From: Streptomyces sp. P3
GTDB taxonomy: Bacteria > Actinomycetota > Actinomycetes > Streptomycetales > Streptomycetaceae
Length of the DNA stretch: 64,000 nucleotides
Assembly: GCF_003032475.1 (NCBI RefSeq)
Contig: NZ_CP028369.1
Coordinates: 434,001-498,000, forward strand
Direction: 5' to 3'
Shown: piece by piece, positions 1 to 64,000 of the stretch
Layout of the letters: each line of letters opens with the position of its first letter
How positions within the stretch are numbered: the first letter of the stretch is position 1
Program-made: the position numbers and the translations under genes
The notes under the pieces: model-generated
What the model saw: only the letters and a program-made list of their open reading frames with translations
The model's database searches: none
What the model was told of the DNA's origin: nothing

Positions 1-2936
1 CCCTGGCCGTGCGTGCAGCCCATCGCGTGCAGCGCGGCGACCTGCTCGGGCAGGTCCACGCCGTCGGCGACGGACTGCAGCCCCAGATCGGAGGCGATCC
101 GCAGCAGCCCGCCGGTGATCTTGTTCAGCCGGGCGGACTCGACGACCCCCTCGACCAGGGTTCGGTCGAGCTTGAGGATGTCCACGGGGAGCCGGCGCAG
201 CGCCGTGAGGGCTCCGTAGCCGCCGCCGACGCCGCCCAGGGCGATCCGGACGCCCAGGCGGCGCAGGGCCCCCAGGCGGCGCTCCAGCTCGTCCAGCGGC
301 ACCCTGGGGTCGGTGTCCGCGAGCTCGAGCACCAGCGAGCCCGACGGCAGGCCGTGCCGCGTCAGCAGCGCCTCCACCGAGCCCAGCGGCATCGAGCGGT
401 CCAGCAGCCGCCGGGCCCCCACCCGGACGACCACGGGCAGCGTCAGCCCGCTCGCTGTCCGGTCGGCGGCCTGCTCGACGGCTTCCTCCAGCAGCCAGCG
501 GCCCAGTTCGGCTGTCCTGTCGCTGTCCTCGGCGACCCGCAGGAACTCGGCGGGCGTGAAGAGCACGCCCTGCGAGGAACGCCAGCGGGCCTGTGCGGCG
601 ACCGACGAGATCCGGCCGTCCGAGAGGCGCACCACGGGCTGGTGCAGAACGGCGAACTCGCCGTCATGGAGCGCGGCACGCAGCCGTGTGGCCAGTTCCG
701 CCTTGCGTACGACGTCCTGCTGCATCTGCGGCTTGTACAGCTCGACCCGGCCCTTGCCGCCGGCCTTGGCGCGGTACATGGCGAGATCGGCGTTGCGCAG
801 CAACTCCCCCGCGCCCAGACCGGGCTCCGCGAAGGCGACGCCGATGGACGCGGCGACGCGGACCTCGTCGCCGTCGATGAGGTACGGCTGCGAGAGCGTG
901 AGCCGCAGGCGGTCGGCGAGTTCCAGTATGTGACGCTCGCGGGCGGCCCGGTCACGGGCGCCGTCGCCGACGATCAGGGCAGCGAACTCGTCGCCGCCCA
1001 GCCGGGACGCGGTGTCGCCCTGGCGGACCGCGTCCTGCAGCCGGCGGGCGGCCTGCACCAGCAGGGCGTCTCCCGCGGCGTGGCCGATGGTGTCGTTGAC
1101 GGCCTTGAAGCCGTCGAGGTCGATGAAGAGGACGGCCGTGCCCCGCAGGGCGGGCCCTCGGTCGGTGCTGCGGCGGCCGGACAGCGCCTGCTGCACGCGC
1201 CGGGTGAACAGCGCGCGGTTGGGCAGGTCGGTGAGCGGGTCGTGCTCGGCGTTGTGCTGGAGCTGCGCCTGCAGACGCACCCGCTCCGTCACGTCCCGGC
1301 TGTTGAAGATCAGGCCGCCGTGGTGTCGGTTGACGGTCGACTCGACGTTGAGCCAGCCTCCTCCGCCGGAGCGGAAACGGCACTCGATGCGCGTGGTGGG
1401 CTCGTCCTGCGGACTGGCGGCGAGGAACCGCCGCACCTCGTGAACCACGCAGCCCAGGTCCTCCGGGTGGATGAGGTGAGCCAGTTCGGTGCCCACCAGT
1501 TCCTCGGCGGACCGGCCGTACACACCGGCGGCGGCAGGGGAGACGTAACGCAGCACCCCGCTGGGCGCGGCGATCATGATGACGTCGCTGGAGCCCTGCA
1601 CCAGGGAGCGGAAGTGGTTCTCCTTCTGCGCCAGTTCCTGGGTGAGGGCGATGTTGTCGAGCAGCATGATCCCCTGGCGGACCACCAGGGCGAGCACGAC
1701 CGTGCCGCCGGTCAGCAGCACCACGCGGTCGACGCTGCGTCCGTTGAGGACGTTGTAGAGGATGCCCAGGGTGCAGACGGCGGCGGCCAGGTACGGCGTG
1801 AGCGCGGCCAGCGAGCCGGTGATGGGCCGGGTGGCCGGATAGCAGCCGTGGTCACCGCCCTGCGGGGGTGTCGGGGCCTGCGGGGAGGTGACCCTCCGGG
1901 CTCCGGCGCGCTGTCCGGGCAGGTGCTCGTGCACCACGCGCGTGTGTCCCTCGTCCACCGCCCGCCCGTGCCGGCGGTAGGCCGCCCAGGGCGCATACGC
2001 CAGGAGCAGCGAGCCGGCGAACCAGCCGGCGTCCAGGAGCTGGCCCGAGCGGTAGTCGTTGTGCAGCAGCGGCGAGGTGAACAGGGCGTCGCACATGACG
2101 GTCAGCGCGAGGGCGCCGACAGCCGTGTTGACCCCGGTGCGGTTCACCGCGGTGCGCCGGAAGTGCAACACCAGCACCATGCTCACCAGAGCGATGTCCA
2201 GCAGCGGGTACGCCAGCGACAGCGCCGCGTGCGCCACGCTCGGGCCGTCGAGTTCGGCGGCCTGGGCGAGGGCGAGGCTCCAGGAGAGGGTGAGCAGCGA
2301 GCCGGCGATCAGCCAGGCGTCCAGCCCCAGGCAGACCCAGCCCGCCTTGGTCACGGGACGGGCGGCGAGCACCAGCAGGCCCACGATGGCGGGGGGCGCG
2401 AAGCACAGGAAGAACAGGTCGGCGAGGCTGGGGCTGGGCACGGGCCGCCCCAGGACCACCTCGTACCACCCCCAGACCAGGTTGCCGAGGGCCGCCATCG
2501 CCGAGGAGAGCGAGAACAGCATCCAGGCGGGTCGAAAACGGACGCGGCGGATGCGCGCGTAGCAGAAGCAGGACACGGCGGCCGTGCCGGCGGCGGCGGT
2601 GAGCCCGAAGTCGCCCATGATCAACGCGAGTTCTTCCGAGCCCCAGCCGAGCGCGGCGCCGACGGCGTATCCCGCGCACAGGAAGGCCAGCAGCAGTTGG
2701 TGGACCCCGTGGGGCCCGGGGCCACCCGCGGGCGGCGCGGCGAAGCGCGGCATCCCCGCCGCAGGCCGTGTGCGCGGCGCTCCGTCGAGAAGGGGCGTGG
2801 AGGTCGGCGGCGAGCTCACCGGGCCCTCCCGGTCCGTGCCGACCCCGGGTCCCGGTGAGTGCTGCCGCCCTGTCCGCGCGCGGCCGAGCGCCAGGGTCGC
2901 CGACGGCGGCTCCGCCGCGTCGGATCGTTCGTCCAT
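1..2936 (-). CDS. Membrane PAS-GGDEF protein with degenerate EAL domain (3' end outside window)
   Basis: Likely a membrane diguanylate cyclase or c-di-GMP sensor. From the ATG at 2936 the frame stays open to the window edge (about 978 residues), so the C-terminus is missing. It has a proline-rich N-terminus, about ten hydrophobic segments (residues ~75-430), a PAS domain (~441-560), a GGDEF domain with an intact RLGGDEF motif near residue 645, and an EAL-like domain from ~735. The EAL domain looks inactive: the EAL signature reads VAAQARW, the DDFGTGYSSL position reads LGGVGGGYGAL, and the ExTE glutamates are not conserved, while LKLD survives. Composite GGDEF-EAL membrane proteins are common in Streptomyces and control development through c-di-GMP. 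The start is the first ATG of the frame; no strong ribosome site decides it. Confidence 0.9.
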   Translation of the reverse strand, partial: MDERSDAAEPPSATLALGRARTGRQHSPGPGVGTDREGPVSSPPTSTPLLDGAPRTRPAAGMPRFAAPPAGGPGPHGVHQLLLAFLCAGYAVGAALGWGSEELALIMGDFGLTAAAGTAAVSCFCYARIRRVRFRPAWMLFSLSSAMAALGNLVWGWYEVVLGRPVPSPSLADLFFLCFAPPAIVGLLVLAARPVTKAGWVCLGLDAWLIAGSLLTLSWSLALAQAAELDGPSVAHAALSLAYPLLDIALVSMVLVLHFRRTAVNRTGVNTAVGALALTVMCDALFTSPLLHNDYRSGQLLDAGWFAGSLLLAYAPWAAYRRHGRAVDEGHTRVVHEHLPGQRAGARRVTSPQAPTPPQGGDHGCYPATRPITGSLAALTPYLAAAVCTLGILYNVLNGRSVDRVVLLTGGTVVLALVVRQGIMLLDNIALTQELAQKENHFRSLVQGSSDVIMIAAPSGVLRYVSPAAAGVYGRSAEELVGTELAHLIHPEDLGCVVHEVRRFLAASPQDEPTTRIECRFRSGGGGWLNVESTVNRHHGGLIFNSRDVTERVRLQAQLQHNAEHDPLTDLPNRALFTRRVQQALSGRRSTDRGPALRGTAVLFIDLDGFKAVNDTIGHAAGDALLVQAARRLQDAVRQGDTASRLGGDEFAALIVGDGARDRAARERHILELADRLRLTLSQPYLIDGDEVRVAASIGVAFAEPGLGAGELLRNADLAMYRAKAGGKGRVELYKPQMQQDVVRKAELATRLRAALHDGEFAVLHQPVVRLSDGRISSVAAQARWRSSQGVLFTPAEFLRVAEDSDRTAELGRWLLEEAVEQAADRTASGLTLPVVVRVGARRLLDRSMPLGSVEALLTRHGLPSGSLVLELADTDPRVPLDELERRLGALRRLGVRIALGGVGGGYGALTALRRLPVDILKLDRTLVEGVVESARLNKITGGLLRIASDLGLQSVADGVDLPEQVAALHAMGCTHGQ

Positions 2937-3161
2937 TGGCCGTGCATCGCCCGTCGCCCCCCTCAAAAGTCTGAGATGTCCGTCCCTGACGCCGATGGTG
3001 CGCGGCGTAGCCCCTGTCGGGACGATACACCAGTCTCGTCACTCAGGGACATAGTTCCTCTACTCTGCGTGACGATCACCGGCATATGCGCCCGGATGAG
3101 GTACGGACCGCGTCCGGGGGACTGCGGAGGGTGCCCGAACCGGAGCGTGGGGCCGCCGCCG

Positions 3162-4115
3162 TCACGTTCCGGTCGGGGCACCCGTCGTGAGGATCACGTT
3201 GCGCAGCGGCTCGCGGTTCACGAAGCGGCGCAACTGGTCGGCCAGCAGGCGCTCGGCCCGGGGCCGGAAGGCTGAGGTGGGTCCGCCGACGTGGGGGCTC
3301 ACTAGTACGCCCGGCGCGCTCCACAGGCGGTGCCCCGGGGGCAGCGGCTCGGGGTCGGTGACGTCCAGCGCCGCGGTCAGCCGGCCGCTCTCCAGTTCCG
3401 CGAGCAGCGCCTCGGTGTCGACGACCCCGCCGCGGGCCACGTTGACGAGCAGCGCGCCGTCCTTCATCCGGGCCAGGAACCCGGCGTCGACGAGGCCGCG
3501 GGTGGTCTCGTTCAGGGGCGTGCAGAGGATCACGACGTCAGCGTCGGGGAGCAGGGCGGGCAGTTCGGCGATCGGGTGCACGGGGCCGCGCGCCGTCGTG
3601 CGCCACGAGCGCGCGACGCGCGCCACCCGCGCCACCTCGAAGGGCACGAGCCGGTCCTCGATGGCGGAGCCGATGGAGCCGTATCCGACGATGAGCACGT
3701 TCTTGTCGGCGAGCGCCGGCCGGAAGCCGCCGAGCCACTCCCCCCGCTCCTGGGCCCGGACGAAGTCGGGGACCCCGCGCAACGAGGCGAGGACCAGGGT
3801 GAGCGTGAGCTCGGCCGTGCTCGCCTCGTGCACCCCGCGCGCGTTGCAGAGCCGTACTCCGGCAGGCAGCGCTCCGAGGGCCGGCTCCACGTGGTCGATG
3901 CCGGCGGACAGGGTCTGCACGACCTCCAGGGAGCTCATCGCGGGCAGGGGCCGCTGCCCGACCTCGGGGGCCTTCATGTAGGGGACGACGTAGAAGGCGC
4001 AGTCGGCGGGATCCGCCGGGAAGTCCTGCTCTCCGTTCCAGAAGCGGTAGTCCGGGCCCTGCGGGAGGCCCTCGATCTCTTGCGGGGGGATGGGCAGCCA
4101 TACGTCAGCACTCAT
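3162..4115 (-). CDS. D-isomer-specific 2-hydroxyacid dehydrogenase
   Basis: NAD(P)-dependent cytosolic oxidoreductase that interconverts 2-hydroxyacids and 2-ketoacids. The 317-residue product has the family layout: an N-terminal substrate-binding part, then a Rossmann domain with the dinucleotide motif GYGSIGSAI near residue 145, followed by NVARGGVVDTEAL, with a His in SPHVGGPT near the C-terminus that fits the catalytic His. The substrate cannot be told from sequence. The gene stands alone; the upstream aldo/keto reductase reads divergently, leaving a short divergent promoter region (4116-4190). The downstream gap (2937-3161) before the GGDEF gene shows no further gene. Confidence 0.9.
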   Translation of the reverse strand: MSADVWLPIPPQEIEGLPQGPDYRFWNGEQDFPADPADCAFYVVPYMKAPEVGQRPLPAMSSLEVVQTLSAGIDHVEPALGALPAGVRLCNARGVHEASTAELTLTLVLASLRGVPDFVRAQERGEWLGGFRPALADKNVLIVGYGSIGSAIEDRLVPFEVARVARVARSWRTTARGPVHPIAELPALLPDADVVILCTPLNETTRGLVDAGFLARMKDGALLVNVARGGVVDTEALLAELESGRLTAALDVTDPEPLPPGHRLWSAPGVLVSPHVGGPTSAFRPRAERLLADQLRRFVNREPLRNVILTTGAPTGT

Positions 4116-4190
4116 GGGCGGGAGGCTATGTCAGGCCCATGCCGCGGCAGAGGTTAGGTTGGGGGCCGGGTGAGGGAGGGTTTCGAGCAG

Positions 4191-5189
4191 GTGGAGCGCA
4201 GGACGATCGGCGCGGGGGCGCTCGAGGTGGGTGCCGTCGGTCTCGGGTGCATGCCGATGAGCTGGGCGTACAGCGGGTCACGGCAGCGGGGCGACGAGTC
4301 GCTCAGGGCGGTGCACCGGGCACTGGACGAGGGCTCGTCCCTGCTGGACACCGCCGACATGTACGGCCCGTTCACCAACGAGCTGTTACTGGGGCGGGCG
4401 TTGAAGGAGCGGCGCGAGGACGCGTTCGTGTCGACGAAGGTCGGTCTGCTCGTCGGCGAACAGCACATCGTGGCCAACGGCCGCCCGGGGTATGTGAAAC
4501 GGGCGTGCGACGCCTCCCTGCGGCGGCTGCAGACGGACGTCATCGACCTCTACCAGCTGCACCGGGCCGATCCCGAGGTGCCGATCGAGGAGACGTGGGG
4601 CGCGATGGCCGAGCTCGTCGGGGCGGGCAAGGTGCGGGCGTTGGGACTGTGTGCGGTGGGCGCGCGGGGCGGCCGGCGATCGAGCGGGCACCTGTACGAC
4701 GGAACGATTCGGCAGCTGCGGCGCCTTCAGCAGGTCTTCCCGGTGAGCACGGTCGAGGCGGAGTTGTCGGTGTGGTCGCCGGAGGCGCTGGACGGCCTGC
4801 TGCCGTGGTGCGAGGCGCGCGGCGTCGGCTTCCTTGCCGCGATGCCGCTCGGCAACGGCTTCCTCACCGGCAGGCTGACCCCCGGGCAGGGATTCGAACC
4901 GGACGACATGCGTGCCCGGCATCCGCGGTTCACCGCCGAGATGATGGCCTCGAACCAGCCGATCGTCGTCGGTCTGCGCCGGGTCGCCGCCCGGCACGGC
5001 GACTCCGTGACGGCCGCGCAGGCCGCCCTGGCCTGGGTACTGGCGCAGGGCCGGCACGTGGTGCCGGTGCCGGGCGCCAAGCGGGAGCGGTGGGTGTCGG
5101 AGAACGCGCGCGCGTCCCGTCTGCGTCTGACGCCGCAGGATCTGGCCGAACTGGCGCATCTGCCGGGGGCGCAGGGATCGTGGGAGTGA
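4191..5189 (+). CDS. Aldo/keto reductase
   Basis: NAD(P)H-dependent reductase of the aldo/keto reductase family, with a TIM-barrel fold in the cytosol. The expected catalytic tetrad is visible: Asp and Tyr in TADMYGP, Lys in VSTKVG and His in LYQLHRADP. A C-terminal cofactor-binding segment reads VPVPGAKR. The GTG at 4191 (product starting with Met-Glu-Arg-Arg) is preferred because the GGGAGGG at 4174-4180 lies a good distance upstream; a GTG at 4170 would add seven residues. About 332 residues, normal for the family. Physiological substrate unknown. Confidence 0.9.
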   Translation: MERRTIGAGALEVGAVGLGCMPMSWAYSGSRQRGDESLRAVHRALDEGSSLLDTADMYGPFTNELLLGRALKERREDAFVSTKVGLLVGEQHIVANGRPGYVKRACDASLRRLQTDVIDLYQLHRADPEVPIEETWGAMAELVGAGKVRALGLCAVGARGGRRSSGHLYDGTIRQLRRLQQVFPVSTVEAELSVWSPEALDGLLPWCEARGVGFLAAMPLGNGFLTGRLTPGQGFEPDDMRARHPRFTAEMMASNQPIVVGLRRVAARHGDSVTAAQAALAWVLAQGRHVVPVPGAKRERWVSENARASRLRLTPQDLAELAHLPGAQGSWE

Positions 5190-5324
5190 GCGCCCCTGCC
5201 GGGCGCCGGAGCGGGGGGACGAGCACCGCTTTCGGGTCGACCCGGCGCCGAACGGGAACCCGGGAGGCGCCGGCGGCGTAAGACAGGTGAAGGCCGCCGA
5301 AGGAACCCGCGTGTCGAAGGGACC

Positions 5325-6485
5325 ATGATCGTGCGACGTCGAGCTGTGTCGGCCGTGTTGGCCACGGGCGCTCTGCTGGTGACGGCCGGCTGCTCGTCCG
5401 GCGCCGGAGGGGCGCCCGGTGCTTCCGCCAGCGCGCCCCCGGGGAGTACGGCCGCGCGGACCTCCCCGGCCGCCGAGAGCACCCCGCCCGCGAAGGGCAC
5501 CGTCGAAGTGGTGCGCACGGTCACCGAGGGGCTGAACACCCCCTGGGGTCTCGCTCCCCTCCCCGAGGGCGGCCTGCTGGTCGGCTCGCGCGACGAGGGC
5601 ACGATCACGCGGGTGGACGAGAAGACGGGCGGGAAGACGGAGCTGGGCGAGGTGCCGGGCGTCTCCGCGGGCGGCGAGGGCGGCCTGCTGGGCCTCGCCC
5701 TCTCGCCCGACTACGCCTCCGACCACATGGTCTACGCGTACTTCACCTCGGCCTCCGACAACCGCGTCGTCCGCATGCTCTACGACGCGAAGCGACCCGC
5801 CGGCGATCAGCTGGGGGCGCCCGACACGATCTTCAAGGGCATCCCCAAGGGCATGATCCACAACGGCGGCCGGATCGCCTTCGGGCCCGACCGGCAGCTG
5901 TACGTCGGCACCGGCGAGAACGGCGACCGGGGTCTGGCGCAGGACAAGAAGTCCCTCGGCGGCAAGATCCTGCGGCTGACCCCGGAGGGCGAGCCGGCCC
6001 CGGGCAACCCCTTCCCGGACTCCCCGGTGTACTCGTACGGCCACCGCAACGTGCAGGGGCTGGCCTGGGATGCCAGGCAGCGCCTGTTCGCGTCGGAGTT
6101 CGGCCAGAACACCTGGGACGAGCTGAACGCGATCGAACCCGGCGCCGACTACGGCTGGCCGGCGGCCGAGGGCACGTCCAAGGAGGCGAAGTACCACAAC
6201 CCCACGGCTCAGTGGCACACCGACGAGGCGTCTCCGAGCGGCATCGCCTACGCCGCGGGCTCGATCTGGATGGCGGGTCTGCGGGGACAGCGGCTGTGGC
6301 GCGTCCCGCTGAAGGGCACGGCCGTCTCGGCGGATCCGCAGGCCTTCCTCAGGGGCGACTACGGCCGGCTGCGCACGGTGGTGGCGGCGGGCGGAGACAA
6401 GCTGTGGGTCACCACCAGCGCCACGGACGGCCGCGGCGACCCGAAGAAGGGGGACGACCGGATCCTGGAGCTGCGGGTGACCTGA
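5325..6485 (+). CDS. PQQ-dependent sugar dehydrogenase-like lipoprotein
   Basis: Exported six-bladed beta-propeller of the glucose/sorbosone dehydrogenase (GSDH) family, probably anchored outside the membrane. It starts with a lipoprotein signal peptide (positively charged MIVRRR, hydrophobic stretch, lipobox LVTAGC with Cys near residue 23) and a Ser/Ala/Pro-rich linker. Family features include LNTPWGLAPLPEGGLLV, GGEGGLLGLALSP, an HNGGRIAFGPD segment with the conserved His, and YSYGHRNVQGLAWD. A clear ribosome site (GAAGGGACC) precedes the ATG. Whether it binds PQQ, and which sugar it oxidises, cannot be seen. 386 residues is typical. The next gene is convergent. Confidence 0.9.
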   Translation: MIVRRRAVSAVLATGALLVTAGCSSGAGGAPGASASAPPGSTAARTSPAAESTPPAKGTVEVVRTVTEGLNTPWGLAPLPEGGLLVGSRDEGTITRVDEKTGGKTELGEVPGVSAGGEGGLLGLALSPDYASDHMVYAYFTSASDNRVVRMLYDAKRPAGDQLGAPDTIFKGIPKGMIHNGGRIAFGPDRQLYVGTGENGDRGLAQDKKSLGGKILRLTPEGEPAPGNPFPDSPVYSYGHRNVQGLAWDARQRLFASEFGQNTWDELNAIEPGADYGWPAAEGTSKEAKYHNPTAQWHTDEASPSGIAYAAGSIWMAGLRGQRLWRVPLKGTAVSADPQAFLRGDYGRLRTVVAAGGDKLWVTTSATDGRGDPKKGDDRILELRVT

Positions 6486-6568
6486 CCGACGCCGTCACCT
6501 CTCCCCCGCCGCGGACCTCTCCCGCCGCGGACCACTATCGCGTCGGCGTCGCCCCCCTCTCGGGCCTC

Positions 6569-6772
6569 CTACGCCGGTGCCTCCCCCGGCGGAGCGTCCC
6601 TCGTCGGCTCCGGTTCGGCCGCCCGGACCACGACCTTTCCGGAGGCGAGGTCTATCGGCCCGCGCCCGGGATCGGCGTCGCCGACGTCCTCCCGGGTCAG
6701 CTCCAGCCGGTTCTGCTCGTCCCGGGTGTGCTTGCGGCCCGGTGAGAAGAGTTCCTCGAAGGCGTTGAACAT
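6569..6772 (-). CDS. Small conserved protein (DUF6191-like)
   Basis: A 67-residue acidic/basic soluble protein beginning MFNAFEELFSPGRKHTRDEQ, which resembles a small actinobacterial family I know as DUF6191; no function is known. The start at 6772 is chosen because GAGGAGAACG lies directly before the ATG; a start at 6793 would add seven residues without a better site. It sits 36 bp downstream of the large LuxR regulator on the same strand and may be cotranscribed with it. A conserved SGKVVVR sequence lies near residue 50. Confidence 0.75.
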   Translation of the reverse strand: MFNAFEELFSPGRKHTRDEQNRLELTREDVGDADPGRGPIDLASGKVVVRAAEPEPTRDAPPGEAPA

Positions 6773-6808
6773 CGTTCTCCTCTGCCGGGTCACGGTCGGC
6801 TTGTCCTA

Positions 6809-9800
6809 TTATCGCGCGATCAGGCCGTCCCCGGCCGTCGGCGGGAACAGTCCCAGGCGATGTGCCACCGCTGCCGCCTCTCCCCGGCCCGAGACGTCGA
6901 GCTTCGACAGGATGTTCGAGACGTGCACGCTGGCCGTCTTCGGGGAGATGAACAGCTCCTCGGCGATCTGCCGGTTGGTGCGGCCGGCGGAGACCAGACG
7001 CAGCACGTCGCGTTCGCGGCTGGTGAGGCCGAGTGGGGCGAGCGGGTCCGCAGGGTCGGCCGGCGTGCCCGGGGCCGTGGTCCGGGGCAGCCGGGCGCGC
7101 CGGCCGAGCAGGGCGACGGCGTCGGCGAGGGGGCGGGCCCCGAGGTGGGCGGCGACCGCGTGCGCGAGGCGCAGGAGTTCGGCGGCCCGGTCGCGTGCGG
7201 CGTCCCCGCCGACGGCGAGCAGGGCCTCGGCCAGGCGGTGCCGGGCGCGCGCGAGGTCGTAGGGGCGTTCCAGGCACTCGAGGGCGGCGACGACCTCGGA
7301 CCAGTCGTCCGGGTCGTCACGGCCCTCGGCGCGGGCGAGTTCGGCGTGCAGCCACAGTGCGTGCGCCTGCCAGACGGGAGCGATGGCGACGAGCTTCTTC
7401 GCCGCCCGGCGGATCCGGTCCGGCAGCCCGGCGTCGGTCCCGGCCGCCGCGTCGACCGCCGGGACCGCGTCGACCGCGGAGACCGCGGTGAGCAGCAGGG
7501 GCCAGGCGTAGCGCTGGGCGCCGGGCGGGAATCCGACCTCCAGGGCGTGTTCGAGGTGGGAGCGGGCGTCGGCGGGACGGTCCTCGGCCACGGCGAGGGC
7601 GATGGCCAGGCGGGCGAGCGGGAGATGCTGCTGCGGCATGCGTTCACTGGAGCCGGCATAGCGCTGTGCGGCGTCCAGTCGGCGGCCCGCCTCGGCGAGA
7701 TCGCCGCGGGCCAGGGCGAGTTCGGCGCGCAGCGTGGCGTGCACGCCCTTGACGCCCACGCCCCGGGCGATGCGTCCCGCCTCGGCGCTCGCGCGGTCCG
7801 CCTCGTCCCAACGCCCCAGCGACAGCAGGGACTCGGCGAGGTTGCCGTGGACCCACGCCTCGGTGTCGGGCAGTCCCTGCCGTTGGGCGTAGAGCAGTCC
7901 CTCCGCCATGATCGCGACGGCTTCCCGGGAACGTCCGACCGCCTCCAGCTCGGAGGGGAGGTTCACATAGGCGTCGAGCGCGACGGTGGGGATGTCCTCG
8001 GCGAGCGCCCGGTCCTTGACCTCGGACAGTTCGGTGAGGCCGGTCTCGATGTGCCCGGCGTCGACCATGAGGATGCCCAGGATCTGGCGGGCCTTGAGCT
8101 CGGTCTCGCGGGCGCCGACCATCCGGGCGTACTCCACCGCCTGCTCGGCGGCCCGGTAGGCGTCCGGTCCCGGCACGTGGAGCGCGGACCAGCCGGCGGC
8201 GTGGGCGAGCACCTCGGCGTGCACCTCGCTGGGCGGCAGACCGCGCATCAGCTCCTGCGCCCTGGCCAGTTCCTCACGGCCGCTGCCCCGGCCCAGGGCG
8301 CGCACCAGACGGGAGCGCTGCACCCAGAACCAGGCGGCGCGCCGGGGGTCGCCCGCTCCGTCGTCCAGCAGCCGCAGCGCGCGCTTGGCGATCTTCAGAG
8401 CGCGCTCGCGTTCCCCGCAGTAGCGGCCCGCGACGGTGGCCTCAGCCAGGAGGTCGAGGTAGCGCAGCGGGGTGGTGGCGGGGGCAGGGCCGCCGCCGGG
8501 CACCCCTTCGGGCCGTTCGGGCGGGCAGGAGGGATACACCTCGGTGTGGTCGACGGGACGCAGCGCGGCCCGCACCTCCTCCGGTGCGGCCTCCCACAGC
8601 TCCATCGCCCGCTCCAGAAGCCGTAGTTGCTCGCTGTAGGCGCGCCGGGAGCGGGCTTCGACGGAGGCGTCGAGGACGGCGGGCAGGGCCTTGGCCGGAT
8701 CGTGGGCGTGGTACCAGTAGCTGGCCAGCCGCATGACGCGCTCGTCGGCGGGGACGAGCGTCGGGTCGGCCTGCAGGGCCTCGGCGTAGCGGCGGTTGAG
8801 GCGGGAGCGTTCCCCGGGCAGGAGGTCGTCGCTCACCGCCTCGCGCACCAGGGAGTGGCGGAAGCGGTAGCCGTCCCCGCCGGGCGCCGCGAGCAGCAGA
8901 TGGGCGTTGACAGCGGCGCGCAGGGCCTCGATCAGATCGTCCTCGGCGAGCCGGGCGACGGCGTCCAGCAGGCGGTACTCGACGGTGGAGCCGCCTTCGG
9001 CGACGATCCGGGCGACGTTCTGGGCGCTGTCGGGCAGTGCCTCGACGCGGACGAGGAGCAGGTCGCGCAGGGAGTCGGTGAGGCCGGTGCGGCAGCCCTC
9101 GTGGGCGGCGACGGCGAGTTCCTCGACGAAGAAGGCGTTGCCGTCGGAGCGTTCGAAGATGGCGTCGACCTGCTCGGGGTCGGGTTCGCGGGCCAGGATG
9201 CCGGCGATCTGGCGCCCGACCTCGTCCCGGGTGAAGCGGGCGAGTTCGAGACGCCGAACGGTGCGCAGCCGGTCGAGTTCGGCGAGCAGGGGGCGCAGCG
9301 GGTGACGGCGGTGGATGTCGTCCGCGCGGTAGGTGGCGAGGACGACGAGGCGGCCGCTGCGCAGGGTGCGCAACAGGTAGGACAGCAGGTGGCGGGTGGA
9401 GGCGTCGGCCCAGTGGAGGTCCTCCAGGGCGAGGACGACCGTGCGGTCGGCGGCGAGGCGTTCCAGGAGGCGTGCGACGAGCTCGAAGAGCCGGGCCGTG
9501 CCCTCCTCGTCGTGGCGTCCGGCGGTGGCCTCCCCGCACTCCGGCAGCAGCCGGGCGAGTTCGTCCTCCTGTCCGGCGACGGCGGCCGCGAACTCGTCCG
9601 GCAGGGCGCGGCGCAGGGCCCGCAGGGCGGTGGAGAACGGGGCGAAGGGCAGTCCGTACGCGCCCATCTCGACGCAGCCGCCGACCGCGACGACGGCGCC
9701 CCCGCGGCCGGCTGTCGCGGCGAACTCCTCGACGAGCCTGGTCTTGCCGACCCCGGCCTCGCCGCCGACGAGCAACGCCTGGGGCTCTCCCGCGGCGGCG

Positions 9801-9889
9801 CGGGAGAGCGCGTCGTGCAGGATGTCCAGCTCGTCGGAACGGCCGACGAAGACGGGGCTGACGGACCTGGTCTCCACGGGGGCGAGCAT
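6809..9889 (-). CDS. Large ATP-binding LuxR-family (LAL-type) transcriptional regulator
   Basis: Multidomain STAND-type regulator of about 1026 residues. An N-terminal AAA/NACHT-like ATPase has Walker A GGEAGVGKTRL (~residue 41) and Walker B LALEDLHWAD (~153). A long helical TPR-like sensor region fills the middle, and a C-terminal LuxR HTH (LTSRERDVLRLVSAGRTNRQ, ~950-1010) binds DNA. Proteins of this type often control secondary metabolism or sugar use, usually activated by a ligand plus ATP, but the target here is unknown. The ATG at 9889 is chosen because conserved homology begins just after it (VFVGRSDEL); an upstream ATG at 10030 would add a 46-residue Pro/Gly-rich leader overlapping the next gene. 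Confidence 0.92.
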   Translation of the reverse strand: MLAPVETRSVSPVFVGRSDELDILHDALSRAAAGEPQALLVGGEAGVGKTRLVEEFAATAGRGGAVVAVGGCVEMGAYGLPFAPFSTALRALRRALPDEFAAAVAGQEDELARLLPECGEATAGRHDEEGTARLFELVARLLERLAADRTVVLALEDLHWADASTRHLLSYLLRTLRSGRLVVLATYRADDIHRRHPLRPLLAELDRLRTVRRLELARFTRDEVGRQIAGILAREPDPEQVDAIFERSDGNAFFVEELAVAAHEGCRTGLTDSLRDLLLVRVEALPDSAQNVARIVAEGGSTVEYRLLDAVARLAEDDLIEALRAAVNAHLLLAAPGGDGYRFRHSLVREAVSDDLLPGERSRLNRRYAEALQADPTLVPADERVMRLASYWYHAHDPAKALPAVLDASVEARSRRAYSEQLRLLERAMELWEAAPEEVRAALRPVDHTEVYPSCPPERPEGVPGGGPAPATTPLRYLDLLAEATVAGRYCGERERALKIAKRALRLLDDGAGDPRRAAWFWVQRSRLVRALGRGSGREELARAQELMRGLPPSEVHAEVLAHAAGWSALHVPGPDAYRAAEQAVEYARMVGARETELKARQILGILMVDAGHIETGLTELSEVKDRALAEDIPTVALDAYVNLPSELEAVGRSREAVAIMAEGLLYAQRQGLPDTEAWVHGNLAESLLSLGRWDEADRASAEAGRIARGVGVKGVHATLRAELALARGDLAEAGRRLDAAQRYAGSSERMPQQHLPLARLAIALAVAEDRPADARSHLEHALEVGFPPGAQRYAWPLLLTAVSAVDAVPAVDAAAGTDAGLPDRIRRAAKKLVAIAPVWQAHALWLHAELARAEGRDDPDDWSEVVAALECLERPYDLARARHRLAEALLAVGGDAARDRAAELLRLAHAVAAHLGARPLADAVALLGRRARLPRTTAPGTPADPADPLAPLGLTSRERDVLRLVSAGRTNRQIAEELFISPKTASVHVSNILSKLDVSGRGEAAAVAHRLGLFPPTAGDGLIAR

Positions 9890-10026
9890 CGCACGCGGGC
9901 ACGAGGGGGGCCCAGCGGTTATCGCCGGGCCCCCGGTGCGCGGGGACCGAGGTGTTCCCCCGGCGGGTGTGCCCCCGGTGGGCGGGCGGCCGACCTCCGT
10001 GCGGCCGCCCGCCACCGGCGCGGCGG

Positions 10027-10221
10027 TCACGCCGTCCGGGGGAACCGGAGCCGGCGCGTACGGTGGCTATGGGACTCCGACTCGGCGCCCCCGTCCGCGC
10101 GTTCGGCGGCGGCGCGGCGGGCCGCGCGAGCGCCTCGGGCGGCGGTGCGGGCGAGCCCCTCGTCGGCGGCCCGACGGCGCAGTTCGGCGGAACGGGCCTG
10201 GTGGAGCTCGTACTCGTACAT
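10027..10221 (-). CDS. Small Arg/Ala-rich hypothetical protein
   Basis: 64-residue product starting MYEYELHQARSAELRRRAAD and rich in Arg and Ala; probably a single charged helix. I recognise similar short Streptomyces proteins but know no function. Among three in-frame ATGs (10221, 10230 and 10320), 10221 is chosen because AGGGG at 10231-10235 sits about nine bases upstream. That ribosome site forms one arm of an 11-bp inverted repeat in the leader (separate entry), so translation may be controlled by RNA structure. Confidence 0.65.
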   Translation of the reverse strand: MYEYELHQARSAELRRRAADEGLARTAARGARAARRAAAERADGGAESESHSHRTRRLRFPRTA

Positions 10222-10230
10222 GGTGTGCAT

Positions 10231-10292
10231 CCCCTGGGAGATCGGTTTCGGCTTCGCTTGTCCGCGATGCCTCGACCTTCGTCTCCCAGGGG
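10231..10292 (-). promoter_or_regulatory. Inverted repeat occluding the ribosome site of the 10221 gene
   Basis: A perfect 11-bp inverted repeat: cccctgggaga (10231-10241) and tctcccagggg (10282-10292), separated by 40 bp. In the transcript of the small gene starting at 10221 the proximal arm contains the AGGGG ribosome site, so pairing would hide it. It may be a translational switch or a DNA operator; sequence alone does not decide. Confidence 0.5.
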
Positions 10293-10351
10293 GGTCCGCC
10301 GCATCGGGAGAGTTCCGCATCTTCGGCGGGCGGCGGGGCCTTAGACGCGCC

Positions 10352-10405
10352 CGAGGGGCCTCAGAGCCGGCCGTAAGGTGCTTACGGCCGTCCTGAGACC
10401 CCTCG
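10352..10405 (-). terminator. Long two-part hairpin after the 10420 gene
   Basis: Outer arms cgaggggcctcag (10352-10364) and ctgagacccctcg (10393-10405) pair with one mismatch. Inner arms ggccgtaag (10369-10377) and cttacggcc (10381-10389) pair perfectly around a GTG loop. It lies just past the stop of the membrane protein gene and before the next minus-strand gene, so transcription termination is the simplest reading. Confidence 0.7.
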
Positions 10406-10419
10406 TGGTCTGCGGGAAC

Positions 10420-11028
10420 TCAGCTCCCGGGCAGGGCGAGCAGCGCGTCGGTGTACTTGAGCACGGCCAGCAGCAGACCGATCACGCCGAGCGTCACGCC
10501 CGCCCAGGAGACCGACTTGATCCAGGCCGCCTGCGGCCGGTCCGGGCTGCCGAAGGCCGGGCGGGCCAGCACGACGACGCCGACGACCAGCGCGGTGAGC
10601 GCGAACAGGCCGGCGCACAGGGCGGTGATCTGCCAGGGATCGCCGTAGCTCTCCTTGAGCTGAACGGCGATGCTCGGGGTCCCGCTCGCCGAGTTCTCCA
10701 TCTGACCGAGAATGGATTCGCGTTGGGCGGCGATCGTGCCGACCCAGCTGCCGGTCAGCGACACGAAGCCGAGGACCGCGGAGACGACCGCGCCCGCGCC
10801 CTGCCCCACGCCGACGGACTCCTCCCCGAGCCCGTCCAAGTCGTCTTCGGCCCGCGCTTCCCGCACGCCGCTCTCCCGGGAGTCCGCGAGCTCCCCGGAG
10901 TCCTCGGGCTCGGTCTCCGTCGCCGCCCGGTCGTCGGCGTCGGTCCTGGTGACGTCCACCTTCTCCTCGTCGCTCGTGGCCCCGGCGCCGGATTCGGCCC
11001 CGGCCTGGTCAGCAGTCTTGGTTCCCAT
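10420..11028 (-). CDS. Membrane protein with acidic N-terminal tail
   Basis: 202-residue protein. Residues 1-80 are hydrophilic and rich in Glu/Asp/Ala. The rest holds three to four hydrophobic segments (around AVVSAVLGFVSL, ITALCAGLFALTALVVGVVV and WAGVTLGVIGLLLAVL). No family recognised. The ATG at 11028 is preferred over the longer frame from 11247 because the extra N-terminus overlaps the acetyltransferase gene and looks non-coding. A long hairpin follows the stop. Confidence 0.75.
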   Translation of the reverse strand: MGTKTADQAGAESGAGATSDEEKVDVTRTDADDRAATETEPEDSGELADSRESGVREARAEDDLDGLGEESVGVGQGAGAVVSAVLGFVSLTGSWVGTIAAQRESILGQMENSASGTPSIAVQLKESYGDPWQITALCAGLFALTALVVGVVVLARPAFGSPDRPQAAWIKSVSWAGVTLGVIGLLLAVLKYTDALLALPGS

Positions 11029-11063
11029 ACCTCGCACCGTACGGACGCTCTCTGAGAGGTCCC

Positions 11064-11636
11064 TTAATGATCGTTGTGAGCGGCGGCCGCGCGAGCGTCG
11101 CGCCACTCCTGGGCCAGCACGGACCACACCTCGAGGTCGTGCCGCTCCCCACGATAGGGGTGGGCCTGGCGGCGGACGCCGTCGCGGGTCATGCCGAGCC
11201 GCCGGGCGACGTTCAGACTGGCCGTGTTGCCGGCGGAGGCGATCCACTCGACCCGCTGGATCCCGCGCTGCTCCACCGCGTGGTCGATCAGGACCCGCAC
11301 GGCCCGGGTGATCAGCCCTCGTCCGGTGGCGGCGGGCTCCAGCCAGCAGCCGACCTCGCAGTTACCGCTCCCGGCGTCGAAGTTCAGCAGGAGCGCACCG
11401 CCCACCAGGCGGCCGTCCAGCCACAGGCCGTGCAGCGAGCCGGTGTCGGCGGCGCGCATGTCGGCGTATCTCTGCAGCGTCACCCGCGCGGTCGCCACGT
11501 CGACGGCCTTCGTGCCGAAGGGGGCGTAGCGGTTGATGAAGTCCCGGCCGCGCTGCAGGTGTGTCAGGAACTCCTCGGCGTGCCAGGGCTCCAGGGGGCG
11601 CAACTCGGCTCCGTCACCCAGCGATATCGCGTACAT
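11064..11636 (-). CDS. GNAT-family N-acetyltransferase (RimJ/RimL type)
   Basis: 190-residue acetyl-CoA-dependent acetyltransferase, RimJ/RimL/SpeG-like. Visible family features are an N-terminal LRPLEPWHAEEF segment, VGCWLEPAATGRGLITRAV (the acetyl-CoA P-loop region with the GRG turn, ~residue 110), and VEWIASAGNTASLNVARRLG with the conserved Asn. The acceptor may be a protein N-terminus or a small amine. The ATG at 11636 lies inside the 3' end of the upstream MMPL gene (23-bp overlap), so the two are probably translationally coupled. Confidence 0.88.
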   Translation of the reverse strand: MYAISLGDGAELRPLEPWHAEEFLTHLQRGRDFINRYAPFGTKAVDVATARVTLQRYADMRAADTGSLHGLWLDGRLVGGALLLNFDAGSGNCEVGCWLEPAATGRGLITRAVRVLIDHAVEQRGIQRVEWIASAGNTASLNVARRLGMTRDGVRRQAHPYRGERHDLEVWSVLAQEWRDARAAAAHNDH

Positions 11637-13878
11637 CCGGCCGCGGCTCCCTCTCCAGTTCCTCCATCGCCCCGGGGAGCTTCTCATGGGCGGCCCGGCA
11701 CTCGGGCGGTTCGATGCTGATCCGCGGCAGGCGCCGGTCGAGCGCGCGGGGCAACCACCAGTTGGCGCCGCCGAGCAGGTGCATGAGGGCGGGGACGAGG
11801 AGGGCACGCAGGACGAAGGCGTCGAGGGCGACGGCGGCGGCGAGCGCGATGCCGAACATGGCGATCACCCGGTCGCCGCTGAGCACGAAGGCGAGGAAGA
11901 CCGAGATCATGATGACGGCGGCCGAGTTGATGACCCGGCTGGTCTCGGCGAGGCCGATACGGACCGCGCGCCGGTTGTCGCCGGTCTCCAGCCACTCCTC
12001 GTACATCCGGCCGACCAGGAAGACCTGGTAGTCCATGGAGAGCCCGAACAGCACCGAGACCATGATCACGGGGAGGAAGGGTTCGATGGGACCGGCGCGG
12101 CCGAGTCCCAGCAGGTCGCTGCCCCAGCCCCACTGGAAGACGGCCACCACGATCCCGAAGGCGGCGGCGACGGCGGCCACGTTCATGACGGCGGCCTTCA
12201 GCGGGATGCCCACGGACCGGAACGCCAGCAGGAGCAGCAGGCAGCCCAGTCCGACGACGACGCCCACGAAGAGCGGCAGCTTGTCGACGATGACGTCCGC
12301 GAAGTCGTCGTAGCCGGCCGTGACGCCGCCGACCTGCACGTCGAGGGAGGTGCCCGCCTCGGCGCGGGGCAGCACCTCGGTGCGCAGCCGGTCGACGAGT
12401 TCGCTGGTGCGCTGCGACTGCGGGGCCGAGTCGGGGACCACGGTGAGATACGCGGTGCGGCCGCCGGAGCCGAAGGTCACCGGTGACACCGACGCCACAC
12501 CGTCCGTGGTGCGCAGGGCGGTGTCGAGGTTGTCCAGGGCGAGCCGGTCCTCGGCGCCGCCGACGCGGGTCACCAGGGTCAGCGGGCCGTTGACGCCGGG
12601 CCCGAAACCTCCCCCGCTCTCGGCCGCGCTCGAGCGCGAGGCGCCTCCGGCAAGGAGGTCGTAGGCCTGGCGGGTGGTGGCCGTTTCCGGGCCGTTGCCC
12701 TGGTCGGAGGTGCCGAGGCGGAGGGAGAAGGTGGGCAGGGCGAGCACGCCGATGACGACCAGGGCGAGCGCGCCGAGGAGCTTGGGACGGCGCTCCACGA
12801 ACGCCGACCAGCGCGCGGCGAGCCCGGTCGGGAGCTCCGGCTGGGGTCCGTGTTCGGTGAGGCGGCGGCGTTCACGGCGGCTGAGGGCGCGCATGCCGAT
12901 GAAGGACAGCAGGGCGGGCAGCAGCGTCACGGAGGCCGCGACCGTGAGGACGACGGTGAGCGAGGCGGCGATCGCCACGCCGTTGAGGAAGCTCAGGCGC
13001 AGGACCAGCATGCCGAGCAGGGCGATGCACACGGTGGCTCCCGCGAAGACGACCGCGCGCCCGGTGGTGGTGACGGCGTTCGCGGCGGCCTCGGGGACCG
13101 GCAGCCCGCGTTTCAGCCCGCGCCGGTGTCGGGTCACGATGAACAGGGCGTAGTCGATGCCGACGCCCAGCCCGATGAGCATGCCGAGCATGGGCGCGAA
13201 GTCGGCGACGGTCATGGCGTGCCCGAGCAGCACGATCCCGGCGTAGGCGGTGCCGACGCCCACGAGGGCGGTGGCGATGGGCAGCGCCGAGGCGGCGAGC
13301 GAGCCGAAGGCGAGGAAGAGCACGACGGCGGCCACGACCACGCCGACGATCTCGGCGAGGTGCCCGCCGGAGGACTCGGTGAGCGCGATGGCGCTGCCGC
13401 CCAGTTCGACCTGGAGCCCGTCGCTCTCGGCGGCCTTGGCGGTGTCGACGACGGCCCGCGCCTCGCCCTCGTCGATGTCCTCGGCGCGGTCCTCGAAGGT
13501 GACGGTCGCGTAGGCGGTGTGCCCGTCCTTGCTGATCCGGGCCGTGCCCTGGTCTCCGTAGGGGCCGGCGACGGAGGCCACCCCGGGGAGGCCGGCGATC
13601 TTCTCCAGCGTCCGGGTCATGGTCTGTTCGACGTCCGCGGCGTCCACGGAGCCTGTCGTGGTGTGCCAGACCACGGTGTCGCTGTCGCCGCCGAGATCCG
13701 GAAAGGCCTCGGTGAGCAGCGAGGTGGCACGGCCGGACTCGGTGCCGGGGACCTCGTAGTCGTTGGAGTACGCGGAGCCGGCGACGGCGGCCGCGGTGGC
13801 GGTGCCTCCCAGGGCGATGAGCCAGAGCAGCACCACCATCAGGCGGTTGCGGACACACCAACGCGCGAGGGCTGCCAC
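11614..13878 (-). CDS. MMPL/RND-family membrane transporter
   Basis: 754-residue polytopic exporter of the MMPL family (two MMPL domains, about 12 membrane helices, two large extracytoplasmic loops). Members export lipids, pigments or small molecules in actinobacteria using the proton gradient. N-terminal helix LMVVLLWLIALGGTATAAAV; transport-domain helices carry GIDYALFIVTRHR and LSMDYQVFLVGRMYEEW, the intramembrane Asp-Tyr motifs typical of the family. The GTG at 13878 is chosen because GGGAGCACAGCT immediately precedes it. The 3' end overlaps the acetyltransferase gene. An imperfect palindrome upstream (13956-14011) could be an operator. Confidence 0.92.
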   Translation of the reverse strand: MAALARWCVRNRLMVVLLWLIALGGTATAAAVAGSAYSNDYEVPGTESGRATSLLTEAFPDLGGDSDTVVWHTTTGSVDAADVEQTMTRTLEKIAGLPGVASVAGPYGDQGTARISKDGHTAYATVTFEDRAEDIDEGEARAVVDTAKAAESDGLQVELGGSAIALTESSGGHLAEIVGVVVAAVVLFLAFGSLAASALPIATALVGVGTAYAGIVLLGHAMTVADFAPMLGMLIGLGVGIDYALFIVTRHRRGLKRGLPVPEAAANAVTTTGRAVVFAGATVCIALLGMLVLRLSFLNGVAIAASLTVVLTVAASVTLLPALLSFIGMRALSRRERRRLTEHGPQPELPTGLAARWSAFVERRPKLLGALALVVIGVLALPTFSLRLGTSDQGNGPETATTRQAYDLLAGGASRSSAAESGGGFGPGVNGPLTLVTRVGGAEDRLALDNLDTALRTTDGVASVSPVTFGSGGRTAYLTVVPDSAPQSQRTSELVDRLRTEVLPRAEAGTSLDVQVGGVTAGYDDFADVIVDKLPLFVGVVVGLGCLLLLLAFRSVGIPLKAAVMNVAAVAAAFGIVVAVFQWGWGSDLLGLGRAGPIEPFLPVIMVSVLFGLSMDYQVFLVGRMYEEWLETGDNRRAVRIGLAETSRVINSAAVIMISVFLAFVLSGDRVIAMFGIALAAAVALDAFVLRALLVPALMHLLGGANWWLPRALDRRLPRISIEPPECRAAHEKLPGAMEELEREPRPDVRDIAG

Positions 13879-13955
13879 AGCTGTGCTCCCGGAGGACGAA
13901 TTGTGGATCTTTGACCGGGAATCAGCCAGCAAAGAACGTATGAGCGATCTGGGAT

Positions 13956-14011
13956 CACTCTTGCAGGTGAAAAAGATCGAATGACACGTTCGTGTGTCTT
14001 TTCACAAGAGT
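13956..14011. promoter_or_regulatory. Imperfect palindrome upstream of the MMPL gene
   Basis: Outer arms cactcttg (13956-13963) and caagagtg (14004-14011) are perfect; inner parts gtgaaaaag and cttttcac nearly match; the centre holds acacg-ttc-gtgtg. The element lies ~80 bp upstream of the MMPL start, in a locally AT-richer stretch between that gene and the preceding minus-strand gene. It could be a repressor operator or a terminator of the upstream gene. Confidence 0.45.
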
Positions 14012-14124
14012 GGGAGACACGTCACAGGACAATAACGGCGTCCTTGTCGGGCCATGTCGGCCTCGTCACAGCGGGCCGCGCCGGTCACGACAGCGAGCCG
14101 CGTCGGTCGCCACGCCCGGCCGCG

Positions 14125-14436
14125 TCAGTCGGACTGGTCCCCGATCGCCATGACCATCACGCCGACGACGAGCAGCCACAGCGCGCGCCGGGTACGTCCC
14201 CGGGAGCCGAGGAACGCGGCGAGCGCGCAGACGGCGGCGCCGAGCGCGTAGGCCGACGGGACGAGAGCCGGGACGGAGCGGCCGAGGCGTATGAGGGACG
14301 CGGCGAGGCCGGCGAGGGCGAGCAGGACTCCGGCGACGGTCGCCGTCCAGCGGGCCCGCCGGGCCTCCTCGGTGCCGTACTCCTCGTCCGGGTCCTCGGT
14401 GTCGCTGTGGGCGTCGGAGTCGGTTCGTGCACTCAT
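14125..14436 (-). CDS. Small integral membrane protein
   Basis: 103-residue protein with a Glu/Asp-rich N-terminus (about 25 residues) followed by three hydrophobic segments: around WTATVAGVLLALAGLAASLI, ALVPSAYALGAAVCALAAFL and ALWLLVVGVMVMAIG. No recognised domain. The ATG at 14436 begins Met-Ser-Ala-Arg-Thr-Asp; longer frames upstream run into the gatB terminator and are rejected. Downstream of gatB on the same strand but separated by a strong terminator, so probably its own unit. Confidence 0.75.
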   Translation of the reverse strand: MSARTDSDAHSDTEDPDEEYGTEEARRARWTATVAGVLLALAGLAASLIRLGRSVPALVPSAYALGAAVCALAAFLGSRGRTRRALWLLVVGVMVMAIGDQSD

Positions 14437-14472
14437 GGCGGGCGAGCGTAGCGCGTCCGGCCGGGAACGCGG

Positions 14473-14506
14473 CCAGGGGTGCACCGGCGAACCGGTGCAC
14501 CCCTGG
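14473..14506 (-). terminator. gatB terminator
   Basis: Perfect 15-bp stem, ccaggggtgcaccgg (14473-14487) and ccggtgcacccctgg (14492-14506), with a 4-base cgaa loop, 17 bp after the gatB stop. A strong factor-independent-like hairpin without a long U run, as is usual in Streptomyces. Confidence 0.85.
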
Positions 14507-14522
14507 TGGCTCTCGAGGGGGA

Positions 14523-16037
14523 TCAGCCCTCGCTGACGCCCAGCTTCTCCAGGATCAGCTCCTTGACGCGGGCCGCGTCGGCCTGACCGCGCGTGGCCTT
14601 CATCACGGCGCCGACCAGCGCGCCGGCCGCGGCGACCTTGCCGCTGCGGATCTTGTCGGCGATGCCCGGATTGCCGGCGATGGCCTCGTCGACGGCCGTG
14701 CCCAGCGCCGAGTCGTCGGAGACGACCTTCAGCCCGCGCTTGTCGACGACCTCGTCCGGGGTGCCCTCGCCCGCGAGAACGCCCTCGATGACCTGGCGGG
14801 CCAGCTTGTCGTTGAGGTCGCCCTTCGAGACGAGCTCGGCGACCCGGGCGACCTGCTGCGCGGTGATGGCCAGTTCGTCGAGCGCGACGCCCGACTCGTT
14901 GGCACTGCGCGCCAGTTCGCCCATCCACCACTTGCGGGCGGACGCCGCGTCGGCCCCGGCGTCGATGGTGGCGACGATCAGCTCCAGCGCGCCGGCGTTC
15001 AGGATCGACTGCATGTCGTTGGCGGACACGCCCCACTCGGCGACCAGCCGGTTGCGGCGGGCCAGCGGCAGCTCCGGCAGCCCGGCGCGGATCTCCTCGA
15101 CCCACTCGCGGGACGGAGCGACCGGGACGAGGTCGGGCTCCGGGAAGTACCGGTAGTCCTCGGCCTCCTCCTTCACGCGGCCCGAGGTCGTGGACCCGGT
15201 GTCCTCGTGGAAGTGGCGGGTCTCCTGGACGATCGTGCCGCCGCCGTTCAGGACGGCCGCGTGCCGCTGGATCTCGAAGCGGGCCGCACGCTCCACGGAC
15301 CGCAACGAGTTCACGTTCTTCGTCTCGGAGCGCGTGCCGAACTTCTCCCGGCCGTGCGGGCGCAGCGACAGGTTCACGTCGCAGCGCATCTGGCCCATCT
15401 CCATACGGGCCTCGGAGACGCCGAGCGCCTTGATGACCTCGCGCAGCTCACGCACGTAGGCCCGGGCGACCTCGGGGGCACGCTCGCCCGCGCCCTCGAT
15501 CGGCTTGGTGACGATCTCGATGAGCGGGATGCCGGCCCGGTTGTAGTCCAGCAGCGAGTGGGACGCGCCGTGGATGCGGCCGGTGGCACCGCCGACGTGC
15601 GTCGACTTGCCGGTGTCCTCCTCCATGTGGGCGCGCTCGATCTGCACCCGGAAGGTCTCGCCGTCCTCCAGCTGTACGTCGAGGTAGCCGTCGAAGGCGA
15701 TCGGCTCGTCGTACTGGGAGGTCTGGAAGTTCTTCGGCATGTCCGGATAGAAGTAGTTCTTCCGGGCGAAACGGCACCACTCGGCGATCTCGCAGTTCAG
15801 CGCGAGACCGATCTTGATGGCCGACTCGATGCCGATCGCGTTGACGACCGGGAGCGCGCCGGGCAGGCCGAGGCAGGTGGGACAGGTCTGCGTGTTGGCG
15901 TCCCTACCGAGCTCGGTCGAGCAGCCGCAGAACATCTTGGTCTTGGTGCCGAGTTCGACATGGACCTCGAGGCCCATGACGGGGTCGTACGACGCCAGCG
16001 CGTCCTCGTACGACACCAGGTCGGTCGTGGTGGTCAC
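14523..16037 (-). CDS. gatB: Aspartyl/glutamyl-tRNA(Asn/Gln) amidotransferase subunit B
   Basis: Subunit B of the heterotrimeric GatCAB enzyme, which converts misacylated Glu-tRNA(Gln) (and Asp-tRNA(Asn)) to Gln/Asn-tRNA; GatB binds the tRNA and carries the kinase site. The 504-residue product shows the family start [20 protein letters not shown], the Cys-rich [20 protein letters not shown] region that can bind zinc, [16 protein letters not shown], and the C-terminal YqeY-like domain ([20 protein letters not shown]). Length is normal. It ends the gatC-gatA-small protein-gatB operon and is followed by a clear terminator. Confidence 0.98.
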
Positions 16038-16052
16038 GGTGAAACTTCCCTC

Positions 16053-16292
16053 TCAGCCCAGCAGGACGTCGTCGTCGCCCAGCCGCTTCAGCTCGCGGTA
16101 GAGGATGGCGAGGCCGGTGACGATGGCGACGGCGGACACGGTGGCGTCGATCAGGACGAGCGTGTCCTTCTCGGCGCGGGCCTTCCTCAGCCGCTTGGCG
16201 ACGCCGATCGCGCCGAAGGCGGTGCCGGCGATGGACAGGTACGTGCCGGACTTGGACTTCTTGAAGCCCTTGGCCTTGTTCAGTGCACTCAC
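16053..16292 (-). CDS. Small membrane protein between gatA and gatB
   Basis: 79-residue protein starting at a GTG that overlaps the gatA stop in a GTGA arrangement, so it is translationally coupled to gatA. The gatB start lies 15 bp past its stop. A basic N-terminus ([11 protein letters not shown]) is followed by two hydrophobic segments ([17 protein letters not shown] and [20 protein letters not shown]) separated by a basic RKARAEK turn. Family and function unknown; a link to tRNA amidation is suggested only by position. Confidence 0.8.
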
Positions 16293-17791
16293 AGCGACGG
16301 AGCCTCCTCGATGAGCGGGTGACCCCACCTTTCCACGAAGGCGGCCTCGACGGCGGCGCCGACCTTGTAGAGACGGTCGTCCTTCAGCGCCGGGGCGATG
16401 ATCTGCAGACCGACCGGGAGGTTGTCCTCCGGGGCGAGACCGCAGGGCAGCGACATCGCCGCGTTGCCCGCGAGGTTGGTCGGGATGGTGCACAGGTCGG
16501 CCAGGTACATCGCCATCGGGTCGTCGGCGCGCTCGCCGATCGCGAAGGCGGTGGTCGGCGTCGTGGGCGACACGATCACGTCGACCTGCTCGAAGGCCTT
16601 CTCGAAGTCCCGCGTGATGAGCGTGCGGACCTTCTGCGCCGAGCCGTAGTAGGCGTCGTAGTAGCCGCTCGACAGGGCGTACGTGCCGAGCATGATGCGG
16701 CGCTTGACCTCGGGGCCGAAGCCCGCCTCACGGGTGAGGGAGGTGACGTCCTCGGCCGAGCGGGTGCCGTCGTCGCCGGTGCGGCGGCCGTAGCGCAGGC
16801 CGTCGAAGCGGGCGAGGTTGGAGGAGCACTCGGACGGCGCGATCAGGTAGTACGCCGACAGCGCGAGGTCGAAGGACGGGCAGTCCAGCTCGACGATCTC
16901 GGCGCCCAGCTCCTTCAGCAGCGCGACGGACTCGTCGAACCGCTGGATGACGCCGGCCTGGTAGCCCTCGCCGCGGAACTGCTTGACGACGCCGACGCGC
17001 ATGCCCTCGACGCTGCCGTTGCGGGCGGCCTCGACGACCGGCGGGACGGGCGCGTCGATGGACGTGGAGTCCAGCGGGTCGTGCCCGGCGATGACCTCGT
17101 GCAGCAGCGCCGCGTCCAGGACCGTGCGGGCGCAGGGGCCGCCCTGGTCGAGGGAGGACGAGAAGGCGACCATGCCGTAGCGGGAGACCGCGCCGTACGT
17201 CGGCTTCACGCCGACCGTGCCGGTGACGGCGGCCGGCTGGCGGATGGATCCGCCGGTGTCGGTGCCGATGGCGAGGGGCGCCTGAAAGGAGGCGAGCGCC
17301 GCGGACGAACCGCCGCCGGAGCCGCCGGGGATCTTGGTGAGGTCCCAGGGGTTGCCGGTCGGGCCGTAGGCGCTGTTCTCGGTGGAGGACCCCATGGCGA
17401 ACTCGTCCATGTTGGTCTTGCCGAGGATGACGACGTCGGCGGCCTTCAGCCGCTTGGTGAGCGTCGCGTCGTACGGCGGGATCCAGCCCTCGAGGATCTT
17501 CGAGCCGACGGTCGTCGGGATGCCCTCGGTGGTGAAGATGTCCTTGAGCGCGAGCGGGACGCCGGCCAGCGGGCCGAGCTTCTCGCCCCGCTCCCGCTTC
17601 TCGTCGACGGCGCGGGCCTGCGCCAGAGCGCCCTCGCGGTCGACGTGCAGGAAGGCGTGGACCTTCTCGTCGACGGCCTCGATACGGGCCAGGTGGGCCT
17701 CGGTGACCTGGACGGCCGTGAGCTCGCCGGAGGCGATCCTCGCGGCGGTCTCGGCGGCGGTGAGCCTGATGATGGTGACGTTGTCCGTCAT
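16289..17791 (-). CDS. gatA: Glutamyl-tRNA(Gln) amidotransferase subunit A
   Basis: Catalytic glutaminase subunit of GatCAB; it releases ammonia from glutamine and passes it to GatB. 500 residues, amidase-signature family. The Ser-cisSer-Lys triad is visible: Lys83 in PLALKDIF, Ser158 in the [10 protein letters not shown] signature and Ser182 in [11 protein letters not shown]. The gene starts 5 bp after gatC and its stop overlaps the start of the next small gene by 4 bp, so the whole gat group is one operon read from gatC. Confidence 0.98.
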
Positions 17792-17796
17792 GGCGG

Positions 17797-18093
17797 TTAG
17801 TCCTCCCCCAGGATCTGCGGCACCTTGAAACGCTGCTGCTCCTGGGCCGGGGCGCCGGAGAGCGCCTGCTCGGGGGTGAGCGACGGACGGACCTCGTCCG
17901 CCCGCATGACGTTCGTCAGCGGGAGCGGGTGCGAGGTCGGCGGTACGTCTTGGTCGGCGACCTCGCTGACGCGGGCAACCGCGCCGATGATGTCGTCCAG
18001 CTGTCCCGCGAAGTGTTCGAGCTCTTCGGGCTTCAGCTCCAGACGCGCCAGCCGGGCGAGGTGGGCGACCTCCTCGCGCGTGATGCCAGGCAT
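17797..18093 (-). CDS. gatC: Glutamyl-tRNA(Gln) amidotransferase subunit C
   Basis: Small 98-residue linker subunit that holds GatA and GatB together. It has the typical start [20 protein letters not shown], the middle [15 protein letters not shown] and the C-terminal [20 protein letters not shown] segment. First gene of the gatCA-x-B operon. The roughly 150-bp gap to the rmdB stop upstream (18094-18240) should hold the operon promoter. Confidence 0.97.
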
Positions 18094-18240
18094 GCAGCGT
18101 TCCTCTGGGGTGGAGTGAGTGTGTGGTCTGGGCCCAATCCTAGGGTGCTGGGCCCCGTGCCCGTGAAACGCTTCGGCACCGGCCCGCGAGAGCTGCCCGC
18201 CCGCGGCCTGTGGAAGCCGCCTGCCCGCGGCCCGCAGGGG

Positions 18241-20481
18241 CTACTCGTCCGCGGCGGCCGCCGGCAATGCCGCCCGCGGACGCTGCCAGCCGCGCGAGCC
18301 CCTGGCCCGCAGCCACGCCGTCGTCTCGTCGGCCGGCATGGCGGCCGCCACCAGCCAGCCCTGGACGGCGTCGCAGCCCAGGTCGCGCAGGCGTTCCCAG
18401 GTCTCGTCGTCCTCGACGCCCTCGGCCACGACCAGGAGCCCCAGGGAATGCGCGAGGTCGACCGTGCAGCGCACGATCTCCGCGTCCTCGGCGTCCACGG
18501 CCAGCCGCGCCACGAAGGAGCGGTCGATCTTCAGCTCGCTCACCGGCAGCCGGCGCAGGTGCACGAGGGAGGAGTAGCCGGTGCCGAAGTCGTCGAGGGA
18601 CATCTTCACGCCGTGGCCGGTCAGCCCGTTGAGGGTGTCGGCGGCACGCTGCGGGTCCTCCAGGAGGACGTGTTCGGTGATCTCCAGCTGGAGCGCCCCC
18701 GGCGGCACTCCGTGCCGGGCGAGGCGCGCCGCGACCGATCCCGCGAAGCCCGGCGTGTGGACGTCGCGCGGGGAGACGTTGACCGCGACCGGCACGAACA
18801 GCCCCTGGGCCCGCCACCGGGCGACCTGGCCGAGCGCCGTGTCCAGCACGTACTCGGTGAGGTGCGGCATCAGCCCCGACGACTCGGCGATCGCTATGAA
18901 CTCGTCCGGCGGGACCTTCCCGCGCTCCGGGTGCACCCAGCGGACCAGGGCCTCCAGCCCGGCCACCTGCCCGTCGAAGCGGACCTTCGGCTGGTAGTGC
19001 AGCTGCACCTCGTGCGCGTCGAGCGCGCGCCGCAGGTCGCCCAGCAGGCCGAGCCGGTCGGGGGTGTTGGAGTCGCGCTTGGACTCGTACACCTCGACGC
19101 CGGTGCGGTCCCGCTTGGCCTGGTACATCGCCACGTCGGCCCGGCGCAGCATGCCCTCGGCGTCGAGCGCGTGGTCGGGGAAGACGGCGACGCCCGCGCT
19201 GGCCTCCAGGACGAGGGTGAGCCCGTCGAGGTCGAGCGGCGAGCTGAGGTCGGCCACCAGTCCGCGGGCGACCCGGGTCGCCGAGGTGGTGGAGTCGGCG
19301 ACGGGGAGTAAGACGGCGAACTCGTCCCCGCCGAGCCGGGCGACCTCCGCTCCGCGCGGGAGGGCGAGCTTCAGCCGCTCGGCTATCTGGAGCAGCAGCC
19401 GGTCGCCTGCGAGGTGTCCGAGGGTGTCGTTGACCGAGCGGAAGCGGTCGAGGTCGATCAGCATGAGGGCGGACCGGGCGCCGATGCGCTCGGCGTCGTC
19501 CAGGGCGGTCCAGATCCGCTCCAGGAGCCACTGACGGTTGGGCAGTCCGGTGAGCGGGTCGCGCAGCTGCTCCTCGGCGCGGGCGCGGGCCATCCACAGG
19601 GTGGAGTCGAGGGCGACGAGCGGGATGGCGAACAGCGGCAGCAGGATCGGCTTGGCCATGGCCACCACGCAGATCAGCGGTGCGATGCCGAGCAGGGCGA
19701 CGGCGACCAGGCCCTGTCTGACCAGGGCCGTCCGGGCGACGGTCGGCAGTCCGCCGAGGCGGGGGGCGTGCAGGTACCAGAGCAGGACCCGGGTGACGGC
19801 GAGATAGGCGACGGCCACCAGGACCACCTGCGGGCCGGTGTAGACCGTCCAACTGTCGGGCGTCCAGGGGTGTTCCACGGACGGTATCCGTCCGCAGGCG
19901 GCCAGCAGCAGGGCGCCCGCGCCGATGCCGAGGACGTCCACCGCGCCGTGCAGGACGCCCTGCCGCCAGCGGTGGCGCCGGGCTACGCCGACCAGGACGA
20001 CCACGGTGAGGCTGACCAGGCCGGCCGGCACCCACCCGTACAGCAGCAGGACGGCGAGGGTGAGGGCGGCGCCGGAACCGGTGCCGGCCCACCACCGGGC
20101 GCGCCCGAGGAGGACCAGGTGGCCGACGACGACGCCGGCGAGGACGGCCAGCGCCCAGCCGGTCGTGCCGGACGGGAAGAGGGCGTGGTGGTCGGTGTGG
20201 GCGCGGGAGAAACCGGCGCCGAGGACGAGGGCGGCCGCCCCGACGACCGAGGCGGGCAGGGTGGGCCAGGAGAGCCGCCGGTCTGCTTCGGCGCCGGGCG
20301 CCCCGGGAGGCAGGGCGGGGAAGCCGCCTTCGAGGACGGGACGCGGTGCGGTGTGCGGCACGTACGTCTGCCCGGCCGGCCGCCGTTCGGAGCGCCCCGC
20401 CCACCGGTTTCCCCACCGGACGCCGGCGACCCGGCGCCGGCGCAGCCATGACTCCGGGGCGGCGCTCTCGGTCGGTTCCAT
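18241..20481 (-). CDS. rmdB: Membrane GGDEF-EAL c-di-GMP phosphodiesterase RmdB-like
   Basis: Composite membrane GGDEF-EAL protein of 746 residues. The N-terminal half has about eight hydrophobic segments, then GGDEF (RLGGDEFAVLL) and a fully conserved EAL domain: EALVRW, VNVSPRD, EITEHV, DDFGTGYSSL, ELKIDRSF, VVAEGVE and QGW. This predicts an active phosphodiesterase hydrolysing c-di-GMP. The position directly upstream of ligA matches S. coelicolor RmdB (SCO5495, from memory), which with RmdA affects colony morphology and development. The ATG at 20481 is preceded by GAGGGACGGGA; a longer frame to 20547 is unlikely. Note the contrast with the degenerate EAL protein at the left edge. Confidence 0.93.
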   Translation of the reverse strand: MEPTESAAPESWLRRRRVAGVRWGNRWAGRSERRPAGQTYVPHTAPRPVLEGGFPALPPGAPGAEADRRLSWPTLPASVVGAAALVLGAGFSRAHTDHHALFPSGTTGWALAVLAGVVVGHLVLLGRARWWAGTGSGAALTLAVLLLYGWVPAGLVSLTVVVLVGVARRHRWRQGVLHGAVDVLGIGAGALLLAACGRIPSVEHPWTPDSWTVYTGPQVVLVAVAYLAVTRVLLWYLHAPRLGGLPTVARTALVRQGLVAVALLGIAPLICVVAMAKPILLPLFAIPLVALDSTLWMARARAEEQLRDPLTGLPNRQWLLERIWTALDDAERIGARSALMLIDLDRFRSVNDTLGHLAGDRLLLQIAERLKLALPRGAEVARLGGDEFAVLLPVADSTTSATRVARGLVADLSSPLDLDGLTLVLEASAGVAVFPDHALDAEGMLRRADVAMYQAKRDRTGVEVYESKRDSNTPDRLGLLGDLRRALDAHEVQLHYQPKVRFDGQVAGLEALVRWVHPERGKVPPDEFIAIAESSGLMPHLTEYVLDTALGQVARWRAQGLFVPVAVNVSPRDVHTPGFAGSVAARLARHGVPPGALQLEITEHVLLEDPQRAADTLNGLTGHGVKMSLDDFGTGYSSLVHLRRLPVSELKIDRSFVARLAVDAEDAEIVRCTVDLAHSLGLLVVAEGVEDDETWERLRDLGCDAVQGWLVAAAMPADETTAWLRARGSRGWQRPRAALPAAAADE

Positions 20482-20682
20482 TCCCGTCCCTCTCACAGCC
20501 GGCGGTGCCCACGCCACGCGGCCCGTTGCCCTGACAACCCTGGGCACGGCAGGCGCACGTCACAACAGTAGGCCGCAGAAGGCTCCCACGGGCAGCGGTC
20601 GTCGACGGTTGCCCGAATGCGCCCCGGCCACCCGTATGCATCTGGTATGCGCCAATCGGGTGGCCTTCAACCGCCGCGGCGC

Positions 20683-23891
<3,209 letters not shown>

Positions 23892-23920
23892 GGGTGAAGC
23901 GTACGTAGCGCGACGGACCG

Positions 23921-24610
23921 TCAGCGCCCCGGCCGTACCGTCAGGTCGTTGATCTCGGCGTCCCTCGGAAGGTCGAGCGCCGTCAGGATCGTCGTGGCCA
24001 CCGACTCGGGGTCGATCCATTCCGCGGGGTCGTACTCCTTGCCCTCCTGCCGGTGCACCTTGGCCTGCATGGGGCTGGCGGTGCGGCCGGGGTAGACGGA
24101 GGTGACGCGGACGCCGTTGCCGTGCTCCTCGGCCCGCAGCGAGTCGGCGAGGGCCTTCAGGCCGTGCTTGGAGGCGGCGTACGCGGACCAGTCGGCGCTC
24201 GCCCGCAGGCCGGCGCCCGAGTTGACGAACAGCACGTGGCCGCGCGCTGTGCGCAGTTGCGGCAGGAAGTGCCGGGTCAGCTCCGCGGGGGCGATCAGGT
24301 TGACGTTGAGCTGGTGCCGCCAGGACTTCGGCGTGAGGTCGCCGACCGGGCCCAGGTCGACCACTCCGGCGATGTGCAGGAGGGAGTCCACCCGCTCCGG
24401 GAGGCTCTGGTGGGAGAAGGCCCAGCTCAGCCTGTCGGGGTCGGCGAGGTCGCCGACGAGCGTCCGCGCGCCGGGGAAGCCGGCCGCGAGTTCCTTCGCC
24501 CGGCCGGCGTCGCGCGCGTGCAGCACGAGTTCGTCCCCGCGCGCGTGCAGACGACGGGCGACGGCGGCGCCGATGCCGGACCCCGCTCCGGTGATCACAT
24601 GAGTAGCCAT
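23921..24610 (-). CDS. Short-chain dehydrogenase/reductase
   Basis: 229-residue NAD(P)-binding oxidoreductase. It has the SDR cofactor motif TGAGSGIG at the N-terminus, LVGDLADPD (adenine-binding Asp), HIAGVVD in place of the usual NNAG, catalytic Ser in LFVNSGAG and YAASKHGLK (YxxxK). Substrate unknown. The ATG at 24610 places the TGxxxGIG motif at the usual position; an ATG three codons upstream (24619) is possible. It reads away from the DUF427 gene, leaving a 73-bp divergent promoter region. Confidence 0.9.
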   Translation of the reverse strand: MATHVITGAGSGIGAAVARRLHARGDELVLHARDAGRAKELAAGFPGARTLVGDLADPDRLSWAFSHQSLPERVDSLLHIAGVVDLGPVGDLTPKSWRHQLNVNLIAPAELTRHFLPQLRTARGHVLFVNSGAGLRASADWSAYAASKHGLKALADSLRAEEHGNGVRVTSVYPGRTASPMQAKVHRQEGKEYDPAEWIDPESVATTILTALDLPRDAEINDLTVRPGR

Positions 24611-24683
24611 GCCCGCCATGCTCGCATCCCCGCCGAACCACTCGTCGCGGGAAGAACCGCGGGCCCGCGGGCGCTGTCGTGAC

Positions 24684-25007
24684 ATGACCCGAGGACACAC
24701 GATCACGATCGAGCAGGGCGACCGGCACGTCAGGGTCGTCCATGACGGCCAGGTGCTGGCCGAGACCGACCGGGCGCTGGTCCTGCGCGAGACCGGCTGT
24801 CCGGCGCGGTACTACATCCCCGCCGAGGACGTCCGGCTCGACGTCCTGACCCCCTCCGACACGCACACCTACTGCCCTTTCAAGGGAACCGCGTCCTACT
24901 GGTCGCTGCCGGGCGCGGCCGACCTCGTCTGGGCCTATCCGGATCCGAAGCCGGACGTGGCACAGATCAAGAACCACCTCTGCTTCTACGAACCCGAGGT
25001 GTCGTGA
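24684..25007 (+). CDS. DUF427-family protein
   Basis: 107-residue protein of the DUF427 family, common in actinobacteria and not functionally defined. Conserved sequences include VRVVHDGQVLAETDRALVL, PARYYIPAEDVR and the signature YCPFKGTASYWSL, followed by WAYPDPKPDVAQIKNHLCFY. The ATG at 24684 is chosen because family homology begins within ten residues. Stands alone between the divergent SDR and a downstream hydrolase gene 37 bp away, which may be cotranscribed. Confidence 0.88.
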   Translation: MTRGHTITIEQGDRHVRVVHDGQVLAETDRALVLRETGCPARYYIPAEDVRLDVLTPSDTHTYCPFKGTASYWSLPGAADLVWAYPDPKPDVAQIKNHLCFYEPEVS

Positions 25008-25044
25008 CCGATTAGTCGCGTGCTGTGGGGCAGTCTGCTGAAGC

Positions 25045-25827
25045 ATGGACAAGAAGACCACTTCACGCGACGGCACCTCCCTCGCGTACGGACGCACCGG
25101 CGCGGGTCCCGCGGTGATCCTGGTGAGCGGGGCGATGTCGACGGGGGCCACGGTGACGCCGTTCGCCGGGCCCCTCGCCGACCGCTTCACCGTCGTCTCC
25201 TACGACCGCAGGGGCCGGGGCGAGAGCGGCGACACCAGGCCCTACGACGTCGCCCGGGAGGTAGAGGATCTGGCCGCGCTCGTGGAGGCGGTGGGCGGCG
25301 AGGCGTCGCTGTACGGGCACTCGTCGGGCGGCGCCCTGGTCCTGGAGGCGGCGGCGAGCGGACTGCCGCTGCGCGGCGTCGCCGTGTACGAGGTGCCGTA
25401 CGCCGTCTATGAGGGCGGCGCGAAGGAGCGGGCCGAGTACACCGACAGCCTCACCGAGGCGCTGGAGCACGGCCGGCGCGGGGACGCGGTGGAGCTGTTC
25501 CTACGGCTGACGGGCCTGGCCGAGGAGATGATCCAGGGCGCCCGCCAGTCGCCGATGTGGGCCGGGATGGAGGCGCTCGCCCCGAGCCTCGCGTACGACG
25601 ACGCGGTGATGGGCGGTGGACTGGTGCCCCGTGACCTGCTGGCCTCGATCACCGTGCCGGTCCTGTCCCTCGGCGGCGGTGCGAGCCCCGACTGGATGCG
25701 CGAGGCCGCCCGCACGGTGGCCGAGTCGGTGCCGCAGGGCACGTACCGGGTGCTGGAAGGCCAGTCGCACATGGTGGACCCTCAGGCGCTCGCGTCGGCG
25801 CTGACGGAGTTCTTCTCGTCCCTCTAG
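25045..25827 (+). CDS. Alpha/beta-fold hydrolase
   Basis: 260-residue cytosolic hydrolase. The oxyanion/N-terminal strand reads VILVSGAMSTGA, followed by YDRRGRGESGD; the nucleophile elbow is GHSSGG (~residue 93). A late Asp in GGGASPDWM and His in LEGQSHMVDP complete the triad. Substrate not predictable. Begins at an ATG 37 bp after the DUF427 gene. Confidence 0.88.
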   Translation: MDKKTTSRDGTSLAYGRTGAGPAVILVSGAMSTGATVTPFAGPLADRFTVVSYDRRGRGESGDTRPYDVAREVEDLAALVEAVGGEASLYGHSSGGALVLEAAASGLPLRGVAVYEVPYAVYEGGAKERAEYTDSLTEALEHGRRGDAVELFLRLTGLAEEMIQGARQSPMWAGMEALAPSLAYDDAVMGGGLVPRDLLASITVPVLSLGGGASPDWMREAARTVAESVPQGTYRVLEGQSHMVDPQALASALTEFFSSL

Positions 25828-26015
25828 GCGATGGTCCCGCTGCCCGACGGTCCCGCCAGGCGGCGGCCGCGGTCACGCGCGTGGTCCGGCGGACGGAGGA
25901 GAGTGTGCGTACGCTCCGTGATTCGGCCCGGGCTTCGAGTAGGTGAAACCCCAGGTCGGTACCGACCTGGGGACAGCTTTCGTGCTATGGCACCTTGGGG
26001 TCGACCCCCGCCTCG

Positions 26016-26585
26016 TCACCGAAGCGAAGCGCTGATTTCCCCGTCGAAGGTGAGCACGATGAACATGCCGTTGCCGTTCACGCCGGCGTCCCGCTTGTTC
26101 GCCTCCAGCGTGGCGTAGACAGCACCCCGGTAGACGATCTGTGCGCGGTAGTGGTGCGGGCCCACCTTCGTGATCTTGGCCGTCGAGCCGTCGGGAAGCT
26201 TGAAGGAGCCGGGCCCGCTGTGGCCGCCTCCGAACCAGGAGTGCACCTCCCCGTCGAAGGTGAGCACGACGAACATGTTGTTGCCGTTCACTCCGGCGTC
26301 CTGCTTGTTCGCCTCCAGCCTGGCGTAGACAGCACCCCGGTAGACGATCTCCATGCGGTAGTGATGGGCCCCGAGCTTGTAGATCTTGCCCGTGCTGCCG
26401 TCCACCAACTTCACGGTGCGCCAGGGCGACGCCGTCGCGGATGTGGCCGTCGCCGTGACCCCGGCCCGGTGCGCGGTCGGTGTCGCGGCGAGGGCGGTTG
26501 CGGCGGGCGCCAGCAGAGCGGCCGTCAGAACCGTGCCGGTCAGGGCGCGGACGACTGCGCGGCGGGGCGCCTTCCATGTCGACAT
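26016..26585 (-). CDS. Secreted protein with two tandem ~70-residue repeats
   Basis: 189-residue protein with a Sec-type signal peptide (RRAVVRALTG, hydrophobic LTAALLAPAATAL, Ala-Ala-Thr cleavage region ~35). The mature part consists of two near-identical units, each with DGST-KI-K, HHYR--IVYRGAVYA-LEANK and DAGVNGN-MF-VLTFDGE. The period is 210 bp at DNA level (26041 versus 26251), so this is a recent internal duplication. Possibly a beta-rich cell-surface domain; no known family recognised. AGGAG 12 bases before the ATG supports the start. It borders the accessory block. Confidence 0.8.
   Translation of the reverse strand: MSTWKAPRRAVVRALTGTVLTAALLAPAATALAATPTAHRAGVTATATSATASPWRTVKLVDGSTGKIYKLGAHHYRMEIVYRGAVYARLEANKQDAGVNGNNMFVVLTFDGEVHSWFGGGHSGPGSFKLPDGSTAKITKVGPHHYRAQIVYRGAVYATLEANKRDAGVNGNGMFIVLTFDGEISASLR
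26041..26370 (-). repeat. Two direct 210-bp-spaced repeats inside the secreted protein gene
   Basis: The stretch starting ccgtcgaaggtgagcacga at 26041 recurs at 26251 with only scattered changes for roughly 120 bp (to the end of the agcaccccggtagacgatct segment). It encodes the two repeat units of the secreted protein. Confidence 0.8.
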
Positions 26586-26760
26586 GCGGGTCTCCTAGGT
26601 GAAGAGTCAAAGGGATGTGAGCCGCAGATCGCCTGTCTCCTCGTGTGCGGGGCCATGAGAATCGACGTCTTGCCTGATCGAACTTATTGATCGTTTTCAG
26701 CGGATTCGGCCATTCCCTGTCACAGTGGTGCAACAGGACCGTCGGACCGTCATGGCCTTG

Positions 26761-26880
26761 GCCGCGATCCTCGCCGACCCCACCGGGCGCGTGCCCTCGT
26801 ACGGCACGATCGCCTGGCCGGGGGCGTCGCCGCGAACCGGCTCGGCGAACGTCGCCTTCAGGAAGCCGTCGAGGTTCGCG
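26761..26880 (-). pseudogene. Remnant of an mnmA 3' end
   Basis: About 40 codons matching the C-terminus of the resident MnmA. The remnant reads TFAEPVRGDAPGQAIV then YEGTRPVGSARIA, versus [16 protein letters not shown] and [13 protein letters not shown] in the intact protein (24 of 30 residues identical). At DNA level I count about 77 of 92 matching bases between 26761-26852 and 40377-40468, with weaker similarity to 26880. The frame has no start of its own and runs past the normal stop into unrelated sequence (to 26697), so it is not a functional gene. Confidence 0.8.
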
Positions 26881-26949
26881 GGGGTCGTCCTCGTCGACGA
26901 TCGTTTGCGCGCGGCCTTCCGTCCGGACCGCCGCGAAGCCGGGCGTCGG

Positions 26950-27708
26950 CTACGGCTGGTGCGTCGGCGAGGAGACGGCGCCGCGCCACAGTCGCGGCTC
27001 CTCCTGCGCGAAATGCCGTTCACGCACGTCTGCGTCGGGTAGCGCGAGCCGGACGGCCCGTCGGAAAGCCGCTCCGTGGCCGGGGTGCTTGAGGTGGCAG
27101 AGTTCATGGACCAGAACGAGGTCGACCAGGACGACCGGCAGCTGTATCACCGCCCAGTGCACGGTGATCGCGCCCTCAGGGGAACAGGCGCCCCAGCGAC
27201 GGCCGAGGTCTCGCACCTCGACGCCCGCCGGATCACGTACTCCGGCCAGTGCCGCCAGCGGCGGCAGCCGGGCAGCGAGCCAGCGCTCCCCGCGGCTGCT
27301 GTACCACTGCACAAGGGGCCTCGCGTCAGCGGCAGCCGACCGCGATCGGGGCAGCTCCAGCCATCCCTGTCGCAGTCGTACGTGACTGCTGCCGTCGTCG
27401 GGAGTGAGCCTGAGCCGGTACCGACGGCCCAGGTAGGCGAAGCCCTCGCCGCCGATCAGGTCCCTGACCGGTTCGGCCGCCCGCAGGTCCTGTCGGCGGC
27501 GGACCTCGGCGGCGAGACGCGGCATCCGGCCACGCACCGCGTCGGCGATCTCTTTCGGATCCGCGCCCGCGGGAACCGCGAAGAGCACCCGGCCGTCCTC
27601 GGCGATCTCGATACCGAGGGTGCGGCGCCGTGGCCGCACGACGACGTCCCACCGCCACCCCCCGGGCACGGGGAGATCAGCGATGGCCTGTTCGACGACG
27701 GTGCTCAC
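26950..27708 (-). CDS. YgjP-like (DUF45) zinc metallopeptidase, restriction-linked
   Basis: 252-residue protein of the YgjP/DUF45 family (M48-like fold). The zinc motif HELCHLKHPGH (HExxH plus a third His, ~residue 207) is intact, preceded by the family segment LGRRWGACSPEGAITVHW. Genes of this family are often found beside type I restriction genes; their role is unknown. The GTG at 27708 has AGGAAGAG at good spacing. It is the last gene of the block, 61 bp downstream of hsdR on the same strand, so likely cotranscribed with it. Confidence 0.88.
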   Translation of the reverse strand: MSTVVEQAIADLPVPGGWRWDVVVRPRRRTLGIEIAEDGRVLFAVPAGADPKEIADAVRGRMPRLAAEVRRRQDLRAAEPVRDLIGGEGFAYLGRRYRLRLTPDDGSSHVRLRQGWLELPRSRSAAADARPLVQWYSSRGERWLAARLPPLAALAGVRDPAGVEVRDLGRRWGACSPEGAITVHWAVIQLPVVLVDLVLVHELCHLKHPGHGAAFRRAVRLALPDADVRERHFAQEEPRLWRGAVSSPTHQP

Positions 27709-27769
27709 CCGCTCTTCCTACCATCCGGCTACGACATCACCCTGCCCGCACTCGTCAGCGGTCACCGGG

Positions 27770-30700
27770 TCAGGTGTCCCCGCCGTCCGCCTCGTCGCGC
27801 GGCTGGTATCCGAGGAAGTACTCGGACCTCTCCACGGCCAGCTCCGTCAGATGGCTCGCGAGGTCGCCGATGTCGTCCCAGTCCATGTCGAGCCAGATCT
27901 CCAGGTGCTCGCAGAGTTCGCTGCGGATGCGGTTACGGGCGGCGATCTGCGTGTGTATCTGCGGACGTCGGACGAGGACCGACATCTCCCTGGTGAGACC
28001 GCGGGCCGCCCGGATCAGATCGGTGCCCGGCGGCCAGGGGTCCCGCTCGGCTTCTTCGGCGTGTTGCTGGAGCAGTCCGAGGACCAGTCGTTCGGTCCGG
28101 GAGTCGAGAGCGTCGCCGTCCTCCGGCTCCCGCTCGGCCGCGGCCACGTCCCCGACAAGACGCTTCAGGTCGGCGGCGGCCTGCTCGAAGTCGTCCTGCA
28201 TCCGCGCGATGATCTCTTCGAGTCGGACGCTGAACCTCTGGTAACCCGCCCGGTCACCGCCGATCTTCGCGGTGATACGCAGCTTCAGCGAGCCCGTCAT
28301 GTACGAGCACCGCGCCCGGGGGTCGGCGTTCGCGTCGACTCGTTCCATGAACTCCGGATCGGTGAGTTCGACAGGCGGGATCCGCTGCCGGATCCCGGTG
28401 GTCTCGATGTGCTGCGAGATGAGCCGGCGGACCTTGGCCCCGTAGCGACGCGGGCTGAACTGTTCACGGCCATCGAGGTAGCGGCGTCTGGCCATGTACT
28501 GCAGGGTCCCCAACTGGCCTGCCAGATCACGGTACTTCAGTGCCTCCGGATCCGGCAGGACCGCGTTGAGCGCGGTCAGGAAGTCGCGGACGCGTTCGTC
28601 GAACTCGCCGCGCCGCAGCGGGTCGTCGAGGCTCTCGCCGAGGAAGTCCTCCCACTGCGACTCGTCGCCGGGGTCGGTGACGTTCTGCCCGGCCAGGAAG
28701 CGGGTGACCTTCGCTGCGAGGTCTTCCAGGAGGGCCTTGGCGGCGGCGTCGGACCGCAGCAGCAGTCCGTCCCGGTCCGGGCTGCGGCCGTCGGGCTGCG
28801 GTCCCTGGTAGTCCGGCTGGAGGTGGTCCACGGATACGTTCCGGTAGCCGAGGACGTGGCGCAGGTGCTCCTGGTCGTAGGAGGCGAGCGAGCCGGCCAG
28901 TTCGGGGCCGATGCCGATGTAGTCGACGACCTGGCCCCACTTCTTGGCCGGGTAGGGCCGGTTGGTGCGGGCCACGGCCTGCAGCAGTCCCGCGCCGGAC
29001 AGCTTGCAGTCCAGGTAGAGGACCTGCTCGACGGGGGCGTCGAAGCCGGTGAGCAGCATCGACTGAACCACCAGGAAGGCCATGGTCTCCGGTGGCGCGC
29101 CGCCCTGCGTGTCCGGTGGCGCGGGCGGCCCGCTGTCGGCGGGCAGGTCCAGGTCGACGTTCCACACCTGGCCGCCGCTCGCCGGGGTGCCGATGCCGGA
29201 GGGCTGCAGCCCGTGCGTCCTGACGTTCCATGCCGGGTCGGCCGTGATATCGCGCGGAGGCAGCCCCTTCTTGAAGCGCTCGATGTGCGCGTCCTGGTGG
29301 CTCTTGGTGATCCACGGCCGCCATGTCTCCGGGTCGCTGCCGCCCTGCCTGGCCTGGGAGATGACGACGGCCGCGTCGAGCGTTCGCAGTACCTCGCGAT
29401 CCGGCAGGAGCATGAGGAGCGCCCGCTCCTCGTCGTCGGCTTCGAGCGCGGCCATGGGGTCGGCGGTCAGGGCGGGGTCGAGCGCGTCGAGGCGGGCGAC
29501 GAGCCGGTCGCGGGCGGCGAGCAGCGCGGTGTGGTAGCGGACGGCGGCGAGCCGGGAGACGGTGGCGATCTGCGCCCCGAAGCGGTCGGGCAACGCGGTG
29601 CGGGCCCAGTGGTCGAGCATGTGCTCGGCCTTGGCCTCGATCACCGATGGAGCCTCCAGAATCTCCTTGCGGCGGCCGAACTTGCGCAGCGCCTCGGCCC
29701 GCAGCTTCGGATCCGACGGCACCTTCTCGTCGAACCGGGCGTCGAGGGCGGCCTGTTCGATGACTTCGAGCGGTACGGCGTACGCCTCGTAGCGGACGGG
29801 CACGACTGACCGGTCGAGTTCGGCGTCGCGCAGGGTGTACGTGTCGGCGTACGGGCCGAAGATCTCCTCGCTGCGCTTGCGGTTGTCGCTGATCACCGGA
29901 GTGCCGGTGAAACCGACGAAGGCGGCACGCGGGAGCATGGCCCGCCAGCGGGCGGCCTGCCACTTGTCCTGGCCCCGGTGGGCCTCGTCGATCAGGACGA
30001 CGACGTGGTGGTGGGGATTGGCCACCCGGTTCTGTACGTATCCCTCGCCCTCGCCACCGTCCTCGACATCATCGTCGTCGGGTGCGGCGTCGGGCAGTGA
30101 CTCCTCCCGGCCGTCGTCCACGGTGTCGTCGCGCTGCGCCTTCTGCAGGGTGACGAGGACGACGTCCCCGACGTCCACCTCCAGGTACTTTCTGGCCCGC
30201 TTGACGCTCGGCGCGCGATGCACCTTCTCCTCGGTGGCGGCGAGGCTCGCCCGGATCTGCTTCTCCAGGTCGATGCGGTCGGTGACCACGACCACCTTGT
30301 GCGACTTCAGAGCGGGCCGGCTGCGCAGGTGCCGGACGAGGAACGCCATGGTCAGGCTCTTACCGGAGCCCTGGGTGTGCCAGACGACACCGCCCCGGTG
30401 ACCGACAGCCACGCCGGAAGCCGCCTGCCGGTCCCGCTCCTCCAGCTTCCGCGTGAGCGCCTTCACCGCCTTGAACTGCTGGTGGCGGCCGACCAGTTTG
30501 ACCGTACGCTGACCGCTGCCGAGCCGGGTGGTGAAGTCCCTCACCAGGTCGAGGAGATGGGCAGGGCGCAGCATCCCGGCGACGAGGATCTCCTGGTCGG
30601 TGAGGGCTGCCGACGCGGGCTTGCGCACCTCCTCGCGCACGAGGTCCTCACTCACGGGCGCGACCGTGCGCCACGGGGCGAAGTGCCGGGGTTCGGCGGT

Positions 30701-31429
30701 GACCGTGCCGGTCTCGGCGTGGTCGCGGTCGGTGGCGACCAGGACCTGCGCGAAGCGGACGAACTCGGGTACGGCGGCCGGAGAGTTGACGCCCGCGTAC
30801 CGGAGAACCTGGTCGACGGCCTCGTCCAGGGCGGCCCGCACGTCTCCCAGAGGGCCGGACACCACGGGCGCCTTGCACTCGATCACCACCCACGGCAGCC
30901 CGTTCACGAACAGCACGAGGTCGGGCGTGACGGGAGGGGCATCCTTCCGCTCGACCCGGAACTGGGAGACGACGAGCAGGTCGTTGCCGCCGCCGGGAGT
31001 GTCCGGGTGCTCCCCGAACTCGCCGTCCCAGTCGACGAGTCGTACGTGTTCGGGGTCGCCCTTCGTCCAGCCCGGCAGGGTGCGGGCGTTGAGGCCCTTG
31101 CGGAGGAGGTCCGTCACCTCCAGGTTCCCGGCGACGCCGTGTTCCCTCGGGCCCTGCCCCGGCGTGGTGCCCTGGACCAGGGCGAGGAGGCGGTCGAGTT
31201 GCGCGTCGCTCAGCCAGGGTTCCCCGTCCGACGGCCTCGGGTTGATCCTGGCCAGGGCGGACTTGAACCGGTCCGCGTACACGACGGTCTCGAAGCTCGT
31301 GCGGTCCGAGGCGCGCGACGCGGTGGCGGGTCCGGCGGCAGGTCCGCCCCGGAGATGGGTCCAGCCCATCGCCGTCAGCTGCTCGATCAGCGGCCGCTCG
31401 GTCCTGACGTACTCCGGCTGCTCCGCCAC
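27770..31429 (-). CDS. hsdR: Type I restriction enzyme, restriction/translocation subunit HsdR
   Basis: 1219-residue motor and nuclease subunit that translocates DNA with ATP and cleaves far from the recognition site. PD-(D/E)xK nuclease: Asp170 in VTPDLVLF and Glu184/Lys186 in VVIECKAP. Helicase motor: Walker A HTQGSGKS (351-358), DEAH (481-484) and motif III FTGTP (~510). An acidic low-complexity insert (~434-465) sits between motifs. The GTG at 31429 follows GGGGAGG. Separated from hsdS/hsdM by the Uma2/HATPase/XRE/DUF397 genes, so it needs its own promoter or read-through. Length and motifs predict an active protein. Confidence 0.96.
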   Translation of the reverse strand: MAEQPEYVRTERPLIEQLTAMGWTHLRGGPAAGPATASRASDRTSFETVVYADRFKSALARINPRPSDGEPWLSDAQLDRLLALVQGTTPGQGPREHGVAGNLEVTDLLRKGLNARTLPGWTKGDPEHVRLVDWDGEFGEHPDTPGGGNDLLVVSQFRVERKDAPPVTPDLVLFVNGLPWVVIECKAPVVSGPLGDVRAALDEAVDQVLRYAGVNSPAAVPEFVRFAQVLVATDRDHAETGTVTAEPRHFAPWRTVAPVSEDLVREEVRKPASAALTDQEILVAGMLRPAHLLDLVRDFTTRLGSGQRTVKLVGRHQQFKAVKALTRKLEERDRQAASGVAVGHRGGVVWHTQGSGKSLTMAFLVRHLRSRPALKSHKVVVVTDRIDLEKQIRASLAATEEKVHRAPSVKRARKYLEVDVGDVVLVTLQKAQRDDTVDDGREESLPDAAPDDDDVEDGGEGEGYVQNRVANPHHHVVVLIDEAHRGQDKWQAARWRAMLPRAAFVGFTGTPVISDNRKRSEEIFGPYADTYTLRDAELDRSVVPVRYEAYAVPLEVIEQAALDARFDEKVPSDPKLRAEALRKFGRRKEILEAPSVIEAKAEHMLDHWARTALPDRFGAQIATVSRLAAVRYHTALLAARDRLVARLDALDPALTADPMAALEADDEERALLMLLPDREVLRTLDAAVVISQARQGGSDPETWRPWITKSHQDAHIERFKKGLPPRDITADPAWNVRTHGLQPSGIGTPASGGQVWNVDLDLPADSGPPAPPDTQGGAPPETMAFLVVQSMLLTGFDAPVEQVLYLDCKLSGAGLLQAVARTNRPYPAKKWGQVVDYIGIGPELAGSLASYDQEHLRHVLGYRNVSVDHLQPDYQGPQPDGRSPDRDGLLLRSDAAAKALLEDLAAKVTRFLAGQNVTDPGDESQWEDFLGESLDDPLRRGEFDERVRDFLTALNAVLPDPEALKYRDLAGQLGTLQYMARRRYLDGREQFSPRRYGAKVRRLISQHIETTGIRQRIPPVELTDPEFMERVDANADPRARCSYMTGSLKLRITAKIGGDRAGYQRFSVRLEEIIARMQDDFEQAAADLKRLVGDVAAAEREPEDGDALDSRTERLVLGLLQQHAEEAERDPWPPGTDLIRAARGLTREMSVLVRRPQIHTQIAARNRIRSELCEHLEIWLDMDWDDIGDLASHLTELAVERSEYFLGYQPRDEADGGDT

Positions 31430-31531
31430 GCCTGTCCTCCCCGGCCACCGGCCACGATCCCCGCCCTCCGGCAGGCAGGACAGGTGATCGAAACTCTATC
31501 GGCGGCCGGTGAGCGTGGCGCGTGGTGCGCG

Positions 31532-31574
31532 CGGATCAGGCGGCGAGCACAGGGGAAGGTGGCCGGAAATCACC
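31532..31574 (-). repeat. 43-bp direct repeat, copy 1 (orphan HATPase 3' end)
   Basis: Matches 32294-32336 at about 39 of 43 positions. It encodes GDFRPPSPVLAA and a stop in the same sense as the intact HATPase C-terminus (GDFRPPPPVLAA), but here it is attached to no gene. It lies 10 bp after the Uma2 stop, so the two copies bracket the Uma2 gene. Confidence 0.8.
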
Positions 31575-31584
31575 TGCTCCTTGC

Positions 31585-32151
31585 TCAGAGGCGCGTGGTG
31601 TCCAGGACGATCCCGAAGGGCTCGGGCAGGGTGACCGGGGTGCCGAAGGGGTGGGGGCCGTCGGCCTTGGTGTAGCCGAGCCCGCCCGGCTCGGAGAACA
31701 GGGTGAGTTCACGGTTCTGCCGGTCGACCAGGAGGTACAGCGGAGCACCGTACTCGGCGTAGCGCTTGCGCTTGGTGACACGGTCCGTGTCGCCGTTGGA
31801 CTTCGAGGTGACCTCGACCGCCAGAAGGGTCAGGTCCGGGGTGACGACGATGTTGTCGTCCTGCGCGAGTTCCTCGGGGACGACGGCGATGTCCGGAACG
31901 TACCAGTTGGGCGAGCCGGGGAGGTCGATGTCCCCGGAACCCTCGACACAGCCGAGCTCGTCGACCCGGTCCTCGATCTGACGGCGAATGACCCGTGTGG
32001 CGCGTTCGTGGTCCCAGGTCGGCGGCACGGGTTGGATGATCCCCTCGATGATCTGTACGCGGCTGCCGGCCATGTACCTGATGGCGTGCTTCAGGGCTCG
32101 CTCGTGATCGATGTCCGCGTACCTGTCGTTGGGCTGCGGGTGAGTGCTCAT
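31585..32151 (-). CDS. Uma2-family putative endonuclease
   Basis: 188-residue member of the Uma2 (DUF820) group of PD-(D/E)xK-like proteins, abundant in actinobacteria and cyanobacteria and predicted to act on nucleic acid. Active-site-like residues are visible: Asp in YVPDIAVVPEEL and Glu in LLAVEVTSKSNGDTDR, followed by the conserved KRKRYAEYGAPLYLLVD. The ATG at 32151 with GGAGG upstream is preferred over the longer frame from 32196. Nested between the HATPase gene and hsdR and bracketed by a 43-bp direct repeat. Its substrate and any role in restriction are unknown. Confidence 0.85.
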   Translation of the reverse strand: MSTHPQPNDRYADIDHERALKHAIRYMAGSRVQIIEGIIQPVPPTWDHERATRVIRRQIEDRVDELGCVEGSGDIDLPGSPNWYVPDIAVVPEELAQDDNIVVTPDLTLLAVEVTSKSNGDTDRVTKRKRYAEYGAPLYLLVDRQNRELTLFSEPGGLGYTKADGPHPFGTPVTLPEPFGIVLDTTRL

Positions 32152-32293
32152 GGCGTCGTCGCCTCCTCTCGCGGAACGGCGTGACCGGTGTACCACGGAC
32201 GCGGTGACTCCTGGACCGGGATGCCGGCGTGTTCCCCGTACGGGTGATGAACACTGTCGGCGTCGATTGCGGGAAGGTACGGCACCCGGTGTA

Positions 32294-32336
32294 CGGATCA
32301 GGCCGCGAGCACCGGGGGCGGTGGCCGGAAATCACC
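32294..32336 (-). repeat. 43-bp direct repeat, copy 2 (3' end of intact HATPase gene)
   Basis: Contains the last 12 codons and stop of the HATPase gene plus four downstream bases; pairs with 31532-31574 (separation 762 bp). Confidence 0.8.
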
Positions 32337-32849
32337 ACCGAGAGCGAGCTCGAACCAGATGGTCTTGCCGCCCGGCCCGCCGTTGGGCCCGTCGACGTAC
32401 CCACAGCCGCCCCACCGGTCGGCGAGACTCTCGATGATGGGCAGCCCCCGACCGCAGAGAGCGAGAGCCGCGGGATCGGGCATCGCCGCGCCGGGCGCGA
32501 GCGGAGGCAGATCCGGACTCGCGTCCCAGACGCTCACGCGCAGCACGGGGCACAGCCAGTGCATGCGGACGATGACCGGGCCCTTGGTGTGCCGCACCGA
32601 GTTGGTGGCGAGCTCGCAGGTCAACAGCTCGGCCCGGTCGGCGAGTTCACCGATCCCGTGCGCGTGGAGCACGGCACGGAGGGTGCCCCGGACGATCCGG
32701 GGACCGCGTGGGTCGCAGGGGAAGTGGATCTCGTACACCCAGGGGGCGGTGAACGGGATCGGGGCGGGGTGGTCGCCGTAGCTCACGTCGTAACTGACGG
32801 GGTGGGTCGGCTCGTTGCCGGGTGCGGTGTTCGGGTCGTTACTGCTCAC
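32298..32849 (-). CDS. HATPase_c (anti-sigma factor-like) ATP-binding protein
   Basis: 183-residue protein with a GHKL ATPase fold like the RsbW/SpoIIAB serine kinases. Conserved boxes are the N box LTCELATNSVRHTKG, G1 SVWDASPDLPP, and G2 GRGLPIIESLADRWG. In Streptomyces such proteins often sit beside XRE-DUF5753 and DUF397 genes (WhiJ/AbaA-type clusters) and may act as partner-switching regulators. Here it reads divergently from the XRE gene across a 300-bp intergenic region. The C-terminal 12 codons are duplicated beyond Uma2. Confidence 0.88.
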   Translation of the reverse strand: MSSNDPNTAPGNEPTHPVSYDVSYGDHPAPIPFTAPWVYEIHFPCDPRGPRIVRGTLRAVLHAHGIGELADRAELLTCELATNSVRHTKGPVIVRMHWLCPVLRVSVWDASPDLPPLAPGAAMPDPAALALCGRGLPIIESLADRWGGCGYVDGPNGGPGGKTIWFELALGGDFRPPPPVLAA

Positions 32850-33149
32850 GAGGGTGTACCTCCGTGGTGCGGAACGGGATTGCGGTTCGGTCCTGCGGAA
32901 CGGGTTCGCTCTGTGACGCCGGTCGCGAACTGCCGGACGGCGGTGGCAATGCCGGGCCCCTGCCTTCCGGAGGGCAGGGGAGCCGGTGCGCTTCCGCCGG
33001 GCGGCGGGGACTCAAACGGCACGATTAACAAGGTACTGCAAGATCACATAACGTTGCTACGCGACTACACAGAAGAGTTAACCTTCAGATTCCGGTGGAC
33101 CGTGAGCCATCGACTCGGCACACTGTGCGCGAGCACACGGAGAGGCCCT
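32850..33149. promoter_or_regulatory. Divergent intergenic region between HATPase and XRE genes
   Basis: 300 bp without a convincing gene. It holds a hairpin (cccctgcc at 32957-32964, ggcagggg at 32973-32980) and an unusually AT-rich stretch at about 33018-33095 (acgattaacaaggtactgca and acagaagagttaaccttcag), a good place for the XRE promoter and binding sites. The XRE gene starts with GGAGAGG before its ATG. Confidence 0.5.
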
Positions 33150-34004
33150 ATGTCACCTCGGCAGACCCCGACCATCCTTCAACGCAGGTTCGGTACCGAG
33201 CTGCGACGGCTCCGCGAGGCGGCAGGTATGTCCGCGCCCACAGCCGCCGGACTGCTCGGCACGGACCGCACGGTCATCTCGAACGTCGAGGCCGGCCGCT
33301 TCGGCATCAGCGAGGAACGCCTGCGCCGCCTCGCCAGCATCTACGAGTGCGATGACGCCGACCTCGTCGACGCCTTGGCGGACCTGACCGGCAGTCGCAA
33401 GACCGGCTGGTGGGAGGAGTACCGGGGCAAGATCCCGCCTGGTTTCCTCGACGTCTCCGCGCTGGAGGATTACGCCGTCGGCTTGCGCACGGTGCAGATC
33501 GCGCACCTGCCCGGCTTGTTCCATACCGAGGAACACGCTCGCGCCATCTTCGAGTTGTTCTTCCCTCCACTCGCTCGCCTGGAGATCGAGCTGCGCGTGG
33601 CACACCGCCTGGCGCGCCAACGCGTGGTGACCGGTGACTCGCCCATCTCCTACTCGGGTGTCATCCACGAAGCAGCCCTGCGCATGCAGCTCGGCGGTCG
33701 CGATGTCGCCAGGGCCCAGCTCCAGCACCTGCTGGAGTCCAGCGAACGCCCCAACGTCACGCTACGTGTGGTTCCCTTCGAAGCAGGTGGCTTCCCCCTG
33801 CTCGGGGACTCCTCCGTCCTGTACGCCCAAGCGCCCAATCCCCACCTGGACACGGTCCATATGGACTCCCCCGCAGAGCCCGTGTTCATCGACTCACCAA
33901 CCCAACTGGCGAACTTCCGGACCCGGCTGGACATGGCGGAGAAGGTGGCGTTGACTCCCACCAAGTCCAGGGACTTCGTCCGCAAGATCGCCAGAGAACT
34001 GTAA
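33150..34004 (+). CDS. XRE-family regulator with DUF5753 (WhiJ-like)
   Basis: 284-residue DNA-binding protein. The N-terminal helix-turn-helix (LRRLREAAGMSAPTAAGLLG, DRTVISNVEAGRFGISEERL, ~residues 15-70) is followed by a DUF5753 domain (LRTVQIAHLPGLFHTEEHAR, LLESSERPNVTLRVVPFEAG). These proteins are typical of Streptomyces and usually pair with a small DUF397 protein; WhiJ affects development in S. coelicolor. GGAGAGG five bases before the ATG fixes the start. The DUF397 gene follows after 12 bp. Likely autoregulatory; it might regulate the adjacent restriction genes, but that is inference. Confidence 0.92.
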   Translation: MSPRQTPTILQRRFGTELRRLREAAGMSAPTAAGLLGTDRTVISNVEAGRFGISEERLRRLASIYECDDADLVDALADLTGSRKTGWWEEYRGKIPPGFLDVSALEDYAVGLRTVQIAHLPGLFHTEEHARAIFELFFPPLARLEIELRVAHRLARQRVVTGDSPISYSGVIHEAALRMQLGGRDVARAQLQHLLESSERPNVTLRVVPFEAGGFPLLGDSSVLYAQAPNPHLDTVHMDSPAEPVFIDSPTQLANFRTRLDMAEKVALTPTKSRDFVRKIAREL

Positions 34005-34016
34005 GAGGTGTCTCAC

Positions 34017-34211
34017 GTGCCCGGCCCGCAGTGGTTGAAGTCGTCATACTCCGACTCCGGTGGCAACAACTGCGTCGAGGTCGCCTCGGTACGAACAGGC
34101 GTTGCCGTGCGGGACAGCAAACGCCCGGCGAACGTGATCGTCACGGGCCGGGCGTCATTCGGTGCACTGATCGAAAGCCTCAGGTCCGGTTCACTCGGGA
34201 CCGGCCGCTGA
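34017..34211 (+). CDS. DUF397 small protein
   Basis: 64-residue DUF397 protein with the family motif WLKSSYSDSGGNNCVEVA, then VAVRDSKRP and a C-terminal [15 protein letters not shown]397 proteins are partners of XRE-DUF5753 regulators, sometimes described as toxin-antitoxin-like. The GTG at 34017 is chosen because AGAGG (34004-34008) has proper spacing; a GTG at 34008 would add three residues. The last 32 bp overlap the 3' end of hsdS on the other strand. Confidence 0.88.
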   Translation: MPGPQWLKSSYSDSGGNNCVEVASVRTGVAVRDSKRPANVIVTGRASFGALIESLRSGSLGTGR

Positions 34212-35415
34212 GCAGGTCTTCGACCACGCCCTGCTGAACCTGCTTGAGCTTGGCAATCTGCCGCTGAATACCCTGACTGCGCTTCCGGCTGGCAGAAACC
34301 GCAGCGACCACCTTCCGCTGGATGGCCTTCGGAACGTCCGGGACCATTAGCTGCCGCACCGCGCTCTGGCCAATGTTCTTCATGCTGGCGCTCGTGCCGG
34401 TGGCTCGCGACCGCACCTGACTGCGTACCGAGGGGCTGAGCAGGGCGAGTTCGATGAACTCCGCTTCGGCCACGCCCGTGTCGGGTACGAGTCTCAACGT
34501 CTTGTCGCTCAACATCAGACGTTCGGCGCGTTCCCGAACCACGCAGGCAAGTCCCACGAGTTCCTCAGTGTTGGCACGCGTCATGAGAAGGTCTCCGACG
34601 CAAACCCGGTACCGCGCGTTGATGAACTCCGCCTCGCGGACGACCTTGTTCTCAATAGCCTTGAACCACCCTGGTTGCACGGCGCTCACCTTCAAGACGC
34701 CCCACTCGCCGTCGCCCGCAGGCGTGTCCTCAGCCATGGGACTCTTGCCCGCCTCGATGGAACTCAGCCATCGACCAAGCTCAATACGGCCTCCAGACTC
34801 AGCCATCACCCCAGCCACAATGGCGTTCTCGACGGTCCTGAGCTTGCCCAGCTCCCGCTCCAGCGCCCCGATCCGCCGCTCGAACGCCTCGTGTGCGGCG
34901 ACGATGTCGCGTTGTTCAGGAAGGGGCGGAACTCCAATCTCCAGCGCATTGAGTCGATTCGTGTCCAGGCGCCCTGTGCCATGGCTGGTCTCCTCGACCA
35001 TGCTCAGGATTGTCGGCGTCAGCACCCGCATGGCATACGCCAGGTAGTACGGATCAATGCCGTCGTCTGGAACAAGCGCCTTACAGTCCTGGCCGAAGGC
35101 CACTTCACGCTGTGTCACCCCAATCCGAAACTCTGACTTGAGGCTCATCCCTCTCACAATGAAGAGCACGGCGCCCTTGTCGACCAGCCGTGAACCGTTC
35201 TCTGCCCCAAGCCGAGTAACACGGCGCTCAGAATCCGTAATGCGGAGGTGCTTCATGCTCGCGCCGCTGATCCACGGGATCTCCCCGTCCCAGTACGCCT
35301 CGTTCGAGGTGCTCGGCGTGCCTCCAGACATCCACCGCCCGGCATCCGCCAAGCTGACCCGCTGCCACTCCTCAGGCCAGGAATGGCGCCCAGGCTTCAC
35401 TGCTTCAACGCCCAT
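34180..35415 (-). CDS. hsdS: Type I restriction enzyme specificity subunit HsdS
   Basis: 411-residue DNA recognition subunit with two target-recognition domains and two conserved helical repeats. TRD1 includes [20 protein letters not shown]; the first conserved coil is [23 protein letters not shown]2 spans roughly residues 210-360; the second coil is [20 protein letters not shown]. The ATG at 35415 overlaps the hsdM stop by 11 bp, so the two are translationally coupled. Base composition and codon use look less GC-biased than the neighbours, as is usual for variable TRDs. The 3' end overlaps DUF397 on the opposite strand. Confidence 0.95.
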
Positions 35416-38017
35416 AACCCAGCACCCCCAACCACTCCGCAAGCCCCTTCGCCGCGTCGCCGCTCTCGCTCTCCAGGTCCGTCAGCGACACCTCGTACTT
35501 CTCGGCCCAGCGACGGAAGGAGGCGACGATCTCGCGGCGGCCCGTCGCAAGCGCCACGTTCAGGCGGTCGGACAGGTCGCGGCGCAGGACGGCGAGGACG
35601 ACTTCCTCCGGGCCGCCCGGTTCGGACAGCTTCCACTTGGCCGCCTGCTTCAACTCCGGCAGGAAGCTGTCGTCCAGCGCCTTGCGCTTCTTGCGTGCCG
35701 CCGTCAGGGCCTTCTTGGCCGCCGTCAACGCCCTGTCCAAGGCGACGAGTTCCGCCGGGTCAACCGGCTCCGCCGGTTCACCGGACGCGGCGTCGGACTC
35801 CTCGTCCGTGTCCGTACCCGCGTCCGCCACCGCCGACCTCGCCTCAGCCGCCGTCTTCGCCGCGGCCTCCGCCTCCGCGAGAGCCTTGTCGGCCGCCTTG
35901 ACCAGTTCCAGGAACTCCGGGATCAACTCCCGAACGACCGGCTGGTCGAGGGCCCGGCGGCGCTCCGCCGGGGAGATCGACGAACGCTTCGCGTCCTCCG
36001 CGCCACCCGGGACCGCCGGGTCGACGATCGCCTCGACGGAGTCGACCCAGCCCTCCAGGACCCGCTCGAAGCCGCCCGCCGCGAGGGCCTTCATGTCGTA
36101 GCGGTTCTCCGTCCACCACGCGGCGATGATGCCGGCGGTCGTGAACTCGTCCAGGACCCCCGCTCCGCCGACCGCGGCCGTGAACCCGTCGAGGAGCCCG
36201 CCGCGCAGATCCATCAGTTTCCGGTCCGCCGCGAGCTGCGCGAAGAGACCGGAGTTCTTCGACCACCACCCGTCGTACGTCTCGCGCAGCTCCGCCTCCC
36301 GCGCGTACGTCAGTCGCGGAATTCGGGCGGCCGTCGCCTCCGCGCCCTCCGGCAGGAAGTCGTAGTACCCGCGTGCGTCATCACCGGCGTCACCGTCCCG
36401 GCGCGCGAACAGCGAGCTGGCGTCGACCCCATACGCCTTGAACAGCCCCTCCTTGGCCGCGACTTCGGCGACCGGCACGCCGCCGTACAGATGCGCCCGT
36501 ACGTCCTGCGGCTCCGCGGGCGGTGAGTTGTCCACCCAGCGGCGGATGTTGAAGTTCGCCTCAGGGACGCCCTTCGCGTCGGGGGCGAGGAGTTCGTCGC
36601 GGTGGACCTCGCGCGAGTAGCCGTCGATGAGACGCCATTCGCGGAAGACCGTGACGATCTTCTCGATGTGCTCGGGGCCGAGTTCGTTCTGGTTGCGGCC
36701 GGGCGTGAAGTCCCGGTCGGCGTTGATGAAGAGGACCTTCTCCAGGCGCTTCGAGTCGGTCTTCCCGTGCGGGGGCCGCAGGATCAGGATGCAGGCCGGG
36801 ACGCCCGCGCCGTAGAACAGGTTCGGGCCGAGGCCGATGACGGCCTCCACGCAGTCCGCGCGGAGCATCCCGATGCGGATGTCGCGTTCCTTGCCGCCCC
36901 GGAAGAGCACCCCGTACGGCATGACGACGGCCGCTCGTCCGCCGTCCTCCTCCAGCACGGACGCCATGTGCTGGACGAACATCAGGTCGGCCTTCTTGCC
37001 GCTGCCGGGCGTCCAGCCCCAGTGCATCCGCTTGCCGTGGTCCTCGTCGGCCTTGGCTACGGCGTCCTCGTCGTACGGGAGCGAGAACGGAGGGTTGGAC
37101 AAGATCGCCGAGAACTTGCGCAGCCGCCCGTTCTCGTCGAGGTGGAGCGGCTCGGCGAGGGTGTCGCCGTGCTGGAGGTCGAAGGTGTGGATGCCGTGCA
37201 GGACCATGTTCATGCTGGCCATGGACCAGGACGGGCCGTTCTTGTCCTGCCCGTTGACCGACAGTTCCTCCGGATTGCCGCCGTGTTCCTCGACGTGCTC
37301 GCGGGCTGCGATCAGCATGCCGCCGGAGCCCGCGCACGGGTCGTACACCGACTCCCCGGGCTGTGGGTCGACCAGGCGCACCATCATCCGCACCACCGAC
37401 CGCGGCGTGTAGAACTCGCCGCCGCGCTGGCCGGCCGTGTCCGCGAACCGGCCGAGAAGGTACTCGTAGGCCGCGCCCAGCATGTCGGGGAACTCGAAGT
37501 CCTCGTTGCGCAGCCGGTAGAGGCTGAAGTGCCGGATCAGTGAACGGAGTTCGGGATCGGTGAAGCGCGGCTTGGTGCCGACCACCTCGTTGAAGCTGAT
37601 GTGCGAGGCGATGCCCGCGAGCAGGTCGTTGCCCTCCTGGAGCGCCACCAAAGCCTCGTCGAGGCCCTGGCCGACCTTCTCGGTCAGGGCCATGATGCCG
37701 GGCGCCGGGCTCTGCGGCGTCTCCGGGTCGTGGTGCGGTCCACGCCACCAGCGCGCTCGCGGCGGCACATAGAAGACGCGGGGATAGGCAGCCGGATTGT
37801 TCGCCTTGACCAACGCCTTCTTCTCGTCGCGGCCGGTCTGCGCGAGGCGCTCCTCGTACACCCGCTTCCACTCCGGCTCGAACTCGTCCGAGGCCCGCTT
37901 CAGGAAGAGCATCCCGAAGATGAAGTCGCGGTACTCGGAGGCGTCCATCCGGCCGCGCAGGATGTCGGCGGCCGAGAAGAGATGGCGTTCGAGCTCGGGC
38001 AGGGTGATTCTGGCCAC
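35405..38017 (-). CDS. hsdM: Type I modification methylase HsdM with long C-terminal extension
   Basis: N6-adenine DNA methyltransferase subunit. N-terminal HsdM domain ([20 protein letters not shown]), SAM-binding motif I DPCAGSGG (226-233) and catalytic motif IV NPPF (308-311) are intact. At 870 residues it is far longer than the classic ~500; the extra part from about 520 on includes a charged, Ala/Lys/Glu-rich coiled-coil region ([40 protein letters not shown]). The GTG at 38017 follows GAAGGATC. First gene of the hsdM-hsdS pair, 120 bp downstream of rloB. Confidence 0.95.
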
Positions 38018-38072
38018 GCGCTGATCCTTCGTACGGAAATGGAGGTGCTACGGAAGGTTAGACGGCCCATCG

Positions 38073-38092
38073 GCGCGGGAGGTAACCCGCGC
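38073..38092 (-). terminator. Hairpin between rloB and hsdM
   Basis: gcgcggg (38073-38079) and cccgcgc (38086-38092) pair perfectly around a 6-base loop, in the 120-bp gap between the rloB stop and the hsdM start. Could end the rloAB transcript or form part of the hsdM leader. Confidence 0.5.
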
Positions 38093-38137
38093 GGAACCGT
38101 ACATTCGCCGCTGTACAACGAGGGGTGCGGCCGCCGC

Positions 38138-38905
38138 TCAGACCTTCACGATGCCCAGACTGACCAGGAGTCGCCACACGTCGGTGGAGGGGTCCCGGTT
38201 CAGGACGTCGCAGTTCTTGGCATGCCCGGAGCGGGCGGCCCGTTCCTTCGCCGAGCGACCATACTTCGGCTCCTCGAACGTGGCGTTGGCGGGCTTGCAC
38301 GAATCGTGCTCGCACTGACCGACCAGGGCTCGCGCGTGCTGCACCGCCGCCTTCTCCTTGTCCCTCAGCGCCTTGGTACGGGCATCGTTGAGACCCTTGT
38401 CGGGCTTGTCGAACCGCCTGTATGCGGGGTCGGCCCTGCGCAGCTTCTCCAGGACGTGCGTGTTCTTCGCCGCGCCCTGGGCGCCGCCGAAGGGCTGGAA
38501 GTGCAGCAGCAGCCACAGCTCGAACGAAGGGTGGGAGAAGCAGACCTCGGTGTCCGAGTCCGCTGCGGCCTCGAAGGCCTCGTGGATGTCGTGGTGGCTG
38601 TCGCGGTCGAAGAGCACCCAGGTCTCGTCCTCCCCCTGAGCGGCCTCCACCACCGCCTTGACGGTACGGGACGGGATCAGGCCGTCGGCCTTGCGGACCG
38701 GCTTGATGGTGAAGGGCGGTCGGCCGGTCTCGCTGTCCCCGCTCCCGAACTCCTTGTTGAGGTACCGCAGGTAGTCGTACTCGGTCACCTCGCCCTCACA
38801 CCCCACGTACAGCACCCGCTCGCGACGTGAGTACCGCGACGGAGGCGCCTGCGGCGGCATCACCGTGCTCGCCGCGTCCTTCTTCGACCTGCGCCTGCTG
38901 CTCAT
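38138..38905 (-). CDS. RloB-like (AbiLii-type) TOPRIM-like protein
   Basis: 255-residue RloB-family protein. Typical conserved sites: YVGCEGEVTEYDYLRYL (Glu38 and Glu42), the acidic pair in VLFDRDSHHD (Asp100, Asp102) and HPSFELWLLLHF, consistent with a TOPRIM-like metal-binding fold. The family includes restriction-linked RloB of Campylobacter and AbiLii of the lactococcal AbiL phage-abortive system. It starts 22 bp after rloA, so the two form a pair; the ATPase probably gates a nuclease activity, which is an inference. Symbol left empty because only family membership is certain. Confidence 0.88.
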   Translation of the reverse strand: MSSRRRSKKDAASTVMPPQAPPSRYSRRERVLYVGCEGEVTEYDYLRYLNKEFGSGDSETGRPPFTIKPVRKADGLIPSRTVKAVVEAAQGEDETWVLFDRDSHHDIHEAFEAAADSDTEVCFSHPSFELWLLLHFQPFGGAQGAAKNTHVLEKLRRADPAYRRFDKPDKGLNDARTKALRDKEKAAVQHARALVGQCEHDSCKPANATFEEPKYGRSAKERAARSGHAKNCDVLNRDPSTDVWRLLVSLGIVKV

Positions 38906-38927
38906 GCCCCGTGCCCACCCCGTTCTC

Positions 38928-40226
38928 TCACGCTGTCGCTGCCGCCTTCTCCTCCAGCCAGGACACCTCGCGGGCGATCTCGCCCGGGGTCACCCGGGGC
39001 ACCCCTCCGTACCGGCCACGCAGGTAGCCCCGCTCCAGGTCCTCGCCCGCCTCCGGATGGGCGGCGACCAGTGGATACAGCTCGCTCGCGCCGGACTTCG
39101 TCTTCGCGGTGAGCCATACCTGGTCGCGGCCGAGCGGACGGTCGAGTACGGCGTTGCCGAGCAGTGTGGCGTCATGGGTGGTGAAGATCAGTTGGGCGCC
39201 CTTGGCATTGGCCTTACGGTCCTGGAAGAGACGGACGACCTCGGCGGCCAGCGCGGGGTGGAGGCTGGAGTCGAGCTCGTCGACCAGAAGCGCGGACCCG
39301 TTGTCGAGGACGGTGAGCATGGGGCCGAGGAAGGCGAACCAGGAGTGGGTACCGAAGCTTTCCTCGGTGAGGAAGTCGAGGGCCACCGCTTCTGTCTCCT
39401 CCGTCCGGTGCCGAAGGGAGACCGCGCCGGTGTCCGGATCGAGGTCGAAGCCGGTGACCCCCAGGTCCGCGGCGGCAAGGAGCTGGACGAGTCGTTCACG
39501 GTAGCCGGTGTTGTCGTGCAGTTCGGTGAGGCGGCGCCTGGTCCAGTCGGCACGGTGGCTGATGTCCTCACCCGGGGTCATCAGCCACAGGTTGTTCAGG
39601 AACCAGCGGTGCAGGGCGGACAGCTGAGGGTCGTTGAGGGTGGCCGCGGTGGAGAGGAAGAGGGCGTTCGGCCGGGTGAGGGCGACCAGGTCGTCGCGGC
39701 GGCCTGTGAAGGCCGGGCTCTCGAACAGGTACTCGTCGCCGTCCTCCGCCGGGCGGTCCGCCTCCCTGTCGAACCAGACCTGCCGGATGCCGCCCGGGTA
39801 GGCGTGCAGCCACTCGGCCTCCACCCGGTCGTCGGAGAGCTCGAAGCCGTACGTGTAACGGACGGGGGTACGGGCCCCGAGGACCAGGTCGACCTCGAAG
39901 AGGGTGGTCTCCTCGGCGCTGGCGGCGTCCAACTTGAAGGGCTGCCGGTGAGGCACCCCGGGATACTTGGCCCAGTCCGCGAAGGAGGTACGTACCGCCT
40001 CCCGCATGGCGTGGAACGCGCTGAGCAGGTTGCTCTTGCCGGAAGCGTTCGCACCGAAGATCCCGGCCACGGGCAGCACCATCACATGCCCGCCACCGTC
40101 CTGAGCGACCCCGCTGTCCCGCGCGATGCTGTCCAAGCCCTCGACACTGTCTGCTGCAGCGACAAGTGTCAGCTCGGCCTCATCCCGGATCGAGCGGTGA
40201 TTCGCCACTCGAAAGCGCAGGAGCAC
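38928..40226 (-). CDS. RloA-like (AbiLi-type) ABC/AAA ATPase
   Basis: 432-residue AAA_15/21-type ATPase of the RecF/SMC-like ABC class. Walker A GANASGKS (58-65), Walker B ALLVDELDSSLHP (~312-324) and His351 in FTTHDATLLG are visible. Its N-terminus LRFRVANHRSIRDEAELTLV is typical of such defence ATPases. The GTG at 40226 is fixed by GGGAGG six bases upstream; the longer frame runs into mnmA. Transcribed with the downstream RloB-like gene. The mnmA stop is 120 bp upstream with GC-rich hairpins between. Confidence 0.9.
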   Translation of the reverse strand: MLLRFRVANHRSIRDEAELTLVAAADSVEGLDSIARDSGVAQDGGGHVMVLPVAGIFGANASGKSNLLSAFHAMREAVRTSFADWAKYPGVPHRQPFKLDAASAEETTLFEVDLVLGARTPVRYTYGFELSDDRVEAEWLHAYPGGIRQVWFDREADRPAEDGDEYLFESPAFTGRRDDLVALTRPNALFLSTAATLNDPQLSALHRWFLNNLWLMTPGEDISHRADWTRRRLTELHDNTGYRERLVQLLAAADLGVTGFDLDPDTGAVSLRHRTEETEAVALDFLTEESFGTHSWFAFLGPMLTVLDNGSALLVDELDSSLHPALAAEVVRLFQDRKANAKGAQLIFTTHDATLLGNAVLDRPLGRDQVWLTAKTKSGASELYPLVAAHPEAGEDLERGYLRGRYGGVPRVTPGEIAREVSWLEEKAAATA

Positions 40227-40345
40227 CGTCCACCTCCCGAAGGGGCGGGGTGGCCCCGCCGCCGGCTCACACTGTGCGGGCCCTCCGCGGGGCCAGCCTA
40301 TGCCGGGGGGGTCGGGCCGTGCCAGCTCCTGCGAGTCCTCGATGA

Positions 40346-41476
40346 TCAGGCTGTGGCAGCTTCCCGGCGAACCGTCGTCGCGATGGTCGCCGAACCCACC
40401 ACGCGCGTGCCGTCGTACAGCACGATCGCCTGACCGGGCGCCACGCCCCGGACCGGCTCGGTGAACGTGACCTGGAGGCGGTCGTCGACGAGTTCGGCGG
40501 CCACCTCGGTCTCGCCGCCGTGGGCGCGCAGCTGGGCCGTGTAGACGCCGGGGCCGGTGGGGGCGGCGCCGCACCAGCGGGGCTTGATCGCGGTGAGGGC
40601 GGTGACGTCGAGGGAGGCGGCGGGACCGACCGTCACCGTGTTGTTCACCGGGGAGATGTCGAGGACGTAGCGGGGCTTGCCGTCGGGCGCCGGGGTGCCG
40701 ATGCGCAGGCCCTTGCGCTGGCCGACGGTGAAGCCGTACGCGCCCTCGTGGGTGCCGACCTTCGCGCCGGACTCGTCGACGATGTCGCCCTCGGCCCTGC
40801 CCAGCCGGTTCGCCAGGAAGCCCTGGGTGTCGCCGTCGGCGATGAAGCAGATGTCGTGCGAGTCGGGCTTCTTGGCGACGGCGAGGCCCCGCCGCTCCGC
40901 CTCCGCGCGGATCTCGCCCTTGGTCGTCATCGTGTCGCCGAGGGGGAAGAGGGCGTGGGCGAGCTGCCGGTCGTCCAGCACGCCGAGGACGTACGACTGG
41001 TCCTTCGCCATGTCGGAGGCGCGGTGCAGCTCGCGTGTGCCGTCCTCGCGGACCAGCACCTTCGCGTAGTGGCCGGTGCACACCGCGTCGAAGCCGAGCG
41101 CGAGCGCCTTGTCGAGCAGCGCGGCGAACTTGATCTTCTCGTTGCAGCGCAGGCAGGGGTTGGGGGTGCGGCCGGCCTCGTACTCGGCGACGAAGTCGTC
41201 GACGACGTCCTCGCGGAAGCGGTCGGCGAGGTCCCAGACGTAGAACGGAATGCCGATCACGTCGGCGGCGCGACGGGCGTCGCGGGAGTCCTCGATGGTG
41301 CAGCAGCCCCGCGCGCCGGTGCGGAACGACTGCGGGTTCGCGGAGAGCGCGAGGTGGACGCCGGTCACGTCGTGGCCGGCCTCCGCGGCGCGGGCGGCGG
41401 CGACGGCGGAGTCGACACCGCCGGACATGGCGGCGAGTACGCGAAGGGGGCGGGGGCGCTGCGAGGTCTCAGTCAT
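40346..41476 (-). CDS. mnmA: tRNA-specific 2-thiouridylase
   Basis: Installs the 2-thio group on U34 of Lys, Glu and Gln tRNAs using ATP and persulfide sulfur. 376 residues, normal length. PP-loop [11 protein letters not shown] (~18-24), catalytic Cys108 in [12 protein letters not shown] and persulfide-accepting Cys210 in [12 protein letters not shown] are present, with a C-terminal beta-barrel ([19 protein letters not shown]). The ATG at 41476 has AAAGGG upstream. A divergent copy of its 3' end lies 13.6 kb away at the far edge of the defence block. The likely sulfur donor is the cysteine desulfurase at 42349-43512. Confidence 0.97.
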
Positions 41477-41583
41477 AACCCTTTCAGGGTACGGGTCGCC
41501 GGGAACCCCGACCCGCGAGTATCCGTTGACGATCTCGAGGGGCCGGGCCTGTCCGACGGATCGGGCCGGAGGAAGGACGGGCC

Positions 41584-42255
41584 ATGGGGGCGACACGAGG
41601 TGACTCCGACCGGCGGATCGGGCGGCGCGCGCTGCTGATCGGCGGCGCTGCGGCGGCCGCCGGCACGGCCGTGCTGGCACGTGAGGAACTGGCGCGGCTG
41701 TACTGGCGGCTGCCCGGCGTGCGCAGACCGCGGGTGGAGGGCGCGGTGGACTTCGGGGGCGCGCGATGGGTGCCCGCGTCGGAGGCGAACTTCCGCTGGG
41801 CGGACCGGCCGGACGACTACGGGATCGACATGGTCGTCATCCACGTCACGCAGGGGGATCTGGGGAGCGCGGTGAAGGCGTTCGAGGACCCGGGGCACCG
41901 GGCCGCGGCGCACTACATCGTCGGCAAGGACGGCCGCGTCACGCAGATGGTCCGCGAGCTGGACGTGGCGTACCACGCGGGCAACCGCTCCTACAACGAG
42001 CGCAGTGTGGGCATCGAGCACGAGGGGTTCGTCGACCGGCCGCAGGACTTCACGGACGTGATGTACGCCGCGTCCGCCCGGCTGACCGCCGCGGTCTGCC
42101 GACGCTACGACATACCCGTGGACCGGGAGCACATCGTCGGGCACGTGGAGGTGCCGGGCACGGACCACACCGATCCCGGGGAGCACTGGGACTGGAAGCG
42201 GTACCTGCGGCTCGTCGCCGCGGCGCACGCGGCCGCCGCCCGGCATTCCGCGTGA
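41584..42255 (+). CDS. Exported N-acetylmuramoyl-L-alanine amidase
   Basis: 223-residue amidase_2 (PGRP-like) hydrolase that cleaves the MurNAc-L-Ala bond of peptidoglycan. The N-terminus [19 protein letters not shown] looks like a twin-arginine (Tat) signal. Zinc ligands and family motifs: [44 protein letters not shown] and [12 protein letters not shown]. Clear GGAGGAAGGA before the ATG. Divergent from mnmA (107 bp between starts). Confidence 0.92.
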
Positions 42256-42348
42256 CACAGCTCACGTAGGTACCCGGCCGCCGCAGGATTCCGGATTCCC
42301 GGCGGGACCCGGGCCGCCCGGGCGGCAGGGATGGTCAGGCGCCGGGCG

Positions 42349-43512
42349 TCACGTCAGCCCCGCCGCGCGGGCCCGCTCGACCGCCGGGCCGATGGCCTTG
42401 GCCACCGCTTCGACGTCGGCCTCGGTGGAGGTGTGGCCGAGGGAGAAGCGCAGGGTGCCGCGGGCCAGGTCGGGGTCGACGCCGGTGGCCAGCAGCACAT
42501 GGCTGGGCTGGGCGACGCCGGCGGTGCAGGCGGAGCCGGTGGAGCACTCGATGCCCTGGGCGTCCAGGAGCAGCAGCAGGGAGTCGCCCTCGCAGCCCGG
42601 AAAGGTGAAGTGGGCGTTGGCCGGCAGCCGGTCCACGGGGTCGCCGCCGAGGATCGCGTCCGGTACGGCCGTGCGCACGGCGTCGATCAGGGCGTCGCGC
42701 AGCGCGCCGACCTCACGGGCGAAGCACTCGCGCCGCTCGGCGGCCAGGCGTCCGGCGACCGCGAAGGAGGCGATCGCGGGCACGTCGAGGGTGCCGGAAC
42801 GGACATGGCGTTCCTGTCCACCGCCGTGCAGGACGGGCACGGGGGTGTATTCACGGCCCAGCAGCAGGGCGCCGATCCCGTACGGGCCGCCGATCTTGTG
42901 ACCGGAGACCGTCATGGCGGCGAGTCCACAGGCGGCGAAGTCGACGGGGACCTGACCGAAGGCCTGTACCGCGTCGGCATGCAGCGGGACATCGAACTCG
43001 GCTGCCGCGTCGGCCAGTTCACGGACCGGCAGGATCGTGCCGATCTCGTTGTTCGCCCACATCACGGTGGCCAGGGCGACGTCCTGGGGATTGCGTGCGA
43101 TCGCGTCGCGAAGGACGTCGGGGTGGACCCGTCCCTCGGCGTCGACCGGCAGATACTCGACGGTCGCGCCCTCGTGCTCGCCGAGCCAGTGCACGGCGTC
43201 GAGCACGGCATGGTGCTCCACGGGGCTGGCCAGGACACGGGTGCGGGCCGCGTCGGCGTCACGGCGGGACCAGTACAGGCCCTTGACCGCGAGGTTGTCG
43301 GCCTCGGTGCCGCCGGAGGTGAGGACGACCTCGCTGGGGCGGGCGCCGAGCGCTTCCGCGAGGGTCTCACGGGCTTCCTCGACCGTACGGCGGGCCTGCC
43401 GGCCGGCTGCGTGGAGGGAGGAGGCGTTACCGGTGATGCTCAGGTGCGCGGTGAGCGCCTCGACCGCCTCGGGGAGCATCGGCGTGGTCGCGGCGTGGTC
43501 GAGGTATGCCAT
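42349..43512 (-). CDS. Cysteine desulfurase (NifS/IscS family)
   Basis: PLP-dependent enzyme of 387 residues that releases sulfur from cysteine as a protein persulfide. Start [21 protein letters not shown]-binding His in [10 protein letters not shown]; Schiff-base Lys in [13 protein letters not shown]; persulfide Cys in [18 protein letters not shown]. Group I (IscS-like) loop length. Position near mnmA suggests it supplies sulfur for tRNA thiolation, as in other actinobacteria, though the amidase gene on the other strand separates them. Confidence 0.95.
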
Positions 43513-43572
43513 GGTGGCCCGATTCTACGGGGCCCGGGTGGCGCGCCTCGCTCGCAGGTACGGCCGCCGCGG

Positions 43573-43839
43573 TCAGAAGCTCCAGGAGACCGTCGAGTCC
43601 GCCTGCATGAACGCGACCAGCACGAGCAGGTCGGCGACGCCCAGCGCGAGGCCGAGGTAGGCGCGACCGCGGCGGGCGGTGCCGCGCCAGAGGGCCGCCG
43701 CCGCGAGGATCACGGCGATCGGGCCGAGGAAGACGTTGAGGACGAGCAGGCCCAGCAGGCCCAGGATGAAGGACGCGACGGCCATGCCGTCGGCGTCCCG
43801 GACGTCGGTGTGGCGTGTGGCCGGTGCGGTGAGGTGCAT
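43573..43839 (-). CDS. DUF4190-type small membrane protein
   Basis: 88-residue protein with two hydrophobic segments: MAVASFILGLLGLLVLNVFL and, later, YLGLALGVADLLVLVAFM. The pattern, including the ALWRGTARRGRA turn between helices, fits DUF4190. Function unknown. The ATG at 43839 is used; an internal Met at the first helix is possible. Reads in the same direction as the cysteine desulfurase and 60 bp upstream of it. Confidence 0.78.
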   Translation of the reverse strand: MHLTAPATRHTDVRDADGMAVASFILGLLGLLVLNVFLGPIAVILAAAALWRGTARRGRAYLGLALGVADLLVLVAFMQADSTVSWSF

Positions 43840-44009
43840 GGTCGGTCAGCTCCTGTCGATCAGTGGTGCGGTCGTTTCGCGGGATGTGCGGGTCGGTGGT
43901 GCGGGCTCGCGGTGCGCCGTTCGTGGCGCGGCCTGTCGCGGCGCCGGCGGCGGCCTGCGGCCGGGGCCGGTGATCGCGGGCGCGACGGCTTCGCGGCGGC
44001 TGCGCTCGG

Positions 44010-44174
44010 TCAGTGGGCCGAGGTGCGCCGGCGGCCGTGGCGCTCGCGGAGCGCGAAGATGCCGAGCCAGGCGGCGATCACCATGCCGGCGACGAGCGTG
44101 AAGGCGAACGGCGCATGTGCGACGGTGCCCAGCGCGACGCCGAACAGCAGCAGTGCGGCGACGAGGAACAGCAT
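44010..44174 (-). CDS. 54-residue membrane protein
   Basis: A small open frame from the ATG at 44174 to the TGA at 44010, encoding two hydrophobic stretches (MLFLVAALLLFGVALGTVAH and FTLVAGMVIAAWLGIFAL) and a basic tail (RERHGRRRTSAH). GAAGGGGG lies about ten bases upstream. Codon use is Streptomyces-like. It reads divergently from the TetR gene across palindromes at 44224-44251 and 44294-44309, so it is a good candidate target of that regulator. Confidence 0.7.
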   Translation of the reverse strand: MLFLVAALLLFGVALGTVAHAPFAFTLVAGMVIAAWLGIFALRERHGRRRTSAH

Positions 44175-44223
44175 GGGACGAACCCCCTTCGAGGCGGCAT
44201 CGTGCCGCCTTCGTGACGTTTCG

Positions 44224-44251
44224 GTGAACAGTTGTGGTTACAGTTGTTCAC
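44224..44251. promoter_or_regulatory. Palindromic operator-like site (TetR divergent region, site 1)
   Basis: gtgaaca (44224-44230) and tgttcac (44245-44251) form inverted arms around agttgtggttacagt. It shares acagttgt with the second site. It sits between the divergent small membrane gene and tetR, the usual place for TetR autorepression. Confidence 0.6.
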
Positions 44252-44293
44252 TGACTTCAGAGTCTAGCGCGCTTCCGGCTTTCCAATTACGGA

Positions 44294-44309
44294 GAACAGT
44301 TGTTAACTG
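44294..44309. promoter_or_regulatory. Palindromic operator-like site (site 2, next to tetR start)
   Basis: gaacagttgttaactg contains the palindrome cagtt-gtt-aactg and repeats acagttgt of site 1; it ends seven bases before the tetR ATG, so a bound repressor would block initiation. Confidence 0.55.
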
Positions 44310-44315
44310 GATGAC

Positions 44316-44942
44316 ATGAGTCACACGCTCGGCATCCGGCAGGCACAGAAGCAGAAGACCCGGCAGTCGCTCCTGGACGCGGCCTTGCTGCTGCTCGAGG
44401 AGCAGAGCCTGAGCAGCCTGGGCCTGCGCGAGGTCACCCGGGCCGTCGGGGTGGCCCCGACGGCCTTCTACCGGCACTTCCGCTCCACGGCGGATCTGGG
44501 CGTGGCCCTGGTCGAGGAGGCGCTGGGCAGCCTGCACCCGATGATCCGCACCACCGTGACCGCGGCCGACACCAGTGCCGAACGCATCACGCGCGCTGTC
44601 GAGTTGATAGCCGGTCATGTGACCGCGTACCCCGCTCACGTCCGTTTCATCGCCCGCGAGCGGCATGGCGGGGTCCAGCCGGTGCGGGAGGCGATCCGGG
44701 AGCAACTGGGCCGGTTCGCCGAGGAGGTGAAGGCCGAGCTGGCCAAGGACGCCGAGGCCGAGGGCTGGAGCGACGACGACCTGCTGATGCTCTCGCACCT
44801 CTACGTCGACCACATGCTCATCACGGCCTCCCTGTTCCTGGAGTCCCTGGAGGCATCGCCGGAGGAACGGGAACGGATCAGCAGGATGGCGACCCGTCAG
44901 ATGCGGCTCGTCAGCATCGGCCGTCACCACTGGCTGGACTGA
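44316..44942 (+). CDS. TetR-family transcriptional regulator
   Basis: 208-residue repressor. N-terminal helix-turn-helix LREVTRAVGVAPTAFYRHF (~38-56) with KTRQSLLDAALLLLEEQSL before it; the C-terminal ligand domain is helical and includes VRFIARERHGGVQPVREAIR, resembling FabR-like regulators of lipid metabolism. The ligand is unknown. Operator-like palindromes just upstream suggest autoregulation and control of the divergent 54-residue membrane protein. The thioesterase ~0.8 kb away is a possible but unproven metabolic link. Confidence 0.92.
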   Translation: MSHTLGIRQAQKQKTRQSLLDAALLLLEEQSLSSLGLREVTRAVGVAPTAFYRHFRSTADLGVALVEEALGSLHPMIRTTVTAADTSAERITRAVELIAGHVTAYPAHVRFIARERHGGVQPVREAIREQLGRFAEEVKAELAKDAEAEGWSDDDLLMLSHLYVDHMLITASLFLESLEASPEERERISRMATRQMRLVSIGRHHWLD

Positions 44943-44962
44943 CCGCCGACGGCAACGCGCGA

Positions 44963-44994
44963 GGGCGGCGCGCCCGTTCCCGGACACGCCGCCC
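44963..44994. terminator. Bidirectional terminator between tetR and the lipoprotein gene
   Basis: gggcggcg (44963-44970) and cgccgccc (44987-44994) pair over a 16-base loop in the 72-bp gap between two convergent stops (44942 and 45015). Confidence 0.6.
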
Positions 44995-45014
44995 CTGTCT
45001 TCTTCTGCCTGCGG

Positions 45015-45422
45015 TCAGCCCTGCTGCCCCTGGCCGCCGCCCGGACCGCCGCAGCCGCCGCCCTGACCGCCACTCCGGCCGCCGCCGGGGCCGCCCTGAC
45101 CACCGTCGCCCGGTGCGCCGCCGGGAGCTCCGCTCGGGGCGGACGAGGGGACACCGGCCGGAGAACCGGTCGGGGCTCCCGTCGGCCGCCCAGAAGCCGC
45201 ACCCGCCGACGCCTCCGAGGGGCCACCGGCCGGCGCACCGCTCGGCGCACCGCTGGGCATCCCGGAGGCGTCGCCGGACGGCGCCCGGCAGGACTGCTGC
45301 GCCAAATCGCCGCCGTTCGAGGAGGAGGAGCCGCCCGAACCGCAGGCCACCAGAGCGAGGGGCGAGAGCGCCAGCAGCGCCACCGCGGGGACGAGACGGA
45401 CGGGCATCAGCGCACGCTTCAT
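45015..45422 (-). CDS. Low-complexity Gly/Pro/Ser-rich lipoprotein
   Basis: 135-residue product with a lipoprotein signal (MKRALMPVRLVPAV, hydrophobic core, lipobox LVAC with Cys ~27), a Ser/Gly linker, one further Cys in AQQSCRAPSG, then imperfect PSGAP/AGGPSE-type repeats and a Gly/Gln-rich tail ending GGPGGGQGQQG. No enzymatic domain; probably an extended surface-exposed polypeptide. The ATG at 45422 is chosen because the signal peptide begins there and GGAG lies upstream; the longer frame from 45617 is not credible. Confidence 0.65.
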   Translation of the reverse strand: MKRALMPVRLVPAVALLALSPLALVACGSGGSSSSNGGDLAQQSCRAPSGDASGMPSGAPSGAPAGGPSEASAGAASGRPTGAPTGSPAGVPSSAPSGAPGGAPGDGGQGGPGGGRSGGQGGGCGGPGGGQGQQG

Positions 45423-45740
45423 GAGAGACAGCTCCAGGGGGACGAGGGAGAACCTGAGGCGGGCACTCAACCAACCGCGCTTGGGGCTTTCCTGAGCCTG
45501 CTCTGTCCGCCGGCTGTCAGTGGGGTCCCAGCGCCCCTCAGGAGAGGCCTCCGACCTGGGTGTCGGCCGCCAGGCCGCCCGGTGGCCGCGGAGTGCGCCG
45601 GTACAGCCCTGTGACACGGACGGTCGATCCGGGACCGCCCGGCGACGGCGACGCGGCGACGACGGCCGTGCGCGGTCGGCGGCCCGGCCGAACCCGGCCC
45701 GGGTCGGCCTGACCGGCCGGGCGGCCCGGCCGGGAGTCGC
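45423..45740. other. 318-bp intergenic region
   Basis: GC-rich with no convincing gene. It should hold the lipoprotein promoter near its left end. A terminator hairpin for the thioesterase lies at 45713-45733. Confidence 0.5.
45713..45733 (-). terminator. Thioesterase gene terminator
   Basis: ccggccggg (45713-45721) and cccggccgg (45725-45733) form a 9-bp perfect stem with a 3-base loop, seven bases past the thioesterase stop. Confidence 0.7.
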
Positions 45741-46622
45741 TCAGCCGAGCCTGACCCTCGCCAGCTGCCGCGACTGCGCGACCAGCCGGTCCGCGCTGTC
45801 CCAGACCTCGGCGTCCTCCTCGAGGAAGCCGCCCGCGAGGTTGCGGGTGGCGATGGAGACGCGCAGCGGTCCGGGAGCCGGACGGCAGCGGACGTGGACG
45901 GTCAGCTCCACCGTGGGGACCCAGCCGCGCAGACCGATCTCGAAGGCGGTCGGCGGCAGTGCGTCCACCGCGAGCAGGAGGGAGAACGGATCGTGGTCGC
46001 GGCCGTCCTTCAGCCCCAGCCAGGCCCGCATCTCGCCCCTGCCGGACGGCTGCCCGAGCGCCCAGCCGAGGGTCGACGGATCGAGCTTGAGCATCAGCCG
46101 GTCGACGATGGCGGAGCTGCCGTCCACGGGGGCCGGCCCGTCCTCGGCGCCCAGGCACCGCTCGATGGGCGGGATCGCCGGGGGCTTCGCCGTCGTGCGG
46201 ACGTCGTCCGGGAGCGCGCCCAGGTCGCCGTAGGAGGCGAGCACACGGATCCGCTCGACCTCGACGCCGTTCTCGTCGTACTGGAAGAGCGAGGCCTGAC
46301 CGGTCGACAGGGTGCGGCCGGAGCGGACGACGTCCGTGCGGACGGTCGCGGGGCCGGGCTGCGACGCGGTGAGGTAGTGCGCCGAGATCGTGAACGGGTC
46401 GTCGTGCGGCAGGGCGTCCGCGAGGGCACGGCCGAGGACGGCGAGGAGGTACCCGCCGTTGACTGCGCTGATGATCGTCCAGCCGGCCGAGAGGTCGATG
46501 TCGTAGACACCGGGTGCGCGTCGGGTGAGCGCGGTGTCGCGGTCGAACTCGCTGTCGCCGATCGAGGCCTTGACGGGGTAGGTGGAGGCCCGCTCGGCCA
46601 CCGCCATAGCTGCTTCTGGCAT
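45741..46622 (-). CDS. Acyl-CoA thioesterase (TesB-like double hot-dog)
   Basis: 293-residue protein with two hot-dog domains. Features include VYDIDLSAGWTIISAVNGGY at the start of the first domain, SAHYLTASQPGPATVRTDVV, SLFQYDENG, and a second domain with GWVPTVELTVHVRCRPAPGP and GGFLEEDAEVWDSADRLVAQ. Likely hydrolyses acyl-CoA esters; substrate chain length unknown. The ATG at 46622 is used; an ATG at 46607 is possible. Divergent from the esterase gene, with AT-rich promoter-like sequence (acaacaagttattactaagc) just upstream. Confidence 0.85.
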   Translation of the reverse strand: MPEAAMAVAERASTYPVKASIGDSEFDRDTALTRRAPGVYDIDLSAGWTIISAVNGGYLLAVLGRALADALPHDDPFTISAHYLTASQPGPATVRTDVVRSGRTLSTGQASLFQYDENGVEVERIRVLASYGDLGALPDDVRTTAKPPAIPPIERCLGAEDGPAPVDGSSAIVDRLMLKLDPSTLGWALGQPSGRGEMRAWLGLKDGRDHDPFSLLLAVDALPPTAFEIGLRGWVPTVELTVHVRCRPAPGPLRVSIATRNLAGGFLEEDAEVWDSADRLVAQSRQLARVRLG

Positions 46623-46764
46623 GCCCCGAAGGGTACAACAAGTTATTACTAAGCGGTAGCTTTGTGGTGCCGGATGGTGAAGACGGGGCATGAGACGGCA
46701 AATTTCTCGGTAAGTGTCCCGACTCGTCCGTAACCTTGCCGCCGCTATTGCCCTCTGCAAGGAC

Positions 46765-48003
46765 ATGAGCCTCACCGGGACTCCGTTCCTCTACACCCTG
46801 ATCGCCGTGTCGGTGCTCGCCGTCGCGCTGCCGCTCGTGCTGTGGTCGCGGATGCGCGGACCGCGGCTGCTGCGCGTCGTGGCGCGGATGCTGATGCTGC
46901 TGTTCGCCCAGTGCTCCGCGGTGGCCCTGGTCTTCGTTCTCGTCAACAACGCCAACAGCCTGTACGACACCTGGGGCGACCTGCTGGGTACCGGCACCCA
47001 TGTGCAGCAGGCCGCCGACCTGGGCGCCGACGGCACCGGCGGCATCGCGCTCGACCGGCTGCCGAAGGTCAGGCAGCAGTTCGAGCAGGCCGACGGGACG
47101 GGGATGCACACGGCCGGCGGGGTGCGTGTCACCCAGCTCGAGGGCCGGGTCTCGGGAGTGAACGCCGAGGTCTACGTCTGGCTGCCCCCGCAGTACGACG
47201 ATCCCGCCTATGCGCACCGCTCCTTCCCGGTGGTGGAGCTGCTGCCGGGCTATCCGGGCTCCCCCAAGTCCTGGTTCGGGTCGCTGCGCGTGCACGAGCA
47301 GCTGGCGCCGCTGATGCGCTCGGGCGAGGTCGCGCCGTTCATCCTGGTCGCGCCGCGCACCACGCTGCTGCCGGGCGTGGACACCGGCTGCGCCAACGTC
47401 CCGCACGTCGTCAACGCGGACAGCTGGCTCAGCATCGACGTGCCGAAGATGGTCAGGGACAACTTCCGGGCCCAGCCCGCGCCCAAGGACTGGGCGGTCG
47501 CCGGGTATTCGGCGGGAGCCCACTGCGCGGCCAAGCTCGCCGTCGCCCACCCCGACCGCTTCCGGGCGGCGGTGAGCCTGTCCGGGTACAGCGACCCCAT
47601 CGGCGAACACAAATCCCTCGCGGCCAAGAGCCCGTCCCTGCGCCGGGCCAACAACCCCTATCTGCTGCTGCGGAAGGCCGTCGTACCGCCCGCCGTGGCC
47701 CTGTACCTCTCCGGTCAGCCGCAGGACGGCTACGAGGCGGCCCTGGCCCTGCGCAAGGAGGCGAAGGCTCCGACGACCGTGCACGTCGTGTACGTCCCGA
47801 AGAGCGCGGGTGGCCACTCCATGGCGCTGTGGCGGCCCCAGGTCGTGCCGGCGTTCCGCTGGCTGACCCTGCAGATGGAGCAGAGCCCCGTCGCCGGCGG
47901 CGGGAGCCGGTCTACTCCTCGCGCACCGTCGAGCGACGATTCCAGGCACGAGGCGCTCGCCAGTGGAACCGCATCGCCAGAAGCCGCAGCACGAAGGCGG
48001 TGA
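46765..48003 (+). CDS. Membrane-anchored alpha/beta hydrolase (esterase D/mycolyltransferase-like)
   Basis: 412-residue protein with two to three N-terminal hydrophobic segments (LIAVSVLAVALPLVLW and LLFAQCSAVALVFVLV), then an extracellular esterase domain of the EstD/antigen-85-like group. Nucleophile Ser in AVAGYSAGAHCA, oxyanion region LLPGYPGSPKSWFGS, and C-terminal His in KSAGGHSMALW. Probably acts on cell-surface or exogenous esters. The ATG at 46765 (with AAGGA) is preferred over 46714. The last 92 bp overlap the TRIC-type gene on the other strand, so the Ser/Arg-rich C-terminal tail may be a late extension. Confidence 0.87.
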   Translation: MSLTGTPFLYTLIAVSVLAVALPLVLWSRMRGPRLLRVVARMLMLLFAQCSAVALVFVLVNNANSLYDTWGDLLGTGTHVQQAADLGADGTGGIALDRLPKVRQQFEQADGTGMHTAGGVRVTQLEGRVSGVNAEVYVWLPPQYDDPAYAHRSFPVVELLPGYPGSPKSWFGSLRVHEQLAPLMRSGEVAPFILVAPRTTLLPGVDTGCANVPHVVNADSWLSIDVPKMVRDNFRAQPAPKDWAVAGYSAGAHCAAKLAVAHPDRFRAAVSLSGYSDPIGEHKSLAAKSPSLRRANNPYLLLRKAVVPPAVALYLSGQPQDGYEAALALRKEAKAPTTVHVVYVPKSAGGHSMALWRPQVVPAFRWLTLQMEQSPVAGGGSRSTPRAPSSDDSRHEALASGTASPEAAARRR

Positions 48004-48589
48004 GCGCCGCCGTCCCGCTGGCCAGCGGGGTGAGCACGTCGTAGCGGATGCAGAGCGCCACCATGGCCGCGCCGACGATGGCCGGGACCGCGTACAGGTC
48101 CCGGTCCCAGCGCAGCAGCGAGGGCACCTCGTTGGCCAGCACGTCGCGCAGCACACCGCCGCCCACCGCGGTGGCGAGCCCCAACGCGGCCGACGCGGTG
48201 AGGCCGAGCCCGTAGTCGTACGCTGTCGTCGTCCCGGTGACGCAGAACAGGCCGAGGCCGGCCGCGTCGAAGACGTTGACGCCGGTCTGGATACGCTCGA
48301 CCTGCGGATGCAGGAAGACGACGAGCAGCGCGGCGAACAGCGGCGTGAGGAAGTACCCGAGGTCGGTGAAGGCGGCCGGCGGCACCGCCCCGATGACCAG
48401 GTCCCGGAACAGCCCGCCGCCGAGCGCGGTGACCTCGGCGAGCGTGGCGATGCCGAACACGTCGAAGTTCTTGCGGACGGCGAGCAGCGCCCCCGAGATG
48501 GCGAACACGAAGATGCCGAACAGGTCGAGGGTGTGCTGGACGGAGGGACTGAAGATCTGCTGGAACACCCTTACATTGTCACCCAACAC
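47912..48589 (-). CDS. TRIC-type cation channel family (UPF0126) membrane protein
   Basis: 225-residue protein with about seven hydrophobic helices. Both conserved glycine motifs of the duplicated UPF0126/TRIC unit are present: TALGGGLFRDLVIGAVPPAA and TAVGGGVLRDVLANEVPSLL. Prokaryotic TRIC homologs form potassium-permeable trimeric channels; selectivity here is unproven. The GTG at 48589 lies next to the opp terminator; a GTG at 48568 is an alternative start. The 3' end overlaps the convergent esterase gene by 92 bp. Confidence 0.9.
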   Translation of the reverse strand: MLGDNVRVFQQIFSPSVQHTLDLFGIFVFAISGALLAVRKNFDVFGIATLAEVTALGGGLFRDLVIGAVPPAAFTDLGYFLTPLFAALLVVFLHPQVERIQTGVNVFDAAGLGLFCVTGTTTAYDYGLGLTASAALGLATAVGGGVLRDVLANEVPSLLRWDRDLYAVPAIVGAAMVALCIRYDVLTPLASGTAALTAFVLRLLAMRFHWRAPRAWNRRSTVREE

Positions 48590-48590
48590 A

Positions 48591-48623
48591 CAGCCCCCGC
48601 CTTACATTGCAAGGCGGGGGCTG
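48591..48623 (-). terminator. Terminator of the opp operon
   Basis: cagcccccgcctt (48591-48603) and aaggcgggggctg (48611-48623) form a perfect 13-bp stem with a 7-base loop, 14 bases beyond the oppF stop. Confidence 0.85.
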
Positions 48624-48637
48624 GTATCTGATGGTGC

Positions 48638-49965
48638 TTACTTCTCCTTGGACGGCGTCTCACCGTCGGCCGCCTCGGCCGACTCGGCCGACTCAGGCGC
48701 CTCGGACACCTTGGCCGACTCGGCCGCCTCGGGCGCCTCCGGGACGTCTGCGGCCGCTTCGGTGCTCTCGGCCGCCGTGGCCGACTCGGCCGCCGGGTGG
48801 TCGGCGAGCTCCGCCGCCACCGCAGCCGAGGTGGTCGCCGACTCGGCGAGCACCTCGTCGGCCACCAGCTCCGCCGCCTCCTTCGCGGCGGTCAGCAGGA
48901 CGACGTCCTGCGGGGCCTGGTCCGCGAAGTTCTCCGGGTGGTGACAGGCGACCTGCTGCCCCGTCCGCAGCTCGACGAGCACGGGCTCCTGGGTCGCGCA
49001 GACCTGCGTCGCCTTCCAGCACCGGGTGTGGAAGCGGCAGCCGCTCGGCGGCGAGATCGGCGAGGGCACGTCGCCCTTGAGCAGGATGCGCTCGCTCTTG
49101 GCGCCCCTGCGCTTGGGGTCCGGGACCGGCACCGCCGACATGAGCGCCTTGGTGTACGGGTGCATCGGTGCCTGGTACAGCGAGGTGCGGTCGGCGAGCT
49201 CGACGATCTTGCCGAGGTACATCACCGCGATACGGTCCGAGACGTGCCGCACCACGGACAGGTCGTGCGCGATGATCACGTAGGTCAGGCCGAGGTCCTT
49301 CTGGAGGTCGTCCATCAGGTTGACGACCTGCGCCTGGATCGACACGTCCAGCGCGGAGACCGGCTCGTCCGCCACGACGAGCTTCGGCTTCAGGGCGAGC
49401 GCGCGGGCGATGCCGATGCGCTGACGCTGACCGCCGGAGAATTCGTGCGGGTAGCGGTTGTAGTGCTCGGGGCTCAGACCCACGAGCTCCAGCAGCCGCT
49501 GGACCTCCTTCTTCACGCCGCCCTCGGGCTCCACCCCCTGGAGCCGGAAGGGCGCCGAGACGATCCCGCCGATGGTGTGCCGTGGGTTCAGGGAACCGTA
49601 CGGGTCCTGGAAGATCATCTGGATGTCCCGCCGCAGCGGGCGCATCGCGGACGCCTTCAGCCGGGTGATGTCCTGGCCCTCGAAGTGGATCGTGCCGCCG
49701 GTCGGCTCCTCGAGCCGGGTGATGACCCGCCCCATGGTCGACTTGCCGCAGCCCGACTCGCCGACGACGCCCAGGGTCTCGCCCTTGCGCACCTCGAAGT
49801 CGATGCCGTCGACCGCCTTGACCGCGCCGACCTGACGCTGCAGGACGCCCTTGCGGATGGGGAAGTGCTTCTGCAGGCCCTGGACCCGGAGCAGCACCTC
49901 GCGGTCCTCGGGGGAGGAGGCCTGCGGCGGAACCGAGGCGGCCGCGTCCGTCTTCTTCGTCTCAC

Positions 49966-49969
<4 letters not shown>
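48638..49969 (-). CDS. oppF: Oligopeptide ABC transporter ATP-binding protein OppF-like, with acidic tail
   Basis: ATPase subunit of a peptide importer. Walker [10 protein letters not shown], signature [15 protein letters not shown], Walker [11 protein letters not shown], and the C-terminal oligopeptide domain [19 protein letters not shown]. At 443 residues it exceeds the usual ~330-350: residues ~355-443 form an Ala/Glu/Ser-rich acidic tail ([20 protein letters not shown]) of unknown role. The start GTG overlaps the oppD stop by 4 bp. Last gene of the operon, followed by a strong hairpin. Confidence 0.93.
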
Positions 49970-51059
<1,090 letters not shown>

Positions 51060-51063
<4 letters not shown>

Positions 51064-52067
51064 GAGAGCCTCACCCGCGGGTCGGCGGCCGCGTAGAGCA
51101 GGTCCACCAGGAGATTTGCGATGATCACGAAGAAGGCGGCGAGCAGGGTGACGCCGAGGATCAGCGGCAGGTCGTTGTCCGTGATGCCCTGCACCGCGTA
51201 CTGGCCGACGCCGGGCAGCGAAAAGACGTTCTCGGTGATCACGGCACCGCCGAGCAGCAGGCCGAGGTCCATGCCGAAGATCGTGATGATCGGCGTGAGT
51301 GCGGCCCGCAGCCCGTGTCGCGCGATGACGTTGCGCTCACGCAGGCCCTTGGCGCGGGCGGTGCGAATGAAGTCCTCGTTCATCGTCTCCAGCATCCCCG
51401 AGCGGGTGAGCCGGGCATAGATGGCGGAGTACAGCAGAGCGAGGGAACACCAGGCCGGGATGAGGGTGTTGGCCCACTGGGCCGGATTCTCCGTGAACGG
51501 CACGTACTCGCGCCCGAAGACGGGCCACTGGACGGTGAAGAGGAACAGCGCGAGCTGGCCCGTGAAGAAGATGGGCAGCGAGACGCCGGCGAGCGCGACG
51601 CCCATGAAGGAGCGGTCGAAGAAGCTGCCGGGCTTGAGCGCGGAGACCACCCCGATCAGGACGCCGGAGACCAGCCACAGCACGGCGGCGCCGACCGCCA
51701 GCGAGAAGGTCACCGGAATGCGCGAGGTGAGCTCCGGCCAGACCTCCACGTGGGTCTTGAAGGAGTACCCGAAGCACGGGGCGTCACAGTGCGCGGTGGT
51801 GGGCCCCAGGTCGTAGGTGGCCCCGGTCACGACACCCTTGATGAAGTGCCAGTACTGGACATAGACCGGGTCGTCCAGACCGAGGTTGTGCTTGACCGCA
51901 GCGATGTCCGCCGCCGACGGGCTCTTCCCGATGTACTGCTGGGCCATCTGGTCGGCGGTCTGGCCGGCGAGCCGTGGCAGCAGGAAGAAGATGGCGAAGG
52001 TCACCGCGCTGACGACCAGCAGCAGGAGCACTGCCGCGACCGTCCGACGGAGGATGTACGAGATCAC
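51060..52067 (-). CDS. oppB: Oligopeptide ABC transporter permease OppB-like
   Basis: 335-residue inner-membrane permease with six hydrophobic helices, beginning MISYILRRTVAAVLLLLVVS. The coupling (EAA) loop reads EDFIRTARAKGLRERNVIAR and is followed by GGAVITENVFSLPGVGQYAV, both typical of the DppB/OppB group. A pair of Cys residues in the first large loop (HCDAPCFG) is unusual and could form a disulfide outside. Separated from oppA by a strong intercistronic hairpin. Confidence 0.94.
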
Positions 52068-52080
52068 GGGGATCGGCCTG

Positions 52081-52110
52081 GTGCCCGCGGGCCGGGAAGC
52101 CCGCGGGCAC
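52081..52110 (-). promoter_or_regulatory. Intercistronic hairpin between oppA and oppB
   Basis: gtgcccgcgggc (52081-52092) and gcccgcgggcac (52099-52110) form a perfect 12-bp stem with a 6-base loop in the 68-bp gap. Such hairpins after a binding-protein gene commonly stabilise its mRNA or cause partial termination, giving more binding protein than permease. Confidence 0.8.
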
Positions 52111-52135
52111 CAATGCCTTCACCTGCCTTCCGGGG

Positions 52136-53878
52136 CTACTTCTTGGTCGTGCCGATGTTGAGGTAGTCGTACTGACCGCTGAAGGCCGCCGTCGACACCA
52201 GGTTGGTGAAGTTCGCCGGGCGGTACAGCAGGACCTTGAAGTAGGTCAGCGGCACGAGGGCCGCGTCGTCCATGACCTTCTTGTCGATCTGCGTGTAGAT
52301 GGCGTTGCGCTGGGTCGCGTCCTGGGTGCCGATCGCCTTGGCGAGGTTCGCGTTGACCTCGGGGTCGTTCAGCTCCGACAGGTTGGTGTTGCCCGACGCG
52401 CCGATCGCGGCGCCGTTCAGGATCTGCTGCAGGAAGCCGTAGCCGCCCGGCCAGTCGGCGCCCCACTGCATCATCATCAGGCCGACGTTGTTCTTCTTGT
52501 TGAACGCCGGGACGCCCGCGAAGTCGGTGAAGTACTTGCCCGACGGGAACTGCTTCATGCTGGCGTTGATGCCGACCTTCTTCAGCGAGGCGATGATCGC
52601 GGTGGCCGCGTCGATCTCCGGCTGACGGTCGCTGCGCGCGGTGATGGTCGTGTTGATCGCCGTCTGGCCGCAGGCCTTGAGCTGCTCCTTGGCCTTGGCG
52701 ACGTCGCCCTTGTTGCCGTCGGTGGCGTAGGCGTCGGCCTTCGCGTAGCCCGGGATGTCCGGCGGGAGGACGGTGGTGGCGATGTCACCGCGGATCGGGC
52801 CGCCCTCGGCGGTCTGCACGGAGACCTTGTCGACGGCGTACTGCACGGCCTTGCGGCAGGCGACGTTGTCGAACGGCGCGACCTTGGTGTTGATCGCCAG
52901 GTAGACGAGGCGGCCACCGAAGGTGTTGTCGGTGTTGGCCTTCAACTTGGCGTCGTTGACGACCTTCGCCTGGGTCGCGGCCTGAACGCCGGTACCGCCG
53001 AGGTCGATCGCCTTGCCGGCCTGGACGTCCTGGTCGATCGTCTCGGAGTTGATCTTCAGCTTGACGACGATCTTTTCCGGGTACTGCTTGCGCAGCGGGT
53101 CGGTCTTCGGGTCCCAGTTCTCGTTGCGGACGAGGACGGCCTGCTTGCCCTCGTCGTAGCTCTCGAACTTGTACGAGCCCGAGGACACGATGTTCTTGAC
53201 GTAGTCGATGCCCTTGTCCTTGGCCTCGGGCACCGGCGCGGTCTGCGGCGTCGCGACCAGGTAGTCGAACTCCTGGAACGCCGACTTCAGCTTGAAGACG
53301 ATCGTCGTGTCGTCCGGGGTCTCGATGGACGCGAGACCCTTCTTGTCCTTGTACGGACCCTTGTACGCGTCGCCGCCCACGAGGAGCTGCTGGAAGTAGT
53401 TCGGGCCGAGGGACAGCACGTCACGCGCGAAGTTGGAGCGCTCGACGGCGTACTTGACGTCCTTGGACGTGATCGCCGTGCCGTCCTGGTACTTCAGGCC
53501 CGGCCGCAGCTTGTACGTCCAGGTCTTGCCTCCGTCGGTGGGCACACCGGCGCTCGCCGCGAGGTCGGGGACCAGCTTGTTGCCGTCCTCGCCCGGGCCG
53601 GGCTGGAAGGTCATCAGCGGACGCGCGTAGACGCGGCTGAGGTTGTACATGTACGCGTAGTACGTGTTGCCCGGGTCGAAGGAGTCCGGCACGTCGGAGT
53701 ACTCGTACGTGACCGTCCCACCCTTCTGGGTGGAGGCGTTGACGACGCCCTTCGTGGCCGCGTCGGCCCCGGCGGACTTGCCGCCCTTGTCCGTGTTGTC
53801 ATCGGCCTTGCTGCAACCGGCGAGCAACAGGCTCACACTGCCGATGGCCGCGACAGCGGCCAGCCCTGACCTTCGCAT
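52136..53878 (-). CDS. oppA: Oligopeptide ABC transporter substrate-binding lipoprotein
   Basis: 580-residue extracellular solute-binding protein, family 5. Lipoprotein signal MRRSGLAAVAAIGSVSLLLA with lipobox LLAGC. Family 5 features: SDVPDSFDPGNTYYAYMYNL, LVPDLAASAGVPTDGGKTW, the conserved LRPGLKYQDGTAITSKDVKY, and LVYLAINTKVAPFDNVACRK. Captures peptides for OppB/C. The ATG at 53878 with AAAGGGGA upstream fits the signal; the longer frame from 53965 is unlikely. It is the second gene after oppC (58-bp gap). Peptide import is tied to development in Streptomyces (bldK), but this is a separate locus. Confidence 0.94.
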   Translation of the reverse strand: MRRSGLAAVAAIGSVSLLLAGCSKADDNTDKGGKSAGADAATKGVVNASTQKGGTVTYEYSDVPDSFDPGNTYYAYMYNLSRVYARPLMTFQPGPGEDGNKLVPDLAASAGVPTDGGKTWTYKLRPGLKYQDGTAITSKDVKYAVERSNFARDVLSLGPNYFQQLLVGGDAYKGPYKDKKGLASIETPDDTTIVFKLKSAFQEFDYLVATPQTAPVPEAKDKGIDYVKNIVSSGSYKFESYDEGKQAVLVRNENWDPKTDPLRKQYPEKIVVKLKINSETIDQDVQAGKAIDLGGTGVQAATQAKVVNDAKLKANTDNTFGGRLVYLAINTKVAPFDNVACRKAVQYAVDKVSVQTAEGGPIRGDIATTVLPPDIPGYAKADAYATDGNKGDVAKAKEQLKACGQTAINTTITARSDRQPEIDAATAIIASLKKVGINASMKQFPSGKYFTDFAGVPAFNKKNNVGLMMMQWGADWPGGYGFLQQILNGAAIGASGNTNLSELNDPEVNANLAKAIGTQDATQRNAIYTQIDKKVMDDAALVPLTYFKVLLYRPANFTNLVSTAAFSGQYDYLNIGTTKK

Positions 53879-53936
53879 GATGGTCTGCTTCCCCTTTGTT
53901 GATGGAAATCTGTCGGACTCTCGCTGCGGCTGCACG

Positions 53937-54935
53937 TCAGCGGCTGCGCGGGTCGAGAGCGTCACGGAGGCCGTCGCCGAGCAGGTTGAACGCCAGCACG
54001 GTCACGAAGATGGCAAGACCGGGCACGATCATGAACTGCGGATCGACCTGGTAGTAGGTGACCGCCTCCTTGAGCATGCCGCCCCACGACGCCTGCGGGG
54101 GCTGGATGCCGACGCCCAGGAAGCTCAGGCTGGCCTCGAAGATGATGTTCGTCGGGATGAGCAGCGTCGAGTAGACGATGATCGGGCCGACCAGGTTGGG
54201 CAGCAGCTCCCGGAACAGGATGTACGGCCCCTTCGCGCCCATGCCCCGCGACGCGTCCACGAACTCGCGTTCCCGCAGGGCGAGCGTCTGGCCCCGCACG
54301 ATGCGGCCCAGGTAGGGCCAGTTGAAGAAGCCGATGATGAAGATGAGCACGCTGATGTGCAGCGGCAGACCCTCCAGGCCGAACGCACCGCCCTGCAGCG
54401 TGGCGGAGATGGCGATGGCGAAGAGCAGGAGGGGGAAGGCGAGGAAGGTGTCCATCAGTCGGCTGATGATCGAGTCGACCCGCCCGCCGTAGTAGCCGGC
54501 GACGACGCCGAGGACGGCGCCGATGGTGTTCGACAGGACCGTCGCGCCGAAGGCCACGACCAGCGACACCCACGAGCCCTCCAGGATGCGGGTGGCGATG
54601 TCCCGCCCGAACTTCGGGTCCACCCCGAGCGGGTGCTCCCAGCTCATGCCGCCGAAGTCCCCGGCGGGGATCGAGGTGTTGGGGTCGATGAGGTCCTGGT
54701 TGAAGGCGTTGGGGTCCAGACCGAACAGGGCCTGGATCGGACGGGCGAGAAGCGCGAGCACGATCAGCAGGATCACGATGACCCCGCCGGCCACGGCCAC
54801 CTTGTCCTTCTTGAAACGGGACCAGGCGATCTGCCCCAGGGAACGGCCCTCGATCTGCCCCTTGTCGACACCCGCGAGCACAGCCTCGGGCTGTACCTCG
54901 GTTGCCGACCCGGTGGTCTCGATCGGTGCGGTCAC
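53937..54935 (-). CDS. oppC: Oligopeptide ABC transporter permease OppC-like
   Basis: 332-residue permease with a cytosolic N-terminus of about 45 residues, then six hydrophobic helices. The OppC N-terminal segment SLGQIAWSRFKKDKVAVAGG, the loop HPLGVDPKFGRDIATRILEG, the EAA loop EFVDASRGMGAKGPYILFRE and FEASLSFLGVGIQPPQASWG are characteristic. First gene of the opp operon; GTG start. The promoter should lie in the ~500-bp region upstream. Confidence 0.94.
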   Translation of the reverse strand: MTAPIETTGSATEVQPEAVLAGVDKGQIEGRSLGQIAWSRFKKDKVAVAGGVIVILLIVLALLARPIQALFGLDPNAFNQDLIDPNTSIPAGDFGGMSWEHPLGVDPKFGRDIATRILEGSWVSLVVAFGATVLSNTIGAVLGVVAGYYGGRVDSIISRLMDTFLAFPLLLFAIAISATLQGGAFGLEGLPLHISVLIFIIGFFNWPYLGRIVRGQTLALREREFVDASRGMGAKGPYILFRELLPNLVGPIIVYSTLLIPTNIIFEASLSFLGVGIQPPQASWGGMLKEAVTYYQVDPQFMIVPGLAIFVTVLAFNLLGDGLRDALDPRSR

Positions 54936-55448
54936 GGTGACCCGACCCCTCTCGCCGGCGGTGACCGGCCTTTGTCCGCCGCTGTCGGCGGCTTGGTTCG
55001 CTTACTGCCTGCTACGCGGCCGGCGCCGATGAGTGCGGCCCAACTGTCCAGTTGACCCCGGATTGCTGCCGATGGGCACTCGCTCACAGGATCGACGACC
55101 TCGCGTCTGAGAGGCGAGTCTTCAATGCCTGCGCGATCACACGCCAGATCTGACGGAGAAAGTATGCGTAACCGTGATGCCGACCTGCACATTCCGTTAC
55201 CCGAACGCCACGGTCCGACTTCCGGAGAGCGAGCAGGTGCTTCAGTTGTGCCCGGCGTCACATCACGGAAGAACCGGAACACTTCAGGACGTCGGCGCGG
55301 GGCAGCGCGCGGGACCGGCGGCCCACGCGGCCACACGCCCCGCGTCGGCGCGATCCTGACGGGCGTTCAGCGACCGGTCGCCCGTTACCGGGAGTGACCG
55401 TCGGGACTCCCGACGCCGCACACCGGGCGAAGGGCGAAGGATGTCGGA
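54936..55448. promoter_or_regulatory. Long upstream region of the opp operon
   Basis: 513 bp without a convincing gene on either strand (short frames here have poor composition and no ribosome site). It contains a small palindrome caactg-tc-cagttg (55041-55054) about 106 bp upstream of the oppC start and an inverted pair around gcgtctgagaggcgagtc near 55105. A long leader with its own control sites is plausible; none is recognised with certainty. Confidence 0.5.
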
Positions 55449-56243
55449 TCAGTACGGACGCGGGCCCGGGAAGCCGTAGCCGCCGCCCGGTCCCTGGGCC
55501 GGAGCGGGGGCGTGCGCCTCGCGGTCGTAGAAGGGGCGGGCGTTGGCGCGCATCCACATCACGACGGGGTCGTAGTCGTCGGTCATCGCGACCGTGGAGA
55601 CCGGCAGCCCGTCCGGCACCGCGCCGATGGACTGCTGCATCATCGTCCGCACGGCGTCCACGGCCGGCGGGGAGGAGTCGTACACGTCGAGCCCGATGGC
55701 CAGGTAGGGCGCGCCCAGCGCCGGCTGCACCCAGGCCCGGCGCAACGTACGGACCGCCTGGGCGCGGTGGGCGTTCTGCGCGAGCAGCGCGTAGAACTGC
55801 GGGATCTCGATGGCGGGTTCGGACAGCCGAAGCGGCCCGGCGGGCTGGCGTTCCAGGCCGGTGGCGATCCGGCGCAGATCCAGCCACGGAATGCCGACGC
55901 CGCCGCCGGGTGCGTGCGGGTTCAGCCAGAGGCCGTAGTGGTCGGGATAGAGGGTCCGGGCCACGTCCAGCCCGTCGACCACCTCGTACGAGCGGTTCCA
56001 CCCGCTCGCGCTGAGCTCCTGGGCGGAGGTCACACAGGGCGCGTAGCCGTGCCCTTCGACCTCCATGTTTCCGTACTGGGCGTCCGGGGAGCCCGCCTGC
56101 CCGTGCCACAGCAGCATCCAGACCTGGCCCGAGGAGGGGGTCGCGAGCGCGCGCAGGAGCGCCTCGTAGGCGTCGTAACGCCCGGGCGTGACCTGGCGCA
56201 GCATGTGCTCGACCGAGCCGGTCGCGGCAGTGCCAGCGCTCAC
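55449..56243 (-). CDS. SseB-like protein (paralog 1)
   Basis: 264-residue protein related to enhanced-serine-sensitivity protein SseB (SseB domain plus SseB C-terminal domain). N-terminal VWMLLWHGQAGSPDAQYGNM and middle LWLNPHAPGGGVGIPWLDLR belong to the SseB core; the C-terminus DPVVMWMRANARPFYDREAH matches the end of its neighbour. Tail rich in Pro/Gly. Overexpressed SseB sensitises E. coli to serine; the mechanism is unknown. The GTG at 56243 follows GAAGGGGCG. Confidence 0.8.
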   Translation of the reverse strand: MSAGTAATGSVEHMLRQVTPGRYDAYEALLRALATPSSGQVWMLLWHGQAGSPDAQYGNMEVEGHGYAPCVTSAQELSASGWNRSYEVVDGLDVARTLYPDHYGLWLNPHAPGGGVGIPWLDLRRIATGLERQPAGPLRLSEPAIEIPQFYALLAQNAHRAQAVRTLRRAWVQPALGAPYLAIGLDVYDSSPPAVDAVRTMMQQSIGAVPDGLPVSTVAMTDDYDPVVMWMRANARPFYDREAHAPAPAQGPGGGYGFPGPRPY

Positions 56244-56365
56244 TTTTTATCGCCCCTTCGAGAAGTTGCCCCGCGTCGGAGTCCAGCTTAGGCGCTCCGC
56301 CTGGTCGAGCAGTGGAGAGCACGGGCCCGGTGCCTCGCCGGACGGCCCGCTTCCCGGCTCCACGG

Positions 56366-57160
56366 CTAGTGGTGCCTCGAGTAGAAGGGGCGGACCCGCT
56401 CCTTCATCCAGTCGCCCACCGGATCCTGGGCGACGTCGAGGAGGACCAGGTTGACCGGCCAGGGTGCGGCCGCCGTCGTCAGGGCCCTGCCGAGGGCCTC
56501 CAGGGGGAGCGCGCGCAGGTCGCCCTCCCACTGGGAGAGCTCGACGCCCACGAACATCACCGGGTCCGCCGTCTCGATGGCGGCCAGGCAGCGGCGGGCG
56601 GTGCGGACCACGCCGACGGCCTCGAACTCCGCGGAGGCCGCGGCCAGGAAGTCCATCGGGTCGTCCTGCCAGTCCGGCTCGTAGAGACGGACCCGGCCGC
56701 CGGCGGCCGGACCGTCCAGCGGGGTACGGCCGGCCCGGCACAGCTCGGCCACGGCGGGCGGCGGCAGCGGGACGCCGACCGTGCCGTCGGGGTTGACGAG
56801 GATGCCCGCCTGCGGCGGCAGCCCCCGCGCGAACTCCACGGCCGGCGCGACGGTGAACGACATGTGCGAGCCGACGACCTGGCGGAACTGCTCCTCGGAG
56901 CTGAAGACCGGCACGTACACCTGGCCGTCGAGTTCCATCGTGGGCAGGTCGAGGGGGCCGCTGTGCGGGCCGCCGCCTCCGGGGAGCGGCACCCAGACGA
57001 AGCTGCGGCCGAGCACCTCCACGATCCGGCCGCCGGCTCCCGGCATGCCGAGGGAGGCGGAGAGCACCTCCTCCAGCTCGTTGCCGGGCCATCCGCCGTG
57101 CGAATGGGGGTGCGCCTGCGCCGGGAAGTCCGCGGGGAAGTCCGCCGGGGGGAAGTCCAT
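56366..57160 (-). CDS. SseB-like protein (paralog 2)
   Basis: 264-residue SseB-family protein. After a His/Pro/Phe-rich N-terminus (PPADFPADFPAQ), the SseB domain shows MELDGQVYVPVFSSEEQFRQ, LPPQAGILVNPDGTVGVPLP, and a C-terminal VGDWMKERVRPFYSRHH that matches paralog 1. The two genes are tandem (122 bp apart), equal in length, and diverged by duplication. They sit about 1.2 kb from the gcvT-gcvH-glyA-sdaA serine/glycine operon. Confidence 0.82.
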   Translation of the reverse strand: MDFPPADFPADFPAQAHPHSHGGWPGNELEEVLSASLGMPGAGGRIVEVLGRSFVWVPLPGGGGPHSGPLDLPTMELDGQVYVPVFSSEEQFRQVVGSHMSFTVAPAVEFARGLPPQAGILVNPDGTVGVPLPPPAVAELCRAGRTPLDGPAAGGRVRLYEPDWQDDPMDFLAAASAEFEAVGVVRTARRCLAAIETADPVMFVGVELSQWEGDLRALPLEALGRALTTAAAPWPVNLVLLDVAQDPVGDWMKERVRPFYSRHH

Positions 57161-57254
57161 CTGCCTACCGCCTGCTAAGAACCGCTCACTCTGCTGTGAC
57201 TGAAAGGCTAGCGGGTGCCGGCGGCCCCGCCGCTGCCCGTGAGGCCGACGGGCC

Positions 57255-57938
57255 TCAGCCCGTGAAGCCGATCCGCCGCAGGACGTCGGCGGCGGGCCGG
57301 TCGAGCAGGACCGCGGAGCCGCACCCCTCGGGCAGCCGGCCCTTCTCCACCGACCGCAGGAGCCGGGCGGCGGCCCGGCGGTGGCGCAGGAACGCGTACC
57401 GCGAGACGCCGCGGCCGCGCTCGCGCTGGCCCTGCAGGGCCGTGTCCGCGCCGACGTCGAGAACGATCAGGTGCAGGGCGCCGCCGCGGCGGCGGGCCGC
57501 GCGGGCCAGCCAGTCGCGGACCCAGGCCTGGGCGCCGCAGTCGTGCACCACGACGCCCCCGCCGCCGCGCAGGGCCCGGCGCAGTCCGGCGTAGTGGGCG
57601 AGGCGGACCAGCGGCCGGTAGAGGGCGTAGGGCAGGAGGCGGGGCATCCGGGCGTCCCAGCGGTCGCGGGTGTCCTGGGAGTCGATGCGGACGCCGGGCA
57701 CCGCGCGCTTCATCAGGGTGGACTTGCCGCTGCCGGGCAGACCGGTGACCACCACGAGGTCACGCGGGCCGAAGAGCAGGCCGTGCGGACTGCGGCCGGC
57801 CCGCTCGCGCAGGTCGCGGACGACGGGCGCGGGCTGCCGTGAGCACGCCCCCCGGGTACGGGCGCGGGGCTGCGCGGGCAGCGCGATGCCCGAGCCGGCC
57901 GCGAAGGCCGTGGTCCTCGCCGAGGTCGTCCTCTTCAC
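57255..57938 (-). CDS. P-loop ATP-binding protein (AAA/kinase-like)
   Basis: 227-residue P-loop NTPase, possibly a small-molecule or nucleotide kinase. A basic N-terminus is followed by Walker A VVVTGLPGSGKSTLMKRA (~residues 78-86), then RIDSQDTRDRWDARM and VVVHDCGAQAWVRDWLARAA. C-terminal arginine-rich region (HRRAAARLLRSVEKGRLPEG). The GTG at 57938 is fixed by GGGGAGG at good spacing; ATG starts further upstream lack this. Its stop overlaps a small hairpin (tgaggcc-gacg-ggcctca). It reads away from the glycine riboswitch, leaving a shared 180-bp divergent region. Substrate unknown. Confidence 0.82.
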   Translation of the reverse strand: MKRTTSARTTAFAAGSGIALPAQPRARTRGACSRQPAPVVRDLRERAGRSPHGLLFGPRDLVVVTGLPGSGKSTLMKRAVPGVRIDSQDTRDRWDARMPRLLPYALYRPLVRLAHYAGLRRALRGGGGVVVHDCGAQAWVRDWLARAARRRGGALHLIVLDVGADTALQGQRERGRGVSRYAFLRHRRAAARLLRSVEKGRLPEGCGSAVLLDRPAADVLRRIGFTG

Positions 57939-58120
57939 CGTGATCGTCCTCCCCTGGGGCCGGGTACTACTTCTCCCCATCGCACGTAAAGAGAAGGTAA
58001 TGCGCGGCGCCTCGCGTTTTCGTGCGCGTAGCGACACAAGCCGGTTACAGATCCGGCCTGCCGCGACGGGGGCGGGCCGTGCGATGATGGCCGCGCCAAC
58101 TGCATACCGGCCGTTTGAAT

Positions 58121-58324
58121 CCGCGCGGGAGAGTCCTCAGCAGCAGTTCCGCTGGGGCGCCGAAGGAGCAAGTCCCTCCCTTGAATCTCTCAGGCCCCGT
58201 TACCGCGCGGGCGAGGCACATCTGAAAAGCGGGCCGCCGTCGCCGGCGGTCCCACCCACGGTGCAAGCCATGTCCCGCTCACAGCGGTGGTCATGGCGAA
58301 CCTCTCAGGTTCCGATGACAGATG
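58121..58324 (+). ncRNA. Tandem glycine riboswitch
   Basis: Two adjacent glycine aptamers in the gcvT leader. Aptamer 1: P1 arms ccgcgcgg (58121-58128 and 58203-58210), with gggagag, gcgccgaaggagcaagtc and gaatctctcaggcccc in the usual order. Aptamer 2: P1 arms catctg (58219-58224) and cagatg (58319-58324), with cacccacggtgcaagcc and gaacctctcaggttccgatg. The two are joined by a short linker and sit about 80 bp upstream of the gcvT start. Glycine binding is expected to turn on gcvT expression when glycine is in excess. Known class; Streptomyces gcvT leaders carry it. Confidence 0.95.
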
Positions 58325-58405
58325 GGGAGGAACGACCTCGCCGTCCCCCCGCGTCCGGCTTCACTCGCGCGGGAGGGCCCCGTCGCCTTGGGAGACGAAC
58401 GACCG

Positions 58406-59524
58406 ATGAGCAGTACCGCACCCCGTCACACCGCGCTCGATGCCCTGCATCGCTCGCTCGGCGCGACGATGACCGACTTCGCCGGCTGGGACATGCCCCT
58501 GCGTTACGGCTCCGAACGCGACGAGCATCTCGCCGTCCGCACCCGGGCCGGGCTCTTCGACCTCTCGCACATGGGCGAGATCACCGTGACCGGCCCGGAG
58601 GCGGCCGAGTTCCTGAACTTCGCCCTGGTGGGCGACCTCGCCGCAGTGGGCGTGGGCCGCGCCCGCTACACCATGATCTGCGCCGCGGACGGCGGCATCC
58701 TCGACGACCTCATCGTGTACCGGCTCGCGGAGGCCGAGTACATGATCGTCTCCAACGCGTCCAACGCTCAGAACGTCCTGAACGAGCTGGCCAACCTGGT
58801 CGAGGAGTTCGACGCCGAGGTCCGCGACGACCGTGACGCCTACGCCCTGATCGCCGTCCAGGGACCGGAGTCCCCCGGCATCCTCGCGGCCGTCACCGAC
58901 GCCGATCTCGACGGCCTGAAGTACTACGCGGGCCTGCCGGGCACCGTCGCCGGCGTCCCCGCGCTCATCGCGCGCACCGGATACACCGGCGAGGACGGCT
59001 TCGAGCTGTTCGTGAAGCCGGAGCACGCCGTCGAACTGTGGCAGGCGCTGACCAAGGCCGGCGAGGGCGTCGGGCTGGTCCCCTGCGGGCTGTCCTGCCG
59101 GGACACGCTGCGCCTCGAGGCGGGCATGCCGCTGTACGGTCACGAGCTGAACACCTCCCTGACCCCCTTCGACGCGGGCCTCGGGCGCGTGGTGAAGTTC
59201 GAGAAGCAGGGCGACTTCGTCGGGCGCGAGGCGCTCGCCGAGGCGGCGGCGCTGGCCGAGCGGCAGCCGCCGCGCGTCCTGGTCGGCCTGGTCGCCGAGG
59301 GCCGCCGCGTCCCGCGCGCCGGGTACGCCGTCGTGGCGGGCGGCGAGGTGATCGGCGAGGTCACCTCCGGCGCGCCCTCCCCGACGCTGGGCAAGCCCAT
59401 CGCGATGGCCTACGTCGACGCCGCGCACGCCGCGCCGGGCGCTCCGGGCGTGGGCGTGGACATCCGGGGCACCCACGAGCCGTACGAGGTCGTGGCGCTG
59501 CCCTTCTACAAGCGCCAGAAGTAG
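58406..59524 (+). CDS. gcvT: Glycine cleavage system T protein (aminomethyltransferase)
   Basis: 372-residue tetrahydrofolate-dependent aminomethyltransferase of the glycine cleavage system. Features: [34 protein letters not shown], the substrate/folate region [35 protein letters not shown], and the C-terminal [18 protein letters not shown]. The ATG at 58406 follows GGGAGACGAACGACC; the longer frame from 58322 lies inside the riboswitch. Under riboswitch control and first gene of the operon. Confidence 0.97.
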
Positions 59525-59534
59525 ACACTGGGCC

Positions 59535-59584
59535 CCGGGCCACGGGTGACCCCGCGCGTATTCGCGCTGCTCACCCGTGCCCGG
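59535..59584 (+). terminator. Intercistronic hairpin between gcvT and gcvH
   Basis: ccgggccacgggtga (59535-59549) and tcacccgtgcccgg (59571-59584) pair with one bulged base, and the interior gcgcg-tatt-cgcgc can pair further. In the 110-bp gap after gcvT it may partially terminate transcription or stabilise the upstream mRNA. Confidence 0.75.
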
Positions 59585-59634
59585 GACCGTCCCCCCTTCA
59601 TCAGCACTCCCCCGCGTACAGGAGAATTCAGGCC

Positions 59635-60012
59635 ATGAGCAACCCCCAGCAGCTGCGCTACAGCAAGGAGCACGAGTGGCTGTCGGTCGCCGAGGACGGC
59701 GTCTCGACGGTCGGCATCACGGAGCACGCGGCCAACGCGCTCGGTGACGTGGTCTTCGTCCAGCTCCCGGAGGTGGGCGCCACGGTGGCCGCGGGCGAGT
59801 CCTGCGGCGAGCTGGAGTCGACCAAGTCGGTCAGCGAGCTGTACGCCCCGGTCTCCGGTGAGATCACCGAGGTCAACCAGGACGTCGTCGACGACCCGGC
59901 GCTGGTGAACTCCGCCCCCTTCGAGGGCGGGTGGCTGTTCAAGGTACGCGTCACGGGCGAGCCGGACGATCTGCTCTCCGCTGACGAGTACACCGCCTAC
60001 ACCGCCGGCTGA
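59635..60012 (+). CDS. gcvH: Glycine cleavage system H protein
   Basis: 125-residue lipoyl carrier protein. Start [20 protein letters not shown]; lipoyl Lys64 in [29 protein letters not shown] near the end. AGGAG lies before the ATG at 59635. glyA follows after only 14 bp, so the two are cotranscribed. The P protein (GcvP) and L protein are not in this window. Confidence 0.98.
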
Positions 60013-60026
60013 GGAGTCGTAGTCGC

Positions 60027-61289
60027 ATGTCCGTCCTGAACACGTCCCTGCACGAGCTCGATCCGGAGATCGCGGCCGCGGTCGACGCCGAGCTGAACCG
60101 CCAGCAGTCCACGCTCGAGATGATCGCCTCGGAGAACTTCGCGCCGCTCGCGGTCATGGAGGCCCAGGGCTCGGTCCTGACCAACAAGTACGCCGAGGGC
60201 TACCCCGGCCGCCGCTACTACGGCGGCTGCGAGCACGTCGACGTCGCCGAGCAGATCGCCATCGACCGGGTCAAGGACCTCTTCGGCGCCGAGTACGCCA
60301 ACGTCCAGCCCCACTCCGGCGCCTCCGCCAACCAGGCCGCCCTGTTCGCCCTCGCCCAGCCCGGTGACACCATCCTCGGCCTGGACCTCGCCCACGGCGG
60401 CCACCTCACCCACGGCATGCGGCTCAACTTCTCCGGCAAGCAGTTCGACGTGGTCGCCTACCACGTCGACGGCGCGGGCCTGGTCGACATGGCCGAGGTC
60501 GAACGCCTGGCCAAGGAACACCGCCCCAAGGTCATCATCGCGGGCTGGTCCGCCTATCCCCGAAAGCTCGACTTCGCCGAGTTCCGCCGCATCGCCGACG
60601 AGGTCGAGGCGTTCCTGTGGGTCGACATGGCGCACTTCGCGGGCCTGGTCGCGGCCGGTCTCCACCCCAACCCGGTGGAGTACGCCGACGTCGTCACCTC
60701 CACCACCCACAAGACCCTCGGCGGCCCCCGCGGCGGCATCATCCTCGCGAAGAAGGAGTTCTCCAAGAAGCTGAACTCCTCCGTCTTCCCCGGCTTCCAG
60801 GGCGGCCCTCTGGAACACGTCATCGCCGCCAAGGCCGTCTCCTTCAAGGTCGCCGCGAGCGACGACTTCAAGGAACGCCAGCGCCGCACGGTCGAAGGCG
60901 CCAAGATCCTCGCCGATCGCCTCACCGCGCCGGACGCCCGCGAGGCCGGCGTGAACGTCCTGTCCGGCGGCACCGACGTCCACCTCATCCTGGTCGACCT
61001 GCGCGCCTCGGCGCTGGACGGACAGCAGGCCGAGGACCGTCTCCACGAGGTCGGCATCACCGTCAACCGCAACGCCGTCCCCGACGACCCGCGCCCGCCG
61101 ATGGTGACCTCCGGTCTGCGCATCGGCACCCCGGCCCTGGCCACCCGCGGCTTCACCGCCGAGGACTTCGCCGAGGTCGCCGACGTCATCGCCCGGGCCC
61201 TCAAGCCGTCCTACGACGCCGAAACCCTCAAGGCCCGGGTGACCGCCCTCGCCCGCAAGCACCCCCTGTACCCCGGCCTGAGCAAGTAG
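60027..61289 (+). CDS. glyA: Serine hydroxymethyltransferase
   Basis: 420-residue PLP enzyme that interconverts serine and glycine with tetrahydrofolate. Conserved start [40 protein letters not shown], the Asp/His region [20 protein letters not shown] and PLP Lys in [14 protein letters not shown]. Length normal. Lies between gcvH and sdaA, so the operon converts glycine to serine and then serine to pyruvate. Possibly one of several glyA copies in Streptomyces. Confidence 0.98.
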
Positions 61290-61345
61290 TTCCCTGGTGG
61301 GGGTGCCCGACGACGTGCGCCCCCGCCCTTTCCCGAGGAGTTCCC

Positions 61346-62713
<1,368 letters not shown>

Positions 62714-62849
62714 GGGAGCGGGGGATCGATCTCCCGCTTGGTGACGGCCTCGACGCCGGCCCCGCAGACCGAAGACGGGGCGGACGGCGTCGACCCGGGC
62801 CGGCGGGGTCCCGTTCCGTCCCCGACGACGGTCTTCGGCCCACGACTGA

Positions 62850-62872
62850 GGGGGCGCCCCGTCGGCGCCCCC
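62850..62872. terminator. Terminator between sdaA and the EF-hand gene
   Basis: gggggcgcc (62850-62858) and ggcgccccc (62864-62872) pair perfectly over a 5-base loop. It lies between two convergent genes and can serve both. Confidence 0.75.
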
Positions 62873-62905
62873 TGTCGGTTCCACGTCAGCCCGTACGGGC
62901 TCCCG

Positions 62906-63118
62906 TCACTTGTTCAGGTGGGCCCAGAACTCGTCGAACGAGAGGACCTTGTCGCCGTTCAGGTCGCGGGACTTGATGATGGCCTCGGCGACCGACTCCG
63001 TGACGTTCCAGTCGCCCTGCTGAGCCAGGGCGGTCTTGAACTCGGCCGCGGTGATGAAGCCGTCGCCGTCTGTGTCGATCCGCTGGAAATGGTTGCGCGC
63101 TTCTTCGATGTCGGCCAC
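62906..63118 (-). CDS. Two-EF-hand calcium-binding protein (CabD-like)
   Basis: 70-residue calmodulin-like protein with two canonical EF-hand loops: DTDGDGFITAAE (residues 15-26) and DLNGDKVLSFDE (52-63), both keeping the Asp/Asn ligands at positions 1, 3 and 5 and Glu at 12. Flanking helices are regular. The GTG at 63118 has GAGGGG upstream; a longer frame from 63172 would add an odd N-terminus. Its size and position resemble a small calcium-binding protein (CabD) described in S. coelicolor, which I recall as SCO5464. Cytosolic calcium sensor; partners unknown. Confidence 0.88.
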   Translation of the reverse strand: MADIEEARNHFQRIDTDGDGFITAAEFKTALAQQGDWNVTESVAEAIIKSRDLNGDKVLSFDEFWAHLNK

Positions 63119-63225
63119 CGGTCCGCCCCTCTTCTTCATGCCTTGCGGCACATGTGCTGTTCTGCTGTCCAACTGACGCAGGCCAGATTAACGGCCCCGC
63201 CGGCCGCGGGACGCAGGACCTCCCG

Positions 63226-64000
63226 CTAGCGGAAGACGCCCGTGTGGCCGAGCGAGTAGCGGCCGGGCTGCGGATAGACGGCCAGGCCGTGCGGTCCGCT
63301 GCCGACCTTGATGCGGGCGAGCTGGTGACCGTCGGCGGTGTCGATGGCGTACACCTCGGAGTTGTACCGCCCGGACAGCCACAGGACCTTGCCGTCCGCC
63401 GAGACGCCGCCCATGTCGGGGCTGCCGCCGTCCGGCAGACGCCACTTCTTGGTGAGCTCGCCCTTGGTGAAGTCGAAGACGGAGACGGTGCCCTCGCCAC
63501 GGTTGGTGACGTACATCTCGCGGGAGTCGCGGCTGACGTACAGCCCGTGGCAGCCCTTGCCGGTGTGCAGGAACCGCGGCTTGCCGAAGGTGTCGCCGTC
63601 GACGATCCACATGCCGTGGGCCATCATGTCGGCGACGTAGAACAGCTTGCCGTCCGGCGAGACCTTCACGTCCTGCGGCATGGCGCCCTTGAGGGGCAGC
63701 TTCTGCTGGGCGACGACCTTCATCCGCTCGGTGTCGACCTTCAGCAGTTCGCCGCTGAACTCGCAGGACACGATGAAGTACTTCCCGTCCAGGGAGAAGT
63801 CGGCGTGGTTGACGCCGTAGCAGGTGACCGGTTCGGTCTTGATCCGCTTCATCGTGTGCGGGTCCCGGAAGACGAGCTCACGGTCGAGGGAGGCCATGAC
63901 GACGGCGTACCTGCCGTTGGGCGTGAAGTAGAGGTTGTAGGGGTCGTGCACCTCGACCGGCTTGCCCGTCTTCCCGGTGGCGGGGTCGATCGGGGTGAGG
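63226..64000 (-). CDS. YncE-like beta-propeller protein (5' end outside window)
   Basis: At least 258 residues of a seven-bladed beta-propeller with YVTN/cytochrome D1-type repeats, such as VKVSPDGKLFYVADMMAHGM, GLYVSRDSREMYVTNRGEGT, VSVFDFTKGELTKKWRLP and GGVSADGKVLWLSGRYNSEV. The frame remains open to the right edge, so the start (and any signal peptide) is missing. No catalytic motif is visible; likely extracytoplasmic ligand binding or scaffold. The EF-hand gene follows 108 bp downstream on the same strand. Confidence 0.85.
   Translation of the reverse strand, partial: LTPIDPATGKTGKPVEVHDPYNLYFTPNGRYAVVMASLDRELVFRDPHTMKRIKTEPVTCYGVNHADFSLDGKYFIVSCEFSGELLKVDTERMKVVAQQKLPLKGAMPQDVKVSPDGKLFYVADMMAHGMWIVDGDTFGKPRFLHTGKGCHGLYVSRDSREMYVTNRGEGTVSVFDFTKGELTKKWRLPDGGSPDMGGVSADGKVLWLSGRYNSEVYAIDTADGHQLARIKVGSGPHGLAVYPQPGRYSLGHTGVFR

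Follow-up and report, generated by a model that had tools for sequence, protein, structure and literature searches.

SGI1 carries an integrase. In islands that use tRNA genes, a regenerated target gene accompanied by a displaced fragment is the signature (Islander), and the trmE 3' end and dusA 5' end show that tRNA-modification genes serve as island targets as well. Kirchberger et al. (2017, PMC5361080) proposed homology-facilitated illegitimate recombination to explain the displacement of T6SS immunity genes and Rhs 3' regions. For the hotspots of Pseudomonas aeruginosa, part of the published account (PMC10250203) calls the building and movement of integrase-free defence islands via their flanks an open point. 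Here we describe a defence block that usually sits directly behind the tRNA 2-thiouridylase gene mnmA in Streptomyces, and the mnmA ends displaced behind it.

A defence block behind mnmA

The DNA analysed was a stretch of 64,000 nucleotides from Streptomyces sp. P3 (the window), in which the following features were placed; negative distances are counted from the mnmA stop.

24640..24650, no strand: right breakpoint of the foreign tract, approximate
25045..25827, plus: alpha/beta hydrolase gene, foreign allele (groups with G084/G260/G181)
26016..26585, minus: putative secreted repeat protein (open reading frame inside the foreign tract)
26756..26872, minus: displaced mnmA 3' end, the fragment reported earlier, about -142 to -26
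26872..26949, minus: probable decayed mnmA piece, about -765 to -690; aligns with the DNA that follows YgjP in G017 and G322
26950..27708, minus: YgjP-like metallopeptidase (Pfam 9e-39); junction shared with G017 and G322
27770..31429, minus: HsdR, type I restriction subunit (Pfam SWI2_SNF2, HSDR_N; PADLOC REase_I 3e-74)
31532..31574, minus: displaced HATPase 3' end, second copy of the nested repeat, 91% identical
31585..32196, minus: Uma2-like protein, nested insertion (Pfam 3e-22)
32294..32336, minus: HATPase 3' end, first copy of the nested 43-nt repeat (direct-repeat family)
32298..32849, minus: HATPase_c_2 protein (Pfam 1e-7)
33105..34004, plus: XRE/DUF5753 regulator (Pfam DUF5753 1e-46), start approximate
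34180..35442, minus: HsdS, specificity subunit (Pfam Methylase_S 8e-12; PADLOC Specificity_I)
35405..38017, minus: HsdM, type I methyltransferase (Pfam N6_Mtase 6e-86; PADLOC MTase_I 7e-228)
38138..38905, minus: RloB / AbiLii-like (Pfam RloB 8e-26; PADLOC AbiLii 5e-23)
38928..40226, minus: AAA_21 ATPase, AbiLi-like (Pfam PF13304 2e-33; PADLOC AbiLi 8e-90)
40346..40398, minus: foreign mnmA tail, about 53 bp, of low identity to G225/G013
40346..41476, minus: intact mnmA, tRNA 2-thiouridylase, start set by eye

The block consists of a type I restriction-modification system, the two AbiL genes, a regulator paired with a HATPase, and a peptidase of the YgjP type. HsdR, HsdM and HsdS were all present by Pfam and PADLOC, and the AbiLi ATPase adjoins its AbiLii partner. 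PADLOC recognised these five proteins and Uma2 (as PDC-S03), matched the XRE regulator to control-protein/capH models only, and found no model for HATPase or YgjP; the earlier description of the block as defence-type DNA is corrected accordingly. Family membership suggests that the block is active against phage. The last codons of YgjP appear to read into mnmA-derived DNA, and no Pfam family matched the putative secreted repeat protein beyond it. Judged from sequence, the Uma2-like gene behind the HATPase gene bears the same signature as the block behind mnmA: the repeated HATPase end is single-copy in G017, G315 and NRRL S-31, where the Uma2-like insertion has no DNA match.

Far from being present in nearly all Streptomyces, the block was carried by 13 of the 392 genomes searched, as judged by a near-full-length YgjP of at least 59% identity; the next long YgjP match lay at 45%, and G259 held a 43-aa piece at 72%. 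In all 13 carriers YgjP stood behind mnmA along with other block genes (G246 retains only the HsdR end and YgjP, and the G315 block is partly decayed), and in 12 the AAA gene started 122-207 bp behind the mnmA match. A scan with HsdM found relatives of at least 61% identity in 24 of 45 loci, 19 of them with AAA within 117-247 bp of mnmA. Three of the 24 (S. chumphonensis, S. aidingensis and Streptantibioticus ferralitis) have mnmA on another contig, and the block is therefore not confined to this gene. It is nonetheless locus-bound, usually directly behind mnmA, and divergent versions occupy the same place in different genomes.

In most block-free loci examined, the alpha/beta hydrolase gene directly follows mnmA. 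The 109 block-free loci included 18 without a hydrolase match, among them the short L057 (6.7 kb; L042, L045 and L048 are further short loci), and the gap between mnmA and the hydrolase exceeded 1 kb in 8 of the 91 that had one. Block-free G259, G222 and G091 possibly bear scars of lost blocks. Presence and absence changed at least nine times on the mnmA tree (122 rows). The genome set leans towards mnmA similar to that of the window; of the first 107 genomes listed after G000, 101 were included, and G251, G151, G099, G022, G152 and G097 were left out. Gene order in G017, G147 and G352 was taken from the first locus comparison and from L185, L201 and L196.

The mnmA remnant and the foreign tract in the window

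The earlier note had placed an mnmA-like fragment at the far end of the block, in the orientation of the intact gene and 13,616 bp from it, and each of these points was borne out. A 117-nt direct repeat (26756-26872 and 40372-40488) is 79% identical with precisely that spacing; a search of 26700-27100 against its own genome returned the mnmA end (81% over 110 bp, E 1.9e-22); and an mnmA profile detected the remnant with nhmmer at E 5.8e-21, while nothing below E 1 was obtained when these 122 flanks were searched after 3-mer shuffling. Together with the recurrence of such pieces elsewhere, the shuffled control excludes a chance match or part of an unrelated gene. The fragment also marks the far edge of inserted DNA, as had been proposed, and displaced mnmA ends follow the block in further genomes as well.

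The remnant is probably longer than first reported, extending through 26949, because 26872-26949 aligns with the decayed mnmA pieces that follow YgjP in G017, scoring 69 where 1000 shuffles reached at most 29, and in G322, scoring 38 where the shuffles reached at most 27. The same stretch barely aligned with the mnmA proper of G017 (35 versus 32), and its alignments to the window's own mnmA and to that of G225 were not significant, the scores being reached by 34 and 40 of 1000 shuffles, respectively. Taken alone in the window, it gave no nhmmer match to the mnmA profile.

In the window's close relatives G225 and G013, the alpha/beta hydrolase gene comes immediately after mnmA, the arrangement that the earlier note had suggested looking for. 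Identity of the window's mnmA to theirs was 94-100% per segment up to -50 and then fell to 63-65%; 19 of 53 positions differed from G225 in the tail, against 29 of 1037 in the rest (Fisher p 1.5e-14). Beyond the block, the window's hydrolase allele grouped with G084/G260/G181 (support 0.993), a grouping with G225/G013 was rejected (p-AU 3e-61, AU test on 32 of 96 hydrolase rows), and identity to these relatives jumped from 84-85% to 96.5-96.8% at mnmA stop+15,700. By these comparisons, a foreign tract of about 15.75 kb (about 24,645-40,398) has replaced native DNA, with breakpoints at about -53 in mnmA and about 24,645, as in an exchange by homologous recombination in the flanks. The earlier alternatives, a foreign mnmA end brought in by the element or a native end that decayed in place, are not supported in that form, the last ~53 bp of mnmA and the hydrolase stretch of the window both being foreign. 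Neither mnmA copy looks native; most likely, the remnant had already been displaced in a previous host, predates the insertion in the window, and travelled in with the tract.

Displaced ends in other genomes and the probable movement of the block

Of the 21 holders that could be examined, 6 have mnmA pieces following the block, and no remnant was detected there in the other 15; three of the 24 holders (L189, L190 and L225) end before YgjP and were left out. Displaced ends were present in G017, G322, NRRL S-31, AC1-42W and S. dysideae (E 1.7e-9). They begin at about -773, -526, -130 and -112 from the mnmA stop, and the junction of YgjP with mnmA near -773 is common to G017, G322 and NRRL S-31. 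In G017 the remnant is composed of two layers: -773..-651 is 72.7% identical to the genome's own mnmA, and -526..-26 is 90.0% identical. A tree gave the remnant plus intact mnmA grouping a support of 0.417, too low to tell which copy in G017 is native. Streptomyces sp. AC1-42W has a perfect 103-bp mnmA repeat with copies 14,223 bp apart; in a comparison resting on two of five relatives, G154 and the block-free G115, both the DNA behind the right copy and the mnmA end before the block resemble G115, so that the left end is native-like. In AC1-42W, G017 and others, the old gene end has been displaced behind the insert. G381 has a displaced mnmA tail without the block. From blastn of mnmA pieces, whose output was noisy, the results for G017, G381 and the window alone were used.

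A common block-borne mnmA end in all holders was not supported: their mnmA tails were no more alike than the bodies predict (residual -0.44, reached by 1335 of 2000 random sets), and such an end is seen in a subset only. Tail duplications in G332, G387 and G101 (L046, L102, L113) look like simple tandem repeats. Weak nhmmer matches that many genomes showed 9-17 kb downstream (E no better than 1.7e-4), and a G381 tail match in downstream DNA (E 0.43), were set aside as probable background.

A site-specific element at the mnmA 3' end that restored the gene, displaced its end and later lost its integrase would account for the Islander-like signature and for the short distance from mnmA to the AAA gene (12 of 13 holders, and 19 of 24 in the HsdM scan). 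The earlier note had seen no integrase left in the block, and we too found none there by Pfam or PADLOC. Nor was one seen among 25 of 28 Pfam families listed for 26 gap ORFs in nine loci (kept at 100 aa or more and third-position G+C of at least 0.75; the L188 gap yielded none), which included one DDE_Tnp_4 transposase, or among 19 families for 25 ORFs lying upstream of the block at four further loci. Across the 13 holder genomes, none of the tyrosine-integrase matches listed (about 150 of 179), and none of 62 resolvase matches, was located less than 100 kb from the block on the same contig. The displaced pieces differ in start and length and share no constant duplicated core. Varying starts and the lack of a detected integrase argue against classical insertion at a fixed attachment site, and we regard this origin, with the remnant as an attachment site, as improbable. 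A tRNA target was discarded, the window having no tRNA gene. A single ancient insertion, inherited vertically, lost many times and with its remnant decaying in place, would fit the possible scars in three block-free genomes and the divergent versions at one place, yet it too is unlikely. The tract breakpoints disfavour it for the window, where the hydrolase allele and mnmA tail are foreign and the closest relatives have a clean mnmA-hydrolase junction. Block and core identities also differ: in G315, the close holder in which the core flank was measured, HsdR is 93.5% (HsdR plus YgjP 93%) identical to the window against 84.7% for the core flank, whereas G369 has a core flank at 86.0% and HsdR at only 70.7%. 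Block DNA of G017, G322 and NRRL S-31 is 92-94% identical to the window, only slightly above mnmA (90-92%).

The AC1-42W repeat, the two layers in G017, as if the older piece had lent its homology to a later entry, and the G381 tail would also suit a mobile unit without a recombinase, excised by RecA as a circle between mnmA repeats and re-entering another mnmA by a single crossover. Flanking repeats went undetected in 15 of 21 examinable holders, and the window's right breakpoint lies outside mnmA; we find this route doubtful. It is a rather slim prospect, likewise, that one housekeeping gene gives both homology arms, with RecA excision leaving mnmA unharmed and the right arm regenerated from each new host's gene end. 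Were it true, the block could be inserted into mnmA of any related species, and Uma2 behind HATPase would be the same principle on a small scale.

We consider it probable instead that the defence block, bound to its locus, travels by means of its hosts' homologous recombination, for which mnmA provides the anchor, and that joins of another kind now and then leave displaced ends. Against this reading weigh the three HsdM relatives with mnmA on another contig, the 15 holders without a detected remnant, the mnmA tails that are no more alike than their bodies predict, and the small margin between block and mnmA identity. The locus preference, the foreign tract with its breakpoints, the shared old junction and the displaced ends of variable length are observed; the molecular route of the right-hand joins, and the vehicle, we infer. 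The block would move between Streptomyces species through the host's own homologous recombination, incoming donor DNA pairing on the left with the recipient mnmA. On the right, a crossover could fall in the farther conserved flank (in the window, at about 24,645), or a join could form inside the recipient mnmA, probably without homology, after which the block would be preceded by an intact mnmA and followed by a stretch, of any length, from the 3' end of the recipient gene. The anatomy may reflect such a homologous join on one side and a non-homologous one on the other; the left end of AC1-42W, being native-like, does not show a foreign join there. The window fragment would be an end of the latter kind from an earlier host, imported with the whole ~15.75 kb tract, and a footprint of the way in which species have exchanged the block, which probably brings no enzyme for the purpose.

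Comparison with described systems

One block at one locus, with displaced ends of different ages, lets entry, transfer and loss be read across the genus, and AC1-42W offers a fresh 103-bp case in which to examine excision and entry. Finding a displaced gene end next to an island does not by itself imply an integrase or a local event; that of the window was most likely imported with its tract.

The mnmA-bound block is a variant of known mechanisms. It resembles a case from 2017 (PMC5635113), in the parts of that report compared here, in having no recognised mobile-element genes, core genes on both sides and foreign-tract breakpoints in or next to them, and differs in that one operon-like block recurs at one gene, where displaced ends record joins inside mnmA. 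With the T6SS and Rhs case (PMC5361080) it shares one-sided anchoring homology and the downstream displacement of a former gene or gene end; here, however, anchoring falls to a housekeeping tRNA-modification gene that has no relation to the cargo, and the non-homologous join is one read from the anatomy. As in the P. aeruginosa core defence hotspots, in the portion of PMC10250203 used, defence genes lie between constant core flanks with no obvious mobile element, but cDHS1 spans 1 to 224 kb whereas the gene order of the mnmA block is nearly constant. The target is the end of a tRNA-modification gene, as for SGI1 at the trmE 3' end and the dusA islands (PMC8409611, PMC4482086); the dusA islands are reported to carry an integrase, and none was found in or near the mnmA block.

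The mnmA end repeat and the block it bounds

The earlier note had described an mnmA-like fragment in the same orientation as mnmA and 13,616 bp from it, and this fragment is real. A direct repeat of the mnmA 3' end (26756-26872 versus 40372-40488; 117 nt, 79% identity) places two identically oriented copies at exactly that spacing. Searching the genome against itself (one contig, 9.85 Mb) recovered the mnmA end (E 1.9e-22), and an mnmA profile matched the fragment, here called the remnant (nhmmer, E 5.8e-21), while no shuffled control fell below E 1. A separate 172-nt internal direct repeat (82%) lies at 26038-26419, within the putative secreted protein gene. Pfam and PADLOC assign these genes to the DNA between the two mnmA copies, which the earlier note described as defence-type:

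Minus strand, in order behind mnmA: AbiLi-like ATPase (AAA), RloB/AbiLii, HsdM, HsdS, HATPase, Uma2, HsdR, YgjP (Pfam, PADLOC)
Plus strand, between HsdS and HATPase: XRE/DUF5753 gene (Pfam)

Scans of the block proteins with the same two resources identified no integrase, in agreement with the earlier note. None appeared in 26 gap ORFs among the families shown (25 of 28), which included one transposase, or in 25 ORFs upstream of the block at four loci. Neither the PF00589 matches listed (about 150 of 179) nor the 62 PF00239 matches in the 13 genomes with the block (holders) included one on the same contig at 100 kb or less from the block.

Distribution of the block behind mnmA

The comparison covered mnmA plus as much as 18.4 kb of downstream sequence in 101 of the 107 genomes ranked highest by mnmA similarity; nine further holders and 11 other genomes brought the total to 122 loci, including the window. 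The block was present in 13 and absent from 109. An alpha/beta hydrolase gene was detectable at 91 of the block-free loci, at a distance from mnmA of up to 300 bp (77 loci), 300-1000 bp (6) or more than 1 kb (8). A proposed check was to look for strains with mnmA adjoining the hydrolase gene, and G225 and G013 are such strains. Presence in nearly all Streptomyces, which would have spoken against an insertion, was not observed: near-full-length YgjP at 59% or more occurred in 13 of 392 Streptomyces genomes searched, the next long match being 45%, with a 43-aa piece at 72% in G259. In all 13 genomes YgjP lies behind mnmA with other block genes; the block is reduced to an HsdR end and YgjP in G246 and partly decayed in G315. 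In 12 of the 13, the start of AAA follows the mnmA match by 122-207 bp. At L053, L061, L063, L067, L074, L079, L104 and L111, 1.8-5.9 kb of other DNA separates mnmA from the hydrolase gene, so this interval may accept insertions more widely. At L113 (G101) a 24-bp tandem repeat in about six copies lies between the two gene ends.

A HsdM scan of named genomes yielded 45 loci, 24 of them with HsdM at 61% or more. AAA lies 117-247 bp from mnmA in 19 of these 24. The distance to mnmA is 3.5 kb in S. sparsogenes and about 10.8 kb in NBS 14/10, apparently on one contig in each, and three have mnmA on a different contig, showing that the block also exists away from mnmA. Because eight of the 19 loci appear to belong to genomes already among the 13 YgjP holders, 24 distinct genomes carry the block at mnmA, a count that may include two assemblies of one species. 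Ten of the remaining 21 loci (HsdM 41-52%; L205, L206, L207, L209-L212, L214, L219, L224; mostly Streptomyces) also have AAA and RloB before HsdM, and mnmA was not found in the stretch covered at these ten. YgjP is present at nine of them, so this peptidase may be a working part of the block.

Block presence changes at least nine times on the mnmA tree (122 rows), counting gains and losses alike. Possible scars lie behind mnmA in block-free genomes: a YgjP end in G259 (71%, 42 aa), an HsdM piece in G091 (63%, 60 aa) and an HATPase piece in G222 (51%, 47 aa), the last weak because HATPase is a common family. G381 has a copy of the mnmA tail without the block (77%, E 6e-9).

Displaced mnmA ends and a foreign tract

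The far end of the block is covered in 21 of 24 holders; mnmA DNA lies behind YgjP in six, and no remnant was found behind the block in the other 15. At the YgjP end of G017 (S. glaucescens), G322 (SID12501) and NRRL S-31, the mnmA match begins at profile position 326-327, about -773 relative to the mnmA stop. Alignment places the same YgjP-mnmA junction in the window, where nhmmer alone found only -142 to -26. The G017 remnant matches its own mnmA at 90.0% over -526 to -26 and at 72.7% over -773 to -651, and is probably two layers of different age. It groups with its own mnmA and G380 (support 0.883), with low support for the order inside that group (0.417), so either G017 copy may be the native one; the G017 hydrolase gene clusters with those of G380 and G148 (0.977). 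Behind this remnant (L033) the hydrolase gene occurs as overlapping pieces in different frames, and may be broken or reflect an assembly error. The two copies in AC1-42W match perfectly over 103 bp (-112 to -9) and lie 14,223 bp apart. What follows the right copy closely resembles the sequence after mnmA in G115, which lacks the block; the last bases of the left copy and the first ones past its stop also resemble G115. S. dysideae retains a decayed mnmA piece behind YgjP (E 1.7e-9).

Down to -50, each segment of the window mnmA is 94-100% identical to its counterparts in the close relatives G225 and G013, versus 63-65% over the last 50 bp, where the two relatives share 98%. Differences number 29/1037 in the body versus 19/53 in the tail for G225 (p 1.5e-14), and 33/1037 versus 18/53 for G013 (p 1e-12). 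The window hydrolase gene falls with those of G084, G260 and G181 (support 0.993), and identity to G225 and G013 rises from 84-85% to 96.5-96.8% at ~24,645. Together, these sequence comparisons indicate replacement of about 15.75 kb, a stretch that runs from the mnmA tail through the block, the remnant and the putative secreted protein gene to the hydrolase gene. The earlier reading of the fragment as an end displaced by insertion is right in part: displaced ends recur behind the block in other holders, but the window's mnmA tail is foreign too. Over the final 24 bp of mnmA and the bases just past it, the window, G017, G315 and NRRL S-31 are nearly identical; the G322 tail resembles its relatives' (94.0% to L116), and the holders' tails compared were not unusually alike as a set. 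This ordinary similarity of the tails, the 15 holders lacking a remnant and the blocks away from mnmA weigh against this reading. Grouping of the window hydrolase gene with G225 and G013 was rejected (AU test, 32 of 96 rows, p-AU 3e-61).

Exchanged parts and known systems

For AAA, RloB, HsdM, HsdR and YgjP, DNA identity of the window to G017, G322 and NRRL S-31 is 92-94%; HsdR and YgjP of G315 are 93% identical, with a core flank at 84.7%, and mnmA in these four genomes is 90-92% identical. HsdS (34180-35442) is far more divergent than the remaining restriction-modification proteins (93%), at 59% in G017 and in pieces of 34-41% in G322 and 35-75% in NRRL S-31; XRE DNA is 72% identical in both G017 and NRRL S-31. 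HsdS and XRE are thus exchanged parts of the block, the HsdS divergence indicating specificity exchange. The Uma2 gene is flanked by two HATPase 3'-end copies in the window (31532-32336; 43 nt, 91%) and in G322; G017, G315 and NRRL S-31 have a single copy and no Uma2 match. Uma2 is a nested case at the HATPase 3' end, with a displaced copy of that end.

Judged by titles and the beginnings of abstracts, mnmA (trmU) was not found as a defence locus among the papers listed. For the core hotspots of P. aeruginosa, movement by way of the conserved flanks is described as an open point (PMC10250203). An mnmA-bound block with displaced gene ends is a variant of known mechanisms.
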